The notes under the pieces were generated by a model that made no database searches, had not been told where the DNA came from, and saw only the letters and a program-made list of their open reading frames with translations. Made by a program: the position numbers and the translations under genes. Shown here piece by piece: positions 1 to 40,244 of a DNA stretch of 40,244 nucleotides. Position 1 is the first letter of the stretch; each line of letters starts with the position of its first letter. The stretch is from a virus, in the IMG/VR virus record IMGVR_UViG_3300046747_000214, positions 1 through 40,244 of that record; one strand, given 5' to 3'.

Positions 1-105
1 GCCCAGCCTTTTGGTCAGCGCGTCGAAGATAAGGTGGCCTGGGCCCGAGAGATTCTGGCCATGTACGCGACAGAGGTGCACGACGAAGATTGGCGGCTGC
101 CGTGA
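1..105 (+). CDS. C-terminal fragment of the glycosyltransferase fusion (cut by the window edge)
   Basis: The frame is open from base 1 and encodes about 34 residues ending in DEDWRLP, with TGA at 103-105. It is the same C terminus as the fusion glycosyltransferase that ends at 40214, so it is that gene continuing across the circular join rather than a second gene. The first residues differ slightly: AQPFGQ here against NAPVQFGQ in the right copy. The next gene starts on the overlapping GTGA. Confidence 0.85.
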   Translation, partial: AQPFGQRVEDKVAWAREILAMYATEVHDEDWRLP

Positions 106-135
106 GAGACTTCTCCCTCGACTCTCTCGCCCTCG
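10..135. repeat. Terminal direct repeat, left copy (circular overlap)
   Basis: These 126 bases are identical to positions 40119-40244 at the other end of the window. Such exact end overlap is what an assembler leaves on a circular or terminally redundant genome, so the molecule is circular or circularly permuted with a unit of about 40,118 bp. The nine bases before it (1-9) do not match the corresponding bases before the right copy, which may reflect strain variation or assembly noise. Overlap is seen directly; circularity is inferred. Confidence 0.9.
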
Positions 136-884
136 AGTGGCAAGCGATGTTTCTCGACCTGCTCGAGCAGAAGAAGACGCACCCGCTAAACCCCTATCAG
201 CCGACTAGGCCTTATCGCGCCAAGCCGGAACACAAGGTCAAGCTGAACATCGCGTGCGGGCCAAACATCTTCCCGTATCCCGGTTGGGTCAATTACGACA
301 AAGAAAACTTTAGCCATTACTGGAAGTTCCTGCGCACGGGTGAGCGTATCGAGATGTCCAAGCAGCAGGCGGCCGTGACGCGGTTCGTGTGCTCTGAGTT
401 CCCCGAGCAGGACCCCGTCACCTCGCAGGACATGACCACGCCGTTTCCCCATGCCGACAACAGCGTGGACTTCATCTACGTCGGCCAGGCTATCGAGCAT
501 ATGAACCGACGCACGCAGGTCATTCCGTTTCTGCAGGAGTGCCGGCGCATGCTGAAGCCAGGCGGCGTGTTGAGAATGACGACGCCGGACCTGGAGATTC
601 TGTTGGAGTGGTTCAACAATGTTGGCGCCTTTGAAAAGGACCAGCCGGCTTGGTTCAAGGACGCGCTGCCGCACGACAAGCTGTCGTACATCATGTTTGG
701 CGCGGCTGGGCCTGAGTGCACCCAAACCCACTACGAGGGGCACATGCACATTTACACGCATACGACGATGCGCTGCGTGCTCGCGGACGCAGGCTTCACC
801 CAAATAGCCTTCGACACGCCGGCCCCGCCCGAGGTTCAGGACGAGGGCATGAGCCATAGCTTTGCAGTGGAGGCCACCAAGTGA
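102..884 (+). CDS. SAM-dependent methyltransferase (class I fold)
   Basis: Predicted 260-residue methyltransferase of the small sugar/glycan-associated type. SAM-binding motif I is seen as LNIACGPN near residues 47-54, followed by an acidic residue at the end of the second strand (NYDKE). The motif IV-like stretch is VDFIYVGQAIEHM near 122-134, and the post-motif RMLKPGGVLRMTTPDL near 149-164 is very characteristic of this family. The GTG start at 102 overlaps the previous stop as GTGA, the pattern used by most genes here; an in-frame TTG at 90 is less likely. Its place between glycosyltransferase genes suggests it methylates a sugar or glycan, but the substrate cannot be read from sequence. 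Confidence 0.82.
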   Translation: MRDFSLDSLALEWQAMFLDLLEQKKTHPLNPYQPTRPYRAKPEHKVKLNIACGPNIFPYPGWVNYDKENFSHYWKFLRTGERIEMSKQQAAVTRFVCSEFPEQDPVTSQDMTTPFPHADNSVDFIYVGQAIEHMNRRTQVIPFLQECRRMLKPGGVLRMTTPDLEILLEWFNNVGAFEKDQPAWFKDALPHDKLSYIMFGAAGPECTQTHYEGHMHIYTHTTMRCVLADAGFTQIAFDTPAPPEVQDEGMSHSFAVEATK

Positions 885-967
885 ACGACCAAGACGGGTG
901 GATCCTTATGCTCGTGTTTGCTCTCGTCGTGACCGCGATGGTTGCCGCCAAGGGCTGCGGGTGGTGA
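881..967 (+). CDS. Tiny single-pass membrane protein (28 aa)
   Basis: A 28-codon frame starting at GTG 881, overlapping the methyltransferase stop as GTGA. It encodes a short polar N terminus (MNDQDG) followed by an uninterrupted hydrophobic segment, WILMLVFALVVTAMVAA, and a short tail ending in KGCGW. This is one predicted transmembrane helix. It fills the gap between two genes of the sugar block exactly, and the following gene begins 4 bases after its stop. No family is recognised. The coupled start and clean hydrophobic profile argue for a real gene; a role anchoring glycosyltransferases at the membrane is only a guess. Confidence 0.5.
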   Translation: MNDQDGWILMLVFALVVTAMVAAKGCGW

Positions 968-971
968 CCAA

Positions 972-2075
972 GTGAGAGTCGCCCTCATCGCCTCGCACGC
1001 GTGGCCTATCCCCAACGCCGCACGCACCGGCGACATTTACGTCCTGGATCTGGCCAAGGGCCTCGAAGCGCTGGGCCACGACGTCACCATGTTCGCGCCC
1101 GAGGGCACGGCGTTCGGCAAGCTGCACCATGCGCCGTGCGCGTTCGGCAGGTTCGCCCCCCACGCGCTAGAGCACGAGACGCTGGCCAAGCACCGCGACG
1201 AGCTACGCACGTTCGATATCGTGCACGACCACTCGACGTCGAAGGTCGTGGCGCTGTCGCTGAGCGCAGAGCCCGAGCCGCGCAAGGTCTGCATGACGCT
1301 GACGGGCGGCCCGTGGCGTGACCCGCTGCCGCCCGTGAACCTATGCGTCTTCTCCAAGTCTCAGCGCGGGCGTGTCCTGCGCGGCGCCACCGACTACGAG
1401 GGCACGCCTACGCCGGACATGGGCGGGCCGCCTGGGTTCAAGGTGGAGAACGCCCACGTGGTCCGCGCTGGCGTTGACACGGAGTTCTACTGCCCCAGCG
1501 ACTACGCCAAAGATGACTACGTCCTGTGGCTGAACCGATGGCACCCGGTCAAGGGCTACGAGCTGGCCATCCGCATCGCCAAGGAGACTGGGATGCGGCT
1601 CGTTATGGCGGGCGTACATCCCGACGACGCGACGAACGACCACGAGCGCACGTGCGCCCTCGAAGCCCAGCACATGGCCAAGGGCATCGGGAACATCGAC
1701 TTCCTGTGGCTACCCGGCGACAAGGCGCACGACGTCCACAAGCGCCAACTGTACCGGCGCGCTCGAGCGCTCATCTACCCGGTGCAGTTCCAGGAGCCGT
1801 TCGGCTTGTCGATGGTCGAGGCGATGGCGTGCGGCACGCCGGTCGTGGGTAGCCGCATGGGCAGCGTGCCTGAGATTGTGGACGCGGGGGTGACGGGCGA
1901 CATCGTGAGCCTGGACGCTGATGTGGTGCAGCGCTTCGCGGACCGGGCTAGGTGGTTGGCTAACTGCTTCCCGCACATCATTCGCGCCGAGGCTGTGAAG
2001 CGCTTCTCACGCGAAGCCATGGCCTCGGCGTACGTGGCTGAGTACGAGAAGATTCTTGCGGGGGAGAGCTGGTGA
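972..2075 (+). CDS. GT-B fold glycosyltransferase, family 4 type
   Basis: A 367-residue glycosyltransferase expected to move a sugar from a nucleotide-sugar donor to an acceptor. The N-terminal domain begins RVALIASHAWPIP and includes TGDIYVLDLAKGLEALGH, the usual GT4 acceptor-domain opening. The C-terminal donor domain has YVLWLNRWHPVKGYELAI and ends in the family signature EPFGLSMVEAMACGTPVVGS near residues 275-294, containing the E-x7-E catalytic/donor-binding pair. GTG 972 is chosen because the conserved first strand starts there; an upstream TTG at 942 would lie inside the tiny membrane gene. It overlaps the next gene by GTGA. Acceptor and donor are unknown. Confidence 0.88.
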   Translation: MRVALIASHAWPIPNAARTGDIYVLDLAKGLEALGHDVTMFAPEGTAFGKLHHAPCAFGRFAPHALEHETLAKHRDELRTFDIVHDHSTSKVVALSLSAEPEPRKVCMTLTGGPWRDPLPPVNLCVFSKSQRGRVLRGATDYEGTPTPDMGGPPGFKVENAHVVRAGVDTEFYCPSDYAKDDYVLWLNRWHPVKGYELAIRIAKETGMRLVMAGVHPDDATNDHERTCALEAQHMAKGIGNIDFLWLPGDKAHDVHKRQLYRRARALIYPVQFQEPFGLSMVEAMACGTPVVGSRMGSVPEIVDAGVTGDIVSLDADVVQRFADRARWLANCFPHIIRAEAVKRFSREAMASAYVAEYEKILAGESW

Positions 2076-2314
2076 ATCGCGCCCTAAAGCAACACCTGCA
2101 GAAGGTCATGGCAGACTTCTGCAATGAGCTCGGGCGCCTCTTCCCGCCAGGGTTAGAGCGCATCATCGGGCTGGCCATGTTCGCTAAGTGGGCAATGAAT
2201 AAGGCCCGGCAGGACGAGGAGCGTGCGTATTGGCGCAAGGTGGTCGCTGACTGCGAGGCGGGCCAGCAGCGCTACAGGGACGAGCACAAGACGCGAAGGG
2301 ACCGCACGGAGTGA
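2072..2314 (+). CDS. Hypothetical protein, 80 aa, helical and basic
   Basis: An 80-residue, mostly helical and charged protein with overlapping GTGA and GTGA junctions on both sides, tying it to the glycosyltransferases. The middle has a weakly hydrophobic segment (PGLERIIGLAMFAKWAM) and the C terminus is strongly charged (EERAYWRKVVADCEAGQQRY onward). No known domain recognised. It may be an accessory subunit, but nothing in the sequence shows this. Confidence 0.6.
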   Translation: MNRALKQHLQKVMADFCNELGRLFPPGLERIIGLAMFAKWAMNKARQDEERAYWRKVVADCEAGQQRYRDEHKTRRDRTE

Positions 2315-3444
2315 AGGTAGCCGTCATCCTCGGCGCGTTCTCTATCGGCACCCGGCCGCTGGATTTCTCGTGCCTCATGACCAGCCCGCGCGGGCTGACC
2401 GGGACCGATTTGTGTTTCGTCCGCACCTGCCAGGAATTGGAGAAGCTGGGGCACGAGGTGTGGGCCTACACGGTGTTCACCAACCCAGGCGACTGGAAGC
2501 GACTGCTCCCCGTGGACCAGGTGGCACGCATCGACGATTCGTTCGACGCGGCAATCTCAATCAACGAGCCCAACCCGCTAATGGGCCTACCCAGGAGGCC
2601 GCACAAGGTTGTGTGGCAGATGCTCAATGACTTCTCGTTCGTTCAGCCTGGGTTTGACGAAGCCGTGGACCATTACTTTGGCGTCTGTGAGCAGCACACC
2701 AAACATGTGGCGAGTCAGTGTCCACGTCAGAGTAAGTGGTCAACTCTTGCACTTGGATGCGACCCTGAACTCTACAGAGATGCTCGAGTTGCTGGGAGGG
2801 TGGTCTACTGTTCCTCGCCTGACAGGGGCCTTCATTGGCTACTGCAATGTTGGCCCGACATCAAAGCCGCGGTCCCCGAAGCACACCTCCGCATCTTCTA
2901 CCACTGGTCCCACGACGCCCTCTGCGAAGTCACCCAAGAAAGCCTCACGCCGCAAGGTGGCCCGTACCACCCGCACGTCGTAGAACTTGGCCAGCGCTGC
3001 CGCTACATCAAAGACGCCATCCCAAAGCTAAAGCGCCTGGGTGTCGAGTGGGTCGGCTCCGTCAGCCGCGAGCGCATGGCCAAGGAGCTGAGCGAGGCGA
3101 GCGTCATGGCCTACCCGTGCGACACGGTGGCGTTTAGCGAGGGGTTCAGCGTCTCTATCCTCGAAGCGCACGCCAGCTACACCATGCCGGTGATAACCGA
3201 CGCGGATTGTCTGGGTAGCATCTACGACCCATGGCAGTCGGGCTGCATGATGGTCGCGTCGCCAGTGCGCGATAACCTGGAGCTGTTTCGAAACTGCGTA
3301 ATTGGTGGGCTGACAACGAAACAGACGGAGCTGTCGCAGCCGTTCGACGGCACGCGCATCCAGCAGTGCCGCGCCTTCGCCGAGCAGCGCACGTGGGCCA
3401 AGTCTATCGGCCAGCTGGACGCCTATCTGAAAGAACACGCATGA
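2311..3444 (+). CDS. GT-B fold glycosyltransferase, family 4-like
   Basis: A 377-residue protein with a glycosyltransferase GT-B layout. The N terminus (MKVAVILGAFSIG, then TGTDLCFVRTCQELEKLGHEV) is an acceptor domain. The C-terminal half has YCSSPDRGLHWLLQCWPDIK, a pattern also seen in the C-terminal GT4 part of the fusion protein at 38031-40214 (SSSPDRSWPVLLECF), so the two are paralogues in that domain. The late E-x7-E region is replaced by FSEGFSVSILEAHASY. GTG start overlaps the previous stop by 4 bases and the next gene starts in ATGA. Codon and base composition around 2690-2830 is more AT-rich than the neighbours, compatible with mosaic origin. Confidence 0.82.
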   Translation: MKVAVILGAFSIGTRPLDFSCLMTSPRGLTGTDLCFVRTCQELEKLGHEVWAYTVFTNPGDWKRLLPVDQVARIDDSFDAAISINEPNPLMGLPRRPHKVVWQMLNDFSFVQPGFDEAVDHYFGVCEQHTKHVASQCPRQSKWSTLALGCDPELYRDARVAGRVVYCSSPDRGLHWLLQCWPDIKAAVPEAHLRIFYHWSHDALCEVTQESLTPQGGPYHPHVVELGQRCRYIKDAIPKLKRLGVEWVGSVSRERMAKELSEASVMAYPCDTVAFSEGFSVSILEAHASYTMPVITDADCLGSIYDPWQSGCMMVASPVRDNLELFRNCVIGGLTTKQTELSQPFDGTRIQQCRAFAEQRTWAKSIGQLDAYLKEHA

Positions 3445-3650
3445 CTCGGGTGAGAACTCCCATGGAGATACTCTTGGCCTGCATGGACGGGCCCGTTCGG
3501 CCTATCCGGTGCGCCAAGTACAAGCTAACCGGCGAAACCGTGCGCGTGCTGGACGATGTGCTGGACGATGACGCTGACCAACTGGTCACGATTGAGTCCA
3601 TTGACGGGCGAGTATGGATGACATGCCAGCGTAATCTGGGGCACGCATGA
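3441..3650 (+). CDS. Hypothetical protein, 69 aa
   Basis: A 69-residue frame beginning at the ATGA overlap with the glycosyltransferase stop and ending in an ATGA overlap with the next gene. It contains an acidic run (VLDDVLDDDADQL) and predicted beta strands either side. No known family recognised. It is accepted because both junctions follow the translational-coupling pattern of the block. Confidence 0.55.
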   Translation: MTRVRTPMEILLACMDGPVRPIRCAKYKLTGETVRVLDDVLDDDADQLVTIESIDGRVWMTCQRNLGHA

Positions 3651-3931
3651 GGTACGACGGCCAACGCAAGCGCGCGGTGGAGCTCGCGGCGCGCATCTCT
3701 GAGAATGACAAGCTGGTCCAGCGCTGCTTGGCGCTGGTCAAGCGTTTCGGCCTAAGCGAGGTGGAGCTGGCCGCGCTACTGGGCACGACGGTCCAGGTGC
3801 CTCTCAAGATGCTCTCAGGGCACAGGGACTTCTACCGACAGACACGGGAAGGGATGCGGAACTTCGTGGAAAGGTCAGAGGGCGCCATGGTCAGGACGGA
3901 CCTGCAGCTACCGGAGAAGCGCAATGATTGA
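3647..3931 (+). CDS. Hypothetical protein, 94 aa, possible helix-turn-helix
   Basis: A 94-residue basic protein whose centre, RFGLSEVELAALLGTTVQVP near residues 33-52, resembles a helix-turn-helix of the type that steps from a helix ending in LAALLG into a recognition helix. The rest has no recognisable domain. It starts in an ATGA overlap and overlaps the cupin gene by 8 bases. It could be a small regulator or a structural accessory of the sugar block; the HTH reading is tentative. Confidence 0.5.
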   Translation: MRYDGQRKRAVELAARISENDKLVQRCLALVKRFGLSEVELAALLGTTVQVPLKMLSGHRDFYRQTREGMRNFVERSEGAMVRTDLQLPEKRND

Positions 3932-4253
3932 CTTCGTGGACGAGCGCGGGGAGATACGCAACGTAGAGCACGTGGCGTTTATCTACAGCGCGAAGGGCAC
4001 CGTTCGCAGCAACCACTACCACCGAACCAACTGGCACTACCTGCATGTCATCAATGGGCGCATGCGCTACACGGAGAGAGCGGTTGGCGGCGGAGATGAT
4101 GTGGACTTTGTCGTGGGCACTGGTGGCGTCGTGTTTACGCCTCCGAATAGGGAACACCGCACGGAGTTTCTGGAGGACACCTTGATAATTTCCTACGCCG
4201 GCATGAAGCCAGGCGGCGACTACGAGGCCGATACGGTGGGGGTGGAGTGGTGA
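3924..4253 (+). CDS. Cupin-fold protein, FdtA/RmlC-like sugar isomerase or epimerase
   Basis: A 109-residue single-domain cupin. The first cupin motif is visible as RSNHYHRTNWHYLHVINGRM near residues 29-48, with several histidines in the expected active-site or metal positions. The second half, VVFTPPNREHRTEFLEDTLI, matches the closing cupin motif with PPNREH. Length and motif layout fit dTDP-4-keto-6-deoxyhexose 3,4-ketoisomerases and related WxcM/FdtA proteins, which act on the product of RmlB-type 4,6-dehydratases; one such enzyme lies two genes downstream. A good ribosome binding site, GGAGAAG, precedes ATG 3924. The fold is secure; the exact reaction is inferred. Confidence 0.75.
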   Translation: MIDFVDERGEIRNVEHVAFIYSAKGTVRSNHYHRTNWHYLHVINGRMRYTERAVGGGDDVDFVVGTGGVVFTPPNREHRTEFLEDTLIISYAGMKPGGDYEADTVGVEW

Positions 4254-5383
4254 CCTGCCTCCTATGCAAAGCCGGCACGCGGCTGGTCCTCTACCTGGGC
4301 GAAACGCCGCTGGCTAACGAGCTGCCCACGAACGCGCAGCCGGACAAGTTCCCCTTGCGCCTCGTCCAGTGCAGCAAGTGCCAGCACCTACAGATTGACC
4401 ACCATGTTTCTCCTGAACGGCTGTATCGCTCCTACATCTACGTTTCGAACACGTCGCAGGCGAACCGCGACTACTTCAAAGCCTACGCCGCCGCCCTCGT
4501 GGCCAGATTCCAACCTGGATTCGTGGTGGACGTCGGAGGTAATGACGGACTCTTTGCCGGTCAATTCGCGTGCAAAGCGCTCGTAGTCGACCCTGCGGCG
4601 AATATCCCGTGTGCTACGCCTAGGCTGGCCGAGTTCTTCGACGAGAACGTGGCGGGCGACATCGCGCGTGAGAGCGGCAAGGCCGACCTCATCACCTGCA
4701 ATAACGCCTTCGCCCATAACGCGGACCTGGTGCCCATTCTGCGCGGCGTGAAGGCGCTCCTGGCCGACAAGGGGACGTTTATCTTCGAGGTCGCCTACGC
4801 GATGCCCCTTCTGCGACGGGGCCTTTTCGACCTCATCTATCATGAGCACATCCACCACTGGACCCTGACGGCGGCTATCCCGTTCCTGCGTGAACATGGC
4901 CTCGACGTGTACGACGCGGAAGAGGTCCCGACCCACGGGGGAAGCCTGCGCGTCTACGCCAGGCACGTGCAGAAGGGCCATCGCCCCAAGTCGGAGCACA
5001 TGCCGGCCATCCTGCGGGCCGAGGCGCTGGACCTGGACGACGCCGTGCGCCAGTTCCACGGCATCGTGGAACAGGAGCGGCACGTAGCGCGGCAGGTCAT
5101 TCAGACGACCCCGGGCACCATCGGCCTGCTGGGCTACCCCGCCAAGGCGTGCACGCTCCTGAGCTATTGGGGCATCGGGAACGACATCCAGCACGTGTTC
5201 GATGACAACGAGCACAAGATAGGGAAGCGCACCCACTTCGGCCACGTCATCCAGCCGACCAGCGCGATTGCCACGGTCAAGCCGGACCGCATGCTGGTCA
5301 CGTCGTGGAACTACGCCGAGGAGCTAATCCGGCGCTTCCCAGGGCAAACGCTGGTCATCCCCCACCCATTCCGGACGCAATGA
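4250..5383 (+). CDS. Zinc-binding sugar C-methyltransferase (NovU/TylCIII-like)
   Basis: A 377-residue three-part methyltransferase. The N terminus carries two Cys pairs, TCLLCK (residues 2-7) and VQCSKCQHL (near 43-51), the zinc-binding domain of sugar C-methyltransferases. The central SAM domain shows VVDVGGNDGLFAGQF near 89-103 and later FEVAYAMPLLRRGLFDLIYHE, including the conserved YHEH segment that carries catalytic residues in this family. The C-terminal domain has the typical IGLLGYPAKACTLLSYWGI and a second Rossmann-like end. Family members C-methylate NDP-4-keto-6-deoxy sugars. GTG 4250 overlaps the cupin stop as GTGA; the dehydratase gene begins in its stop codon. Confidence 0.88.
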   Translation: MTCLLCKAGTRLVLYLGETPLANELPTNAQPDKFPLRLVQCSKCQHLQIDHHVSPERLYRSYIYVSNTSQANRDYFKAYAAALVARFQPGFVVDVGGNDGLFAGQFACKALVVDPAANIPCATPRLAEFFDENVAGDIARESGKADLITCNNAFAHNADLVPILRGVKALLADKGTFIFEVAYAMPLLRRGLFDLIYHEHIHHWTLTAAIPFLREHGLDVYDAEEVPTHGGSLRVYARHVQKGHRPKSEHMPAILRAEALDLDDAVRQFHGIVEQERHVARQVIQTTPGTIGLLGYPAKACTLLSYWGIGNDIQHVFDDNEHKIGKRTHFGHVIQPTSAIATVKPDRMLVTSWNYAEELIRRFPGQTLVIPHPFRTQ

Positions 5384-6333
5384 AGACGGTACTCTGCACA
5401 GGTACTTTAGGCTTTATATTTTCGAACTTCATCCGGCACGCCGTCACGCTACCAGGCTACCGCTGGGTAGGCGTCGACAAGGCGGCCCGTCAGTACAACC
5501 TGGCCAACTGGTTCGAGCACCCTGACTATCGCTTCTATCTCGCCGACATCGCCGACGCCCACACCATCGGCACCATCTTCGAACGCGAGCGCCCGGACAT
5601 CGTCATCGGCGGCGCGGCGGAGTCGTTCGTGGATGACAGCATTACCGACATCATGCCTTTTCTGCGCACCAACGTGGTGGGCACTCAGACGCTGGTGAAC
5701 GCGTGCCTGAAGTACGGCGCACGCTACGTCCACGTCTCGACGGACGAGGTTTACGGCCAGCAGCTAGCTAAGGACGCGATTGGCTGGACTGAGAACGTCC
5801 CCATGGCCCCACGTAACCCATACGCAGCTAGCAAGGCGTGCGCAGAGCATGTAGTGACGGCTGCCCACGAGACGCACGGCCTTCAGTATCAAATCACTCG
5901 TAGCTGCAACGTATACGGGCCCCGTCAGAAGAAGGAAAACCTTATTCCGCGTATCATCTATTCGCTCTTGCACAATGAACCAGTCCCCATTCATGGCAAC
6001 GGGCTCAATTTCCGACAGTACATTCATGTGGACGACGCCATTACCGCGCTGATGTGTGTCATTGAGCGTGGGGCTATAAATACCACGTACAACGTTGGCG
6101 GTGAGGACATCCTGACGAACCTGGAGATGGTGGCTCGAATTTACGAGCACATTGGGATGCAGTCGCCAAACATCTCGCACATCGAGGACAGGAAGGCCCA
6201 CGACTTTGGCTACAAGGTTTCGAGCAATCGCCTCAGGGAGCTGGGCTGGGCGCCGGAAGTGGAATTCTATAGCGGCATTCACTCCACCATCGCCCATTAC
6301 CGAAACAGGGGGAGCTTTGCCTACGCCGCGTAG
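5380..6333 (+). CDS. NAD-dependent NDP-sugar 4,6-dehydratase (RmlB-like, extended SDR)
   Basis: A 317-residue extended short-chain dehydrogenase. The nucleotide-binding glycine motif is degenerate (TGTLGFIFSNF near residues 7-17 instead of GGAGFIGS). Catalytic residues are present: STDEVYG at 120-126, whose Asp-Glu pair is the dehydration signature of RmlB-type enzymes, and YAASK at 148-152 giving Tyr and Lys. The substrate loop reads ESFVDDSI where family members have ESHVDRSI. Product would be an NDP-4-keto-6-deoxyhexose, the substrate for the cupin and C-methyltransferase just upstream. Start ATG 5380 overlaps the previous stop. The 5,900-6,130 stretch has lower GC than flanking genes. Confidence 0.87.
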   Translation: MKTVLCTGTLGFIFSNFIRHAVTLPGYRWVGVDKAARQYNLANWFEHPDYRFYLADIADAHTIGTIFERERPDIVIGGAAESFVDDSITDIMPFLRTNVVGTQTLVNACLKYGARYVHVSTDEVYGQQLAKDAIGWTENVPMAPRNPYAASKACAEHVVTAAHETHGLQYQITRSCNVYGPRQKKENLIPRIIYSLLHNEPVPIHGNGLNFRQYIHVDDAITALMCVIERGAINTTYNVGGEDILTNLEMVARIYEHIGMQSPNISHIEDRKAHDFGYKVSSNRLRELGWAPEVEFYSGIHSTIAHYRNRGSFAYAA

Positions 6334-6916
6334 AATCAACGTCATCGGTCGCGGCCCGTGGGGCCAGAACATCGTACGTACGCTGAAGGAGCTCGGTGCT
6401 GAGGTGCCCATCATCGCCAACCGAGAGACTGGCTGGCGAGCGGCGTTCGAGGGTAACCCTGACGGCATCTGCGTGGCAGCGCACCCGAGCGTCAATCTGC
6501 CGGTGGTCCTGGAATGCGAGAAGCGCGGGATACCTGTGTTCATCGAGAAGCCTGCGGCGCTGAACCTGGCCGACGTAGAGCGGATGGCCAAGGTCTGCAC
6601 GCCCATATTCGTGAACTACACGCACCTATTTCGGCGCCCTGACGGCGACCCGTTCGGCGTTGGGTGCGCGGAGGTCATGGCCGGCCTCATGTCGGGGCGG
6701 CGCCACGACTTTGGGGCGCTGTACGACTGGGCGCCGCACGCGCTGGCATTGGCCATCGAGGCAGAGTGTGCCGACATCCGCAACGCGCACCATGAGCCAC
6801 TCAAGAACGCGCTGGCCGCGTTCCTTGCTGGCCGTTTCGGCTCGCCAGACTTTGGCCTGACGGTGCGCATCCACCGAATCATTGACGCCGCGGAGAAGCT
6901 GAATGCCAGTCGTTGA
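6317..6916 (+). CDS. Short Gfo/Idh/MocA-family oxidoreductase
   Basis: A 199-residue NAD(P)-dependent oxidoreductase. INVIGRGPWGQNIVRTLKEL (residues 7-26) is the dinucleotide-binding start, GICVAAHPSVNLPVV the next conserved strand, and VFIEKPAALN holds the EKP motif typical of the family. Usual members have about 330 residues; this one keeps the Rossmann domain and only a short remnant of the C-terminal sheet domain (DWAPHALAL). I chose TTG 6317 because it follows an AGGGGGAG ribosome binding site at close spacing and places the Rossmann strand near the N terminus; it overlaps the dehydratase by 17 bases. In this context it could reduce a keto-sugar, but whether so short a version is active is uncertain. 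Confidence 0.78.
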   Translation: MPTPRRINVIGRGPWGQNIVRTLKELGAEVPIIANRETGWRAAFEGNPDGICVAAHPSVNLPVVLECEKRGIPVFIEKPAALNLADVERMAKVCTPIFVNYTHLFRRPDGDPFGVGCAEVMAGLMSGRRHDFGALYDWAPHALALAIEAECADIRNAHHEPLKNALAAFLAGRFGSPDFGLTVRIHRIIDAAEKLNASR

Positions 6917-7139
6917 ACGCATCGCGGGGCCCGGCATCACCCCCAACGACATCGAGCTAGACCTGCCCGCCTGCGTGAAGCTGGACACGCCGCAGGCGAA
7001 CGAGGACTTCAAGAAGTTCGCCGACACCATCGTCAAGCACGCCTTGCGGCATGCCTCCGACACGCTGAGGGCCATGCTGGCCAGTACGCCGAACGCCGCC
7101 AAGCTGGCCGATGAGTTTGCCGAGAGGCTCGGCCTATAG
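6903..7139 (+). CDS. Hypothetical protein, 78 aa
   Basis: A 78-residue mostly helical protein that overlaps the oxidoreductase end by 14 bases and shares one base (TAGTG) with the next gene. The C-terminal half (FKKFADTIVKHALRHASDTL onward) is amphipathic helix. No domain recognised. It sits at the border between the sugar and packaging blocks. Confidence 0.6.
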   Translation: MPVVERIAGPGITPNDIELDLPACVKLDTPQANEDFKKFADTIVKHALRHASDTLRAMLASTPNAAKLADEFAERLGL

Positions 7140-7624
7140 TGGTCCCAACCGGTATCGTTGCCACGCCAACCGGACCGCCGCGGGTCTATCTCGACTTCGT
7201 GGCCCGAGACATGGGTGACGCCGACAGAGACTTCATCTGCAACAGCTATCTCCTCAGCTTCAGGCGCGAGCGGCCCATGTGTTGGGTGCCGCATACCATC
7301 TACTACGGGCCCCAGGGCAAGGTGCTAACGTACCTACTGGACAAGGCCCGCGTGCTTGTCGCCTGCTTCCCCGAGGACCCGGGGGAGATACTTGGTTACA
7401 TCATCTATGACTACATGGGCGATGTGTTGGTCGTCCACTACGCCTATGCCAAGCTTGACGGGCGCGGCATCAAGCATCGGCTCTTGGAGACTGTCGCGGG
7501 GGGCCTGAGCATGGCCGTCGTCACCCACTCGTTCCCGGGTATGAAGTCGCTGCTAAACAGGAACTCACGTACAGCGGTGCATTATGACCCGTACCTGATA
7601 CAACGATTGATGGCGAATGGCTAA
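7139..7624 (+). CDS. GNAT-like acyltransferase-fold protein
   Basis: A 161-residue protein with an N-terminal helix-strand layout and a central run ILGYIIYDYMGDVLVVHYAY followed by AKLDGRGIKHRLLE, which looks like the beta4-beta5 and acetyl-CoA pyrophosphate loop region of GNAT N-acetyltransferases (a degenerate Q/RxxGxG/A motif as LDGRGIKHRL). Proteins of this kind occur just upstream of the terminase genes in several podoviruses; their role is not settled. The GTG start overlaps the previous TAG by one base. Fold call is tentative; it could instead be an unrelated phage-specific protein. Confidence 0.55.
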   Translation: MVPTGIVATPTGPPRVYLDFVARDMGDADRDFICNSYLLSFRRERPMCWVPHTIYYGPQGKVLTYLLDKARVLVACFPEDPGEILGYIIYDYMGDVLVVHYAYAKLDGRGIKHRLLETVAGGLSMAVVTHSFPGMKSLLNRNSRTAVHYDPYLIQRLMANG

Positions 7625-7898
7625 GTCGCGTATTGAGGTCATTGACGAAATCGTGGCAATGATTCACGAGGACCTGCTGCGCATCAAGGTCCAGAACGTG
7701 GGCCGCCAGCTGAACAAGGACACGGCGCACGCGGTCGCTGAGTACGGGCGAACCATGTCAGCCCTTGACCGCAACATGAGCGCCAAGGAGAAGGGCGGCG
7801 CGGATGAGGCCAGGACGCTGACCGATGACGAGCTAGAGGCCGAAATCATGAAGGCGGCTAAGGCCGTTGAGGGACGCCGTGGCAGTCAGCCCAAGTAG
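7617..7898 (+). CDS. Possible small terminase subunit
   Basis: A 93-residue, helical, charged protein directly upstream of the large terminase and overlapping it. The position, size and helical character (IEVIDEIVAMIHEDLLRIKV, then a C-terminal basic tail) fit a small terminase subunit, which would recognise phage DNA for packaging. No convincing helix-turn-helix is visible, so the assignment rests mostly on gene order. It overlaps the upstream gene by 8 bases. Confidence 0.45.
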   Translation: MAKSRIEVIDEIVAMIHEDLLRIKVQNVGRQLNKDTAHAVAEYGRTMSALDRNMSAKEKGGADEARTLTDDELEAEIMKAAKAVEGRRGSQPK

Positions 7899-9297
7899 CG
7901 CCCTGGCCGAGTGGAGCCGGCGCAAGGCGATGCCGGACCTCTTGAACGCCTGCTTCGACAAGCAGATTGCGTTCATCAACGATCCGTCCCCCCTAAAAGC
8001 GGCGTTTGTTGCGCGGCGTTCGGGGAAGACTTGGGCCATTGCCGTGGACCTCATCAAGACCGCCCACGAGAACCCGGCCACAAAATGCCTGTATTACGGC
8101 CTTACCCGTGACAGCGCGTGGAACGTCACGTTCCTGCACATGCTTGACCCCATCTGCCGTCAATTCGGTATCAGGGTCCAGGTCAATCGCACTTTACAAA
8201 CGCTGGAGTTTGAGAACCGCAGCATCATCAAGCTGACCGGGGACGACGCCAGCGACGGCCAAATCGACAAGGCGCTAGGCGGCAAGTACAAGAAGGTCGT
8301 CTTCGATGAGTGCCAGGCCATCAAGCACGACCTTGAGGGCTGGGTAAAGAACAAGCTCGGCCCCGCCATGGTCGACCAAGACGGCGTCATCGTGCTTGCC
8401 GGTACCGCCGGCGAGCACATGGGCGAGCGCTTTTGGTACAAGGTCACCCGCGAGAAGGACCGGGAGCCGGGGTGGTCGGTTCACTCCTGGACGCCGTTCG
8501 ACAATCCGCACATGGCGGAGCTGGTTCGAAAGTACCTCGTCAAGCGCCGGACAGAGAACCCGAACCTAGACGAGGACCCCGGCTACCAGCAGGAGTGGCT
8601 TTGCAAGTGGGTTGTCGAGCGGGAGGCGCGTATCTACCGCTATGACCCGATGCGCAACGCGCTGGACCACCACGACTTCAGTAACAAGCATTGGCGGTAC
8701 CTCATCGGCGTCGACTTTGGCTACGAGGACGACACCGCCATCGTGGTAGGTGCCTACCACCCCCACGACGGACGCTGCTACCTGCTGGAGTCGTTCAAGA
8801 AGAAGCACATGCTCATGGACGAGCTAGCCGCCGAGATTGACGCCAGGCGCCGCCAGTACAGCCCCGAACACATCGTGGTCGACGGGCAGAACAAGCAATT
8901 CGTCATGAGCATGGGCGCCAGGTTCGGTATCCCCATGCGCTTCGCTCAGAAGCTGGGGAAGGCGGAGCACGTTGCCGCCATGAACAACGACTTTCGCACG
9001 TCGAAACTCATGGTGGTTCGTGGCGCCAACGCCGCATTAGTGGAGGAGTGGGATGCGCTGACATGGGACGAGGGCGCCAGGCTTAGGGGCGTATTCAAAG
9101 AGAACGCCAGCAAGGACAACCACCTTGCGGACGCGGCGCTTTACCTCCATCATGCGTCTAAGCATTACTGGACGACGCCAGCCCCCACCGAGGACCCGCA
9201 TCCCATGCGCACCCAGGCAGAGCGAGAGCTGCGAAACCAGATGTCCGAGCGCGGGGACGCCGCTGCGTTCTACAATCAACTTGAAGGGGTCCAGTGA
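7879..9297 (+). CDS. Terminase large subunit (packaging ATPase and nuclease)
   Basis: A 472-residue DNA packaging motor. The ATPase domain has a deviant Walker A, VARRSGKTWA near residues 44-53, and a Walker B with catalytic Glu, KKVVFDECQ near 139-147. The C-terminal RNase H-fold nuclease has IGVDFGYEDDTAIVV near 275-289 (first catalytic Asp), VVDGQ near 333-337, and DNHLADAALYLHHA near 413-426 carrying the last acidic residue. Length and motif spacing are normal for the family. I chose GTG 7879, preceded by GAGGGA at good spacing, over TTG 7867. It starts inside the previous gene and ends in GTGA with the next. Confidence 0.95.
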   Translation: MAVSPSSALAEWSRRKAMPDLLNACFDKQIAFINDPSPLKAAFVARRSGKTWAIAVDLIKTAHENPATKCLYYGLTRDSAWNVTFLHMLDPICRQFGIRVQVNRTLQTLEFENRSIIKLTGDDASDGQIDKALGGKYKKVVFDECQAIKHDLEGWVKNKLGPAMVDQDGVIVLAGTAGEHMGERFWYKVTREKDREPGWSVHSWTPFDNPHMAELVRKYLVKRRTENPNLDEDPGYQQEWLCKWVVEREARIYRYDPMRNALDHHDFSNKHWRYLIGVDFGYEDDTAIVVGAYHPHDGRCYLLESFKKKHMLMDELAAEIDARRRQYSPEHIVVDGQNKQFVMSMGARFGIPMRFAQKLGKAEHVAAMNNDFRTSKLMVVRGANAALVEEWDALTWDEGARLRGVFKENASKDNHLADAALYLHHASKHYWTTPAPTEDPHPMRTQAERELRNQMSERGDAAAFYNQLEGVQ

Positions 9298-9539
9298 GTC
9301 TAGAGTCCCGACTGGTCGAGGCTGAGAAGCTCATGGAGCTCATGGGCCGTTACGACATCGACGAACTGTCCTTCGCCGGTATCACCATCAAGAAGTCGCG
9401 CCATAAGATGGTGGCCATTGTCCCCCCTGCCGACGACCGGGCCACCATGGCGCAGCACCTGGCGCCGCTGCCAAACGAGCCGTGGAACGACATCCCGCAA
9501 GAGCAGGTTGACGACTGGGCTGAGAAGGGCCGGCCGTGA
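9294..9539 (+). CDS. Hypothetical protein, 81 aa
   Basis: An 81-residue acidic protein between the large terminase and a P-loop kinase, starting in a GTGA overlap. It has an N-terminal helix (LVEAEKLMELMGRYDIDEL), a short beta segment (GITIKKSRHKMVAIV) and a Pro/Asp-rich tail. No domain recognised. It is followed by the only AT-rich gap in this part of the genome (9540-9594). Confidence 0.6.
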   Translation: MSLESRLVEAEKLMELMGRYDIDELSFAGITIKKSRHKMVAIVPPADDRATMAQHLAPLPNEPWNDIPQEQVDDWAEKGRP

Positions 9540-9594
9540 ACCCCCTTTTTTGGCGCAATGATTCTGTTTCTTCAGAATTTACAGAAAGACAGTC
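9540..9594 (+). promoter_or_regulatory. AT-rich 55-bp gap, possible promoter or weak hairpin
   Basis: The gap has a C5T6 run at 9541-9551, then TTCTG-TTTCTT-CAGAA, a 5-bp inverted repeat, in a clearly AT-rich context among GC-rich coding sequence. It separates the terminase-linked genes from the kinase-portal genes. I see no good -35/-10 pair, so a promoter, processing site or simple spacer are all possible. Confidence 0.3.
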
Positions 9595-10047
9595 GTGACC
9601 CTCTACGTCGAGCCCACAGAAGCGGTAAGGGCGATTGTCGATCCCATCTTGGAGGACCTGGGCCCGCACCGCAGGGTGCTGGTGGCTGGCGGTCCTCGGG
9701 TGGGCAAGTCGACGCTGTCTGAGTTTGCCGCCAAGCGCCTGGGCGTACCCGCGCAGCACACCGACGACACGATTGAACTGGGATGGAGCAACGCTTCTGC
9801 CCACGTAAGCCAGTGGTTCGACAAGCCGGGACCGTGGGTCATTGAGGGTGTTGCGCTGCCCCGCGCACTCCGCAAGTGGCTGGCGGCGAACCCTGACGGC
9901 CAGCCGTGCGACGTCATCTACTGGTCAAACGACAACAAGGTACCGCGCACCGTCGGCCAAGAGGCGATGGCCAAGGGGTGCTTCACCGTCTGGGCGGATG
10001 TGATGTGCGAGCTCGTCTCGCGTGGCGTGCCCATCAGGGGGTTTTAG
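9595..10047 (+). CDS. P-loop nucleotide kinase/ATPase-like protein
   Basis: A 150-residue protein with a clear Walker A, AGGPRVGKSTLSEFAA near residues 31-46, after a hydrophobic strand (RVLVAG). A further conserved-looking stretch, GPWVIEGVALPRALRKWL near 79-96, matches the strand and basic helix of small nucleoside/adenylate-kinase-like P-loop enzymes. Position between the terminase and portal is unusual for a metabolic kinase, and its substrate is unknown. GTG 9595 is preceded by a purine-rich AGAAAGACAG. Confidence 0.72.
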   Translation: MTLYVEPTEAVRAIVDPILEDLGPHRRVLVAGGPRVGKSTLSEFAAKRLGVPAQHTDDTIELGWSNASAHVSQWFDKPGPWVIEGVALPRALRKWLAANPDGQPCDVIYWSNDNKVPRTVGQEAMAKGCFTVWADVMCELVSRGVPIRGF

Positions 10048-11970
10048 GTGCCTATCCAAGCTGACCAGTCCAAGCGGAAGACCGTCTACCAGGGCCCCGC
10101 CAAGGACGCCGTCCGGGCCACCCATCGTTGGTGGCTGGACAAGCCGGAGGACGCGTTCAAGGGCGTGTTCGCGGTCTGCGAGGACATCCTGACGAACCTG
10201 TCGATTCGTCGGCGCATGAACTACTTCTTCGCCGCCCTGTACAACGACACGGGCGCGGGGTTCATGGCCTCGCGCCATCAGAACCTCTACTACAACCGGA
10301 CCGCGCTTGACGGTAACGCGATGCTGAACAGCAGCATTTCGCTCAACGTCCTGCAGAACTGCATTGACACGGCCACGGCGCTTATCGCCAAGAACAAGCC
10401 TAAGCCGCAGTTCGTAACCGACGGCTCTACGGACTACGGCGAGAAGGTCAGGGGCCAGCGCCTCACCAAGTACGTGGGCGGCGTCTTTGACGAGGCGAAG
10501 GTCTACGAGAAGGCGCAGTCGGTCTTTCGTGACGCGTGCGTGTACGGGACCGGGGCGCTCAAGCTGGTTGAGAACGACGGAAAGATTTGCGCTGAAAACC
10601 TCTTCATAGAGGAAATCCTAATTGATGACCTGGAGGGCATGCACGAAGCGCCGCTTCAGATTCACCAGCGTAAGTACCGACAGCGGGACGAGCTGATAGC
10701 CGAGTTCCCAGAGTACGAGGAAGAGATTCGGGGGGCTGAGTCGGTAGCCGGCGGTACGGCTACGTTCTCTACCGCTGACATCATCCCCGTTATCGAATCC
10801 TGGCACCTGCGCAGCGGCAAGAAGGCCAAGGACGGGGTGCGTACGGTCTGTATCCAGAACTGCACGCTGTTCCACGAGAGGTACACCAAGGACTACTACC
10901 CCATCATCTTCTTTCGGTGGGCCCGACAGACGCTGGGCTTTTGGGGCCGAGGCATCTGCCATGAGGTTTGGAAAATTCAGCGCGAACTAGACATCGCCAT
11001 GCAGACCGTGCAGCGGTCCCAGCGCCTCGTCTCGGGCCCCATCATCCTGGTCGAGAACAGCAGCCAGATTGTGGAGGACATCCTCACCTCCAACAAGGTG
11101 GCGAAAATCATCCCCTACACCAACGTCAAGCCGGAGATTCTGACGCCGCCGTGCGCCCAGCCGGAGCTGTACCAGCACATTCAGTTCCTAGAGCAGCGCA
11201 TCTACAACATCACCGGGGTCCCCCAGACGACCGCCCAGGGCACCAAAGACCCCACGCTCAAGAGCGCAGTAGCGCAGCGTGAGGCCATGGACGAGAAGGC
11301 GGGCCGCTTCCAGCTCGTCGCCCAGCAATGGGAAAACATGTTCCTCGAAGTCGCGAAAATCATCGTCGACATGAGCGCCGACCTCGTGAAGACGAACGCG
11401 GACCTCTATGTCCTGGCCGATGGCGGCGATGGTGCCGAGCGTATCGACTTCAAGAAGGCGCAAGTCGACATGGAGCGGTGCCGCTTGCAGTGCTTCCCGG
11501 TCTCCGGGCTGCCGTCCACCCCCGCGGGCCGACTTGACCAGCTCATGGACTACGCCCAGGCGGGCTACGTGTCCCGTGAACAGGTCATGGACATCGTCGA
11601 CTGGCCGGACTTGAAGGGCGCCACCGATACGGTGCTTGCGCCGTACCACAACATCCAGCGCATCCTTTCCGCCATCAAGGAAGAGGGCAAATACAAGGAG
11701 CCTGATCTCTATATGAACCTGTCGCTGGCCTACCAGCTGTCGTGCCAGGAGGTCGGCAAGGCCGAAAACGACAACGTCAAGCCGGAGTGGGTGGACTTGA
11801 TTCGCAAGTTCGCCGACGCGACGAAAGACCTCATGGACCAGGGGCAGGCGGCGCAGGCGGCGGCCACGCAGCAGCAAGGCTCAGTGGGCCAGATTCAGAT
11901 GGGCACCGCGGCCCAAACCGGACAAGCACAGCAACCCATGCCGGCGGCTATGCCGCCACAGGCGGCCTAA
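10048..11970 (+). CDS. Portal protein (head-to-tail connector)
   Basis: A 640-residue protein following the terminase, of typical podovirus portal length. Portals form the dodecameric ring through which DNA is packaged and ejected. Seen here: an alpha/beta core with YFFAALYNDTG, YYNRTALDGNAML, the wing-like region FRDACVYGTGALKLVEND, a long stem-helix region around residues 295-400 (IQRELDIAMQTVQRSQRL and HIQFLEQRIYNITGVPQTTA), and a Gln/Ala/Met-rich C-terminal tail after about residue 590. The GTG start directly follows the kinase stop with no gap. Confidence 0.9.
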   Translation: MPIQADQSKRKTVYQGPAKDAVRATHRWWLDKPEDAFKGVFAVCEDILTNLSIRRRMNYFFAALYNDTGAGFMASRHQNLYYNRTALDGNAMLNSSISLNVLQNCIDTATALIAKNKPKPQFVTDGSTDYGEKVRGQRLTKYVGGVFDEAKVYEKAQSVFRDACVYGTGALKLVENDGKICAENLFIEEILIDDLEGMHEAPLQIHQRKYRQRDELIAEFPEYEEEIRGAESVAGGTATFSTADIIPVIESWHLRSGKKAKDGVRTVCIQNCTLFHERYTKDYYPIIFFRWARQTLGFWGRGICHEVWKIQRELDIAMQTVQRSQRLVSGPIILVENSSQIVEDILTSNKVAKIIPYTNVKPEILTPPCAQPELYQHIQFLEQRIYNITGVPQTTAQGTKDPTLKSAVAQREAMDEKAGRFQLVAQQWENMFLEVAKIIVDMSADLVKTNADLYVLADGGDGAERIDFKKAQVDMERCRLQCFPVSGLPSTPAGRLDQLMDYAQAGYVSREQVMDIVDWPDLKGATDTVLAPYHNIQRILSAIKEEGKYKEPDLYMNLSLAYQLSCQEVGKAENDNVKPEWVDLIRKFADATKDLMDQGQAAQAAATQQQGSVGQIQMGTAAQTGQAQQPMPAAMPPQAA

Positions 11971-11972
11971 AT

Positions 11973-12992
11973 ATGCCAATTTCAGTAGACGCATCGCGCC
12001 CCGTTCGAACCGTAGACACGAGCGGCAACACCATCTCGACCGACACCGGACGCGCGGCCCCCATCAAGACGGTCGACTCGGTGGGCCGCTCTATCCAGGC
12101 GGACGCCACCAAGGTGGCCGAGCAAGCTGCCGCCGCCAACCCAGAGTTCTCCAAGAACGACAACGGGGTAGCGAACGACAACGACAGCAAGGTCGGCAAC
12201 GACAACGCTGAAAAGCCCTCAGAAGCCGCCAAGCGCCGGGAGTGGCTGCAAATCCAGAAGCTGAAACGCTCCATCGCGGAAAAGGAAAAGGCCGCAGGGG
12301 AGAACCTCAAGCGCGCCGAAGGGTTCGCCAGGGTCCGCGCGCTGGCCGAGTCCGGGGAAGACCCGACCGCCATCCTCAGGGAAGCGGGGTTGGACGAGGC
12401 GAAGTACTACCAAAAGCTCACCGAATACGCCCTTTCGGACAAGGCGAAGCGCCCCGAGGACCCGGTTACCAAAGAGCTCCGCGAGCACAAGGAGCGCCTC
12501 GACAAGTACGCCAAGGACCTGGAGGTCCAGACCAAGACTCTCGAAGAAGAGAAGGCGCTCTCCCAACACAATAGGGCCATCTCTGACCACGTTATCCCGC
12601 TGCTCCAAAACAACCCTGACCGCTATGAGGCCATCTTTGCCGAGTACGGACAGAACGCGGCGGTCGAAGTCTATAAGACAGTGTGGGAGATTTATCAGCA
12701 GACAGGCAAGGCCCGAAAGTTTGAAGAGGTCGCCGACGAGATGGAGGCCTACTGGTCTGAGACCATTGACAAGGGCATAGAAGCCGCTAGTAAACTAAAG
12801 AAGTTCCAGAACCGCTTTGCTCAGAGTGGCAATGGACAAGGTCATAGCGTCGGCCGGACTGAAACACCTCGGTCGGTAACCCTGAGAAACAGACCCGCTG
12901 CTGTCGCTCCTCCAGAGTCGGCCCCCGGTAGTCCATACCGGGGAATGACAAGGGACGAGCGGGTGGCGGCGATCCTCAAGAAGTTCGCCTAG
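11973..12992 (+). CDS. Scaffolding protein
   Basis: A 339-residue, highly charged and mostly helical protein between portal and major capsid genes, the standard place for the scaffold that guides procapsid assembly. The N-terminal 75 residues are low-complexity (Asn/Asp/Ala/Thr-rich). From about residue 80 to 210 there are long coiled-coil segments rich in Glu, Lys and Arg, such as KLKRSIAEKEKAAGENLKRA. The C terminus (RGMTRDERVAAILKKFA) is basic and helical, as expected of the coat-binding end of scaffolds. Start ATG 11973 lies 2 bases after the portal stop. Confidence 0.82.
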   Translation: MPISVDASRPVRTVDTSGNTISTDTGRAAPIKTVDSVGRSIQADATKVAEQAAAANPEFSKNDNGVANDNDSKVGNDNAEKPSEAAKRREWLQIQKLKRSIAEKEKAAGENLKRAEGFARVRALAESGEDPTAILREAGLDEAKYYQKLTEYALSDKAKRPEDPVTKELREHKERLDKYAKDLEVQTKTLEEEKALSQHNRAISDHVIPLLQNNPDRYEAIFAEYGQNAAVEVYKTVWEIYQQTGKARKFEEVADEMEAYWSETIDKGIEAASKLKKFQNRFAQSGNGQGHSVGRTETPRSVTLRNRPAAVAPPESAPGSPYRGMTRDERVAAILKKFA

Positions 12993-13014
12993 GCGCTAAT
13001 GCCAGCCGCGTGAC

Positions 13015-13033
13015 TTCGAGAGGCACTCTCGGA
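13015..13033 (+). promoter_or_regulatory. Hairpin overlapping the ribosome binding site of the major capsid gene
   Basis: CGAGAG-GCA-CTCTCG forms a perfect 6-bp stem at 13017-13031, extendable by a G-U and a U-A pair to 8 bp. Its 3' arm runs into the GGAGAA Shine-Dalgarno sequence (13031-13036) for the capsid ATG at 13042. It could tune capsid translation or stabilise the processed mRNA; function is inferred. Confidence 0.45.
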
Positions 13034-13041
13034 GAACCGCC

Positions 13042-14346
13042 ATGGCCTTTGGTAATGACGCAGTCGTCAATTCCATTGCCCTCAACGAAGGGCAAGCGGA
13101 CGCAATCCTCAAAGAAATCTACTCCGACGACGGGGTAACCGACCAGTTCTTCCGGGAAAACCCCTTCTTCGCGCTGATGCCGAAGAAAGAGGACGTTACC
13201 GGTCGATACTATGAGCAGCCGGTGTGGGCGAGCGCTGGACAAGCGCAAAGCCGTACGTTCGGCGCGTCGACTTCAGGCCCTGGCCTGCAGACCGGCGCCG
13301 GGCTCTCCGGTGAAGCGCCGTACACGTATCTCGTCCCCAAGGTCGAGAACATGGCGGTCGCCAACGTGTCCTCCAAGCTCATTGCGGAGACCAGCTCCAC
13401 TAAGGGCGCGTTCGTCGACATGGTTCGCGCCATTGCCGACAACCAGATGCAACAGCTCATCAACGACACAAGCATCGGCTTGTTTCGTGGGGCCGACATC
13501 AACCGCGGTCAGGTTGGCGGCAGCGTGGCAGGTACCACGTTGACCTTCAGCTCCGCGGCGGACTGCGTCAACGCTGAACTCGGGATGTTCCTGGAATTCG
13601 CGTCCACCAACACCGGCACCACCGTTCGCGCGCTCTCCGCGAATAACACCGACTGCCATATCGTTGCCATCGACTACGTCGCGGGTACCGCGGTGGTCGC
13701 CTGGACCGGCTCCGGCACGCAGACGCTTACCGCGAACAACGTTGCGGTTGGCGACTTCATCTACCGCGCGGGTGACAAGTCGCTCGGTTTCAACGGGTTC
13801 CTTGACTGGATTCCGTACGGTGGCGTGTCGTCCACCGACAGCTTCCTAGGCGTCAACCGCTCCAAGCAGTCTGTCCGCCTCGCTGGCTCCTACCTGGACG
13901 GAACCCAGGGCAACTTGGAAGAGGTCCTGGAAAAGGCCATCAACCGCGTTGCCCTCTTCGGCGGCAAGCTCACCCACTTCATCATGCCCTACGGGCAGTT
14001 TACCGCCTTGGCGAACGCCCAGGGCGCGAAGGTGCAGCTCGTCAACGTCAAGAGTGCGGAGGCCGACATCGGCTTCGAAGGGATTGAAATCACCGGCGCT
14101 AACGGCCGAGTGACCTGCCTCCCAGACCGCTATTGCCCGTCGAACACCATCGCGGGTGTCGACATCAACACGTGGAAGCTCATCAGCGTGGGTAAGGCGG
14201 TCCGTACCTGGCAGTACGACGGCAAGGTGTGGCTGCGTTCGTACAACGCGAACGGGATGGAAATCCGCTTCTACTCGCTCGCTAACCTCGTGTGTCGCGA
14301 GCCGCGCTCGAACATCAACGTTCGCGTGAACCCAATCACCATCTAA
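13042..14346 (+). CDS. Major capsid protein
   Basis: A 434-residue protein downstream of the scaffold, with a strong ribosome binding site (GGAGAA). It has the N-terminal segment FFRENPFFALMPKKEDVTG, a long spine-helix region SSTKGAFVDMVRAIADNQMQ, a central beta-rich insertion near residues 150-235, and a C terminus with WLRSYNANGMEIRFYSLANLV. This follows the order of HK97-fold major capsid proteins. It begins after an untranslated leader of 49 bases, one of the few real gaps in the late region, which fits the need for high expression. Confidence 0.9.
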   Translation: MAFGNDAVVNSIALNEGQADAILKEIYSDDGVTDQFFRENPFFALMPKKEDVTGRYYEQPVWASAGQAQSRTFGASTSGPGLQTGAGLSGEAPYTYLVPKVENMAVANVSSKLIAETSSTKGAFVDMVRAIADNQMQQLINDTSIGLFRGADINRGQVGGSVAGTTLTFSSAADCVNAELGMFLEFASTNTGTTVRALSANNTDCHIVAIDYVAGTAVVAWTGSGTQTLTANNVAVGDFIYRAGDKSLGFNGFLDWIPYGGVSSTDSFLGVNRSKQSVRLAGSYLDGTQGNLEEVLEKAINRVALFGGKLTHFIMPYGQFTALANAQGAKVQLVNVKSAEADIGFEGIEITGANGRVTCLPDRYCPSNTIAGVDINTWKLISVGKAVRTWQYDGKVWLRSYNANGMEIRFYSLANLVCREPRSNINVRVNPITI

Positions 14347-14351
14347 CGCGG

Positions 14352-14380
14352 GGGAGGTAGCCGCGCCGCGAGCTACCCCT
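14352..14380 (+). terminator. GC-rich stem-loop after the capsid gene
   Basis: GGTAGC (14356-14361) pairs with GCTACC (14372-14377), extended outward past a bulged A and inward by CGC/GCG. The result is a stable stem of roughly 9-12 bp between the capsid gene and the next gene. There is no U tract, so it is not a classical intrinsic terminator; it may be a weak attenuator or an RNA-stability element that sets capsid mRNA level. Confidence 0.45.
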
Positions 14381-14396
14381 ACCGCCCGGAGACGAA

Positions 14397-15035
14397 ATGG
14401 GAAATCGCTATACGCATCAGTTCAACGGCTCTTTCAAGCCGCGCATGAACCAAATCGAGGGTTTCGTGTCCATCGGGACCGGAGGCCTTCTCAACGCCAT
14501 CCCCGCTTACCCCATCTTCCCGGTTGCTACCGGGGCGACGGGTGGCCTGGCCGGCTCCGTACAGACCGGGGTACCCCTCGGCCTCATGCCTGGACAAGCC
14601 ACGGCCAGCGCCCCCACGGGCTGGAACAACAACGGCTTCTCCGGGTGTGTGGGTCTTCTCGGGGCCGGCCTGGATGGCATTCAGCGCGTAGGCACGGGCC
14701 TGTATGCGCTGAAGCTCTCGGACGACTGGGTGCGCCTGGATTCTATGCAGGTGACATACCTCGCTTCGCCGTCTGGCGTGCCGACGGGGACGCTCGGACA
14801 GAACGGGTTCTCTGGTAGCCCGTTGACGTCGGTGGACTGGAACATCGCCCAGCACACCGTTGGTCTTGGCAACAGCGTGGTGACGGGCGGAATGACCCTG
14901 CCCTTCTACCCCGGCATGAACCCCAAGAACACCATCTGGCTGCAGTTCACGAGGAACGGTCCTTACGAGCTGAACAACAGCGATGGCTTCTACATCGACA
15001 TCCGCCTCCGGGATTCGACGGCAGGGGTGCAGTAA
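14397..15035 (+). CDS. Probable capsid-associated (decoration or minor head) protein
   Basis: A 212-residue, Gly/Thr/Ser-rich, beta-strand-rich protein directly after the major capsid gene, with a good GGAGA ribosome binding site. No charged helices, no signal peptide. Many podoviruses and siphoviruses place a head decoration protein here, and the composition fits an exposed beta-structured virion protein. The identity is inferred from position and composition only. Confidence 0.55.
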   Translation: MGNRYTHQFNGSFKPRMNQIEGFVSIGTGGLLNAIPAYPIFPVATGATGGLAGSVQTGVPLGLMPGQATASAPTGWNNNGFSGCVGLLGAGLDGIQRVGTGLYALKLSDDWVRLDSMQVTYLASPSGVPTGTLGQNGFSGSPLTSVDWNIAQHTVGLGNSVVTGGMTLPFYPGMNPKNTIWLQFTRNGPYELNNSDGFYIDIRLRDSTAGVQ

Positions 15036-15322
15036 TGCCCTCCCCTGGTGACATGGCTCTCCTCATCGGCAAACGGCTCGACAAGAAGGGGGGCGGGGAG
15101 AAGTCCGCGCCTTCCCTTCCTGGGTTGAGCGATGACGAGGGTACCGACATGGGCGGGGACGCCGAGAAGGACGATATGGAGCTTTCCGCTATCTCGGACT
15201 TCATGTCGGCCAAGGACCCTGCAGCGGCAAGGGATGCGCTGAAGGACTTCTTGGCCTCCTGCTACCCGCAGCTGGCGGATAGTGAACCCGAGGAAGAGGC
15301 AGAACCAGAGCCGGAGGTCTAA
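15035..15322 (+). CDS. Acidic hypothetical protein, 95 aa
   Basis: A 95-residue protein ending in a run of Glu/Pro residues (EPEEEAEPEPEV) and containing a central acidic, Gly-rich stretch. It has one plausible helix (AAARDALKDFLASCYPQLA). The start shares one base with the previous stop (TAATG) and the next gene begins immediately after its stop. It may be a minor head or assembly factor; no family recognised. Confidence 0.6.
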   Translation: MPSPGDMALLIGKRLDKKGGGEKSAPSLPGLSDDEGTDMGGDAEKDDMELSAISDFMSAKDPAAARDALKDFLASCYPQLADSEPEEEAEPEPEV

Positions 15323-16030
15323 GTGACGACGGCGCTCGCAGACATCATTCTTGCCATCCGCGTTCGCGCGGACATCAAGAACAACCAGCTCGTGTCGGAC
15401 ACAGACATCACGACCATGGTGAACCAGTCGCTGTGCCAGCTCGACATGATTCTCATATCGAAGTACAGCGACTACAAGCTGACGAGCGCCATCCTCACCG
15501 CCTCGGCGGTGGATGGATCCATCGCGCTGCCGAGCGACTTCCTGAAGCTACGCGGCGTCGATGTCCAGTACAACGCCAACGACCCGGACGGGTACATCGA
15601 AATCCACGAGTACTCGTTTCAACACCGGAACCGCAAGCCGTACATGGCGCAGGGGTCAAGCGGCTTCGGGCCCAACAGCCTGGCTTACAGGCTACAGGGC
15701 GCGAAGATTATCGTAGCCCCTGTCGCACAGGCCACACGCTGGCCGTTTCGCATCTGGTACACACCGGATTACGTGCCGCTGTCGGCCACGACGGACCCGC
15801 TCCAGCCCTACATGGATTCGCAGGGCTGGTACGAATACGCCGTGGTCGACTGCTGCATCAAGATTCTGGCGAAACAGGACCTCGACCCCGCGACCTTCAT
15901 GGCGCAGAAGGCCGAGATTTCCGCGCTCATCATGTCGCTTTCGGCGCCCAACCGGAACGCCTCCGAGCCCAAGGCCATGGTCGACTCTCGCGACTTCGGG
16001 GACGTCGGCGGCTACGGATACAACTGGTAG
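15323..16030 (+). CDS. Head-tail adaptor (gp6/gp11-like)
   Basis: A 235-residue protein beginning with helices (ALADIILAIRVRADIKNN, then ITTMVNQSLCQLDMILISKY) followed by a beta domain (TASAVDGSIALPSDFLKLRG) and a C-terminal helix bundle. This helix-beta-helix layout with the ALPSDFLKL segment is typical of phage head-tail adaptor proteins that bind the portal ring and carry the tail nozzle in podoviruses. GTG start adjoins the previous stop. Confidence 0.75.
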   Translation: MTTALADIILAIRVRADIKNNQLVSDTDITTMVNQSLCQLDMILISKYSDYKLTSAILTASAVDGSIALPSDFLKLRGVDVQYNANDPDGYIEIHEYSFQHRNRKPYMAQGSSGFGPNSLAYRLQGAKIIVAPVAQATRWPFRIWYTPDYVPLSATTDPLQPYMDSQGWYEYAVVDCCIKILAKQDLDPATFMAQKAEISALIMSLSAPNRNASEPKAMVDSRDFGDVGGYGYNW

Positions 16031-16034
16031 CGCC

Positions 16035-16385
16035 GTGGCCCTACGACCCTTCGTACGTATTCGCCTAGGCCCTGACGAGCAGCCAGACTCCAAGCACATC
16101 AACCTAGTCCAAGACAACGTAGCGGCGGCGTTCTCTCAGCTTGTCGGGGACGACATCCTAGACGCCAGCTTGATTTCGGACATCAAGCTGACCCCCAGCG
16201 GCATCAACTACGTCAATCACGGTCTGGGTCGAATGCTGCAGGGGTGGCAGGTGGTTCGGACGCACGGCACGGGGACCGCCATTCAAGTTTGGGACGTGCA
16301 GGACGCCAACACGCCGCTGAACTCGCGGTCGCAGCTCTATCTAATGTCCAGCGCCACTGGCGCATTTGACCTGAAGGTTTTCTAA
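16035..16385 (+). CDS. Small virion-region protein, 116 aa
   Basis: A 116-residue protein (GTG start) between the adaptor and tail genes. It starts with a basic segment, then HINLVQDNVAAAFSQLVGDD and a beta-rich C-terminal half. The HINLVQDNVAAAF stretch resembles the short N-terminal attachment helices seen on phage appendage proteins. Its role is unknown; it may be a connector for the tail protein that follows, with which it shares one base of overlap (TAATG). Confidence 0.55.
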   Translation: MALRPFVRIRLGPDEQPDSKHINLVQDNVAAAFSQLVGDDILDASLISDIKLTPSGINYVNHGLGRMLQGWQVVRTHGTGTAIQVWDVQDANTPLNSRSQLYLMSSATGAFDLKVF

Positions 16386-17251
16386 TGCCGACGACGTCCG
16401 CAAACATGGGTCTTACGGTGCCCATCGCGAGCACCGGAGTCACTGGCACAGGGGACCCTGGGCCTGGCTACGCAACGAACATCAGCAATGACCTGACCGT
16501 CATTGACACGCACGACCACTCGTCCGGCAAGGGCGTGAAGGTCACCCCCGCAGGCCTGAATATCAACGCCGACGTCACCTTTGCCAGCAACAACGCCACC
16601 AACCTGCGGGCGGCAAGGTTCACGTCACAGGCTTCAGGACTTGTCGGGGGCAGTGACGCGGCGGAGGTCTACGTCAAGAACGGCGACCTCTGGTACGTCA
16701 GCAGCTCCGGCGTCCAGATACAGGTGACGGCGGGTAGCTCGCTGGGGACGGGGCCCGCGGGCTCGGTGGGTCCTGCCGGCGGCCCTGGTTCGTTCTCAGG
16801 GACGTACAACGTACCTACCGCCCTTTGGCAGCCCACCGGGGGCTTCTCCGGCTCGTACAAGGTCATCTCCTGGCTTAGCCGCATCTCGCTATCGTCGGGC
16901 ACGTACACGGGGGTCCCGGCCTCGTACGTCATCACGCCAGGCTACGGGACCGCCATCGGCGTCATCGCCAACATCCTCGGCTACGACGGCGGCTCGGTTG
17001 CCGGCGAAATCGACGTAAAGGGCACCTACATCGGTAGCTCGGGAACGGTAGCTAGCCCCGGGTCGGCCACCTACGTCGGCACGTTCACCACCTGTTACAG
17101 CCAAGGCAGCCGGGTCGCCACGGGCTGGGGAGCCGTGCTGCAGCCGTCGGGGTCGACCATTAGCCTGGTGACATCGGTGCCCACCGGCGGCATGTCCGGG
17201 GCGGTCAGGTTCGTCGTCACCATGCAGATTACCGAAACGGGTAATCCGTAA
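16385..17251 (+). CDS. Tail appendage/fiber-like protein with short collagen-like linker
   Basis: A 288-residue Gly/Ser/Thr-rich protein. Residues about 35-70 contain NDLTVIDTHDHSSGKGVKVT followed by a strand-loop repeat (INADVTFASNNATNLRAARF), a motif common at the start of phage tail appendage proteins. Near residue 122 there is a collagen-like linker, GPAGSVGPAGGPG, and the remainder is beta-rich. I infer a trimeric tail fiber or tail accessory protein. It lies one base from its neighbours on both sides. Confidence 0.6.
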   Translation: MPTTSANMGLTVPIASTGVTGTGDPGPGYATNISNDLTVIDTHDHSSGKGVKVTPAGLNINADVTFASNNATNLRAARFTSQASGLVGGSDAAEVYVKNGDLWYVSSSGVQIQVTAGSSLGTGPAGSVGPAGGPGSFSGTYNVPTALWQPTGGFSGSYKVISWLSRISLSSGTYTGVPASYVITPGYGTAIGVIANILGYDGGSVAGEIDVKGTYIGSSGTVASPGSATYVGTFTTCYSQGSRVATGWGAVLQPSGSTISLVTSVPTGGMSGAVRFVVTMQITETGNP

Positions 17252-17904
17252 TGGCTGTTCGGCTCGTACAGGCTCAAACCAGCGCGCTAGCGACGTCGGT
17301 GCCCTACGTGTCCAACGTGACGAAGGGGAGCCTTCTTGTCTTGGCTGTCTCTGACGTATCGGAGCAGCTGACCAGCGTGACGGACTTGCTCGGCAACACA
17401 TGGACGCAGGCGTCCAAGTCGGTGGTGAACGGGTATGTAGCGATTTACTACGCGGTAAGTCGTGCAGCCGGGCCCAACACGGTCACCGCCAACAACGGGG
17501 GCGTGGGGACAGAGATGTGGGTATGGGAGGTCGGGGCCGGGCAGGTGTCCAGGGCATCGATGCCGCCGGTGGTTGTCGCGGACGGCCACAGTACCGGTGC
17601 AGGCCCTGGCGCCACGGCGACACCTGGGGCGGTAACGCCTTCGCACCCAAGCGTGTTTGTTGTGTCCTCCGTGCGGACGAACGGGGGTCAATCGGTTTCG
17701 TCAGGGGCAGCCGGTTGGGCCTTTGACCAGACCTCGGCCACCAAGGCTGTGGAGTGGCTGCTGACTGCCGGCATGACGGCGCAGACCGGGTCTTTCACGC
17801 TGTCTAGCTCCGACAACTACGACGCGGTGTGTGTGTCGTTGGCGTTCCCGATGCCTGACGCGTCGGCGGTCCTGCAACCCAAGATGAAACCGTTCCTGGT
17901 GTAG
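17251..17904 (+). CDS. Beta-rich virion protein, 217 aa
   Basis: A 217-residue, almost Lys-free protein made of predicted beta strands. The start VRLVQAQTSALATSVPYVSN and the sandwich pattern resemble concanavalin-like or jelly-roll surface proteins used by phages. The C terminus ends in a proline-basic tail (QPKMKPFLV). It is probably a virion surface or receptor-contact protein; no specific family can be named. Confidence 0.5.
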   Translation: MAVRLVQAQTSALATSVPYVSNVTKGSLLVLAVSDVSEQLTSVTDLLGNTWTQASKSVVNGYVAIYYAVSRAAGPNTVTANNGGVGTEMWVWEVGAGQVSRASMPPVVVADGHSTGAGPGATATPGAVTPSHPSVFVVSSVRTNGGQSVSSGAAGWAFDQTSATKAVEWLLTAGMTAQTGSFTLSSSDNYDAVCVSLAFPMPDASAVLQPKMKPFLV

Positions 17905-17906
17905 CG

Positions 17907-20900
17907 ATGGCATTTGTTCAAAAGCAAATGGTGCCGGTGCAGTTTGGCGGCGGTATCGACACCAAGGTAGACCCCAAGCAGCTCCAATCTGGACAGCTGT
18001 TGGCGCTTCAGAATGGCCAGTTCTCCAAGACTGGGCAAATCAATAAGCGCTACGGCTACGACCTCCTTGGAATGAACATCGAAGGCGGCGGCACCATTTC
18101 CGCTGGCGTTGAACTCGCGGTGTTCAAAAACGAGCTGGTCCTATTCGACGGCACCAACGTCTTCTCCTACCTCCCAGCCACTGACAAATGGAGCAACCGC
18201 GGCACAGCGATTAGCATCATCACCGAGGACCACGAAATCATCAGGCGCCAGGATGCCCAGCAGCTCAACCCGGATATGTCCTACCTCAATGGTATTGAGG
18301 TGTACGCTTGGGAGGATTCGCGCGGTGGCGTTTATTACAGTGTTGTTGATAGTACTTCTGGTGCAGTGGTGGTCGCAGGGGCGCAGCTAGCCGCGGCGTC
18401 CGCCCAGCAGCCCAAGTGCGTCACGTTCGGCGGTAGCATCTACATCTTCTACGCCTCGGGGACGAGCCTCTATTACCAGCAGGTAGGGCCGAGCAATCCA
18501 TCGGTGGTCGGTGCCGCTATCGCTGTGGCCACGGACGGGTACAACGGAACCAACGGCTTCCCGTTCGACGTCACGGCGTTCACCGCCAGCGACGGAACCG
18601 CGCACCTGGCGTGGCTGTACCTGTCGAGCGCGTCCACCAGCTCCTGGGTGCTTGGCAGCGTCGACATCAACAATGTTCAGGCGGCAAACGTCACCATCAA
18701 CTCCAACGGTGGGCAGACCATCACCGGCGGTAAGCACGGGGCCGCGAGCGTCCTGGTCGACAGCCTGGGAACCGCTTGGTGCAGCTGGTCGTCGGGTGGC
18801 GCGGTGTACACGGTCCCCGTGGCCAGCTACGGGGCCGGAGGCACGACGCTAGGCACCCAGGCCACGGTGTTCGCGGCGAACCAATACAACGTGTTGGCGG
18901 CCATTGAGGGCTACACCGCCGGCCAGCTGCTTCTGTTCTGCGAGAAATACAACGCCACCAGTTACCTAGAGCAAACGGACTACGTCACGGTAACGACGGC
19001 CGGCGCCGTCAGCGCCACCCGGACGCTCTACAGCGTGGGGCTGGCGAGCAAGCCGTGGCGCTACGGGTCTAAGGTGTTCGTCAACACGTCGTATTCGTCG
19101 ACGCTGCAGGCCACCGACTTTGCCTGGTACGTGCCGGCGACAGGTAGCGCCACCGTAGTGGCCAAGATGACGCCGAGCGTGGGGGGCGGCATCGCCACCC
19201 TGGGCATGTGCTCGGAGACGGTCAACGTCACGACTGGCGTCTACAAGTTTGCCAACCTGGTCGCTGGGAAGATTCTGTCGGAGGCAAATACCATCTTCAC
19301 CATCCTGGGCGTCAACTCGACCAAGATGGTTCACGCGCCCACGGACAACTTCATCAACACGGTACAGGACAATACGCTGCTCATCGTCGGCGGCATCCTG
19401 CAGGGGTACGACGGGGTTTCCGTCACCGAGCTTGGCTTCCACCTCTACCCCGAAAACATCGCGCTGGCGGCGGCAGGGTCGGACGGCAGCCTTGGCGCCG
19501 GGTCTTACCAGTACGTCGTTCAATACGAGTGGACCGACAACCTGGGGCAAATCTACCGGTCGGCGCCCAGCGTGCGCGCCACCGTCACTACCACGGCAGC
19601 CCAGCACGTCACGGTCACCGGGTACAACCTGACCCTGACGAGCAAGCCGGCGGCAAGCATCTCGATTGTCATCTACCGCACGCAGGCCAACGGGACGAAC
19701 CTCTACCGGGTCACGTCACTCCTGGCGCCGCTGGCCAACTCGGGGACGGCGGGCCAGTGGACCTACACCGACAAGGCCAGCGACAGCACCATCTCCAGCA
19801 ATGACCTGAACTACACAGCAGGCGGCGCCCTCAGCAACATTGCGCCACCCGCTAACGCGTTTCTGACCACCTACAACAACCGCGTCTTCTTGGGCGGCCT
19901 GAGTGACAAGAATCTCCTGTGGTACTCGCAGACGGTTGTGGACAACAGCAACGCCAACACCATCCCCCCGCAGTTCTGCGCCGAGCTAACCATGGGCTGC
20001 GACCCACGGGGCGGCGACATCACCGCGCTGGGGCTCCTCAACCAAACGCTCATCATCTTCAAGAACTCGGAAATCTTCGCCGCATCTGGCAACGGGCCAG
20101 ACGCCAACGGCGCCAATAGCGACTACGGAGACCCCCAGCTCATCTCCAGCGACGCGGGTTGCATCAACCCGAATACAGTTGTCGTCACCGCCGCCGGCCT
20201 GTTCTTCCAATCCCAGCGAGGCATCTACCTACTAGACCAGTCCCTAAACGCCAGCTACATCGGCGCACCGGTAGAGGACATCGTCAACGGAATGACAATC
20301 ACGTCTTCCGTCGAGAGTCCCAAGGACGGGTTGATTTTGTTCTGCTCGAGCAGCGGCACCGCCGTAGTGTACGACTACTACCACCAGCAGTGGTCAACCT
20401 GGTCTAACCACTACGCCAGCGACGTCGTTATCTACCAAAACGCCATCTGCTTCGTGACCCCCGCGGGCCAGGTGTACAAGCAGAACCGCTCGAGCTTCAC
20501 CGACGCCGGCTCCCCCGTCCTTCTGTCGTTCACGCTGCCCAACCTAAGCTTTGCGGGCATCCAGGGCTACCAGCGGGTCTTCCGCTGCTTCATCCTGGGG
20601 ACCTACAAGGGGCCGCATACGCTGACGGTCAACGTCGCCTACGACTTCAGCGACTCCTACACCCAATCCGCTTCTGTGGTGCCGCAGGCGGGCTCGCAAT
20701 GGGGCAGTGACCCGGCGTGGGGCTGGTCCTCGCCGTGGGGCGCCGGCTACCAGCTGTACGAGTATCGAATCGACTTCAGTACCCAAAAGTGCACGTCAAT
20801 TCGACTGCAGGTTTCGGACGCTCAAAGCAGCAACTACAATGAGGGTTACGCTATTTCGAGTATAGTATTCGAGGTGGGGCAACTGCCTGGCGGCAACCGT

Positions 20901-20933
20901 CTACCGTCCACAAGCATCGTTGGAGCGCAGTGA
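17907..20933 (+). CDS. Large tail protein, nozzle-like beta-propeller (gp12-type)
   Basis: A 1008-residue protein, the largest of the genome. It opens with VQFGGGIDTKVDPKQLQSGQ and later KINKRYGYD-like text (INKRYGYDLLG), the usual start of podovirus tail tube/nozzle proteins. Repeated beta-propeller-like blades follow (for example NGIEVYAWEDSRGGVYYSVV and LFFQSQRGIYLLDQS), with an Ig-like segment near residues 545-640. The C terminus is beta-rich (YEYRIDFSTQKCTSIRLQVS). Such proteins close the tail channel below the adaptor ring. Start ATG 17907 is 2 bases after the previous stop. Confidence 0.75.
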   Translation: MAFVQKQMVPVQFGGGIDTKVDPKQLQSGQLLALQNGQFSKTGQINKRYGYDLLGMNIEGGGTISAGVELAVFKNELVLFDGTNVFSYLPATDKWSNRGTAISIITEDHEIIRRQDAQQLNPDMSYLNGIEVYAWEDSRGGVYYSVVDSTSGAVVVAGAQLAAASAQQPKCVTFGGSIYIFYASGTSLYYQQVGPSNPSVVGAAIAVATDGYNGTNGFPFDVTAFTASDGTAHLAWLYLSSASTSSWVLGSVDINNVQAANVTINSNGGQTITGGKHGAASVLVDSLGTAWCSWSSGGAVYTVPVASYGAGGTTLGTQATVFAANQYNVLAAIEGYTAGQLLLFCEKYNATSYLEQTDYVTVTTAGAVSATRTLYSVGLASKPWRYGSKVFVNTSYSSTLQATDFAWYVPATGSATVVAKMTPSVGGGIATLGMCSETVNVTTGVYKFANLVAGKILSEANTIFTILGVNSTKMVHAPTDNFINTVQDNTLLIVGGILQGYDGVSVTELGFHLYPENIALAAAGSDGSLGAGSYQYVVQYEWTDNLGQIYRSAPSVRATVTTTAAQHVTVTGYNLTLTSKPAASISIVIYRTQANGTNLYRVTSLLAPLANSGTAGQWTYTDKASDSTISSNDLNYTAGGALSNIAPPANAFLTTYNNRVFLGGLSDKNLLWYSQTVVDNSNANTIPPQFCAELTMGCDPRGGDITALGLLNQTLIIFKNSEIFAASGNGPDANGANSDYGDPQLISSDAGCINPNTVVVTAAGLFFQSQRGIYLLDQSLNASYIGAPVEDIVNGMTITSSVESPKDGLILFCSSSGTAVVYDYYHQQWSTWSNHYASDVVIYQNAICFVTPAGQVYKQNRSSFTDAGSPVLLSFTLPNLSFAGIQGYQRVFRCFILGTYKGPHTLTVNVAYDFSDSYTQSASVVPQAGSQWGSDPAWGWSSPWGAGYQLYEYRIDFSTQKCTSIRLQVSDAQSSNYNEGYAISSIVFEVGQLPGGNRLPSTSIVGAQ

Positions 20934-22003
20934 TGGAAATCAAAAACCCCACTCAGTCCACTCCAGGCGACGAGGCAGTAGCCAATGCCCCTCCCGGCCC
21001 CGAGATGCTTGGCGACACCCGCGGGCCGGAGTCGTACCAACAGTGGTTCGACACGTTCAACAAGGACCCTAACCGCCAGCAGAACATGGCGGCCATTGGC
21101 GGCATGCAGGCCCCGCCCATGCAGGGCTATGAGGCTGGCGGCTCTTCGCTGGCCGGTCTGACGACACTGGCGCCGGTGCAGAACGCCCACGCGGCCACCG
21201 TCGATACTGGGCAATCACAGAACCTTATGGGCGGACAAGTCGCCAACATCAACGCGCTGAACCAGCAGGCAAACGGCCAGGGCCCATCGGTGGCCGCAGA
21301 GGTCGCCAAGCAACAGGCAGAGCAGGGACAAAAGGCCCAAATGGCCGCCCTCGGCAGCCAGCGCGGCGCGGCCAACAGCGCGCTAGGCATGCGGGCTGCA
21401 CAGGACTCGGCGGCGCAGCAGCACCAGGCCGGCGCACAGAACGCCGTACTTGGCCGTGCGCAAGAAGCCCAGGCCGCACGCCAGCAGCTTACGGGTGCGC
21501 TTGGCGGCGCCACACAACAGGCGCAGCAGGGCGCCCAGGCGCAAGCTCAGCTTAGCCAGCAGGCGGGAATGCAGAACGCCCAGGCCGCGAACGCCTCGAC
21601 CCTTCAGCAGGGCCAGATGGACGTACAGACTAAGACGGCGAATTTGCAAGCCCAGCTTCAGGCGGGGCAAATCAACGCCAACGAATACAACGCCTACGTG
21701 CAAGCGCTGATGGCCCAGAATAGCAACGACTGGGGCGCGCAGATGAACGCGCAAGGGCAACTCATGTCGAACAATGCCCAGCTACAGGGCATTGCAGCCG
21801 GCGTACAGACCAATGCCGCCAACAATCAAATGGGCCTGGTCGGGGCCTCCATTGCGGGTGGTGCGGGGGTGGGCGCTGGTGCTCTTACCGCAGCATCTGA
21901 CAGGGGACTAAAAACGGACGTTCGGCCGGCCACCCGTGGAATCAAGGATTTTCTCTCGCAATACGGAGAGAGCGCGACGGCTAAGTTCGCGCTCATGGTG
22001 TAA
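20933..22003 (+). CDS. Ala/Gln-rich internal virion protein with S74-like tail motif
   Basis: A 356-residue protein with a Pro/Gly N terminus, then about 200 residues of Gln/Ala-rich helix (for example AQQHQAGAQNAVLGRAQEAQ), a glycine-rich hydrophobic stretch (GLVGASIAGGAGVGAGAL), and a C-terminal SDRGLKTDVRPATRGIKDFL. The last motif resembles the start of the S74 intramolecular-chaperone domain (consensus SDRRLKTDI), but the chain stops about 35 residues later, so the domain is only a remnant or a tag. Composition fits a protein ejected into the host with the DNA. ATG 20933 is preferred over GTG 20930 from GGAG spacing. Confidence 0.65.
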   Translation: MEIKNPTQSTPGDEAVANAPPGPEMLGDTRGPESYQQWFDTFNKDPNRQQNMAAIGGMQAPPMQGYEAGGSSLAGLTTLAPVQNAHAATVDTGQSQNLMGGQVANINALNQQANGQGPSVAAEVAKQQAEQGQKAQMAALGSQRGAANSALGMRAAQDSAAQQHQAGAQNAVLGRAQEAQAARQQLTGALGGATQQAQQGAQAQAQLSQQAGMQNAQAANASTLQQGQMDVQTKTANLQAQLQAGQINANEYNAYVQALMAQNSNDWGAQMNAQGQLMSNNAQLQGIAAGVQTNAANNQMGLVGASIAGGAGVGAGALTAASDRGLKTDVRPATRGIKDFLSQYGESATAKFALMV

Positions 22004-22788
22004 TGGGCATTTCCCTCTCACAGGCTGTCTTTGGCGGGCTGGCGATTGCCGGAACGACGGCTGCCGCAATCGCAACCGCCGGCGCCCTCGCGCCTGCAGC
22101 TGCGGCGGCAGACGCCGCGGTCGTGGGCGGCGCGGAGGGGGTTGCCGCAGGTACCGGTGCGCTGGCCGGTAGCGCAGCGGCAGCTGCGCCGGTTGCCGCG
22201 GCTGCGCCGTTGGCTGAGGCCGCCGCGCCGCTCGCAGGGGCGGCGGCTGAACCCATGGTGGACGCAGGGGTGGCCGCTGGCGCTGAAGGCGCATCGTCCG
22301 CCGTCGCTGCCCCGATTGCCGCCCCCGCCGCTACGGAGACGGCGGGCGCCACCGCGGGCACGGGTGCCACGGCCAATGCCTCTGTCAACGCGGCGGCCGG
22401 TGCTGCCGAGTCTGGCATCGATACGGGAAAGGCAATCGCTAGCGGGGTAAAGACTGGGCAGGGGGTCTACGACACGGTCAAGAAGACGCAGGCCGGGTTT
22501 CAGAACCAGCCAGCGCCGAGCATGGGCGGCCCCGCCCCCGCGGGCCCCTCGGGGCCACAGCTTCAAACGCCCAACCTCACGGGGGGTGGAACGTACGGCG
22601 CCATATTTGGCCAGCCACCCGGAGGCGCACAGGGTCCACAGCCGATGTCGCTGCCGCCGCTGACTATTCAGCCCATTACGCAGCCGCCTCCGCAGATGTC
22701 TGACCGTACGAAAAAGACGGAAGTGAAGTCCGCGGAGCGCTCCATCAAGGAATTCCTAACCCAGGTGTACAGCAATGCCGCTCTATAA
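22003..22788 (+). CDS. Ala-rich membrane-active internal virion protein with S74-like tail motif
   Basis: A 261-residue protein with more than a third alanine in the first 150 residues, long hydrophobic Ala/Gly/Val stretches (VFGGLAIAGTTAAAIATAGA at 9-28), then a Pro/Gly-rich part and a C-terminal SDRTKKTEVKSAERSIKEFL. The alanine-rich amphipathic N-terminal half suggests membrane insertion during DNA ejection. The C-terminal motif parallels that of the preceding and following proteins. It overlaps the next gene by 14 bases. Functional call is by composition and context. Confidence 0.6.
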   Translation: MGISLSQAVFGGLAIAGTTAAAIATAGALAPAAAAADAAVVGGAEGVAAGTGALAGSAAAAAPVAAAAPLAEAAAPLAGAAAEPMVDAGVAAGAEGASSAVAAPIAAPAATETAGATAGTGATANASVNAAAGAAESGIDTGKAIASGVKTGQGVYDTVKKTQAGFQNQPAPSMGGPAPAGPSGPQLQTPNLTGGGTYGAIFGQPPGGAQGPQPMSLPPLTIQPITQPPPQMSDRTKKTEVKSAERSIKEFLTQVYSNAAL

Positions 22789-24007
22789 CTCGCTGACGTC
22801 CATGTCGCAGCTGGGCCTGGCGCCGAAGCCGTACAGTACTGCGGTGCCGGGGGTGGCCCCGCCGCCGCCCACCGGCGCGACGATGAGCGTCCCCCAGCCG
22901 ATGCCCGTGCCGCCTCCCACTGGCGCCACCATGACCGCGCCCAAGCCTCCGCCGCCGCCCACCGGCGCGACAATGACCGTACCCACGCAGCCACGAACCA
23001 GCACCACGATGGAGAGGACCGCAACGCCTCCGCCAACTGGCGCAGCGATGACCGCGCCCCCCCAGCCGCAGTACGCGCCGCCGCCCATGGGCGGAAACAT
23101 GGCCATGCAGCCGGCCCCCAGGCCTTCCCAGATGGGGCTCACCCCTCAACGTGGCGCCATGGGCGGTATGCACGATTGGCGACCGCCCCCGCAGCAGCCG
23201 ATGATGGCGCCGCCGCAGATGCCCCAGAAGTCCGTGGAAGAGCAGGCGCTCAACGGCGGGGGCGTCGACAATAAGCAGCAGATATCCAACTTCATGACCG
23301 CGCTGCACAACGCCAACTCCGGCGGAAATAACAGCTTCATGCAGGGGCAGGACGGCCAGCCGCCCCCGCAAGCCGGACCGCTGGTGAGCAACGTGGGCCC
23401 TCAGGCTACGCAGCAGTTCAACGCAGGCCCTGCCCCGCGCCCCATGGTCGGCGCCGAGGCGCAGAAGATTGGCATGTTCAATAGCGGCATGTTCGGCCAG
23501 CCCCAACAAGTCCAGGACGAGCAACAGAAAATCGGCATGTTGAACAGCGGCATGCTCGGGCCCGCCCGCGACGTCTCCGCCGAGCAACAGAAAATCGGCA
23601 TGCTGAACAGTGGGGCGCTTGGCAAGCCTGTCGTGGATGGCACCTACGGCGGCGCAGGTGCGGCGGGTATGCAAGCGATGATGAGCGACGAGACGCAGAA
23701 GGAGAAGGTCAGCGACGCCACGGGCAAGCTCACCAACTTCATGAGCGCCATCGGTGCCCACGAGTACAAGTACAAGTCCCCCGAGCTTGACGGCCAAGGC
23801 ACGTACACGACCCCCATGGCCCAGGAATTACAGAAGACGGAGCTTGGCAAACAGGCCGTTATCCAAACCCCCCGCGGGTTGATGGTCGACTATGGCCGTC
23901 TGGGCGGCGTCAACCTGGCCGCAGTGAGCGTCGTGCACCGCGAGCAACAGAGGCTGGCGGCGCAGGTAGAGCGGCTCCGGGGTGAGATGAAGCGGAGGAA
24001 GGGCTAA
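22775..24007 (+). CDS. Pro-rich repeat protein with full S74-like C-terminal domain
   Basis: A 410-residue protein. Residues 30-95 contain four copies of PPPTGATM(T/S)xP-type units. Residues about 230-292 contain three 21-residue repeats built on QKIGMLNSGMLG. From MSDETQKEKVSDATGKLTNF (near 303) to the end is an S74-like domain with HEYKYKSPEL, MAQELQKTELGKQAVI and GLMVDYGRLGGVNLAAVSV, the pattern of chaperone-type C-terminal domains on phage tail and ejection proteins. It ends in a charged coiled coil. Whether it self-cleaves is unknown. The start lies inside the previous gene. Confidence 0.65.
   Translation: MPLYNSLTSMSQLGLAPKPYSTAVPGVAPPPPTGATMSVPQPMPVPPPTGATMTAPKPPPPPTGATMTVPTQPRTSTTMERTATPPPTGAAMTAPPQPQYAPPPMGGNMAMQPAPRPSQMGLTPQRGAMGGMHDWRPPPQQPMMAPPQMPQKSVEEQALNGGGVDNKQQISNFMTALHNANSGGNNSFMQGQDGQPPPQAGPLVSNVGPQATQQFNAGPAPRPMVGAEAQKIGMFNSGMFGQPQQVQDEQQKIGMLNSGMLGPARDVSAEQQKIGMLNSGALGKPVVDGTYGGAGAAGMQAMMSDETQKEKVSDATGKLTNFMSAIGAHEYKYKSPELDGQGTYTTPMAQELQKTELGKQAVIQTPRGLMVDYGRLGGVNLAAVSVVHREQQRLAAQVERLRGEMKRRKG
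22862..23060 (+). repeat. Four-copy PPPTGATM coding repeat
   Basis: DNA repeats of the form CCGCC(G/T)CCCAC(C/T)GGCGC encode four imperfect PPPTGATM units at irregular spacing (residues 30-40, 46-56, 60-70 and 85-95 of the host protein). Such proline-rich units form extended linkers and can gain or lose copies by recombination. Confidence 0.8.
23462..23650 (+). repeat. Three tandem 63-bp coding repeats
   Basis: Copies begin at 23462, 23525 and 23588, exactly 63 bases apart, each encoding a 21-residue unit that opens QKIGM(F/L)NSG(M/A)(F/L)G and closes with a variable linker. The exact in-frame period points to duplication within the gene. Confidence 0.85.
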
Positions 24008-25740
24008 TGGCCGCGATTGACCCTAACGCCGCCTGGGCCCAGGTCGGCAACCAAGCCAACCCGTATATGCAGGGCTTCACCCCGCCGGCCAATGGGCTGG
24101 ACCAGCTGCAGTCGGCGGGCGTCAATGTCGGTCCGGTCGTGGGGCAGACGTCCCCCGAGTATGTCAAGCCGGTGCTTGGCAATGCGGGCGGCGGCAAGGT
24201 CAAGGACTACGACCCGGCCACCATGGGCCCGGTGCTTGGGGTCTCACAGCCGCCGCAGCCAGCCGCCCCCACGAAGCCAGGCGAGCCCCCACCCGCCAAC
24301 GACAACGCAGGCAAGGCAGCGCCGGAGCGTGTCCTTCGTCCTATCGATAAGCGCCACGCAACCGCCGTTGGTAAGCCTGGCATTCCAGGATCCGAAAAAC
24401 TAGCCCTGGCTGCCGGGGACGAGACCCGAGGCGACCGCGCGGAAACGATAGGGAAACGCGCCGACATCCTTGGCCAGGTCCAAGAAGTCATGGCGAACGG
24501 CGAAGCGGAGAACCGCAATCGCCTCACCGGCATGGAGTCGGAGCTAGAGACCCGCCAGACCAACCGAAAGCTTTATGAGAGCACCGAGCGTGACGCCGCA
24601 GAAAAGAGGCACGCCGAGATAGAGAAGGAGGGCGCCGACGCTCGGGCCGCGAAGGTCGACCCAGACCAATGGTTCAAGGAGCGCGGTACGGCCGGACGAA
24701 TCATGAGCGCCATCGTGATGGGCGCGGGCGCGTTCGGCGCAAACATGCCGCATTCAGGTGGTCAGAACGCCGCCATGCAAATCATCAACGACTCTATCGC
24801 TTCGGACATCAAAGGGCAGCACGCCAACATTGAACAGAAGTGGAAGGGCATCTCCCACCTCGTCGAGTCGGACCAGCAGTCCTACGCCCGCGGCCAATTC
24901 AAGATGAAAGAGATGCGCGAGGAAGAGGTACAGGGCACGACGCATGCGATGGCGATGATTGACCGGGTCTCCGCCATGACGACAGATGAAGCGTCGCAGG
25001 CAAAACTCGGCCAGATGCGAATGGACCTGCAGGACAAGCTGACCGACCTCAAAGAACAGCACTACAACCAGCGTGTCGGGGTCATGCAGCGGGACGAGGG
25101 ACGCCAGGCTGCAGCGAACGCGAGCGCGGCGGCAGAGGCTCGCGCGCGCGAAGGCAGGATCCGAGACCATACCTACAAGATGTCGGCCAGCCCAGACGCC
25201 GAGCTGTCTGCGTACGCCGAGAAGAATGGCATTTCGATTCCCGAGGCGGCGTACCGGCAAGCCAGGGCCGTCGAGGACCGAGACTTCGGCGACGCTGACC
25301 TGGTGCGGAACGTTCACCCGGACAAGGGTGGCGCAGGCAGCAAGCTGTCTGAGGACGAAAAGGGCGTACGGGCCAGCAACGAGTTCAATAAGCAGCTGGA
25401 CGACGTCGAGAAGAGCGACGTAATCATGAAGTCGGGGCTAACGGAGGCCGCGCTTTCGCACCTGGGCGGGAGGATCGCTCCAGGCTCAAGCCAAATGAAG
25501 ACTGAATTGGACTCCGTCAATACCCGGCTGATGCAGGGACTCGGCAAGGTCGCCAAAGATGCAGACGGCAAACCGAACAAAGAGATGCTGGAGCGGTATG
25601 AGGAGCGCTTCACCATCAAACTGTCGGATACGCCAGAGCAGAAGCAAGCCAAGATCCGCGGCGTGCGCGACGTAGTGAACGGAACGTCTAACCAGCAGGT
25701 TGGTGGCAACGCGGCTCTTTCCACGGCAAAGAAGAAATGA
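24007..25740 (+). CDS. Internal virion protein, coiled-coil (577 aa)
   Basis: A 577-residue charged, helical protein. The first 120 residues are Pro/Gly-rich; residues about 140-220 form a coiled coil (for example NRKLYESTERDAAEKRHAEI). A short hydrophobic Gly/Ala segment, IMSAIVMGAGAFGANMPHSG near 236-255, is followed by more coiled coil. Together with its neighbours it forms a set of large proteins between tail genes and small appendage genes, the place occupied by internal core/ejection proteins in podoviruses. Start shares one base with the previous stop. Confidence 0.65.
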   Translation: MAAIDPNAAWAQVGNQANPYMQGFTPPANGLDQLQSAGVNVGPVVGQTSPEYVKPVLGNAGGGKVKDYDPATMGPVLGVSQPPQPAAPTKPGEPPPANDNAGKAAPERVLRPIDKRHATAVGKPGIPGSEKLALAAGDETRGDRAETIGKRADILGQVQEVMANGEAENRNRLTGMESELETRQTNRKLYESTERDAAEKRHAEIEKEGADARAAKVDPDQWFKERGTAGRIMSAIVMGAGAFGANMPHSGGQNAAMQIINDSIASDIKGQHANIEQKWKGISHLVESDQQSYARGQFKMKEMREEEVQGTTHAMAMIDRVSAMTTDEASQAKLGQMRMDLQDKLTDLKEQHYNQRVGVMQRDEGRQAAANASAAAEARAREGRIRDHTYKMSASPDAELSAYAEKNGISIPEAAYRQARAVEDRDFGDADLVRNVHPDKGGAGSKLSEDEKGVRASNEFNKQLDDVEKSDVIMKSGLTEAALSHLGGRIAPGSSQMKTELDSVNTRLMQGLGKVAKDADGKPNKEMLERYEERFTIKLSDTPEQKQAKIRGVRDVVNGTSNQQVGGNAALSTAKKK

Positions 25741-28061
25741 GCGACCCCAAGCCGCCGCCCACAGCACCTGCGGCCCCCGCCGGGCCGGCCAAGCCACAGA
25801 CCCTGGTTGCCCCTGACGGCAAGCAGTACGCGGTGCAGCCTCAGGGCATCAAGCTGGCGCTTGAACATGGCTGGAAGACGCCGGAGACCATCGCCACAGA
25901 CCAGGCGAAGGACTTCCAAACCGATGTGATGAACCGTCACGCCGAGAAGGAGCAACACCGCGTGGCCGGCGGCGTGGGCCGCTTCGTCAACGAAGCCACG
26001 TTCGGCGTAGGCGACGTGATTGACTCCTACAGCCAGCCCGCGCGCGCGCGGGCCGTTGAAAGCCAGGCCGAGGAGCAATTCGCCAAAGACCATCCGGGCG
26101 AGGTGTTCGGCGAAAAGGCCGCCGGGTTTCTGGCCTCGATGGCCATTCCAGGTGTTGGCTTTGCCGGCAAAATGGCAGAGAAGGCCGCCGCTGAAATCGC
26201 CGCAAAGTCCCTGGCCGGCAAGATTGGGCGCGCCGCAACCAAGACCGCTGTGGAAGGCGCCATGTACGCCTCTCCGCAAGCAGCCATCCAGGCGGCGTAC
26301 GGCGACACCAACCGCGCGGCTGAAACCATGCTGTGGGGCGTGGGTCTGGGCGGCGTTCTGGGCGGTGCGGGTAGCGCTGCCGGCGCAGGCGTCAAGGCGG
26401 CCGCCGGTACCGCCCGCGAGCTGGTGAGCCACAAGCTTACGGGCCTAGCCGGCAAAAGCTTGGGCCTAACCGAGCAGCGCATGAAGCAGCTCGGTCCGGA
26501 GAAGATGGAGCAAATCATCAACACCGCGGACCGCGAAGGTCTCCTGGGCCTGGACCCATCGAAGCACCCTGAGGCCATCGGGGCCATGCAGGCGGACGCC
26601 GCGTCCAAGCTTGACGAGCACACCGACAAGCTCGAAGGCTTGCTTGGTAACAAGAAGCACGCGGGCATCGGGCCCAAGCCCCACGACGTCGCGGACGCGG
26701 TGCAGGCAGAGGTTGCGGACAAGTTCCCGGAGCTACAGACCGAGCTACACGTCGACAAGCACAACTACTGGAAGAAGCTGGACGACACCATCCGCGGCGC
26801 GGGGGAAGAGCCCACGTTCAAGGGCCTGCAGAAGGTCCGCGACGCCATTGCCATGGACAAGCGGTCGCCCGACAGCGTCAAGGGCAGGATTGCCGAGCTG
26901 ACCGACTCCATCCTCGGCAAGCACATGGACGACGCGGCGCAGAAGCTCTTTGAGAGCGGCGGTGCCGGTGAGAACTTCGCCGACTACCTGGCCCAAAAGG
27001 AGCGGCACCACGTCGCCTCTGAGCTCCTGAAGGGCCCAGGCTTCACCGACAAGCTCGCGGAAGCCGTTCATGGCAAGGGCGAAGAAGCCATGGGACTGGG
27101 CGACATGGGCCGGCTAGCGCTTGGTGCGGTCACGGGCCACGGCGTTCTTGGTGTGGCCCACGTAGCCGGCCACCACGCCGTGAAAGCGTTCATGTCGAAC
27201 AAGTGGGGCCTACTGGGGAAGTCGGTCTCCTTTCTACGTAAGGCAGCCGAGGACCCGGCCACCGCGCCGCTCATCGGTGGACTGATGGCCAAAGAGGGCG
27301 CTGGCGCATTGACCGCTCACCTAGACGCTATCCCGCACATCCTGTCCGGCTCCAAGCTGGCGGCGCGCGCGGACGCGGATATCGTCCAAGAAATCATCGG
27401 GCCCACAGCCGGACTCACGAAACACCAACAGTACCAAAAGCTCACGGACACCATTACCAGCGCGGCCACCGACGCAAGCAGCACGGCGGACCGGGTGGGC
27501 GATGTGTCTAGCCTGTTCTCGGGCACCAGTACCGAGCTTGCTGCCGCTGTGGCCGGGAAGAAACTGGCCGCTATTTCGTATTTGCAAACCCAGATACCAA
27601 AGAACCCGAACGCGCCCAGGGCCTTTCAGCGGTCCGACGAGTGGAAGCCGTCCCCGCAGCAGCAAAGGGACTTCCTGTCCAAGGTGGAGATTATCTCCAA
27701 CCCCATGACCGTATGGCAGCACTACGCGGAAGGTCGGCTTACCAAGGTTGACCGGGATACGCTGAAGGCGGGTTTCCCATCCATCTATCAGGACATGGTC
27801 GACAAGATAGCGGCTACGGCGTTCGACCCCAAGGCGCCAGGGTTGAGCCGGGAGCAGCGCCTGCAGCTCTCTACGTTCACCGGCATGCCGATGGACGGCA
27901 GCCTAAAGAACCTGACCGCCATTCAGGAGGCCTTGCAGTCTGGAGGCTCGCAGCAACAGCCTCAGAGCCAAGGGCCTAAGCCGTCGTCGCGGCCTGACCT
28001 GAAGTCGCCCAGCCTGCAGACGGATACGCAGCGTATTACGCATGGAGCAAGCTCCAACTAG
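25737..28061 (+). CDS. Large internal virion (DNA ejection) protein, 774 aa
   Basis: A 774-residue protein starting in an ATGA overlap. The N terminus is Pro-rich; residues about 120-220 contain Gly/Ala hydrophobic segments (AAGFLASMAIPGVGFAGKMA and LWGVGLGGVLGGAGSAAGAG) likely to insert in membranes. The rest is helical and charged with a further hydrophobic patch near 465-485. This matches ejection proteins that help DNA cross the cell envelope. No lytic transglycosylase motif is visible. The final 40 residues are Gln/Pro/Ser-rich. Confidence 0.65.
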   Translation: MSDPKPPPTAPAAPAGPAKPQTLVAPDGKQYAVQPQGIKLALEHGWKTPETIATDQAKDFQTDVMNRHAEKEQHRVAGGVGRFVNEATFGVGDVIDSYSQPARARAVESQAEEQFAKDHPGEVFGEKAAGFLASMAIPGVGFAGKMAEKAAAEIAAKSLAGKIGRAATKTAVEGAMYASPQAAIQAAYGDTNRAAETMLWGVGLGGVLGGAGSAAGAGVKAAAGTARELVSHKLTGLAGKSLGLTEQRMKQLGPEKMEQIINTADREGLLGLDPSKHPEAIGAMQADAASKLDEHTDKLEGLLGNKKHAGIGPKPHDVADAVQAEVADKFPELQTELHVDKHNYWKKLDDTIRGAGEEPTFKGLQKVRDAIAMDKRSPDSVKGRIAELTDSILGKHMDDAAQKLFESGGAGENFADYLAQKERHHVASELLKGPGFTDKLAEAVHGKGEEAMGLGDMGRLALGAVTGHGVLGVAHVAGHHAVKAFMSNKWGLLGKSVSFLRKAAEDPATAPLIGGLMAKEGAGALTAHLDAIPHILSGSKLAARADADIVQEIIGPTAGLTKHQQYQKLTDTITSAATDASSTADRVGDVSSLFSGTSTELAAAVAGKKLAAISYLQTQIPKNPNAPRAFQRSDEWKPSPQQQRDFLSKVEIISNPMTVWQHYAEGRLTKVDRDTLKAGFPSIYQDMVDKIAATAFDPKAPGLSREQRLQLSTFTGMPMDGSLKNLTAIQEALQSGGSQQQPQSQGPKPSSRPDLKSPSLQTDTQRITHGASSN

Positions 28062-28117
28062 TGCTACGGTCACTGTAACGCGTGCGCAACTGAGACATGG
28101 CGCCGCCCACCGAGAAT

Positions 28118-28137
28118 CCTGCCGCAACTGCGGGAGG
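28118..28137 (+). other. Small stem-loop in the 97-bp gap after the ejection-protein gene
   Basis: CCT-g-CCGC-AACT-GCGG-g-AGG makes a 7-bp stem with one G-G mismatch. It lies between the ejection-protein gene and the appendage-like genes, in a gap of 28062-28158 that otherwise shows only the GGAGAAG ribosome binding site of the next gene. It may be a weak terminator or processing site; there is no U tract. Confidence 0.3.
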
Positions 28138-28158
28138 TAGAAGACCCGGGGAGAAGCC

Positions 28159-28686
28159 ATGTCTCGTTCGACGATCCGCAATCAAATCTTCCTAGACAGT
28201 GCCGGCCAGGGCACTGGCAATTACCAGTACCCGTCGCCCATTCAGACAGGAACCTGGATTGGGCCGCCCATCAACATTGATGAGCATCGGCGCGTAAGCA
28301 TCACCGTTGCCATTACCCAGGCGACTGGGGTGCAGACCGGTACCGCCTATGCCGACTGCGGCGGATACACCGGAACCCTGGTAATTCAGGGGACTGATGA
28401 ACTGGCCCAAGGCAACTTCGCCAGCGGGTCGCCTTACTACGGAGCGCGTACCCCGGGGGTAGGGCCCAGCGGCGGTATCGCCTGGCAAACCATCCCTAGC
28501 GGCACCTACGCCGTAACGAAGGCGTCGCAGGTGTTTTCGCTGAACTTCACCGACGTGGGGTTTGCGTACATCCGGCCGGCCTTCAACGTGACTGGCGGCG
28601 TGACTGGTGTTTTCGCTCCCAGCGCAACAGGCTGTCTTGGCGGCAGCGGAACCTGGAACGTCTGGGTTACGGGGAAAAGCACATGA
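28159..28686 (+). CDS. Beta-rich virion/appendage protein, 175 aa
   Basis: A 175-residue Gly/Thr/Ser-rich protein of predicted beta strands with a strong GGGGAGAAG ribosome binding site. It has a strand-rich core (RRVSITVAITQATGVQTGT) and two cysteines in separate loops. After the ejection-protein genes, this is where receptor-binding or accessory appendage proteins commonly lie. No family recognised; it overlaps the next gene by ATGA. Confidence 0.5.
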   Translation: MSRSTIRNQIFLDSAGQGTGNYQYPSPIQTGTWIGPPINIDEHRRVSITVAITQATGVQTGTAYADCGGYTGTLVIQGTDELAQGNFASGSPYYGARTPGVGPSGGIAWQTIPSGTYAVTKASQVFSLNFTDVGFAYIRPAFNVTGGVTGVFAPSATGCLGGSGTWNVWVTGKST

Positions 28687-29396
28687 CCATATCCATCAAG
28701 GGCGCCCTGAAGGGCGAGGATGTCTGGATCACATTGCCAGACTCCGTGCTTCTGGCAGCTACCGGGCAAATCTGTGCAACCACGACAGTCAACTTCAATA
28801 CGTCCATCGGCGGCACCACGCGTGCGTTTATCGACATGTCGCATGGGCACGTCGTTGGTGGCGGCGGAGGATCCGACTACAAGGCGCACATTGGCCCGCT
28901 AAGCGGCTTTGAGACCAGCAATGCGGCCCTGTGGCTTCTGGGCAATGGCACGGCCCGCACATCCAACAATCCAACGGTATACAGCGACGGCACGAGCGCT
29001 ATCGTCAACGCGCCGTCTGGTTCTGGAAACGTCCAGTTCGGGGCGGGTGGCGGCGCAGCAGCCTTCACCATCAACTTCAACCTTGGCACGGTTACCACGA
29101 GCTATGCCTGGTGCCCCGGTTATGCGCATTTTACGCCCGTGAACGGTGCGCAGGCGCTGACGAGCGCGCAGTCGCAGGCGAACGTTCTTGTGTTGGACGC
29201 CAGCGCCAGCGGCGGATTCACGCTCACCAGCACGACGACTGCCGCCGCTGGGCAGCTGCAGCTTATCCGAAACAATACCAGCCAGACATGCACGTTCGGG
29301 TGGGCAACTGGAGGCACCATCACCATCGCAACGGCGACGTCGGCGCTGGTCGCAAGCGACGGCACCAACGCTGTCAAAATGATGGCCGGAACCTAA
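28683..29396 (+). CDS. Beta-rich virion/appendage protein, 237 aa
   Basis: A 237-residue Thr/Ser/Gly/Ala-rich protein, beta-strand-rich throughout, with a glycine run (HVVGGGGGSDYKAHIGPLSG near residues 60-79) that may be a hinge. It pairs with the upstream gene through an ATGA overlap. The C-terminal third (ASGGFTLTSTTTAAAGQLQL) looks like a repeated beta-strand shaft or jelly-roll. A surface-exposed tail or capsid role is inferred. Confidence 0.5.
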   Translation: MTISIKGALKGEDVWITLPDSVLLAATGQICATTTVNFNTSIGGTTRAFIDMSHGHVVGGGGGSDYKAHIGPLSGFETSNAALWLLGNGTARTSNNPTVYSDGTSAIVNAPSGSGNVQFGAGGGAAAFTINFNLGTVTTSYAWCPGYAHFTPVNGAQALTSAQSQANVLVLDASASGGFTLTSTTTAAAGQLQLIRNNTSQTCTFGWATGGTITIATATSALVASDGTNAVKMMAGT

Positions 29397-29405
29397 GGGG
29401 ACAAA

Positions 29406-29681
29406 ATGCCGCTCACGTACACCACGCCTCAGGTCACGAGCATGACTGCCAACGGGGCCGTCGTTCGCCAGGTGGTCCTTGACCTGGAAAACGGCACCGC
29501 CCAATTTCGCTATGACCTGCTGGACTCGGGTGGCTCGTCCATCGCGGCCGGCCAGGCAGAGGGCGTCTCCATGACCCTTGCCGCGTTCTACGCCGCGGTA
29601 GCCGGCTCCAGCGGGTCTGCCAAAAACCGAATCTACGCCGCGTTCCAGTCGGCCCTGGGGCTCACCGGAACCGTCACGTGA
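29406..29681 (+). CDS. Hypothetical protein, 91 aa
   Basis: A 91-residue protein with a good ribosome binding site (AAGGGGACAAA before ATG). The sequence is a small beta sheet (GAVVRQVVLDLENGTAQFRY) followed by an alpha-helix pair rich in Ala. It lies between appendage-type and lysis genes and overlaps the next start (GTGA). No family recognised. Confidence 0.6.
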   Translation: MPLTYTTPQVTSMTANGAVVRQVVLDLENGTAQFRYDLLDSGGSSIAAGQAEGVSMTLAAFYAAVAGSSGSAKNRIYAAFQSALGLTGTVT

Positions 29682-30097
29682 GCCCGGACATCGAAACCGA
29701 GCTCCGGGAGTACCTCCGCTCGCAGCGGGAGGCGGACGCCGTGGGTACCCAGCGTCGTCTGGCGGACTGGGCCATCCAGCACGACGCCGACGACAAGATT
29801 CGGCACACGGAACTGCTGGGCGAAGTGCGCAACGTGGCCACGGAGCTGCGTGGCGACTTCCGCGGGCTGTCCCTTCGTGTCGGCCGTCTCGAGAAGAGTG
29901 ACGAGAAGCTGGAAGACCGAATCGACCGTTCTGGCTCGTGGGACCTCGAGGCTGCCCAGGCCCAGGCCAAGATTGCCAACGACTCCCACAACTGGTGGAA
30001 GCGCCAGGGGGTCACCTGGCTTGTGGGTGGCCTGGCTGGGGTCGCAGTGATGGCGGTCAACGCGCTGGTCGCGTGGGCCATGATGAAAGGCAAGTGA
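29678..30097 (+). CDS. Coiled-coil protein with C-terminal membrane anchor (lysis region)
   Basis: A 139-residue protein: an extended charged helical N-terminal domain (for example GDFRGLSLRVGRLEKSDEKL) and one C-terminal transmembrane helix, VTWLVGGLAGVAVMAVNALV, ending in a short basic tail (MMKGK). This layout is like XhlA/holin-associated proteins or a reversed spanin-like protein. The next gene carries holin-like segments and a lipobox, supporting a role in lysis. GTG start overlaps the preceding stop. Confidence 0.6.
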   Translation: MSPDIETELREYLRSQREADAVGTQRRLADWAIQHDADDKIRHTELLGEVRNVATELRGDFRGLSLRVGRLEKSDEKLEDRIDRSGSWDLEAAQAQAKIANDSHNWWKRQGVTWLVGGLAGVAVMAVNALVAWAMMKGK

Positions 30098-30098
30098 G

Positions 30099-30458
30099 AT
30101 GCTCTACCGAATCGATTGGCCGAAGGCCCTCGTCATCAGTGTGCTCGCGCTGGTCGTGGGCGTTCTTCAGTTCACCGGCAAGCTGCCGCCCGAGTGGGCT
30201 GCCGGCGTCGGGACGCTGGCCGTCCTCGTGGCGGGCGCTCTCAAGTCGTTTATCGGCTCGTCCCTGAAGCCTCCGGTGCTTCCGCTGCTCTTGCTAGTCC
30301 TGGCCGGCTGCGGCGCATCGACGCCCACCCTGGTCCAGCAAGAGGACGTGGCGAAGGACCTGCGCCTACAGACCGAATGCGTGGACCTGAACGCCACCAA
30401 GGCCGGCATTGATGCTTGCCGGGCTGGCGTCAAAGCACGAAGGGACGGCGGCACATGA
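30099..30458 (+). CDS. Holin-like protein fused to a lipoprotein domain
   Basis: A 119-residue protein with two hydrophobic segments near the N terminus (ALVISVLALVVGVLQF near 10-25 and WAAGVGTLAVLVAGAL near 33-48), as in small class II holins. A third segment ends in a classical lipobox, LPLLLLVLAGC (Cys at about residue 71). After the Cys follows a short soluble tail with two more cysteines (ECVDLNATKAGIDACRAGVK). An in-frame GTG at 30276 could start a separate lipoprotein of about 60 residues. The combination suggests holin and outer-membrane spanin-like functions in one frame. Confidence 0.6.
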   Translation: MLYRIDWPKALVISVLALVVGVLQFTGKLPPEWAAGVGTLAVLVAGALKSFIGSSLKPPVLPLLLLVLAGCGASTPTLVQQEDVAKDLRLQTECVDLNATKAGIDACRAGVKARRDGGT

Positions 30459-30664
30459 GCATCCCTGGAACCGTAGAGAACCTGGTTCTGGACTTCCTGG
30501 TGGCCCTTATCTCCAACGTGGGCCTGGACGAGGCTATCCGGCTCGTCATTGCCGCCGTAGGTCCCAGCAACGCGGCGCGCGTCAGGGCCATCCTGGCGGC
30601 CGAGTACGCGGCGAATGACGCCGCCGTAGACGTCCTGGAAGCCAAGAAGCTCCAGGGGCCGTGA
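30455..30664 (+). CDS. Hypothetical small protein, 69 aa
   Basis: A 69-residue, alanine-rich helical protein in the lysis region, beginning in an ATGA overlap with an AGGGA ribosome binding site upstream. The first half is hydrophobic (VLDFLVALISNVGLDEAIRL), the second an Ala/Glu helix. It may associate with the membrane or the holin. No family recognised. Confidence 0.55.
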   Translation: MSIPGTVENLVLDFLVALISNVGLDEAIRLVIAAVGPSNAARVRAILAAEYAANDAAVDVLEAKKLQGP

Positions 30665-31339
30665 GTGTGGGTGGCCTCCGCAGCGACCATCGCTGCATTA
30701 CTTCCGGGGTGGACCATGGAGCAACCGGCGTACACGGCAGACTGGTCGGACGATGACCTGGTGGAGCTCATCGCCATGGCGGGGCGCCTCGAGGCGGACC
30801 CGCTCGACCTGGCGGCGTGCTGGCTGAACGAGTCGGGCCTTCACACGCGGGCCCACAACGCGAACGGAGACGCCGCAGGCCTGTTCCAGGCCATGCCGGC
30901 TACGCTCCGTGGGGAGCACTACAAGGGTGACTGGCACTCGTTTCTGAACCTCTCTGTGCGCCAGCAGCTGCATTGGGCCGAGGTCTACTACTCGCCCCAC
31001 CGCGGGCACTTGGGCAGCGCCCATGCGTGCTACCTCGCCACGTTCCTGCCTGCGCTTCTCTCGCACGCCACGGAGCCGCTGTTTGTCCTGTGTGGGAGGT
31101 TTGGCCCGCACGCCGATTGGTACCGCGCCAACAGCGTGCTGGACGTGAACCACGACGGGTGGATCAAGGTCCACGACCTGGCCGACGCCATCGTGGCGGC
31201 CGAGCTTCACAGCTCGAAGCGGTGGGGTGAGTTCGCCGCCCGGGTGACGGAGCTTCAGCGCGGAGCCCCCACGGCGCCGGAGCTGGAAGTAGCCATCTGC
31301 CTGGACGAGGATGACGACGAGCCGCCCGAGGCCGCGTGA
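30665..31339 (+). CDS. Endolysin, lysozyme/transglycosylase-like
   Basis: A 224-residue lytic enzyme expected to cut peptidoglycan. The core CWLNESGLHTRAHNANGDAA (near residues 56-75) followed by GLFQAMPATL matches the catalytic-Glu region (E-S-G) and the GLFQ-type motif of lysozyme-fold transglycosylases. The C-terminal region includes an EF-hand-like DVNHDGWIKVHDL near 160-172, seen as a possible calcium-binding loop, and an acidic tail. A hydrophobic N terminus (WVASAATIAALLPGW) could assist export; ATG 30716 is an alternative start without it. It lies among membrane-protein genes, as in lysis cassettes. Confidence 0.75.
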   Translation: MWVASAATIAALLPGWTMEQPAYTADWSDDDLVELIAMAGRLEADPLDLAACWLNESGLHTRAHNANGDAAGLFQAMPATLRGEHYKGDWHSFLNLSVRQQLHWAEVYYSPHRGHLGSAHACYLATFLPALLSHATEPLFVLCGRFGPHADWYRANSVLDVNHDGWIKVHDLADAIVAAELHSSKRWGEFAARVTELQRGAPTAPELEVAICLDEDDDEPPEAA

Positions 31340-31443
31340 TTGACGGCAGTGACCTACGACGGTGGGGTCTAAAGCTCACCGTCGTGGCGCTGTTCTGGTT
31401 GGGGGTCCTCTTGGGGTGGGTCGGGCATTGGTGGCTTAGCTAG
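31336..31443 (+). CDS. Small single-pass membrane protein, 35 aa
   Basis: A 35-residue frame starting in GTGA overlap with the endolysin stop. It has a short basic N terminus (MIDGSDLRRWGLK) followed by one transmembrane segment (LTVVALFWLGVLLGWVGHWW). Its stop TAG (31441-31443) overlaps the stop of the convergent SSB gene as CTAG. As the last gene of the rightward late block it may be a lysis accessory (for example holin or antiholin). Function is inferred from position and topology. Confidence 0.55.
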   Translation: MIDGSDLRRWGLKLTVVALFWLGVLLGWVGHWWLS

Positions 31444-31847
31444 AACGGGATTTCGCCGTCGTCGGCCTGGTCCAAGCTCGCCTGCCTCGGCGGCGTCCAC
31501 TTCGCGGTCTCCGGCGTGGTAGCTGGCCTGGCCTCTTGCCGTTCGCCGCCGCCCATCATGTCAATTTCGCCGACCTTCACGTCCAGGCTGGTCTTCTTCT
31601 CGCCTTGCGACGTGTACTCACGCGGATGCAGCGTACCGACGACGCAGACGCGCGTGCCCTTGGTGAGGTACTGAGCGAGCGCCGTGCCGCGCTTACCGAA
31701 CAGCGAGCAGCGCACCCAGGTGGTGACCTTCTCGCCTTTCTGCTTGTCCGTGGACGCGACGCTGAACGACAGGATGGGTTCTCCCGATGGCGTGTACTTC
31801 AATTCGGAGTCCTGGCCTAGATTTCCGGTGACGGTGACTGAGAGCAT
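31440..31847 (-). CDS. ssb: Single-stranded DNA-binding protein
   Basis: A 135-residue OB-fold protein: MLSVTVTGNLGQDSELKYTP, then PILSFSVAST and TWVRCSLFGKRGTALAQYL. The C-terminal tail ends in DDGEIPF, the acidic tip that binds partner proteins in bacterial SSBs. It protects single strands during phage recombination and replication. The start at 31847 is preferred because GGAGGAGG lies directly upstream; an upstream in-frame start at 31910 lies inside the neighbouring nuclease gene. It is the last gene of the leftward recombination operon, and its stop overlaps the stop of the rightward membrane gene. Confidence 0.93.
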   Translation of the reverse strand: MLSVTVTGNLGQDSELKYTPSGEPILSFSVASTDKQKGEKVTTWVRCSLFGKRGTALAQYLTKGTRVCVVGTLHPREYTSQGEKKTSLDVKVGEIDMMGGGERQEARPATTPETAKWTPPRQASLDQADDGEIPF

Positions 31848-32572
31848 GCCTCCTCCTTCGCCCACGCTGGGCACGTTGCTTGATGGTCTCGCGTCGGCCC
31901 CACCGGACATTTCCAGCAGTGCTGGCCCTTCTCCGGCTGGGCGTCGGGAATCATGCGGAGCCTCCGGTGCAGTAGCCCGGCGTGCGCATCGAGGGCGTCC
32001 GCGTCGAGCGTATGCCGGTCATCGTGCGTCTTGGTCTTCATCGGGAAAAGCAGCCCCACGGTCATGCTGCCCGCCCACCGAAGCAGCCGGGAGTAGCCCA
32101 CCGCCTGGGTGGCCAGCTGGAAGTTCTCGGCCGGCGTCGCAGCGTTCGACCGGCTACCCGTCTTGATGTCGATAACGATGGGCTCCCCGTGGGTGGACGG
32201 CGCCCACACCAGGTCGAGCCGCATGGGGATGGTCATGGGCGTGACGTTCAGGTACGCCCGCTCGTCCGCACCCATCTCACACACGGTCGCCGTGTCGTTC
32301 TCTGCGTCGTAGAGAATGGGCAGCTCCACGTGGGTGGCCTGCTCGTTCGAGGCTAACCAGTTGCGGAGCGTTAGCCACATGGCCGTGGCGTCCGAGTCCA
32401 GCTCGGGCAGTGGCTTCTTCAGGTGGTAGTTCTCGCTGGCCTTGTGAACCGCGATGCCGCGGGCGGCAGCCTGGCCAGGCGCACGCCTTGGATGCTGAAC
32501 GTCACCGCGGGCCCAGTACAGGCAGTGGAGCGCTAGGTCGACCTTAGAGGCCGAAAGGTGGTGCGCCTTCAC
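31817..32572 (-). CDS. PD-(D/E)XK nuclease with probable Fe-S cluster (Cas4/RecB-like)
   Basis: A 251-residue RecB-family nuclease. Catalytic residues are seen as MRLDLVW (Asp120) and VIDIKTG (Asp135, Lys137), with the RecB QxxxY motif in TQAVGY (Gln156, Tyr160). One Cys near the N terminus (Cys17, LHCLYW) and three near the C terminus (Cys219, Cys222, Cys234) have the spacing of the 4Fe-4S clamp of Cas4/AddB-type nucleases. It lies between ERF and SSB genes, so it likely resects DNA ends for single-strand annealing. It overlaps both neighbours. Confidence 0.85.
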   Translation of the reverse strand: MKAHHLSASKVDLALHCLYWARGDVQHPRRAPGQAAARGIAVHKASENYHLKKPLPELDSDATAMWLTLRNWLASNEQATHVELPILYDAENDTATVCEMGADERAYLNVTPMTIPMRLDLVWAPSTHGEPIVIDIKTGSRSNAATPAENFQLATQAVGYSRLLRWAGSMTVGLLFPMKTKTHDDRHTLDADALDAHAGLLHRRLRMIPDAQPEKGQHCWKCPVGPTRDHQATCPAWAKEEACSQSPSPEI

Positions 32573-33234
32573 GCCGCCCCGTTGACCGGCTGGAGCTCGC
32601 CCTTGCGCTTGTCCTTCAGGGCAGCTAGCGACCTGTAGTGACTGGCGGGCAGGCCGGCCAGCTTGAGCTCGCCAACCCTACGCCAAAGCTCATTGAGCGT
32701 GCCCATCGTCGCAGCAACCGCGATTCGCTCATTGAGCTGGACGACCTCACCCATCATGTCCGTGCTGGCCGCGAGCGCACCGGCAAGCTGCTCGGACGTA
32801 GCTACCGGCGCTTTGAGTGGCCCGTGCTGTGGCCTAGGCTCACTGGCGGCGTTGCCGTCGTCGTCCTCGGGGGCAATACCGATGATGGCGCAGTGGTCGT
32901 ACCGCCTGGCGTAGGTGATGGCGGAACCGGCGCCCTGTGCGTCTGGCTTGGCCATCGGCGTGAACGACGTGCCGCGGATCCATTCGCCGCTCTTGTGACC
33001 CAGCACCGTGACCAGCTCAATGCCGTCCTTCGTGCCGCCACAGCGGACCTGTGTGACGCACAGGCCGTGCTTCGGCAGCACCTTGCGACTGGCCTCCACG
33101 ACGCTCTCAAGGTCGGCGTACTTGCTTTTGAAGTGCGGGTTGACGCTGTCCTTCTTGGGGCCGACCAGTTCCGCCTGGGCAGCGGCAAGCGCCTCGAACA
33201 GCTTGGACACCGTGGGGCTCATCTCGAAGCTCAT
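32569..33234 (-). CDS. erf: ERF-type single-strand annealing recombinase
   Basis: A 221-residue protein with the ERF-family pattern: ALAAAQAELVGPKKDSVNPH, then FKSKYADLESVVEASRKVLP, GLCVTQV, and AGSAITYARRYDHCAIIGIA near residues 101-120, followed by an acidic Asp/Gly linker (EDDDGNAAS) and a helical C terminus. ERF proteins anneal complementary single strands and promote circularisation of phage DNA. It is flanked by nuclease and SSB genes, forming a complete annealing module. ATGA-type overlaps link it to both neighbours. Confidence 0.9.
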   Translation of the reverse strand: MSFEMSPTVSKLFEALAAAQAELVGPKKDSVNPHFKSKYADLESVVEASRKVLPKHGLCVTQVRCGGTKDGIELVTVLGHKSGEWIRGTSFTPMAKPDAQGAGSAITYARRYDHCAIIGIAPEDDDGNAASEPRPQHGPLKAPVATSEQLAGALAASTDMMGEVVQLNERIAVAATMGTLNELWRRVGELKLAGLPASHYRSLAALKDKRKGELQPVNGAA

Positions 33235-33461
33235 TCCCGCTCTCCTTCATGCAATAGGGCCCCAAGACCGTCAGCCTTCTGTTGCTCACGTCGCACGTGG
33301 CACTCGATAGACGCCGCCGCCGCCTCAATGAGCCGGAGCGCTTCCCGTGCATCCTGCTCGGCAGCCGGGTCACCCTTGGCGGCCCGACGCACGCACTCGA
33401 ACAGGTCGAGTACGTCCAGATGGATGGCGTAGGCCGCCGCCGTTAGGGCGTGGAGGTTCAT
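33231..33461 (-). CDS. Hypothetical protein, 76 aa
   Basis: A 76-residue helical protein rich in Ala, Glu and Arg (REALRLIEAAAASIECHVRR). It has 4-base overlaps with both neighbours in the leftward operon. No known domain recognised; a small regulatory or accessory recombination protein is possible. Confidence 0.6.
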   Translation of the reverse strand: MNLHALTAAAYAIHLDVLDLFECVRRAAKGDPAAEQDAREALRLIEAAAASIECHVRREQQKADGLGALLHEGERE

Positions 33462-33754
33462 CGTCCGCCCCTTTCGTCAATCGACCGCTCGATGGCGGCG
33501 TCCTGGGCCATCTCGATGCCCATGCAGTGGCGGCACAGGCCGTCGTTCAGCACGGCCAGGCTGACGGGCATCGCGTCACCGCAGACGCACTCCGTCATTT
33601 CCTCGCACTCGGCGCACTCGTAGGACGCCTCGCAGCCGCACGGGCGGGGCGCGTCGGTGTTGAAGCCACACTTCACGCACGCCCCGTCAAGCAGGGAGTG
33701 GCGGTGGCATTGGGGGCATTCGGGTGCGAAGGGGAACGTTTGCGCTGCGTTCAT
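33458..33754 (-). CDS. Multi-cysteine zinc-ribbon protein, 98 aa
   Basis: A 98-residue protein with eleven or more cysteines in CxxC-type knuckles: CPQC, CVKC, CGC, CAEC, CVC and CRHC. This spells at least two zinc ribbons in tandem. It is the first gene of the leftward recombination operon, directly downstream of operator-like palindromes. No clear Shine-Dalgarno is seen next to the ATG at 33754. A DNA-, RNA- or protein-binding role is likely but unspecified. Confidence 0.65.
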   Translation of the reverse strand: MNAAQTFPFAPECPQCHRHSLLDGACVKCGFNTDAPRPCGCEASYECAECEEMTECVCGDAMPVSLAVLNDGLCRHCMGIEMAQDAAIERSIDERGGR

Positions 33755-33763
33755 ACAGTCACA

Positions 33764-33777
33764 TTAGCAACTGCTAA
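33764..33777. promoter_or_regulatory. Operator-like palindrome TTAGCA-AC-TGCTAA
   Basis: A perfect 6-bp inverted repeat with a 2-bp centre sits in the 62-bp gap between repressor and recombination operon, 10 bases before the zinc-ribbon start. The architecture (short arms, 2-bp spacer) matches the second palindrome 20 bases away, so both may bind the XRE repressor. Confidence 0.5.
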
Positions 33778-33797
33778 CGACCTCCGCAAGGGCAATC

Positions 33798-33813
33798 GTT
33801 CGCAGATGCGAAC
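33798..33813. promoter_or_regulatory. Operator-like palindrome GTTCGCA-GA-TGCGAAC
   Basis: A perfect 7-bp inverted repeat immediately after the repressor stop. A near-identical copy lies at 34198-34213 with one mismatch, and half-sites at 34253-34259 (TGCGAAC) and 34282-34292 (GTTCGCAGATG). Clustering around the repressor gene is the pattern of operators. The T5 run that follows could also make it a small terminator for rightward RNA, but the copies elsewhere favour an operator. Confidence 0.6.
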
Positions 33814-33816
33814 TTT

Positions 33817-34245
33817 TTATTTGGTCCGCTCGCGGGTGGTTGTTTTGGGGGCCGGCGTGGGCTCTGACCCTGCCGTCGCGAGCTTGGCCAGCGCCTTCTC
33901 TACTTGAGAGAGCCGCTGCTCTGTTTCGCCGGGGCGCAACGGGGGCAGGCCCAAAATCTCGTCAAGGCTGCGCCCCGTCATGTTTCGCAGGGAAATCAGC
34001 GTGTTTGTACCGGCATCTCGGTTCTTATTGAGGATGTCGCTCAGGTGTGGCGGGCTGATGTCGAGCGCATCCGCTGCGGCGCGTTGGTTGCCGTTGAAGC
34101 GCTCGCGCACCACCTCGCGAATCGCGTCGCGGATGCGGTCAGCCGTCTTGGGGTCCAGTTTTTTCCTGCTCACGGCTTCGATCGTCACCGAGGAGCCGTT
34201 CGCAGATGCCAACTTTTCCGCTTGCGCTACATCACTCATTCTCAT
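33817..34245 (-). CDS. XRE-family helix-turn-helix repressor
   Basis: A 142-residue regulator, probably the lysogeny repressor. The HTH domain is seen near residues 50-100: NGNQRAAADALDISPPHLSD is helix 2-turn-helix 3, followed by AGTNTLISLRNMTGRSLDEI. The C-terminal part is a short coiled-coil segment (ETEQRLSQVEKALAKLA) with a basic tail; there is no peptidase (LexA/CI) domain, so induction must work by another route, possibly the antirepressor transcribed divergently. The first Met (34245) or the third codon Met may be used. Operator-like palindromes lie at its 3' end, inside its 5' coding region and upstream. Confidence 0.75.
   Translation of the reverse strand: MRMSDVAQAEKLASANGSSVTIEAVSRKKLDPKTADRIRDAIREVVRERFNGNQRAAADALDISPPHLSDILNKNRDAGTNTLISLRNMTGRSLDEILGLPPLRPGETEQRLSQVEKALAKLATAGSEPTPAPKTTTRERTK
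34198..34213. promoter_or_regulatory. Second copy of the operator-like motif, inside the repressor gene
   Basis: GTTCGCA-GA-TGCCAAC differs from the palindrome at 33798 by one base, and the identity continues into AACTTTT. It overlaps codons near the start of the repressor, where binding would block its own transcription. It lies exactly 400 bases from the first copy. Confidence 0.5.
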
Positions 34246-34383
34246 AAGCTACTGCGAACGCTCGGCGACTGCAAGTAGCTTGTTCGCAGATGAGTCCGGT
34301 GACGAGGCTGAACAGTCAAATTGACTGCAATTTACACCTAAACAAATGGCCCCTGGCACACCTGCCCAGGGCCACTGAACGGG
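34246..34383. promoter_or_regulatory. Divergent control region between repressor and antirepressor-like gene
   Basis: This 138-bp gap holds two operator half-sites (TGCGAAC at 34253-34259 and GTTCGCAGATG at 34282-34292), CAAG-TAG-CTTG at 34272-34282, and a perfect 15-bp palindrome CAGTCAA-A-TTGACTG at 34313-34327. That palindrome puts TTGACT, a good -35-like hexamer, on both strands. A GGCCC(C)TGG...CCCAGGGCC stem-loop at 34348-34373 lies in the leader of the rightward gene. I see no convincing -10 boxes, so exact promoters are not assigned. Confidence 0.55.
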
Positions 34384-35124
34384 ATGAACATGGGTGACCT
34401 AGTTACGATTGGTGGGCTGCAGCTGTCTCGCCGTGGCGACCAGCACCTCATTCGGGATTTGGACCTAGCGAGGCTGCTCGGTTACGAGCTGACGTACGAC
34501 ATCCGGAAGCTGATTGCTCGCTGGGAGCCTGAAATAGGGGTTGTTGCCACCGTGGCAAAAACCTCCGGCGACCGCGGAGGCAGGCCCTCGCTGGAGTTCT
34601 GGCTCACAGAGGAGCAGGCGCTGTTCATTGCCGTCAAGAGCGAGACGCCGAACGCCATCGCGGTAACCAAGCAAATCATCCGGGTGTTTCAGGACGCCGT
34701 GGCATCTGCCCATCGCGTTGGTGGCTGGACCAATGACGAGGTTATGGCCCGCATCTTCGCGCCGGCCCCCGAGGACTGGGAGGCCTGCTTCCAGGAGTCC
34801 TTGGTGGTGGAGCTATGTAGGCTCGATGGCGTCGCATGGTCTGGCGGTCGGCACCCGCGTTACCTTCGGAGCACGAATCGCAAAATCTACGACATGGTAT
34901 TTACGACAGACATCGGGCGAGAGCTAAAGCGATTGAACCCGAATCCCAAGTTCGGCTCAAACCATTCGCAGCAGCTGAACCCAGAAGTGCGAAGGTACTT
35001 CCAGCGGCAGCTTGATAAGGTCGAGGCGATTGCTCGGCAGAGCAGCGGCAAGGCAGAGTTCTGGACTCGGATGCACCGCGAGTATCCGGGTAAGATAATG
35101 CAGATTGGCTTTAGGGGAATGTAG
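34384..35124 (+). CDS. Antirepressor-like protein with P63C-type C terminus
   Basis: A 246-residue protein transcribed away from the repressor. The N-terminal part (LVTIGGLQLSRRGDQHLIRD, then ITKQ-type helix AVTKQIIRVFQDAVASAH) resembles phage antirepressor or regulatory modules. The C-terminal half, residues about 135-235, has YLRSTNRKIYDMVFTTDIGR and ELKRLNPN followed by SQQLNPEVRRYFQRQLDKVE, the signature of the P63C domain found on phage regulators. It starts at ATG 34384 after a hairpin leader. Antirepression is inferred from domain and position. Confidence 0.65.
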   Translation: MNMGDLVTIGGLQLSRRGDQHLIRDLDLARLLGYELTYDIRKLIARWEPEIGVVATVAKTSGDRGGRPSLEFWLTEEQALFIAVKSETPNAIAVTKQIIRVFQDAVASAHRVGGWTNDEVMARIFAPAPEDWEACFQESLVVELCRLDGVAWSGGRHPRYLRSTNRKIYDMVFTTDIGRELKRLNPNPKFGSNHSQQLNPEVRRYFQRQLDKVEAIARQSSGKAEFWTRMHREYPGKIMQIGFRGM

Positions 35125-35403
35125 ATGAAGCAGCCGTCATCAGCAGTTATCCAACTAGGGGCCCTTGGTGCGCTCGGTTGGTGCCGTCGTCTTTGCGAAC
35201 GGGCCTCCGTCACGCTGGCGGACATACTCGGGCGGTCCCGCGTTTCGCGCATCGTTCGCGTGCGTCACCGCGTCTGGGCGGTCCTTCGCTGGACGCTGGA
35301 GCTTTCCTATCCAGAGATAGGCCGCATCTGGGGGGTGGACCATTCAACGGTCATGGCTGGCGTGCGGCAGCATGAACGCCGCCTGGCCGCAGAGGTCGCG
35401 TGA
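35125..35403 (+). CDS. Stand-alone DnaA domain IV-like DNA-binding protein
   Basis: A 92-residue protein whose residues 61-83 read SYPEIGRIWG-VDHSTVMAGVRQ, closely like the DnaA-box binding helix-turn-helix of bacterial DnaA (SLPEIG...DHTTVLHA). The preceding helix (VRHRVWAVLRWTLEL) also fits domain IV. The AAA+ ATPase domain is absent. It could bind DnaA-box-like sites on the phage or host origin, as initiator accessory or as a competitor of host DnaA. It begins directly after the previous stop and is followed by GTGA overlap. Confidence 0.75.
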   Translation: MKQPSSAVIQLGALGALGWCRRLCERASVTLADILGRSRVSRIVRVRHRVWAVLRWTLELSYPEIGRIWGVDHSTVMAGVRQHERRLAAEVA

Positions 35404-35774
35404 GTGACCTAGAGCGCACCATGACGGCGGCGGACGTGGCGCAGGTGCTGCAGTGCTCACGCTCGCACGCCTACGAGCTGCTCTCGCAGATACCCGCGAC
35501 CAAGAAGCTGGGCGGCATGCTGCGTATCCGTGTTCGTGACTTCTGGGTTTGGTTTGAGAAAGGGCAATCTCCGTGCGGCTCTATCAACGAAGGAAGGCCA
35601 GCGGCGCAGTCGTCTGGTGGGCATCGTGGACGGAGGGCGGCAGGACCATCCGCCGCTCGACGCGATGCACGACGCGAGCAGCCGCCGAGCTCGTCACCGC
35701 CCGATGGGAGCGCGAACGAATCGACCCCGTATACGCGGCCTCGAACGAAGCCACGCTCAACAGCGAGTGGGTGA
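35400..35774 (+). CDS. Excisionase-like small helix-turn-helix protein
   Basis: A 124-residue frame. Only the first 55 or so residues look conserved: MTAADVAQVLQCSRSHAYEL is a MerR/HTH_17-type DNA-binding start, and KKLGGMLRIRVRDFWVWFEK the wing and helix typical of excisionase-like proteins. The remainder (Pro/Arg/Ser-rich) overlaps the integrase start by 202 bases in another frame and may be a by-product of that overlap. Context just upstream of the integrase supports an excisionase. GTG start overlaps the DnaA-like gene stop. Confidence 0.65.
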   Translation: MSDLERTMTAADVAQVLQCSRSHAYELLSQIPATKKLGGMLRIRVRDFWVWFEKGQSPCGSINEGRPAAQSSGGHRGRRAAGPSAARRDARREQPPSSSPPDGSANESTPYTRPRTKPRSTASG

Positions 35775-36625
35775 CCTTCATCGCAGAGTGTCGGGCGGAC
35801 CGCCTGGCCGAGGGCACCCTGCTCATGTACCGGCAGAAGGCCGGCAATCTGATGCGCCTACTTGGTGCGGAGACCAGGCTGGCCGCACTGGATGCCGCGA
35901 TGGTCGGCGGCTACGTGAACGCCCGCCGCGAAGAAGGCGCCGTTGACTCCACCATCTACAAAGAATGGATCACGCTCCGGGGTATCCTGTCGAGCGCGCG
36001 CCATCGTCGCAGGTTCGCTCTTGACCCTGCCGTTCTGAAACCCCCTCGGCTTGTGCCGAACTACGTCCCCCGAGAGCGCTGGCTGTCACGGGAGGAGGCA
36101 GCGAAGCTCCTGGGCAAGCTCTCCCCTTCCCGGCGTGAGGTCGTGGCGTTCGTCATCAGCACCGGGGCCAGGCGCAAGGAGTGGAACCGAGCCATTGCCG
36201 GCGACATCGACCGCAAGGCTTGGACGGTTCACCTGCATGGCACCAAGACCGACGCCAGCGACAGGACCATCCCGGTTCCGTCGCACTTCCGGCAGTACCT
36301 CACCGCCATCGAGCCGCCGTTTCGCTCATGGGGCAACGCGCGTCGTGACCTGGCTGTCGCATGCAAGGCGCTCGGCATGAAGCCGGTCACCTGGAACGAC
36401 CTTCGGCGAACGTTCGCCAGCCAACTCGTGGAGGACGGAGTGGCTCCCCACATCGTCGCCAAGCTGCTCGGCCACAAGAGCACCGCGATGGTCGACCGCG
36501 TCTACAACCGGGCCCGAATGCTCCAGCTTGGAGAGCAGATGGAGGCCCAAATCCGTGACCCACGGGTGAACCAACGGAAGCGTACTCGCAAGGGCTCTGA
36601 CGGACGCAAAGGACATCAAAAGTGA
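35573..36625 (+). CDS. int: Tyrosine recombinase integrase
   Basis: A 350-residue phage integrase. The N terminus (SGAVVWWASWTEGGRTIRRS) is the arm-binding-type domain; the core-binding SAM-like domain is near residues 65-165. Catalytic motifs: Arg in STGARRKEW (near 197-205), Lys in GTKTDASDRTIPV, NDLRRTFASQLV where family members usually have HDLRHT, the His in LLGHKST, and the tyrosine in VDRVYNR near residue 311. The Asn-for-His and second Arg-for-His in box II are unusual but tolerated in some members. It lies upstream of a tRNA-derived attP. GTG 35573 start. Confidence 0.92.
   Translation: MRLYQRRKASGAVVWWASWTEGGRTIRRSTRCTTRAAAELVTARWERERIDPVYAASNEATLNSEWVTFIAECRADRLAEGTLLMYRQKAGNLMRLLGAETRLAALDAAMVGGYVNARREEGAVDSTIYKEWITLRGILSSARHRRRFALDPAVLKPPRLVPNYVPRERWLSREEAAKLLGKLSPSRREVVAFVISTGARRKEWNRAIAGDIDRKAWTVHLHGTKTDASDRTIPVPSHFRQYLTAIEPPFRSWGNARRDLAVACKALGMKPVTWNDLRRTFASQLVEDGVAPHIVAKLLGHKSTAMVDRVYNRARMLQLGEQMEAQIRDPRVNQRKRTRKGSDGRKGHQK
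36553..36573. repeat. Left arm-type inverted repeat near attP
   Basis: The 21-bp element CCGTGA(C)CCACGGGTGAACCA lies within the last codons of the integrase gene. It differs from the element at 36762-36782 by one base, and contains an internal CCGTG...CACGG inverted repeat plus a TGACCCA/TGAACCA tandem. The two copies flank the tRNA-like core, the layout of integrase arm-binding sites. Confidence 0.65.
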
Positions 36626-36655
36626 CAATTACTCGGGGAATCTTCAAAAACGTCG

Positions 36656-36702
36656 TGGGCCCAGCGGGACTTGAACCCGCGACCTACGGATTAAAAGGCC
36701 GT
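36656..36702 (-). other. attP: attP core: 3' half of a tRNA-Lys(UUU) gene
   Basis: Read on the minus strand, the sequence gives an anticodon loop CTTTTAA (anticodon TTT, Lys), the 3' anticodon stem TCCGT, variable AGGTC, a perfect T-arm GCGGG-TTCAAGT-CCCGC, acceptor TGGGCCC and discriminator A. The 5' half of the tRNA, including D arm, is absent; the anticodon 5' stem (ACGGC) has one mismatch, so identity with the host gene probably ends there. Integrative phages keep the 3' end of the target tRNA so that it stays functional after integration. The tRNA match is seen; the attachment role is inferred from the adjacent integrase. Confidence 0.88.
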
Positions 36703-36761
36703 TCATCAAAGAGGCATCTGACAGCATGTTTTCCCGATGTGCCGTGCATTGTCAAAAAGGC

Positions 36762-36782
36762 CCGTGAACCACGGGTGAACCA
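36762..36782. repeat. Right arm-type inverted repeat near attP
   Basis: CCGTGAACCACGGGTGAACCA, one base different from the 36553-36573 copy and 209 bp away, on the other side of the tRNA-like core. CCCGTG-AAC-CACGGG (36761-36775) is a perfect 6-bp inverted repeat. Likely integrase or excisionase binding site. Confidence 0.65.
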
Positions 36783-36815
36783 CACCCCCCTATTTACGGC
36801 AAATGTGGGGTCAAA

Positions 36816-37709
36816 GTGAGCGAGTGGTGCCGCTACAACTTCGATCTGCTGGACCACGAGCGCATCGCGGGGGCCGACCTCACGCACTTCCCCCGGACCC
36901 TCCGGGAGACCATGCGGGAGGCCATGCACGCCCTCTACTGGCGGGCCATCGTCACGCTCCAACGCCAGCGGAGTGACGACGGACTCATCGGCAAGCACGC
37001 ACTCTGGGGACCACTCGAAGCTCGTCGCGCCATCGCGGTGGAGCTGGTGAAAGTCGGCATGCTGGAGGAGCGGGGGGACGCCTACTACCCCCGCAACTAT
37101 CTAGAAAAGAATAGGAAAGGCAAAGAGATACGAGAGCAGCAGGACATGGAGACGGCCCGCAAAGCTGCCTACCGCAAGCGTCTGTTGGACAAAAAAGTGA
37201 CGCGGGAGTCCCGCGGATGTCCCGCGTCACCGTCTGTCTGTGTCTCTCTCTCTGTCTCTGATTCTGTATCGGAGGGAGAGCCCGAGAGGGAATCGGGGGT
37301 TGTCGCGCTCGCCCCCGTTCCCAGGCCTCTCGGCCCCTCGGTCGGCGGCATGACCTATCCGCCGGAGACCATCGAGCTGGACGACGATATCCGGCAGCGA
37401 TGTTTCAGCGGCGGCGTGCGCATGGCCACCAAGGACGACGTAAGGGCGATGCTGGACTACGCCCGGGACAGGGGCCGAACCAGCGCGGACTGGAAGGCCG
37501 CCCTCGTTGGCTGGATTCGCAAGGCGCCGCAATTCGAGCGCAAGCCAGCGTTTGGTGACAATCGGCAAGTGTCACCAAACGCCACGCCGGGCGCCAAGGC
37601 TACGGCAGCGCTGATTCGCCGCCGAGACTCAACGCCGGCCGAGCCTGCGCCGCTTGACCTGCTCTCCAGGGCCTTTGGGGCAGCGACTGGCACCGGAGGC
37701 CCAACTTGA
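36816..37709 (+). CDS. Replication initiator/replisome-organiser-like protein
   Basis: A 297-residue protein. The N-terminal domain contains DDGLIGKHALWGPLEARRAI and VKVGMLEERGDAYYPRNYLE, a winged-helix-like layout of phage replication (O/DnaT-like) proteins. A basic linker (AYRKRLLDKK) leads into a low-complexity Ser/Val stretch encoded by a TCTG/TCTC repeat (near residues 138-152), a Pro/Gly segment, then a helical C-terminal domain with DDVRAMLDYARDRGRTSADW typical of helicase-loader-like ends. It lies after attP. GTG start at 36816. Function is by layout; no nuclease or polymerase motif is present. Confidence 0.6.
   Translation: MSEWCRYNFDLLDHERIAGADLTHFPRTLRETMREAMHALYWRAIVTLQRQRSDDGLIGKHALWGPLEARRAIAVELVKVGMLEERGDAYYPRNYLEKNRKGKEIREQQDMETARKAAYRKRLLDKKVTRESRGCPASPSVCVSLSVSDSVSEGEPERESGVVALAPVPRPLGPSVGGMTYPPETIELDDDIRQRCFSGGVRMATKDDVRAMLDYARDRGRTSADWKAALVGWIRKAPQFERKPAFGDNRQVSPNATPGAKATAALIRRRDSTPAEPAPLDLLSRAFGAATGTGGPT
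37191..37230 (-). terminator. Strong intrinsic terminator on the minus strand, inside the replication gene
   Basis: GTGACGCGGGA at 37197-37207 pairs perfectly with TCCCGCGTCAC at 37220-37230 (11 bp, mostly G-C, 12-base loop). On the minus strand the stem is followed at once by six T residues (complement of A6 at 37191-37196). That is a textbook Rho-independent terminator for leftward RNA. It is within the coding sequence of the rightward gene, so a leftward transcript over 37.2-37.9 kb is implied. Confidence 0.7.
37231..37266 (+). repeat. TCTG/TCTC microsatellite in coding sequence
   Basis: A pyrimidine-rich run of TCTG and TC repeats, directly after the 11-bp inverted repeat, encodes the Ser/Val/Cys-rich low-complexity linker. 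Such simple repeats can change length by slippage; three-base changes would be tolerated, others would truncate the protein. Confidence 0.7.
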
Positions 37710-37881
37710 GCGAAAAATCGATTCTAGGGCCATCCCAGGCCCGGCAATCGGCATGCTCGTGGAGGGTCGGCAGGCTCATCGGGCAACCCCGCTCGTGGCC
37801 AGGGCCGTCCGCGGCACAGGTGGCACAGAATGTTACGCCGGGGTGATGCATCATGGCGTTGATATAGCAGGCGATTGACAT
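37600..37881 (-). CDS. Possible small zinc-knuckle protein on the opposite strand
   Basis: A 93-codon leftward frame. Its N-terminal part (HHPGVTFCATCAADGPGHER then GCPM) has a C-x2-C...H-x3-C arrangement typical of small phage zinc knuckles. The C-terminal half overlaps the end of the replication gene and looks random. Support comes from the leftward intrinsic terminator downstream (37191-37230) and from the plus strand being otherwise empty at 37710-38030. Against it: antisense overlap and lack of a visible ribosome binding site. Starts at internal Met codons 10-11 are possible. Confidence 0.3.
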   Translation of the reverse strand: MSIACYINAMMHHPGVTFCATCAADGPGHERGCPMSLPTLHEHADCRAWDGPRIDFSLKLGLRCQSLPQRPWRAGQAAQARPALSLGGESALP

Positions 37882-38030
37882 AATGTCACGAGCGTCTCAA
37901 CAGCGTCTCACCCCCGCGCGCGTAACACCACCTGTGCCAAGCGGCACACTTTGGCTTGACATGGCACAGCGGACTCGTGTACGGCTGCACTGTACCCAGG
38001 GGAATGACACCAGCCCTGGAGAGGTGACGC
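37710..38030. promoter_or_regulatory. Repeat-rich 321-bp gap, candidate origin or late-operon control region
   Basis: No convincing rightward gene. It holds five GGCACA(G/C) units (37813, 37822, 37943, 37963 forward; 37932-37938 inverted). It also holds the inverted repeat TGTGCC-AAGC-GGCACA at 37933-37948, a perfect 13-bp palindrome TGACAT-A-ATGTCA at 37876-37888, two AGCGTCTCA repeats 11 bp apart (37891 and 37902), and TTGACA hexamers at 37875 and 37956. Iterated short motifs beside a replication gene suggest an origin; the -35-like hexamers and position before the long sugar-packaging block suggest a promoter. Both remain inference. Confidence 0.45.
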
Positions 38031-40214
38031 CTGAAAGCTCCCGTCTCTGTCTGCATCATCTGCGACGATGATCCGCACCTGGCCCAAACCGTGGCCAGCG
38101 TCGAGCCGTTCGTTGAGCAGGTCGTCACCCTAAGCCCCAAGAGCGTCCCCGGCGTCTTTGACGCTGAGGGGCGCATCCAGGACTTCTCAGCAGCGCGCAA
38201 CGCCAGCTTCGAGCTGGCCACGCAGCCCTGGGTCATGTGGCTGGACAGTGACGACCTGTTTGACGGTGGGGAGAAGCTCCATGAGCTGTGCAAGGCGCCG
38301 CAGGGCACCTGCTACCTGTTCCCGTACGAGTACGCCTACGACCATCTTGGGCGATGTGTCGTGCGGCAGTACCGCGAGCGCCTGTTCTCACCGCGCGGGG
38401 CTATGGCCTGGAAGTACCCGGTTCATGAGGTTCTCGTGCCTGTGGGCCAACCACTCAACATGGTGCTCTCTGAGGCGTGCGGAGTCCGCCACCGTCGCCA
38501 GTTCAATGCCAAGCCCCAGGAGCCGCAGCGTAACCTGCGCATCCTCAAAAGCTGGATGGCGCAGAACCCGGACGACGTCCGGAACCAATTCTACATAGGC
38601 CTGGAGTACGCCAATGTTGGGGAGCTCGATGAAGCTGTAACCTGGCTAACCAAGTACGTCGGCAACACGGGCTGGCCCGACGAGAAGGCGCAGGCGCTGT
38701 TCCGTCTGGTGCAGATCCACGAGCAGCGCAGGCAATACGCCAAGGCGCTGGACTGGGCCTTCGAGGCGCTGAAGGTCTGCGACTGGTTTGAGAGCTGCTA
38801 CGCCATCTGCCGGCAGTTCTACTACCTGAAGAACTGGGAGCGCTGCGTTCACTACGCACGCATGGCGCTGAACGCGCCGCCCACCAAGACGGTGCTCTTC
38901 ACCGACGAGTCCGCGCGGCATGAGCTCCACGTCTATCTGAACGTGGCGCTGAACCAGCTGGGCAGGACCCAGGAGGCATACGAAAGCACGCTGGAGGGGC
39001 TGAAGGGGAACCCGGAGCATCCGCTGTTGCGGCATAACCGGGTGGAGTACGAGAAAGCTTTAGGGAAGGGCGACCCCGCCGACTCCTCGTCACAGGCGGA
39101 AGCCGCCACCTGCCTCCACTCGCCGGCCAGTGGCCCTAAAGAGGCCGGCAGCTACAACCCCAAGTGCCTGGACATCGTGTTCGTCACGGCGTCGTGGGAG
39201 CGATGGGACCCCGAGAGCATCAAGGCTACCGGCATCGGCGGCTCAGAGACGATGCTGGCCAACATGGCCAAGCATCTTGCTGCGCTGGGGCACAAGGTCA
39301 CGGTCTACGCAGACCCGACGAAGGAAGGAACGTACGATGGCGCGGAGTGGAAAAACAAAGAGCGATTCCAGGGCGTCAGATGCGACGTGCTCGTCGTGTC
39401 TCGACAAGCACCGTACGTGGACGAGGCTGGCCACGCGTCCTTGCGCCTGCTGTGGTGCCATGACGTTACGGCGATTGGAGCCAGTCCCTCCCGCCTGCTC
39501 CGCTATGACCGCCTTGTTGCACTATCTCAATGGCACAAAGACTACCTCGTCCGCGCCCACGACATCAGCCCAGACCAGGTCATCGTCACGCGCAACGGCA
39601 TCGACCTCGACAGGTTCAAAGCGTCGCCGCCGCGCAACCCGCACAAGATAGTCAACAGCTCATCGCCTGACCGCTCGTGGCCAGTCCTGCTGGAATGCTT
39701 CAAACGCATTAGGCAGCAGGTGCCGCAGGCCGAGCTTCACCTGTTCTACGGCTTCGACAATTGGAAGAAGGTCGCGGCGAATGACCCGTTGGCCATGGAC
39801 TCGATTCGGCTCTTGGAGGAGCAGGTCAAGGCGCCTGGCGTGCACTACCACGGGCGGGTTAGCCAGGAACGGCTTACGCAGGAGTTCCTGACGGCCAAGG
39901 TATGGGGATATTCAACATTCTTCACTGAAACAAGTTGCATAACAGCCATGGAGGCTCAAGCTGCAGGACTGCATATCGTCACGAGCAGTATCGCAGCGCT
40001 GCCAGAGACGCTTGCGGGGTATCCGAAGGCCACCCTGATTGACGGTGAGTGGACGTCTCCGGAGTACCAGCGAAAGTTCGTCGCTGCCGTGGTGGGGGCC
40101 CTCAATGCGCCAGTGCAGTTTGGTCAGCGCGTCGAAGATAAGGTGGCCTGGGCCCGAGAGATTCTGGCCATGTACGCGACAGAGGTGCACGACGAAGATT
40201 GGCGGCTGCCGTGA
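38031..40214 (+). CDS. Bifunctional glycosyltransferase: GT2 - TPR - GT4 fusion, CTG start
   Basis: A 727-residue protein. Residues 1-100 are a GT-A family 2 domain (VSVCIICDDDPHLAQTVASV, then FSAARNASFELATQPWVMWL) with the metal-binding DxD in LDSDD near 71-75. Residues about 180-330 are TPR-like helices (FYIGLEYANVGELDEAVTWL). From about 380, LDIVFVTASWERWDPESIKA, GIGGSETMLANMAKHLAALG and SSSPDRSWPVLLECFKRI form a GT4 GT-B domain. An in-frame TGA at 38025 excludes an upstream start, and the first conserved strand begins before the first ATG/GTG. CTG 38031 lies 6 bases after GGAGAGG, so CTG initiation is the best fit. It continues through the circular join to base 105. Confidence 0.85.
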   Translation: MKAPVSVCIICDDDPHLAQTVASVEPFVEQVVTLSPKSVPGVFDAEGRIQDFSAARNASFELATQPWVMWLDSDDLFDGGEKLHELCKAPQGTCYLFPYEYAYDHLGRCVVRQYRERLFSPRGAMAWKYPVHEVLVPVGQPLNMVLSEACGVRHRRQFNAKPQEPQRNLRILKSWMAQNPDDVRNQFYIGLEYANVGELDEAVTWLTKYVGNTGWPDEKAQALFRLVQIHEQRRQYAKALDWAFEALKVCDWFESCYAICRQFYYLKNWERCVHYARMALNAPPTKTVLFTDESARHELHVYLNVALNQLGRTQEAYESTLEGLKGNPEHPLLRHNRVEYEKALGKGDPADSSSQAEAATCLHSPASGPKEAGSYNPKCLDIVFVTASWERWDPESIKATGIGGSETMLANMAKHLAALGHKVTVYADPTKEGTYDGAEWKNKERFQGVRCDVLVVSRQAPYVDEAGHASLRLLWCHDVTAIGASPSRLLRYDRLVALSQWHKDYLVRAHDISPDQVIVTRNGIDLDRFKASPPRNPHKIVNSSSPDRSWPVLLECFKRIRQQVPQAELHLFYGFDNWKKVAANDPLAMDSIRLLEEQVKAPGVHYHGRVSQERLTQEFLTAKVWGYSTFFTETSCITAMEAQAAGLHIVTSSIAALPETLAGYPKATLIDGEWTSPEYQRKFVAAVVGALNAPVQFGQRVEDKVAWAREILAMYATEVHDEDWRLP

Positions 40215-40244
40215 GAGACTTCTCCCTCGACTCTCTCGCCCTCG
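40119..40244. repeat. Terminal direct repeat, right copy (circular overlap)
   Basis: Identical to positions 10-135. See the left copy. The bases just before (40110-40118) differ from bases 1-9. Confidence 0.9.

Follow-up and report, generated by a model that had tools for sequence, protein, structure and literature searches.

The stretch of DNA that we analyzed, referred to here as the window, comprises 40,244 bases and is a metagenomic virus record from IMG/VR. It carries a block of genes (Table 1) that starts directly downstream of a gene for a tail-tube-like protein. This gene is kept at the same place in 26 of 28 loci, and its protein was the marker for our tree. The genes for the three proteins that we call P1, P2 and P3 come first in the block, followed by those for P4 and P5. 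The block genes overlap as TAATG or ATGA, or have a few bases between them, so coupled expression is likely, and we believe that they are probably translationally coupled. The window also has genes for an integrase, a nucleotide-sugar epimerase and two glycosyltransferases (942-2072, 5305-6330, 35573-36622 and 38091-40211), which suggests a temperate phage that modifies the surface sugars of its host.

Table 1. Genes and features of the block, with positions in the window.
Feature	Position	Strand	Description	Basis
Tail-tube-like protein	17907-20933	+	1008 aa	PHROG 3287 and 511, "virion structural / internal virion protein"
P1	20930-22003	+	357 aa; Gln/Ala-rich, probable internal virion protein with short S74 tail at its end	ORF; homology
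P1 hydrophobic segment	21830-21886	+	Gly-rich, residues 301-319	Most hydrophobic 19-mer of P1
P1 tail	21896-22000	+	Ser323 (21896-21898), Lys328 (21911-21913), then alpha1-like helix	
P2	22003-22788	+	261 aa; Ala-rich N-terminus, Pro-rich linker, short S74 tail	ORF
P2 tail	22699-22785	+	Ser233 (22699-22701), Lys238 (22714-22716), then alpha1-like helix	
P3	22775-24007	+	410 aa; Pro/Gln/Met-rich body and the sole complete S74/ICA domain	ORF
P3 internal repeats	23450-23638	+	[A/D]ExQKIGM at residues 226, 247 and 268 (P3 residues 226-288)	
P3 complete S74/ICA domain	23684-24004	+	Ser304 (23684-23686), Lys309 (23699-23701), Tyr331 and Tyr333, long C-terminal helix	
P4	24007-25740	+	577 aa; conserved next protein of the putative internal-virion block, without tail	
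P5	25737-28061	+	774 aa; conserved large protein of the putative internal-virion block, without tail	

An earlier note on this DNA had reported an S74-like motif in three consecutive virion proteins. We found the motif in all three, at the C-terminus of P1 and P2 and starting at 23684 in P3, although the span of 22696-24007 originally assigned to it leaves the first tail (21896-22000) outside. The P1 tail has 35 residues, SDRGLKTDVRPATRGIKDFLSQYGESATAKFALMV, and opens with SDRGLKTDVRPATRGIKDFL; the P2 tail has 29 residues, SDRTKKTEVKSAERSIKEFLTQVYSNAAL, and opens with SDRTKKTEVKSAERSIKEFL. In P3, SDETQKEKVSDATGKLTNFM is followed by about 87 more residues. When the P1 tail was used as a query over the whole 40-kb record, it matched the P2 tail with an E-value of 1.2e-4. 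The hydrophobic segment of P1 stops about three residues before the tag, and its position is the same in all of the P1 orthologues that we examined.

Only P3 has the rest of the domain, as had been proposed. PF13884 (Peptidase_S74) matched P3 residues 304-354 with an E-value of 1.1e-4 and 18.4 bits in the search of the record, and with 14.3 bits in hmmscan. In both searches the bit score is below the curated cut-off of 22. Orthologues in seven contigs from related viruses (L004, L005, L007, L010, L011, L013 and L018) pass this cut-off. An AlphaFold2 model of the window's P3 domain, made with 22 aligned sequences, had a pLDDT of 91.7. With this model the top Foldseek match was the ICA domain of MyRF (7dc3, E-value 6.5e-5, TM 0.63), and VIA-align placed the four known ICA structures on top, with Z of 8.4 (7dc3), 7.1, 6.7 and 6.4 and the next at 2.9. 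Judged by its predicted structure, the P3 domain is a genuine S74/ICA fold. Our first AlphaFold model, of the L010 domain and from a thin alignment, had a pLDDT of 72 and its Foldseek result was not significant.

The S74-like label also agrees with the position of the catalytic residues. When the L010 domain was modelled separately, its residue 1 fell on the catalytic Ser911 of endoNF, so Ser1 and Lys6 correspond to the published Ser-Lys dyad, S911/K916 in endoNF and S587/K592 in MyRF (PMC8326128). Ser304 and Lys309 of P3 are five apart at the start of the domain, as in the published dyads, and are invariant in 22 relatives. The dyad Ser and Lys are absolutely conserved in published alignments, and processing depends on the residue after the Ser (PMC3742443). 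The single-chain P3 model also has a predicted C-terminal helix of 37 residues.

Two further features of P3 caught our eye. The core of the domain, SPMAQELEKTxxGKSxVxxTPxGK (about 23813-23890 in the window, and in relatives), resembles the C-terminal part of GreA/GreB (2p4v with an E-value of 0.0025; Pfam GreA_GreB with 0.048 in L011), which is probably a chance resemblance. The internal repeats of P3, three of 21 residues each (GAEAQKIGMFNSGMF / QDEQQKIGMLNSGML / SAEQQKIGMLNSGAL), are reminiscent of the SDETQK start of the S74 domain, and L004 has QDESQKIGM and QDEAQKMAL immediately upstream of its domain. The P3 repeats may be additional, degenerate copies of the motif.

The P1 and P2 tails are homologous to the first 25-27 or so residues of the complete C-terminal domain of P3. 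Alignment of the tails with S74 had been suggested as a check, and in a profile-profile comparison of ten tails with ten full domains the two proved to be related, with a probability of 96% and an E-value of 2.7e-9. The alignment is ungapped, with columns 1-27 on columns 1-27, and none of 150 column shuffles reached its score (42.9, with 15.0 for the best shuffle). Each tail has the catalytic Ser-(Asp)-x3-Lys spacing and helix alpha1 and then stops, ending 5-15 residues past the FL that closes alpha1. Because alpha1 spans domain residues 13-22 in the P3 model, each tail holds the dyad segment plus this helix, a point that the earlier note did not make. The beta strands, the tyrosine pair and alpha4 of a complete domain are missing, so we regard the tails as partial copies and not as S74 domains themselves. 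On inspection, none of the reading frames around the ends of the P1 and P2 tails continues an S74 domain past the stops. A degenerate DNA pattern for the tail recovered two contigs that we already knew and, as a new full-domain locus, L045; a fourth match was apparently due to chance.

Scans of viral contigs yielded about 35 distinct related contigs. Their gene order, which is largely shared, is a tail-tube-like protein (~1000 aa), one or more S74-bearing proteins, a protein of ~500-600 aa, one of ~800-1000 aa, one of ~115 aa and a fibre, and the position of the block between the tail-tube gene and the fibre genes is kept in about 25 loci. The S74-bearing genes occur in three states. In the first, of which L007 and L010 are examples, a P1-type body is followed by the only S74 domain, at the C-terminus of a single protein. 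In the second, the SDxxxK motif occurs two or three times in one polypeptide, which has one full domain. L018, L059, L060 and L073 belong here, and there are two copies in L005, L030 and L023. The L018 protein is 934 aa long with motifs at 435, 681 and 820, and it is collinear with P1, P2 and P3 taken together; its last part is homologous to P3, and its N-terminal part, like that of the L010 protein, to P1. In the third state the genes are separate, as in the window, L004, L011 (with three tagged genes), L024/L026 and L028. Proteins homologous to P1 and with the same tail occur in L004, L028, L024 and L011, and P2 orthologues, which we assigned by tail and position, in L004, L011, L024 and L028. 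P3 is 44% identical to its L004 orthologue. In the tree of the tail-tube protein the phages with separate genes form one clade with an SH-aLRT of 100, and the L018 contig is the sister of this clade with a weak support of 71. Searches of P1, P3, P5 and their relatives with tblastn against 50,697 phage records gave no match, and the full domain alone gave only weak matches. Scanning with the domain produced no confirmed relative in 84,980 species genomes of bacteria and archaea.

Several smaller observations came from these contigs. Besides its C-terminal tag, the P2 orthologue of L004 (L004 7031-8014) contains another one internally, SDERRKTAVQSGTEDIKRFL at residue 115. Several of the one-protein or fused relatives carry, by eye, a small gene for a GNAT-like acetyltransferase, placed after the tail-tube gene and before the S74-bearing gene (for example L007 5035-5397, L010 5101-5445 and L060 5645-5977), and the split clade is without this gene. 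The P2 bodies are otherwise poorly alignable but have in common, again by eye, a short FxxI[FY]xxPP-like motif. It is found in the window's P2 and in the orthologues at L028 4190-4990, L011 4251-4730 and 4727-5320, and L024 4904-5293, in the forms TYGAIFGQPP, GFNNIFQGVPP, AFSSIYNYPQ, TFHQIYSAPP and IFDKLYGSSP. This is possibly a second docking motif.

Within the split clade the tags are kept without exception. In five related phages of this clade, the C-terminal tag is present in 11 of 11 genes that lie after the tail-tube gene and before the full-domain gene, compared with 0 of 201 other genes of the compared loci, and the tag pattern occurred in 8 of 42,400 shuffled tails. Four residues, Ser, Asp, Lys and Leu20, do not vary in any of the 12 tails. 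The pattern for copies inside fused polypeptides had S, D and K fixed by design, so only the split-clade tails, for which every gene of the block was inspected, count for this invariance. Between the window and L004, the P2 tail is 62% identical and the P2 body 28%, and the P3 domain is 86% identical and the P3 body 50%. For P1 there is no difference (tail 66%, body 68%). The L024/L026 pair is too close to add to this comparison. The idea of shared tags in the earlier note gains from this retention and from the conservation of the P2 tail, which far exceeds that of the P2 body. As far as sequence comparison can tell, the split arrangement is old and maintained, and the tails are probably functional tags.

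The tails share 12.9-13.7 of 24 residues within a genome and 9.8-10.7 between genomes. Pairing the tails with the full domain of their own genome was the best of 24 permutations, and the second of 24 once similar residues were merged; this likeness is suggestive of co-evolution or gene conversion. As a sequence class, the tails have Arg at position 3 and Leu at position 5, and the full copies have Glu at position 3.

The "DNA ejection protein" family phrog_4287 matches the single-protein relatives (L010 with an E-value of 2.4e-8) and does not match P1, P2 or P3 of the window. Its likeness to L010, L007 and L013 spans both the body and the S74 region, and is to the single-protein state only. 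From the gene order and this match in relatives, we infer that P1-P3 are probably internal virion (ejection) proteins of a short-tailed phage and not fibres, and P1 and P2 would then probably be carried inside the virus head. The label of virion proteins used earlier likewise comes from gene order and relatives, and the position of the genes among those for internal virion proteins had not been pointed out.

Known systems resemble the window in part. PF13884 structures include those of endoNF (3gw6), the GA-1 neck appendage (3gud), the T5 L-shaped fibre (4uw8) and MyRF (7dc3). The P3 domain is like these in its fold (Z 6.4-8.4), dyad spacing, Tyr pair and C-terminal helix. It differs in that P3 is probably an internal virion protein and shows no recognisable beta-helix stalk upstream of the domain (the region is Pro/Gln/Met-rich by inspection), and in that two neighbors of P3 carry just the first ~25 residues of the domain. 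That several proteins of one phage can have full S74 domains is already known. In the T5-like phages DT57C and DT571/2, the fibres LtfA and LtfB both end in PF13884 with a conserved cleavage motif (PMC4728585), but each of them has its own predicted PF13884 chaperone domain, whereas the window has short tags and one full copy. An S74 protein in an internal-virion block is also known, and the cultured example is Sinorhizobium phage phiM5. Its protein 27 (ARV77528.1, "putative tailspike protein/chaperone of endosialidase") lies directly before three internal virion proteins, and all four proteins were detected in the particle proteome. The S74 domain is on a protein adjoining internal virion proteins, as it probably is in the window, but in phiM5 there is one protein with one S74 domain and its neighbors are without short tails. 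The body of protein 27 has no detectable relation to P1. In the open-access literature we came across no account of a phage in which several proteins have partial S74 tails and one has a complete copy, and no paper that names both an ejection protein and the chaperone of endosialidase.

We give nearly an even chance to the explanation that an ancestral S74 ejection protein was split into tagged genes, and that the tails assemble with the P3 ICA domain, with cleavage possible. The ancestor would have been a single protein with a P1-type body and then a C-terminal S74/ICA domain for trimerisation and self-cleavage. The first ~25 residues of this domain, with the catalytic Ser-Asp-x3-Lys and alpha1, would have been copied into the junctions between modules. 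The polypeptide would then have been split into the probably coupled genes, with a copy at the end of each and the complete domain on the last. The homology, the fold, the single clade, the retention in 11 of 11 genes and the constraint on the P2 tail all argue for a split origin and functional tags. Also in favor are the dyad spacing, the invariant Ser, Asp and Lys of the tails, the single-protein and fused relatives, the overlap of the genes, the ejection-protein position and, as a suggestive point, the likeness of the tails to the full domain of their own genome. Counting against this explanation, the fused-to-split direction rests on the branch with a support of 71, the P1 tail is conserved no better than the P1 body, and the sign of co-evolution becomes weaker once similar residues are merged.

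In the split state, the P3 ICA domain would trimerise through alpha4, and the P1 and P2 tails would use alpha1 to dock on it. The alpha4 coiled coil of MyRF is surrounded by a head-to-tail collar of three alpha1 helices, and the trimer is needed for cleavage (PMC8326128). Docking would co-assemble three aggregation-prone proteins ahead of packaging. A possible last step would be cleavage at each tail, completed in trans by the P3 core. The tails keep the Ser and Lys but are without the rest of the active site, so cleavage in trans with the P3 core is possible. Two findings count against docking. P3 has its own alpha1, which the tails would need to displace or add to, and the difference in sequence class between tails (Arg at position 3, Leu at position 5) and full copies (Glu at position 3) makes another partner conceivable. 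One folding domain may serve several partners, as the earlier note imagined, and this idea fits all of our findings. It is doubtful, but conceivable, that this amounts to split autoprocessing. In that case a trimeric S74/ICA domain would act in trans as the shared chaperone and maturation protease for two or three further internal virion proteins that bear only the Ser-Lys segment and the docking helix, and these would all be released at the same time, once assembly has finished.

The main rival explanation treats the tails as C-terminal assembly signals for a partner other than the P3 domain (the portal, the tail-tube protein, P4 or P5), derived from S74 but now ordinary targeting helices. 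At positions 3, 5 and 14 the tails do form a class apart from the full copies, they stop at the extreme C-terminus only 5-15 residues past alpha1, and the P2 tails have the ending FLxx[VIL]Y in common. However, the catalytic Ser, Asp and Lys are invariant in the tails and a plain helix would not need them, and the likeness of the tails to their own genome's full domain argues weakly in the same direction. We consider such signals an unlikely explanation.

It seems to us still less probable that the motif is a processing site, where S74 would cut fused polypeptides at each SD and the tails of the split phages would still be trimmed, with trimming as their function. This would explain the fused relatives well, with the dyad at every junction of L018, L059, L060 and L073 as well as in all tails, and with the split and fused arrangements collinear. 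The isolated tails, however, are without the Tyr pair, the strands and alpha4, and cleavage of MyRF needs the trimer. Separate genes need no such site, yet they retain both the site and the alpha1 helix.

We disfavor, as very improbable, the view that duplicated or split S74 genes left the tails as decaying remnants with no present function. The earlier note had offered duplication remnants as one option, and on origin it was right, as the split relatives and the fused ones with several copies point to duplication and fission. As an explanation of the tails today it fares poorly, since 11 of 11 genes keep the tail over deep divergence with Ser, Asp, Lys and Leu invariant, and the P2 tail is 62% identical against 28% for the body. 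Chance, low complexity or a translated nucleotide element for coupling to the next gene we rejected as next to impossible on the shuffles (0 of 150) and the other genes (0 of 201); the genes do overlap and are probably coupled, but the next start is well downstream of the conserved residues, and the codons differ between P1 and P2.

S74/ICA domains have been described as intramolecular chaperones on fibres, on spikes and in MyRF. Here the domain would be on internal virion proteins, and its catalytic start is spread, in the form of C-terminal tags, over several proteins with one complete domain between them. The single, fused multi-copy and split relatives form a natural series from one ejection protein to three or four. 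If the tags dock on the P3 domain or are cut in trans, as a split ejection protein with assembling tails would have it, then "intramolecular" would not be a fixed property of the family, and the gathering of aggregation-prone podovirus ejection proteins would be testable with small soluble pieces.

Follow-up and report, generated by a model that had tools for sequence, protein, structure and literature searches.

The window, i.e. the whole 40,244-nucleotide stretch of viral DNA analysed here, contains an open frame whose translation combines two glycosyltransferases of different folds with a set of helical repeats, beside further transferases and a sugar pathway. Few phages have so far been shown to glycosylate their virions with enzymes of their own. 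The locus raises the question of what such a double transferase might do for a phage and which acceptor it might modify. We address this by way of the architecture of the protein and its cassette, the gene neighborhoods of its relatives, and the conservation of its active sites.

Architecture of the fusion protein and its sugar cassette

The protein and its parts are as follows:
38031 to 40214, plus strand: GT2-TPR-GT4 fusion, 727 aa, probable CTG start (open frame, Pfam, structure model, 71 full-length family members)
38020 to 38024, plus strand: Shine-Dalgarno-like AGAGG, 6 bases 5' of the CTG at 38031 (sequence)
38031 to 38525, plus strand: GT-A family 2 domain, residues 1-165, with DxDD at 72-75 and HE at 132-133, a shortened nucleotide-binding segment and no DTGSxD (Pfam, family alignment, model)
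38526 to 39080, plus strand: TPR helical repeats, residues 166-350 (model helices, weak TPR_14/TPR_20 matches, NCBIfam MamA-like TPR match)
39081 to 39158, plus strand: disordered linker, residues 351-376 (pLDDT <50)
39159 to 40169, plus strand: GT-B family 4 domain, residues 377-713, with a GIGGSE loop, the SSPDR motif and E-x7-E (E633, E641) (Pfam, motifs, model)

The original prediction had joined a family 2 domain, helical repeats and a family 4 domain in one protein, and this is borne out by the frame, which runs without a stop from 38031 to 40214 as a single ORF, and by the order of its Pfam matches. These comprise GT2 (residues 51-86), a weak TPR match (168-251), Glyco_transf_4 (402-438; 48.8 bits) and Glycos_transf_1/Glyco_trans_1_4 (552-671), of which Glyco_trans_1_4 scores 27.7 against a cut-off of 27 and Glycos_transf_1, at 24.2 against 26.4, stays under its cut-off. 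PHROGs and NCBIfam agree with Pfam on the order GT2, TPR, GT4. The earliest ATG, GTG or TTG in the frame is the GTG at 38091, and a start there would cost the GT2 fold its first beta strand. The upstream CTG at 38031 follows its Shine-Dalgarno-like stretch at good spacing, coincides with the start of several members of the window's clade and lies a few residues ahead of a V/I-S-x-C strand. Structure prediction of the fusion, which had been proposed as a check, was run with AlphaFold2 on 58 input sequences from the window and the loci of its relatives. The GT-A, TPR and GT-B parts are all well folded in the model (mean pLDDT 88.7), in which the helices on the TPR side span residues 167-361; given the pTM of 0.58, the mutual position of the two halves is poorly determined.

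The ends of the contig repeat each other, positions 10-135 being identical to 40119-40244 (126 bases), and on account of this overlap the fusion reads on into the methyltransferase at 102, followed by the GT4 proteins at 972 and 2311. The fusion stop overlaps the GTG start of the next gene as GTGA across the join. The two additional GT4-like enzymes that had been placed across it (972-2075 and 2311-3444) are confirmed by Pfam, and the join itself is real at the contig level. Positions 1-9 differ from the bases preceding the end overlap, which may cause automatic detection to miss the circular end repeat. The genes beyond the join are:
102 to 884, plus strand: SAM methyltransferase, GTG start (Methyltransf_11, E 1.9e-8; orthologue in L176)
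881 to 967, plus strand: small hydrophobic ORF, 28 aa, GTG start, VNDQDGWILMLVFALVVTAMVAAKGCGW, between the methyltransferase and GT972 (sequence, hydropathy)
972 to 2075, plus strand: GT4 glycosyltransferase, 367 aa, E-x7-E intact (Glycos_transf_1, E 3.5e-18; orthologues in L176, L244, L248, L249 and L261)
2311 to 3444, plus strand: GT4-like glycosyltransferase, 377 aa, homologue of the fusion GT4 domain (Pfam, pairwise comparison, clade neighborhood)
3924 to 4253, plus strand: cupin, probable sugar isomerase or epimerase (Cupin_2, E 4.4e-7; orthologue in L176)
4247 to 5383, plus strand: NDP-sugar C-methyltransferase with both Methyltransf_13 and Methyltransf_14 (Pfam)
5380 to 6333, plus strand: dTDP-glucose 4,6-dehydratase-like enzyme (TIGR01181, E 5.5e-89, 298 bits against a curated cut-off of 365)
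6332 to 6916, plus strand: Gfo/Idh/MocA-type sugar oxidoreductase, start uncertain (PF01408, E 1.9e-6; orthologue in L176)
7867 to 9297, plus strand: large terminase, 3' of the cassette (PHROG 2, E 6e-31)
13042 to 14346, plus strand: major head protein, candidate acceptor (PHROG 14242, E 2.3e-5)

The dehydratase is close to RmlB, at a score under the equivalog cut-off. In such pathways enzymes of this kind yield C-methylated 6-deoxysugars from dTDP-glucose. The same block is present in L176, a 139-kb phage contig, in the order fusion, methyltransferase, GT972, GT2311, cupin, C-methyltransferase, dehydratase and oxidoreductase, with one additional two-domain methyltransferase, and a 2311-type GT4 gene lies beside the fusion in all 20 assessable loci of the clade. 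This conservation supports the earlier suggestion that several transferases work together with a sugar pathway. The proposed paralogy of the fusion GT4 domain and the 2311 enzyme holds at the level of homology (28% identity over 135 aa, E 2e-9); the motif common to the two is SSPDR-x4-LL, the spacing of five residues given previously being wrong. As the S-x-x-x-R core is invariant throughout the family (69/69 fusion members), the motif alone is no sign of a recent duplication, and we discarded it as proof of one.

Distribution of the family and its genomic neighborhoods

Scans of viral contigs with alignments recovered 80 ORFs with all domains, of which 71, including that of the window, are non-redundant and full-length; the window's clade is supported by an SH-aLRT of 100. 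Among named phage records, a 42.6-kb Manatee Spring phage, present as three records of equal length, proved by tblastn to encode a full-length relative (29% identity over 98%), and our searches for isolated phages with the full-length fusion returned only these Manatee Spring metagenome phages. Across 84,980 genomes of bacteria and archaea, scanned with GT2-domain peptide patterns, which makes the survey non-exhaustive, the best 80 relatives include one full-length fusion, on a contig that also bears a phage capsid gene; the rest have GT2 and TPR but lack the GT4 half. In the open-access papers searched we came across no account of this fusion architecture.

Several relatives vary in layout. 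In L005 (MW202497; 3472-7791) the GT4 domain is split between its lobes, with GT2-TPR-GT4N ending at 5175 and the C-lobe encoded by a separate ORF at 7201-7791; a phage GroEL and two small ORFs lie in between, and the pieces possibly form a split GT-B enzyme that reassembles. Inteins (Pfam Intein_splicing) lie within the GT4 C-lobe of the L202 and L228 fusions (L202:7911-11285, L203, L228:3302-6427) and in a B12-binding radical SAM protein adjoining the L006 fusion (L006:6284-8857), accompanied by LAGLIDADG in L202 and L006. A methyltransferase is inserted between TPR and GT4 in the fusions of L169, L185, L207 and L236 (GT2-TPR-MTase-GT4) and is C-terminal in that of L168, and L231 encodes a 1478-aa chain with extra GT2 and GT4 domains and a methyltransferase.

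Neighborhoods were scored with capsid, portal and terminase seeds, mostly PHROG-annotated. Of the 71 fusion loci, 52 have a major capsid gene upstream of the fusion and on its strand, in 49 cases no more than 2.1 kb away, related loci not being independent of one another. The common gene order is TerL-portal-MCP-fusion, and in several other loci the fusion is directly behind the portal or terminase. Collagen-like genes appeared in 49/80 loci of the first viral scan. In a dedicated scan of the window's clade (21 non-redundant loci, including the window, scorable for such a gene) a collagen-like Gly-X-Thr gene is upstream on the same strand in 16, in some cases just 4 to 91 bases away; the loci without one are the window, L238, L244, L250 and L261, and of these L244, a 42-kb contig, has a terminase after the cassette, as in the window. 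This linkage (16/21 versus 4/65; Fisher test, p 8e-10) is to be read descriptively only, because the test ignores shared ancestry and because collagen-like genes also occur near the related, unfused transferases of the large phages L013, L019 and L190. In the collagen-like runs of the clade Thr occupies 50% of the Y positions and Lys 0.07%; the richness in Thr is weak as specific evidence, since unlinked phage collagens in other loci look alike. In bacteria, collagen-like Gly-X-Y genes were found in 40 of the best 80 loci with standalone GT2-TPR proteins, nearly all adjoining the transferase. In about half of these 80 loci (L087-L165; Clostridia and other bacteria) GT2-TPR genes adjoin Gly-X-Thr collagen-like genes, which suggests that pairs of the SgtA/BclA3 type (see below) are common.

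The neighbors of the relatives are usually genes for parts of the virion, namely the capsid and collagen-like tail fibers, and on this ground the fusion probably coats virion proteins with sugars, which favors the virion acceptor named in the original prediction. Gene neighborhood alone does not prove an acceptor. The window has no collagen-like protein (its longest Gly-X-Y run is 5), so that a collagen-like fiber is ruled out as its own acceptor, and its capsid gene is ~13 kb downstream of the fusion; neither neighbor rule hence applies to it directly. The candidate acceptors in this phage are the capsid, a tail protein or another protein; its tail-region proteins are encoded at 22775-28061.

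The main alternative is that the cassette alters the host surface (O-antigen or capsule) in lysogeny or infection and blocks superinfection in the manner of the Gtr serotype-conversion islands. The phage is indeed temperate by gene content, with a tyrosine integrase at 35573-36625 and a HTH repressor-like ORF at 33817-34245; O-antigen loci often hold deoxysugar pathways and GT4 enzymes, and a review of jumbo phages ascribes phage GT clusters to modification of capsular polysaccharide (PMC7824862). However, the cassette transferases contain no membrane segment (the highest 19-residue hydropathy among the three GT proteins is 1.26), no Pfam match to a GtrA flippase or a membrane GtrB-type transferase was found in the cassette, where the only hydrophobic ORF is the 28-aa one at 881-967, and the TPR-linked GT2 enzymes of known function (SgtA, SunS) act on polypeptides. 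Moreover, the relatives sit in head or fiber blocks, not in lysogeny or moron regions. We accordingly regard modification of the host surface as unlikely, and the lipopolysaccharide that had been named as the alternative acceptor has less support than a virion protein. Just upstream of the integrase, 35125-35403 encodes a 92-aa protein with the C-terminal HTH of DnaA (Bac_DnaA_C, E 2.8e-12).

Active-site motifs and the short GT2 segment

The W-x-D-x-D-D motif of the GT2 domain is kept in 71/71 non-redundant full-length members, and its HE motif is nearly invariant (H in 71/71, E in 70/71). In the GT4 domain the first Glu and the Cys of an E-x-x-C motif are present in all 67 members with residues at those positions; at the second Glu position of E-x7-E, 27 members, among them the window, have Glu and 38 have Lys.

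The GT2 domain of the window is unusual in its nucleotide-binding segment. This has been shortened in frame at 38112-38186 (VEQVVTLSPKSVPGVFDAEGRIQDF), with ~17 residues fewer than in L006. Its 20 residues make it the second shortest in the family, after L167 with 17, all others having 28-53. The Asp of DTGSxD is also absent, as it is in most of the family, 18/71 fusion members retaining it. With so short a segment and no DTGSxD, donor binding by this GT2 domain is uncertain. It might accordingly be proposed that the domain is catalytically dead, that only the TPR and GT4 parts work, and that the short loop is decay after loss of an original collagen-like acceptor; the missing collagen-like gene and the long branch of the window (0.83 versus 0.37 for its sister L176) would fit such a history, as would the loop itself and the loss of DTGSxD. 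Against it, the DxDD, HE and A-R motifs are all intact in the window as in nearly all members, the 53/71 members that lack the Asp still keep DxDD, and the frame is intact with GC3 high from end to end. A dead GT2 domain was thus dropped as a firm claim, and we consider it improbable as an explanation. Glycosylation of a modified base in the phage DNA, as a shield from host nucleases, is highly improbable: hypermodification of DNA by phage-encoded transferases is known (Pyle et al. 2024, cited in PMC12619734), but no hydroxymethyl-pyrimidine or other base-modifying enzyme was detected among the scanned window proteins (several small ORFs being outside the scan or without a match), and neither a TPR arm nor linkage to capsid and collagen genes would be expected of such an enzyme.

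Proposed mechanism and comparison with known systems

We favor, and hold to be probable, a reading in which the fusion is soluble and bifunctional, a protein glycosyltransferase that both starts and extends an O-glycan of a virion protein, with the other enzymes lengthening the chain. The TPR arm would bind the virion polypeptide, and the adjacent GT2 domain would prime Ser/Thr with a first sugar. The GT4 domain, on its flexible linker, would attach the next sugar, and further ones might then be added by the 2311 and 972 enzymes. The donor, presumably a methylated or branched 6-deoxysugar, would be made from host dTDP-glucose by the methyltransferases, cupin, 4,6-dehydratase and oxidoreductase.

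More tentatively, environmental tailed phages might possess a widespread dedicated enzyme for virion glycosylation, which primes and extends an O-glycan as a single chain and is encoded mostly in the head block, in one clade with collagen-like fiber genes, the cassette being movable between unrelated phages as a unit. If this were true, sugar-coated capsids and collagen fibers would be common among phages. The linkage of the family to capsid and collagen-like fiber genes makes it possible to predict the phages whose virions are glycosylated, as well as the protein that bears the sugar, and to test this by mass spectrometry. The earlier interpretation can thus be narrowed to a family of phage double glycosyltransferases with a link to virion genes; phage capsid glycosylation is already known, and so is the glycosylation of Thr in collagen-like proteins (BclA, PMC6222408; BclA3, PMC7157674).

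Among previously named phage proteins, a close counterpart is the 'beta4glucosyltransferase' of the Manatee Spring phage ctKR88 (MW202524), a full-length GT2-TPR-GT4 protein encoded 0.5 kb behind the major capsid gene; it differs in being annotated as a single glucosyltransferase and in having no window-like deoxysugar cassette in the region read. Glycosylation of the capsid in mycobacteriophage Che8 and its relatives is comparable by description only, in that the glycans on the capsid (and tail tube) are thought to be put there by phage-encoded transferases (Freeman et al. 2023, as reported in PMC11256854 and PMC12619734). Also comparable by description only is Mimivirus L230, a viral enzyme that hydroxylates and glucosylates lysine of a collagen-like viral protein (PMC9614988); its target is lysine, yet the phage collagens found here are nearly devoid of it, and with Lys at 0.07% of Y positions we rejected glycosylation of this type for the window's clade.

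The N-terminal half of the fusion is reminiscent of SgtA from Clostridioides difficile, a 358-aa GT-A and TPR enzyme encoded beside bclA3, which transfers beta-O-GlcNAc onto Thr of the collagen-like region of BclA3 in vitro (PMC7157674). The two share the same two-part architecture (358 versus about 350 aa; the comparison is one of architecture, not of alignment), and the bclA3 neighbor resembles the collagen-like Gly-X-Thr neighbor in the window's clade. However, SgtA stands alone, whereas the fusion has a GT4 domain behind the TPR, and a collagen-like gene is missing from the window phage. The neighborhoods described above suggest that GT2-TPR enzymes are paired with Gly-X-Thr collagens, as shown by experiment for SgtA and BclA3, in phages and many other Clostridia as well.

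Sequence searches with the fusion recovered SunS (residues 50-236, E 1e-6) and GmaR, and structure searches recovered SunS/ThuS (Foldseek E 3.5e-14 for 7msn) and OGT/SPY. The S-glycosyltransferases SunS/ThuS (7msn, 7msp, 7msk) share the GT2-TPR fold, but modify small bacteriocin peptides and lack a GT4 part, and the fusion falls far short of the NCBIfam SunS equivalog (23.4 against a cut-off of 350 bits). OGT and SPINDLY, top matches of the fold search, likewise present a TPR arm before a GT-B catalytic domain and modify Ser/Thr of proteins. They differ in belonging to GT41, not GT4, and in having no leading GT-A domain; the OGT matches align solely the TPR and GT-B order, with whole-chain TM-scores of 0.2 to 0.3, and Pfam assigns the fusion GT4-type domains only, not GT41. 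Thus, the parallels with SgtA/SunS on one side and OGT/SPINDLY on the other, together with the collagen link, lead us to read the fusion as a primer (GT2), an acceptor arm (TPR) and an extender (GT4) in a single chain.
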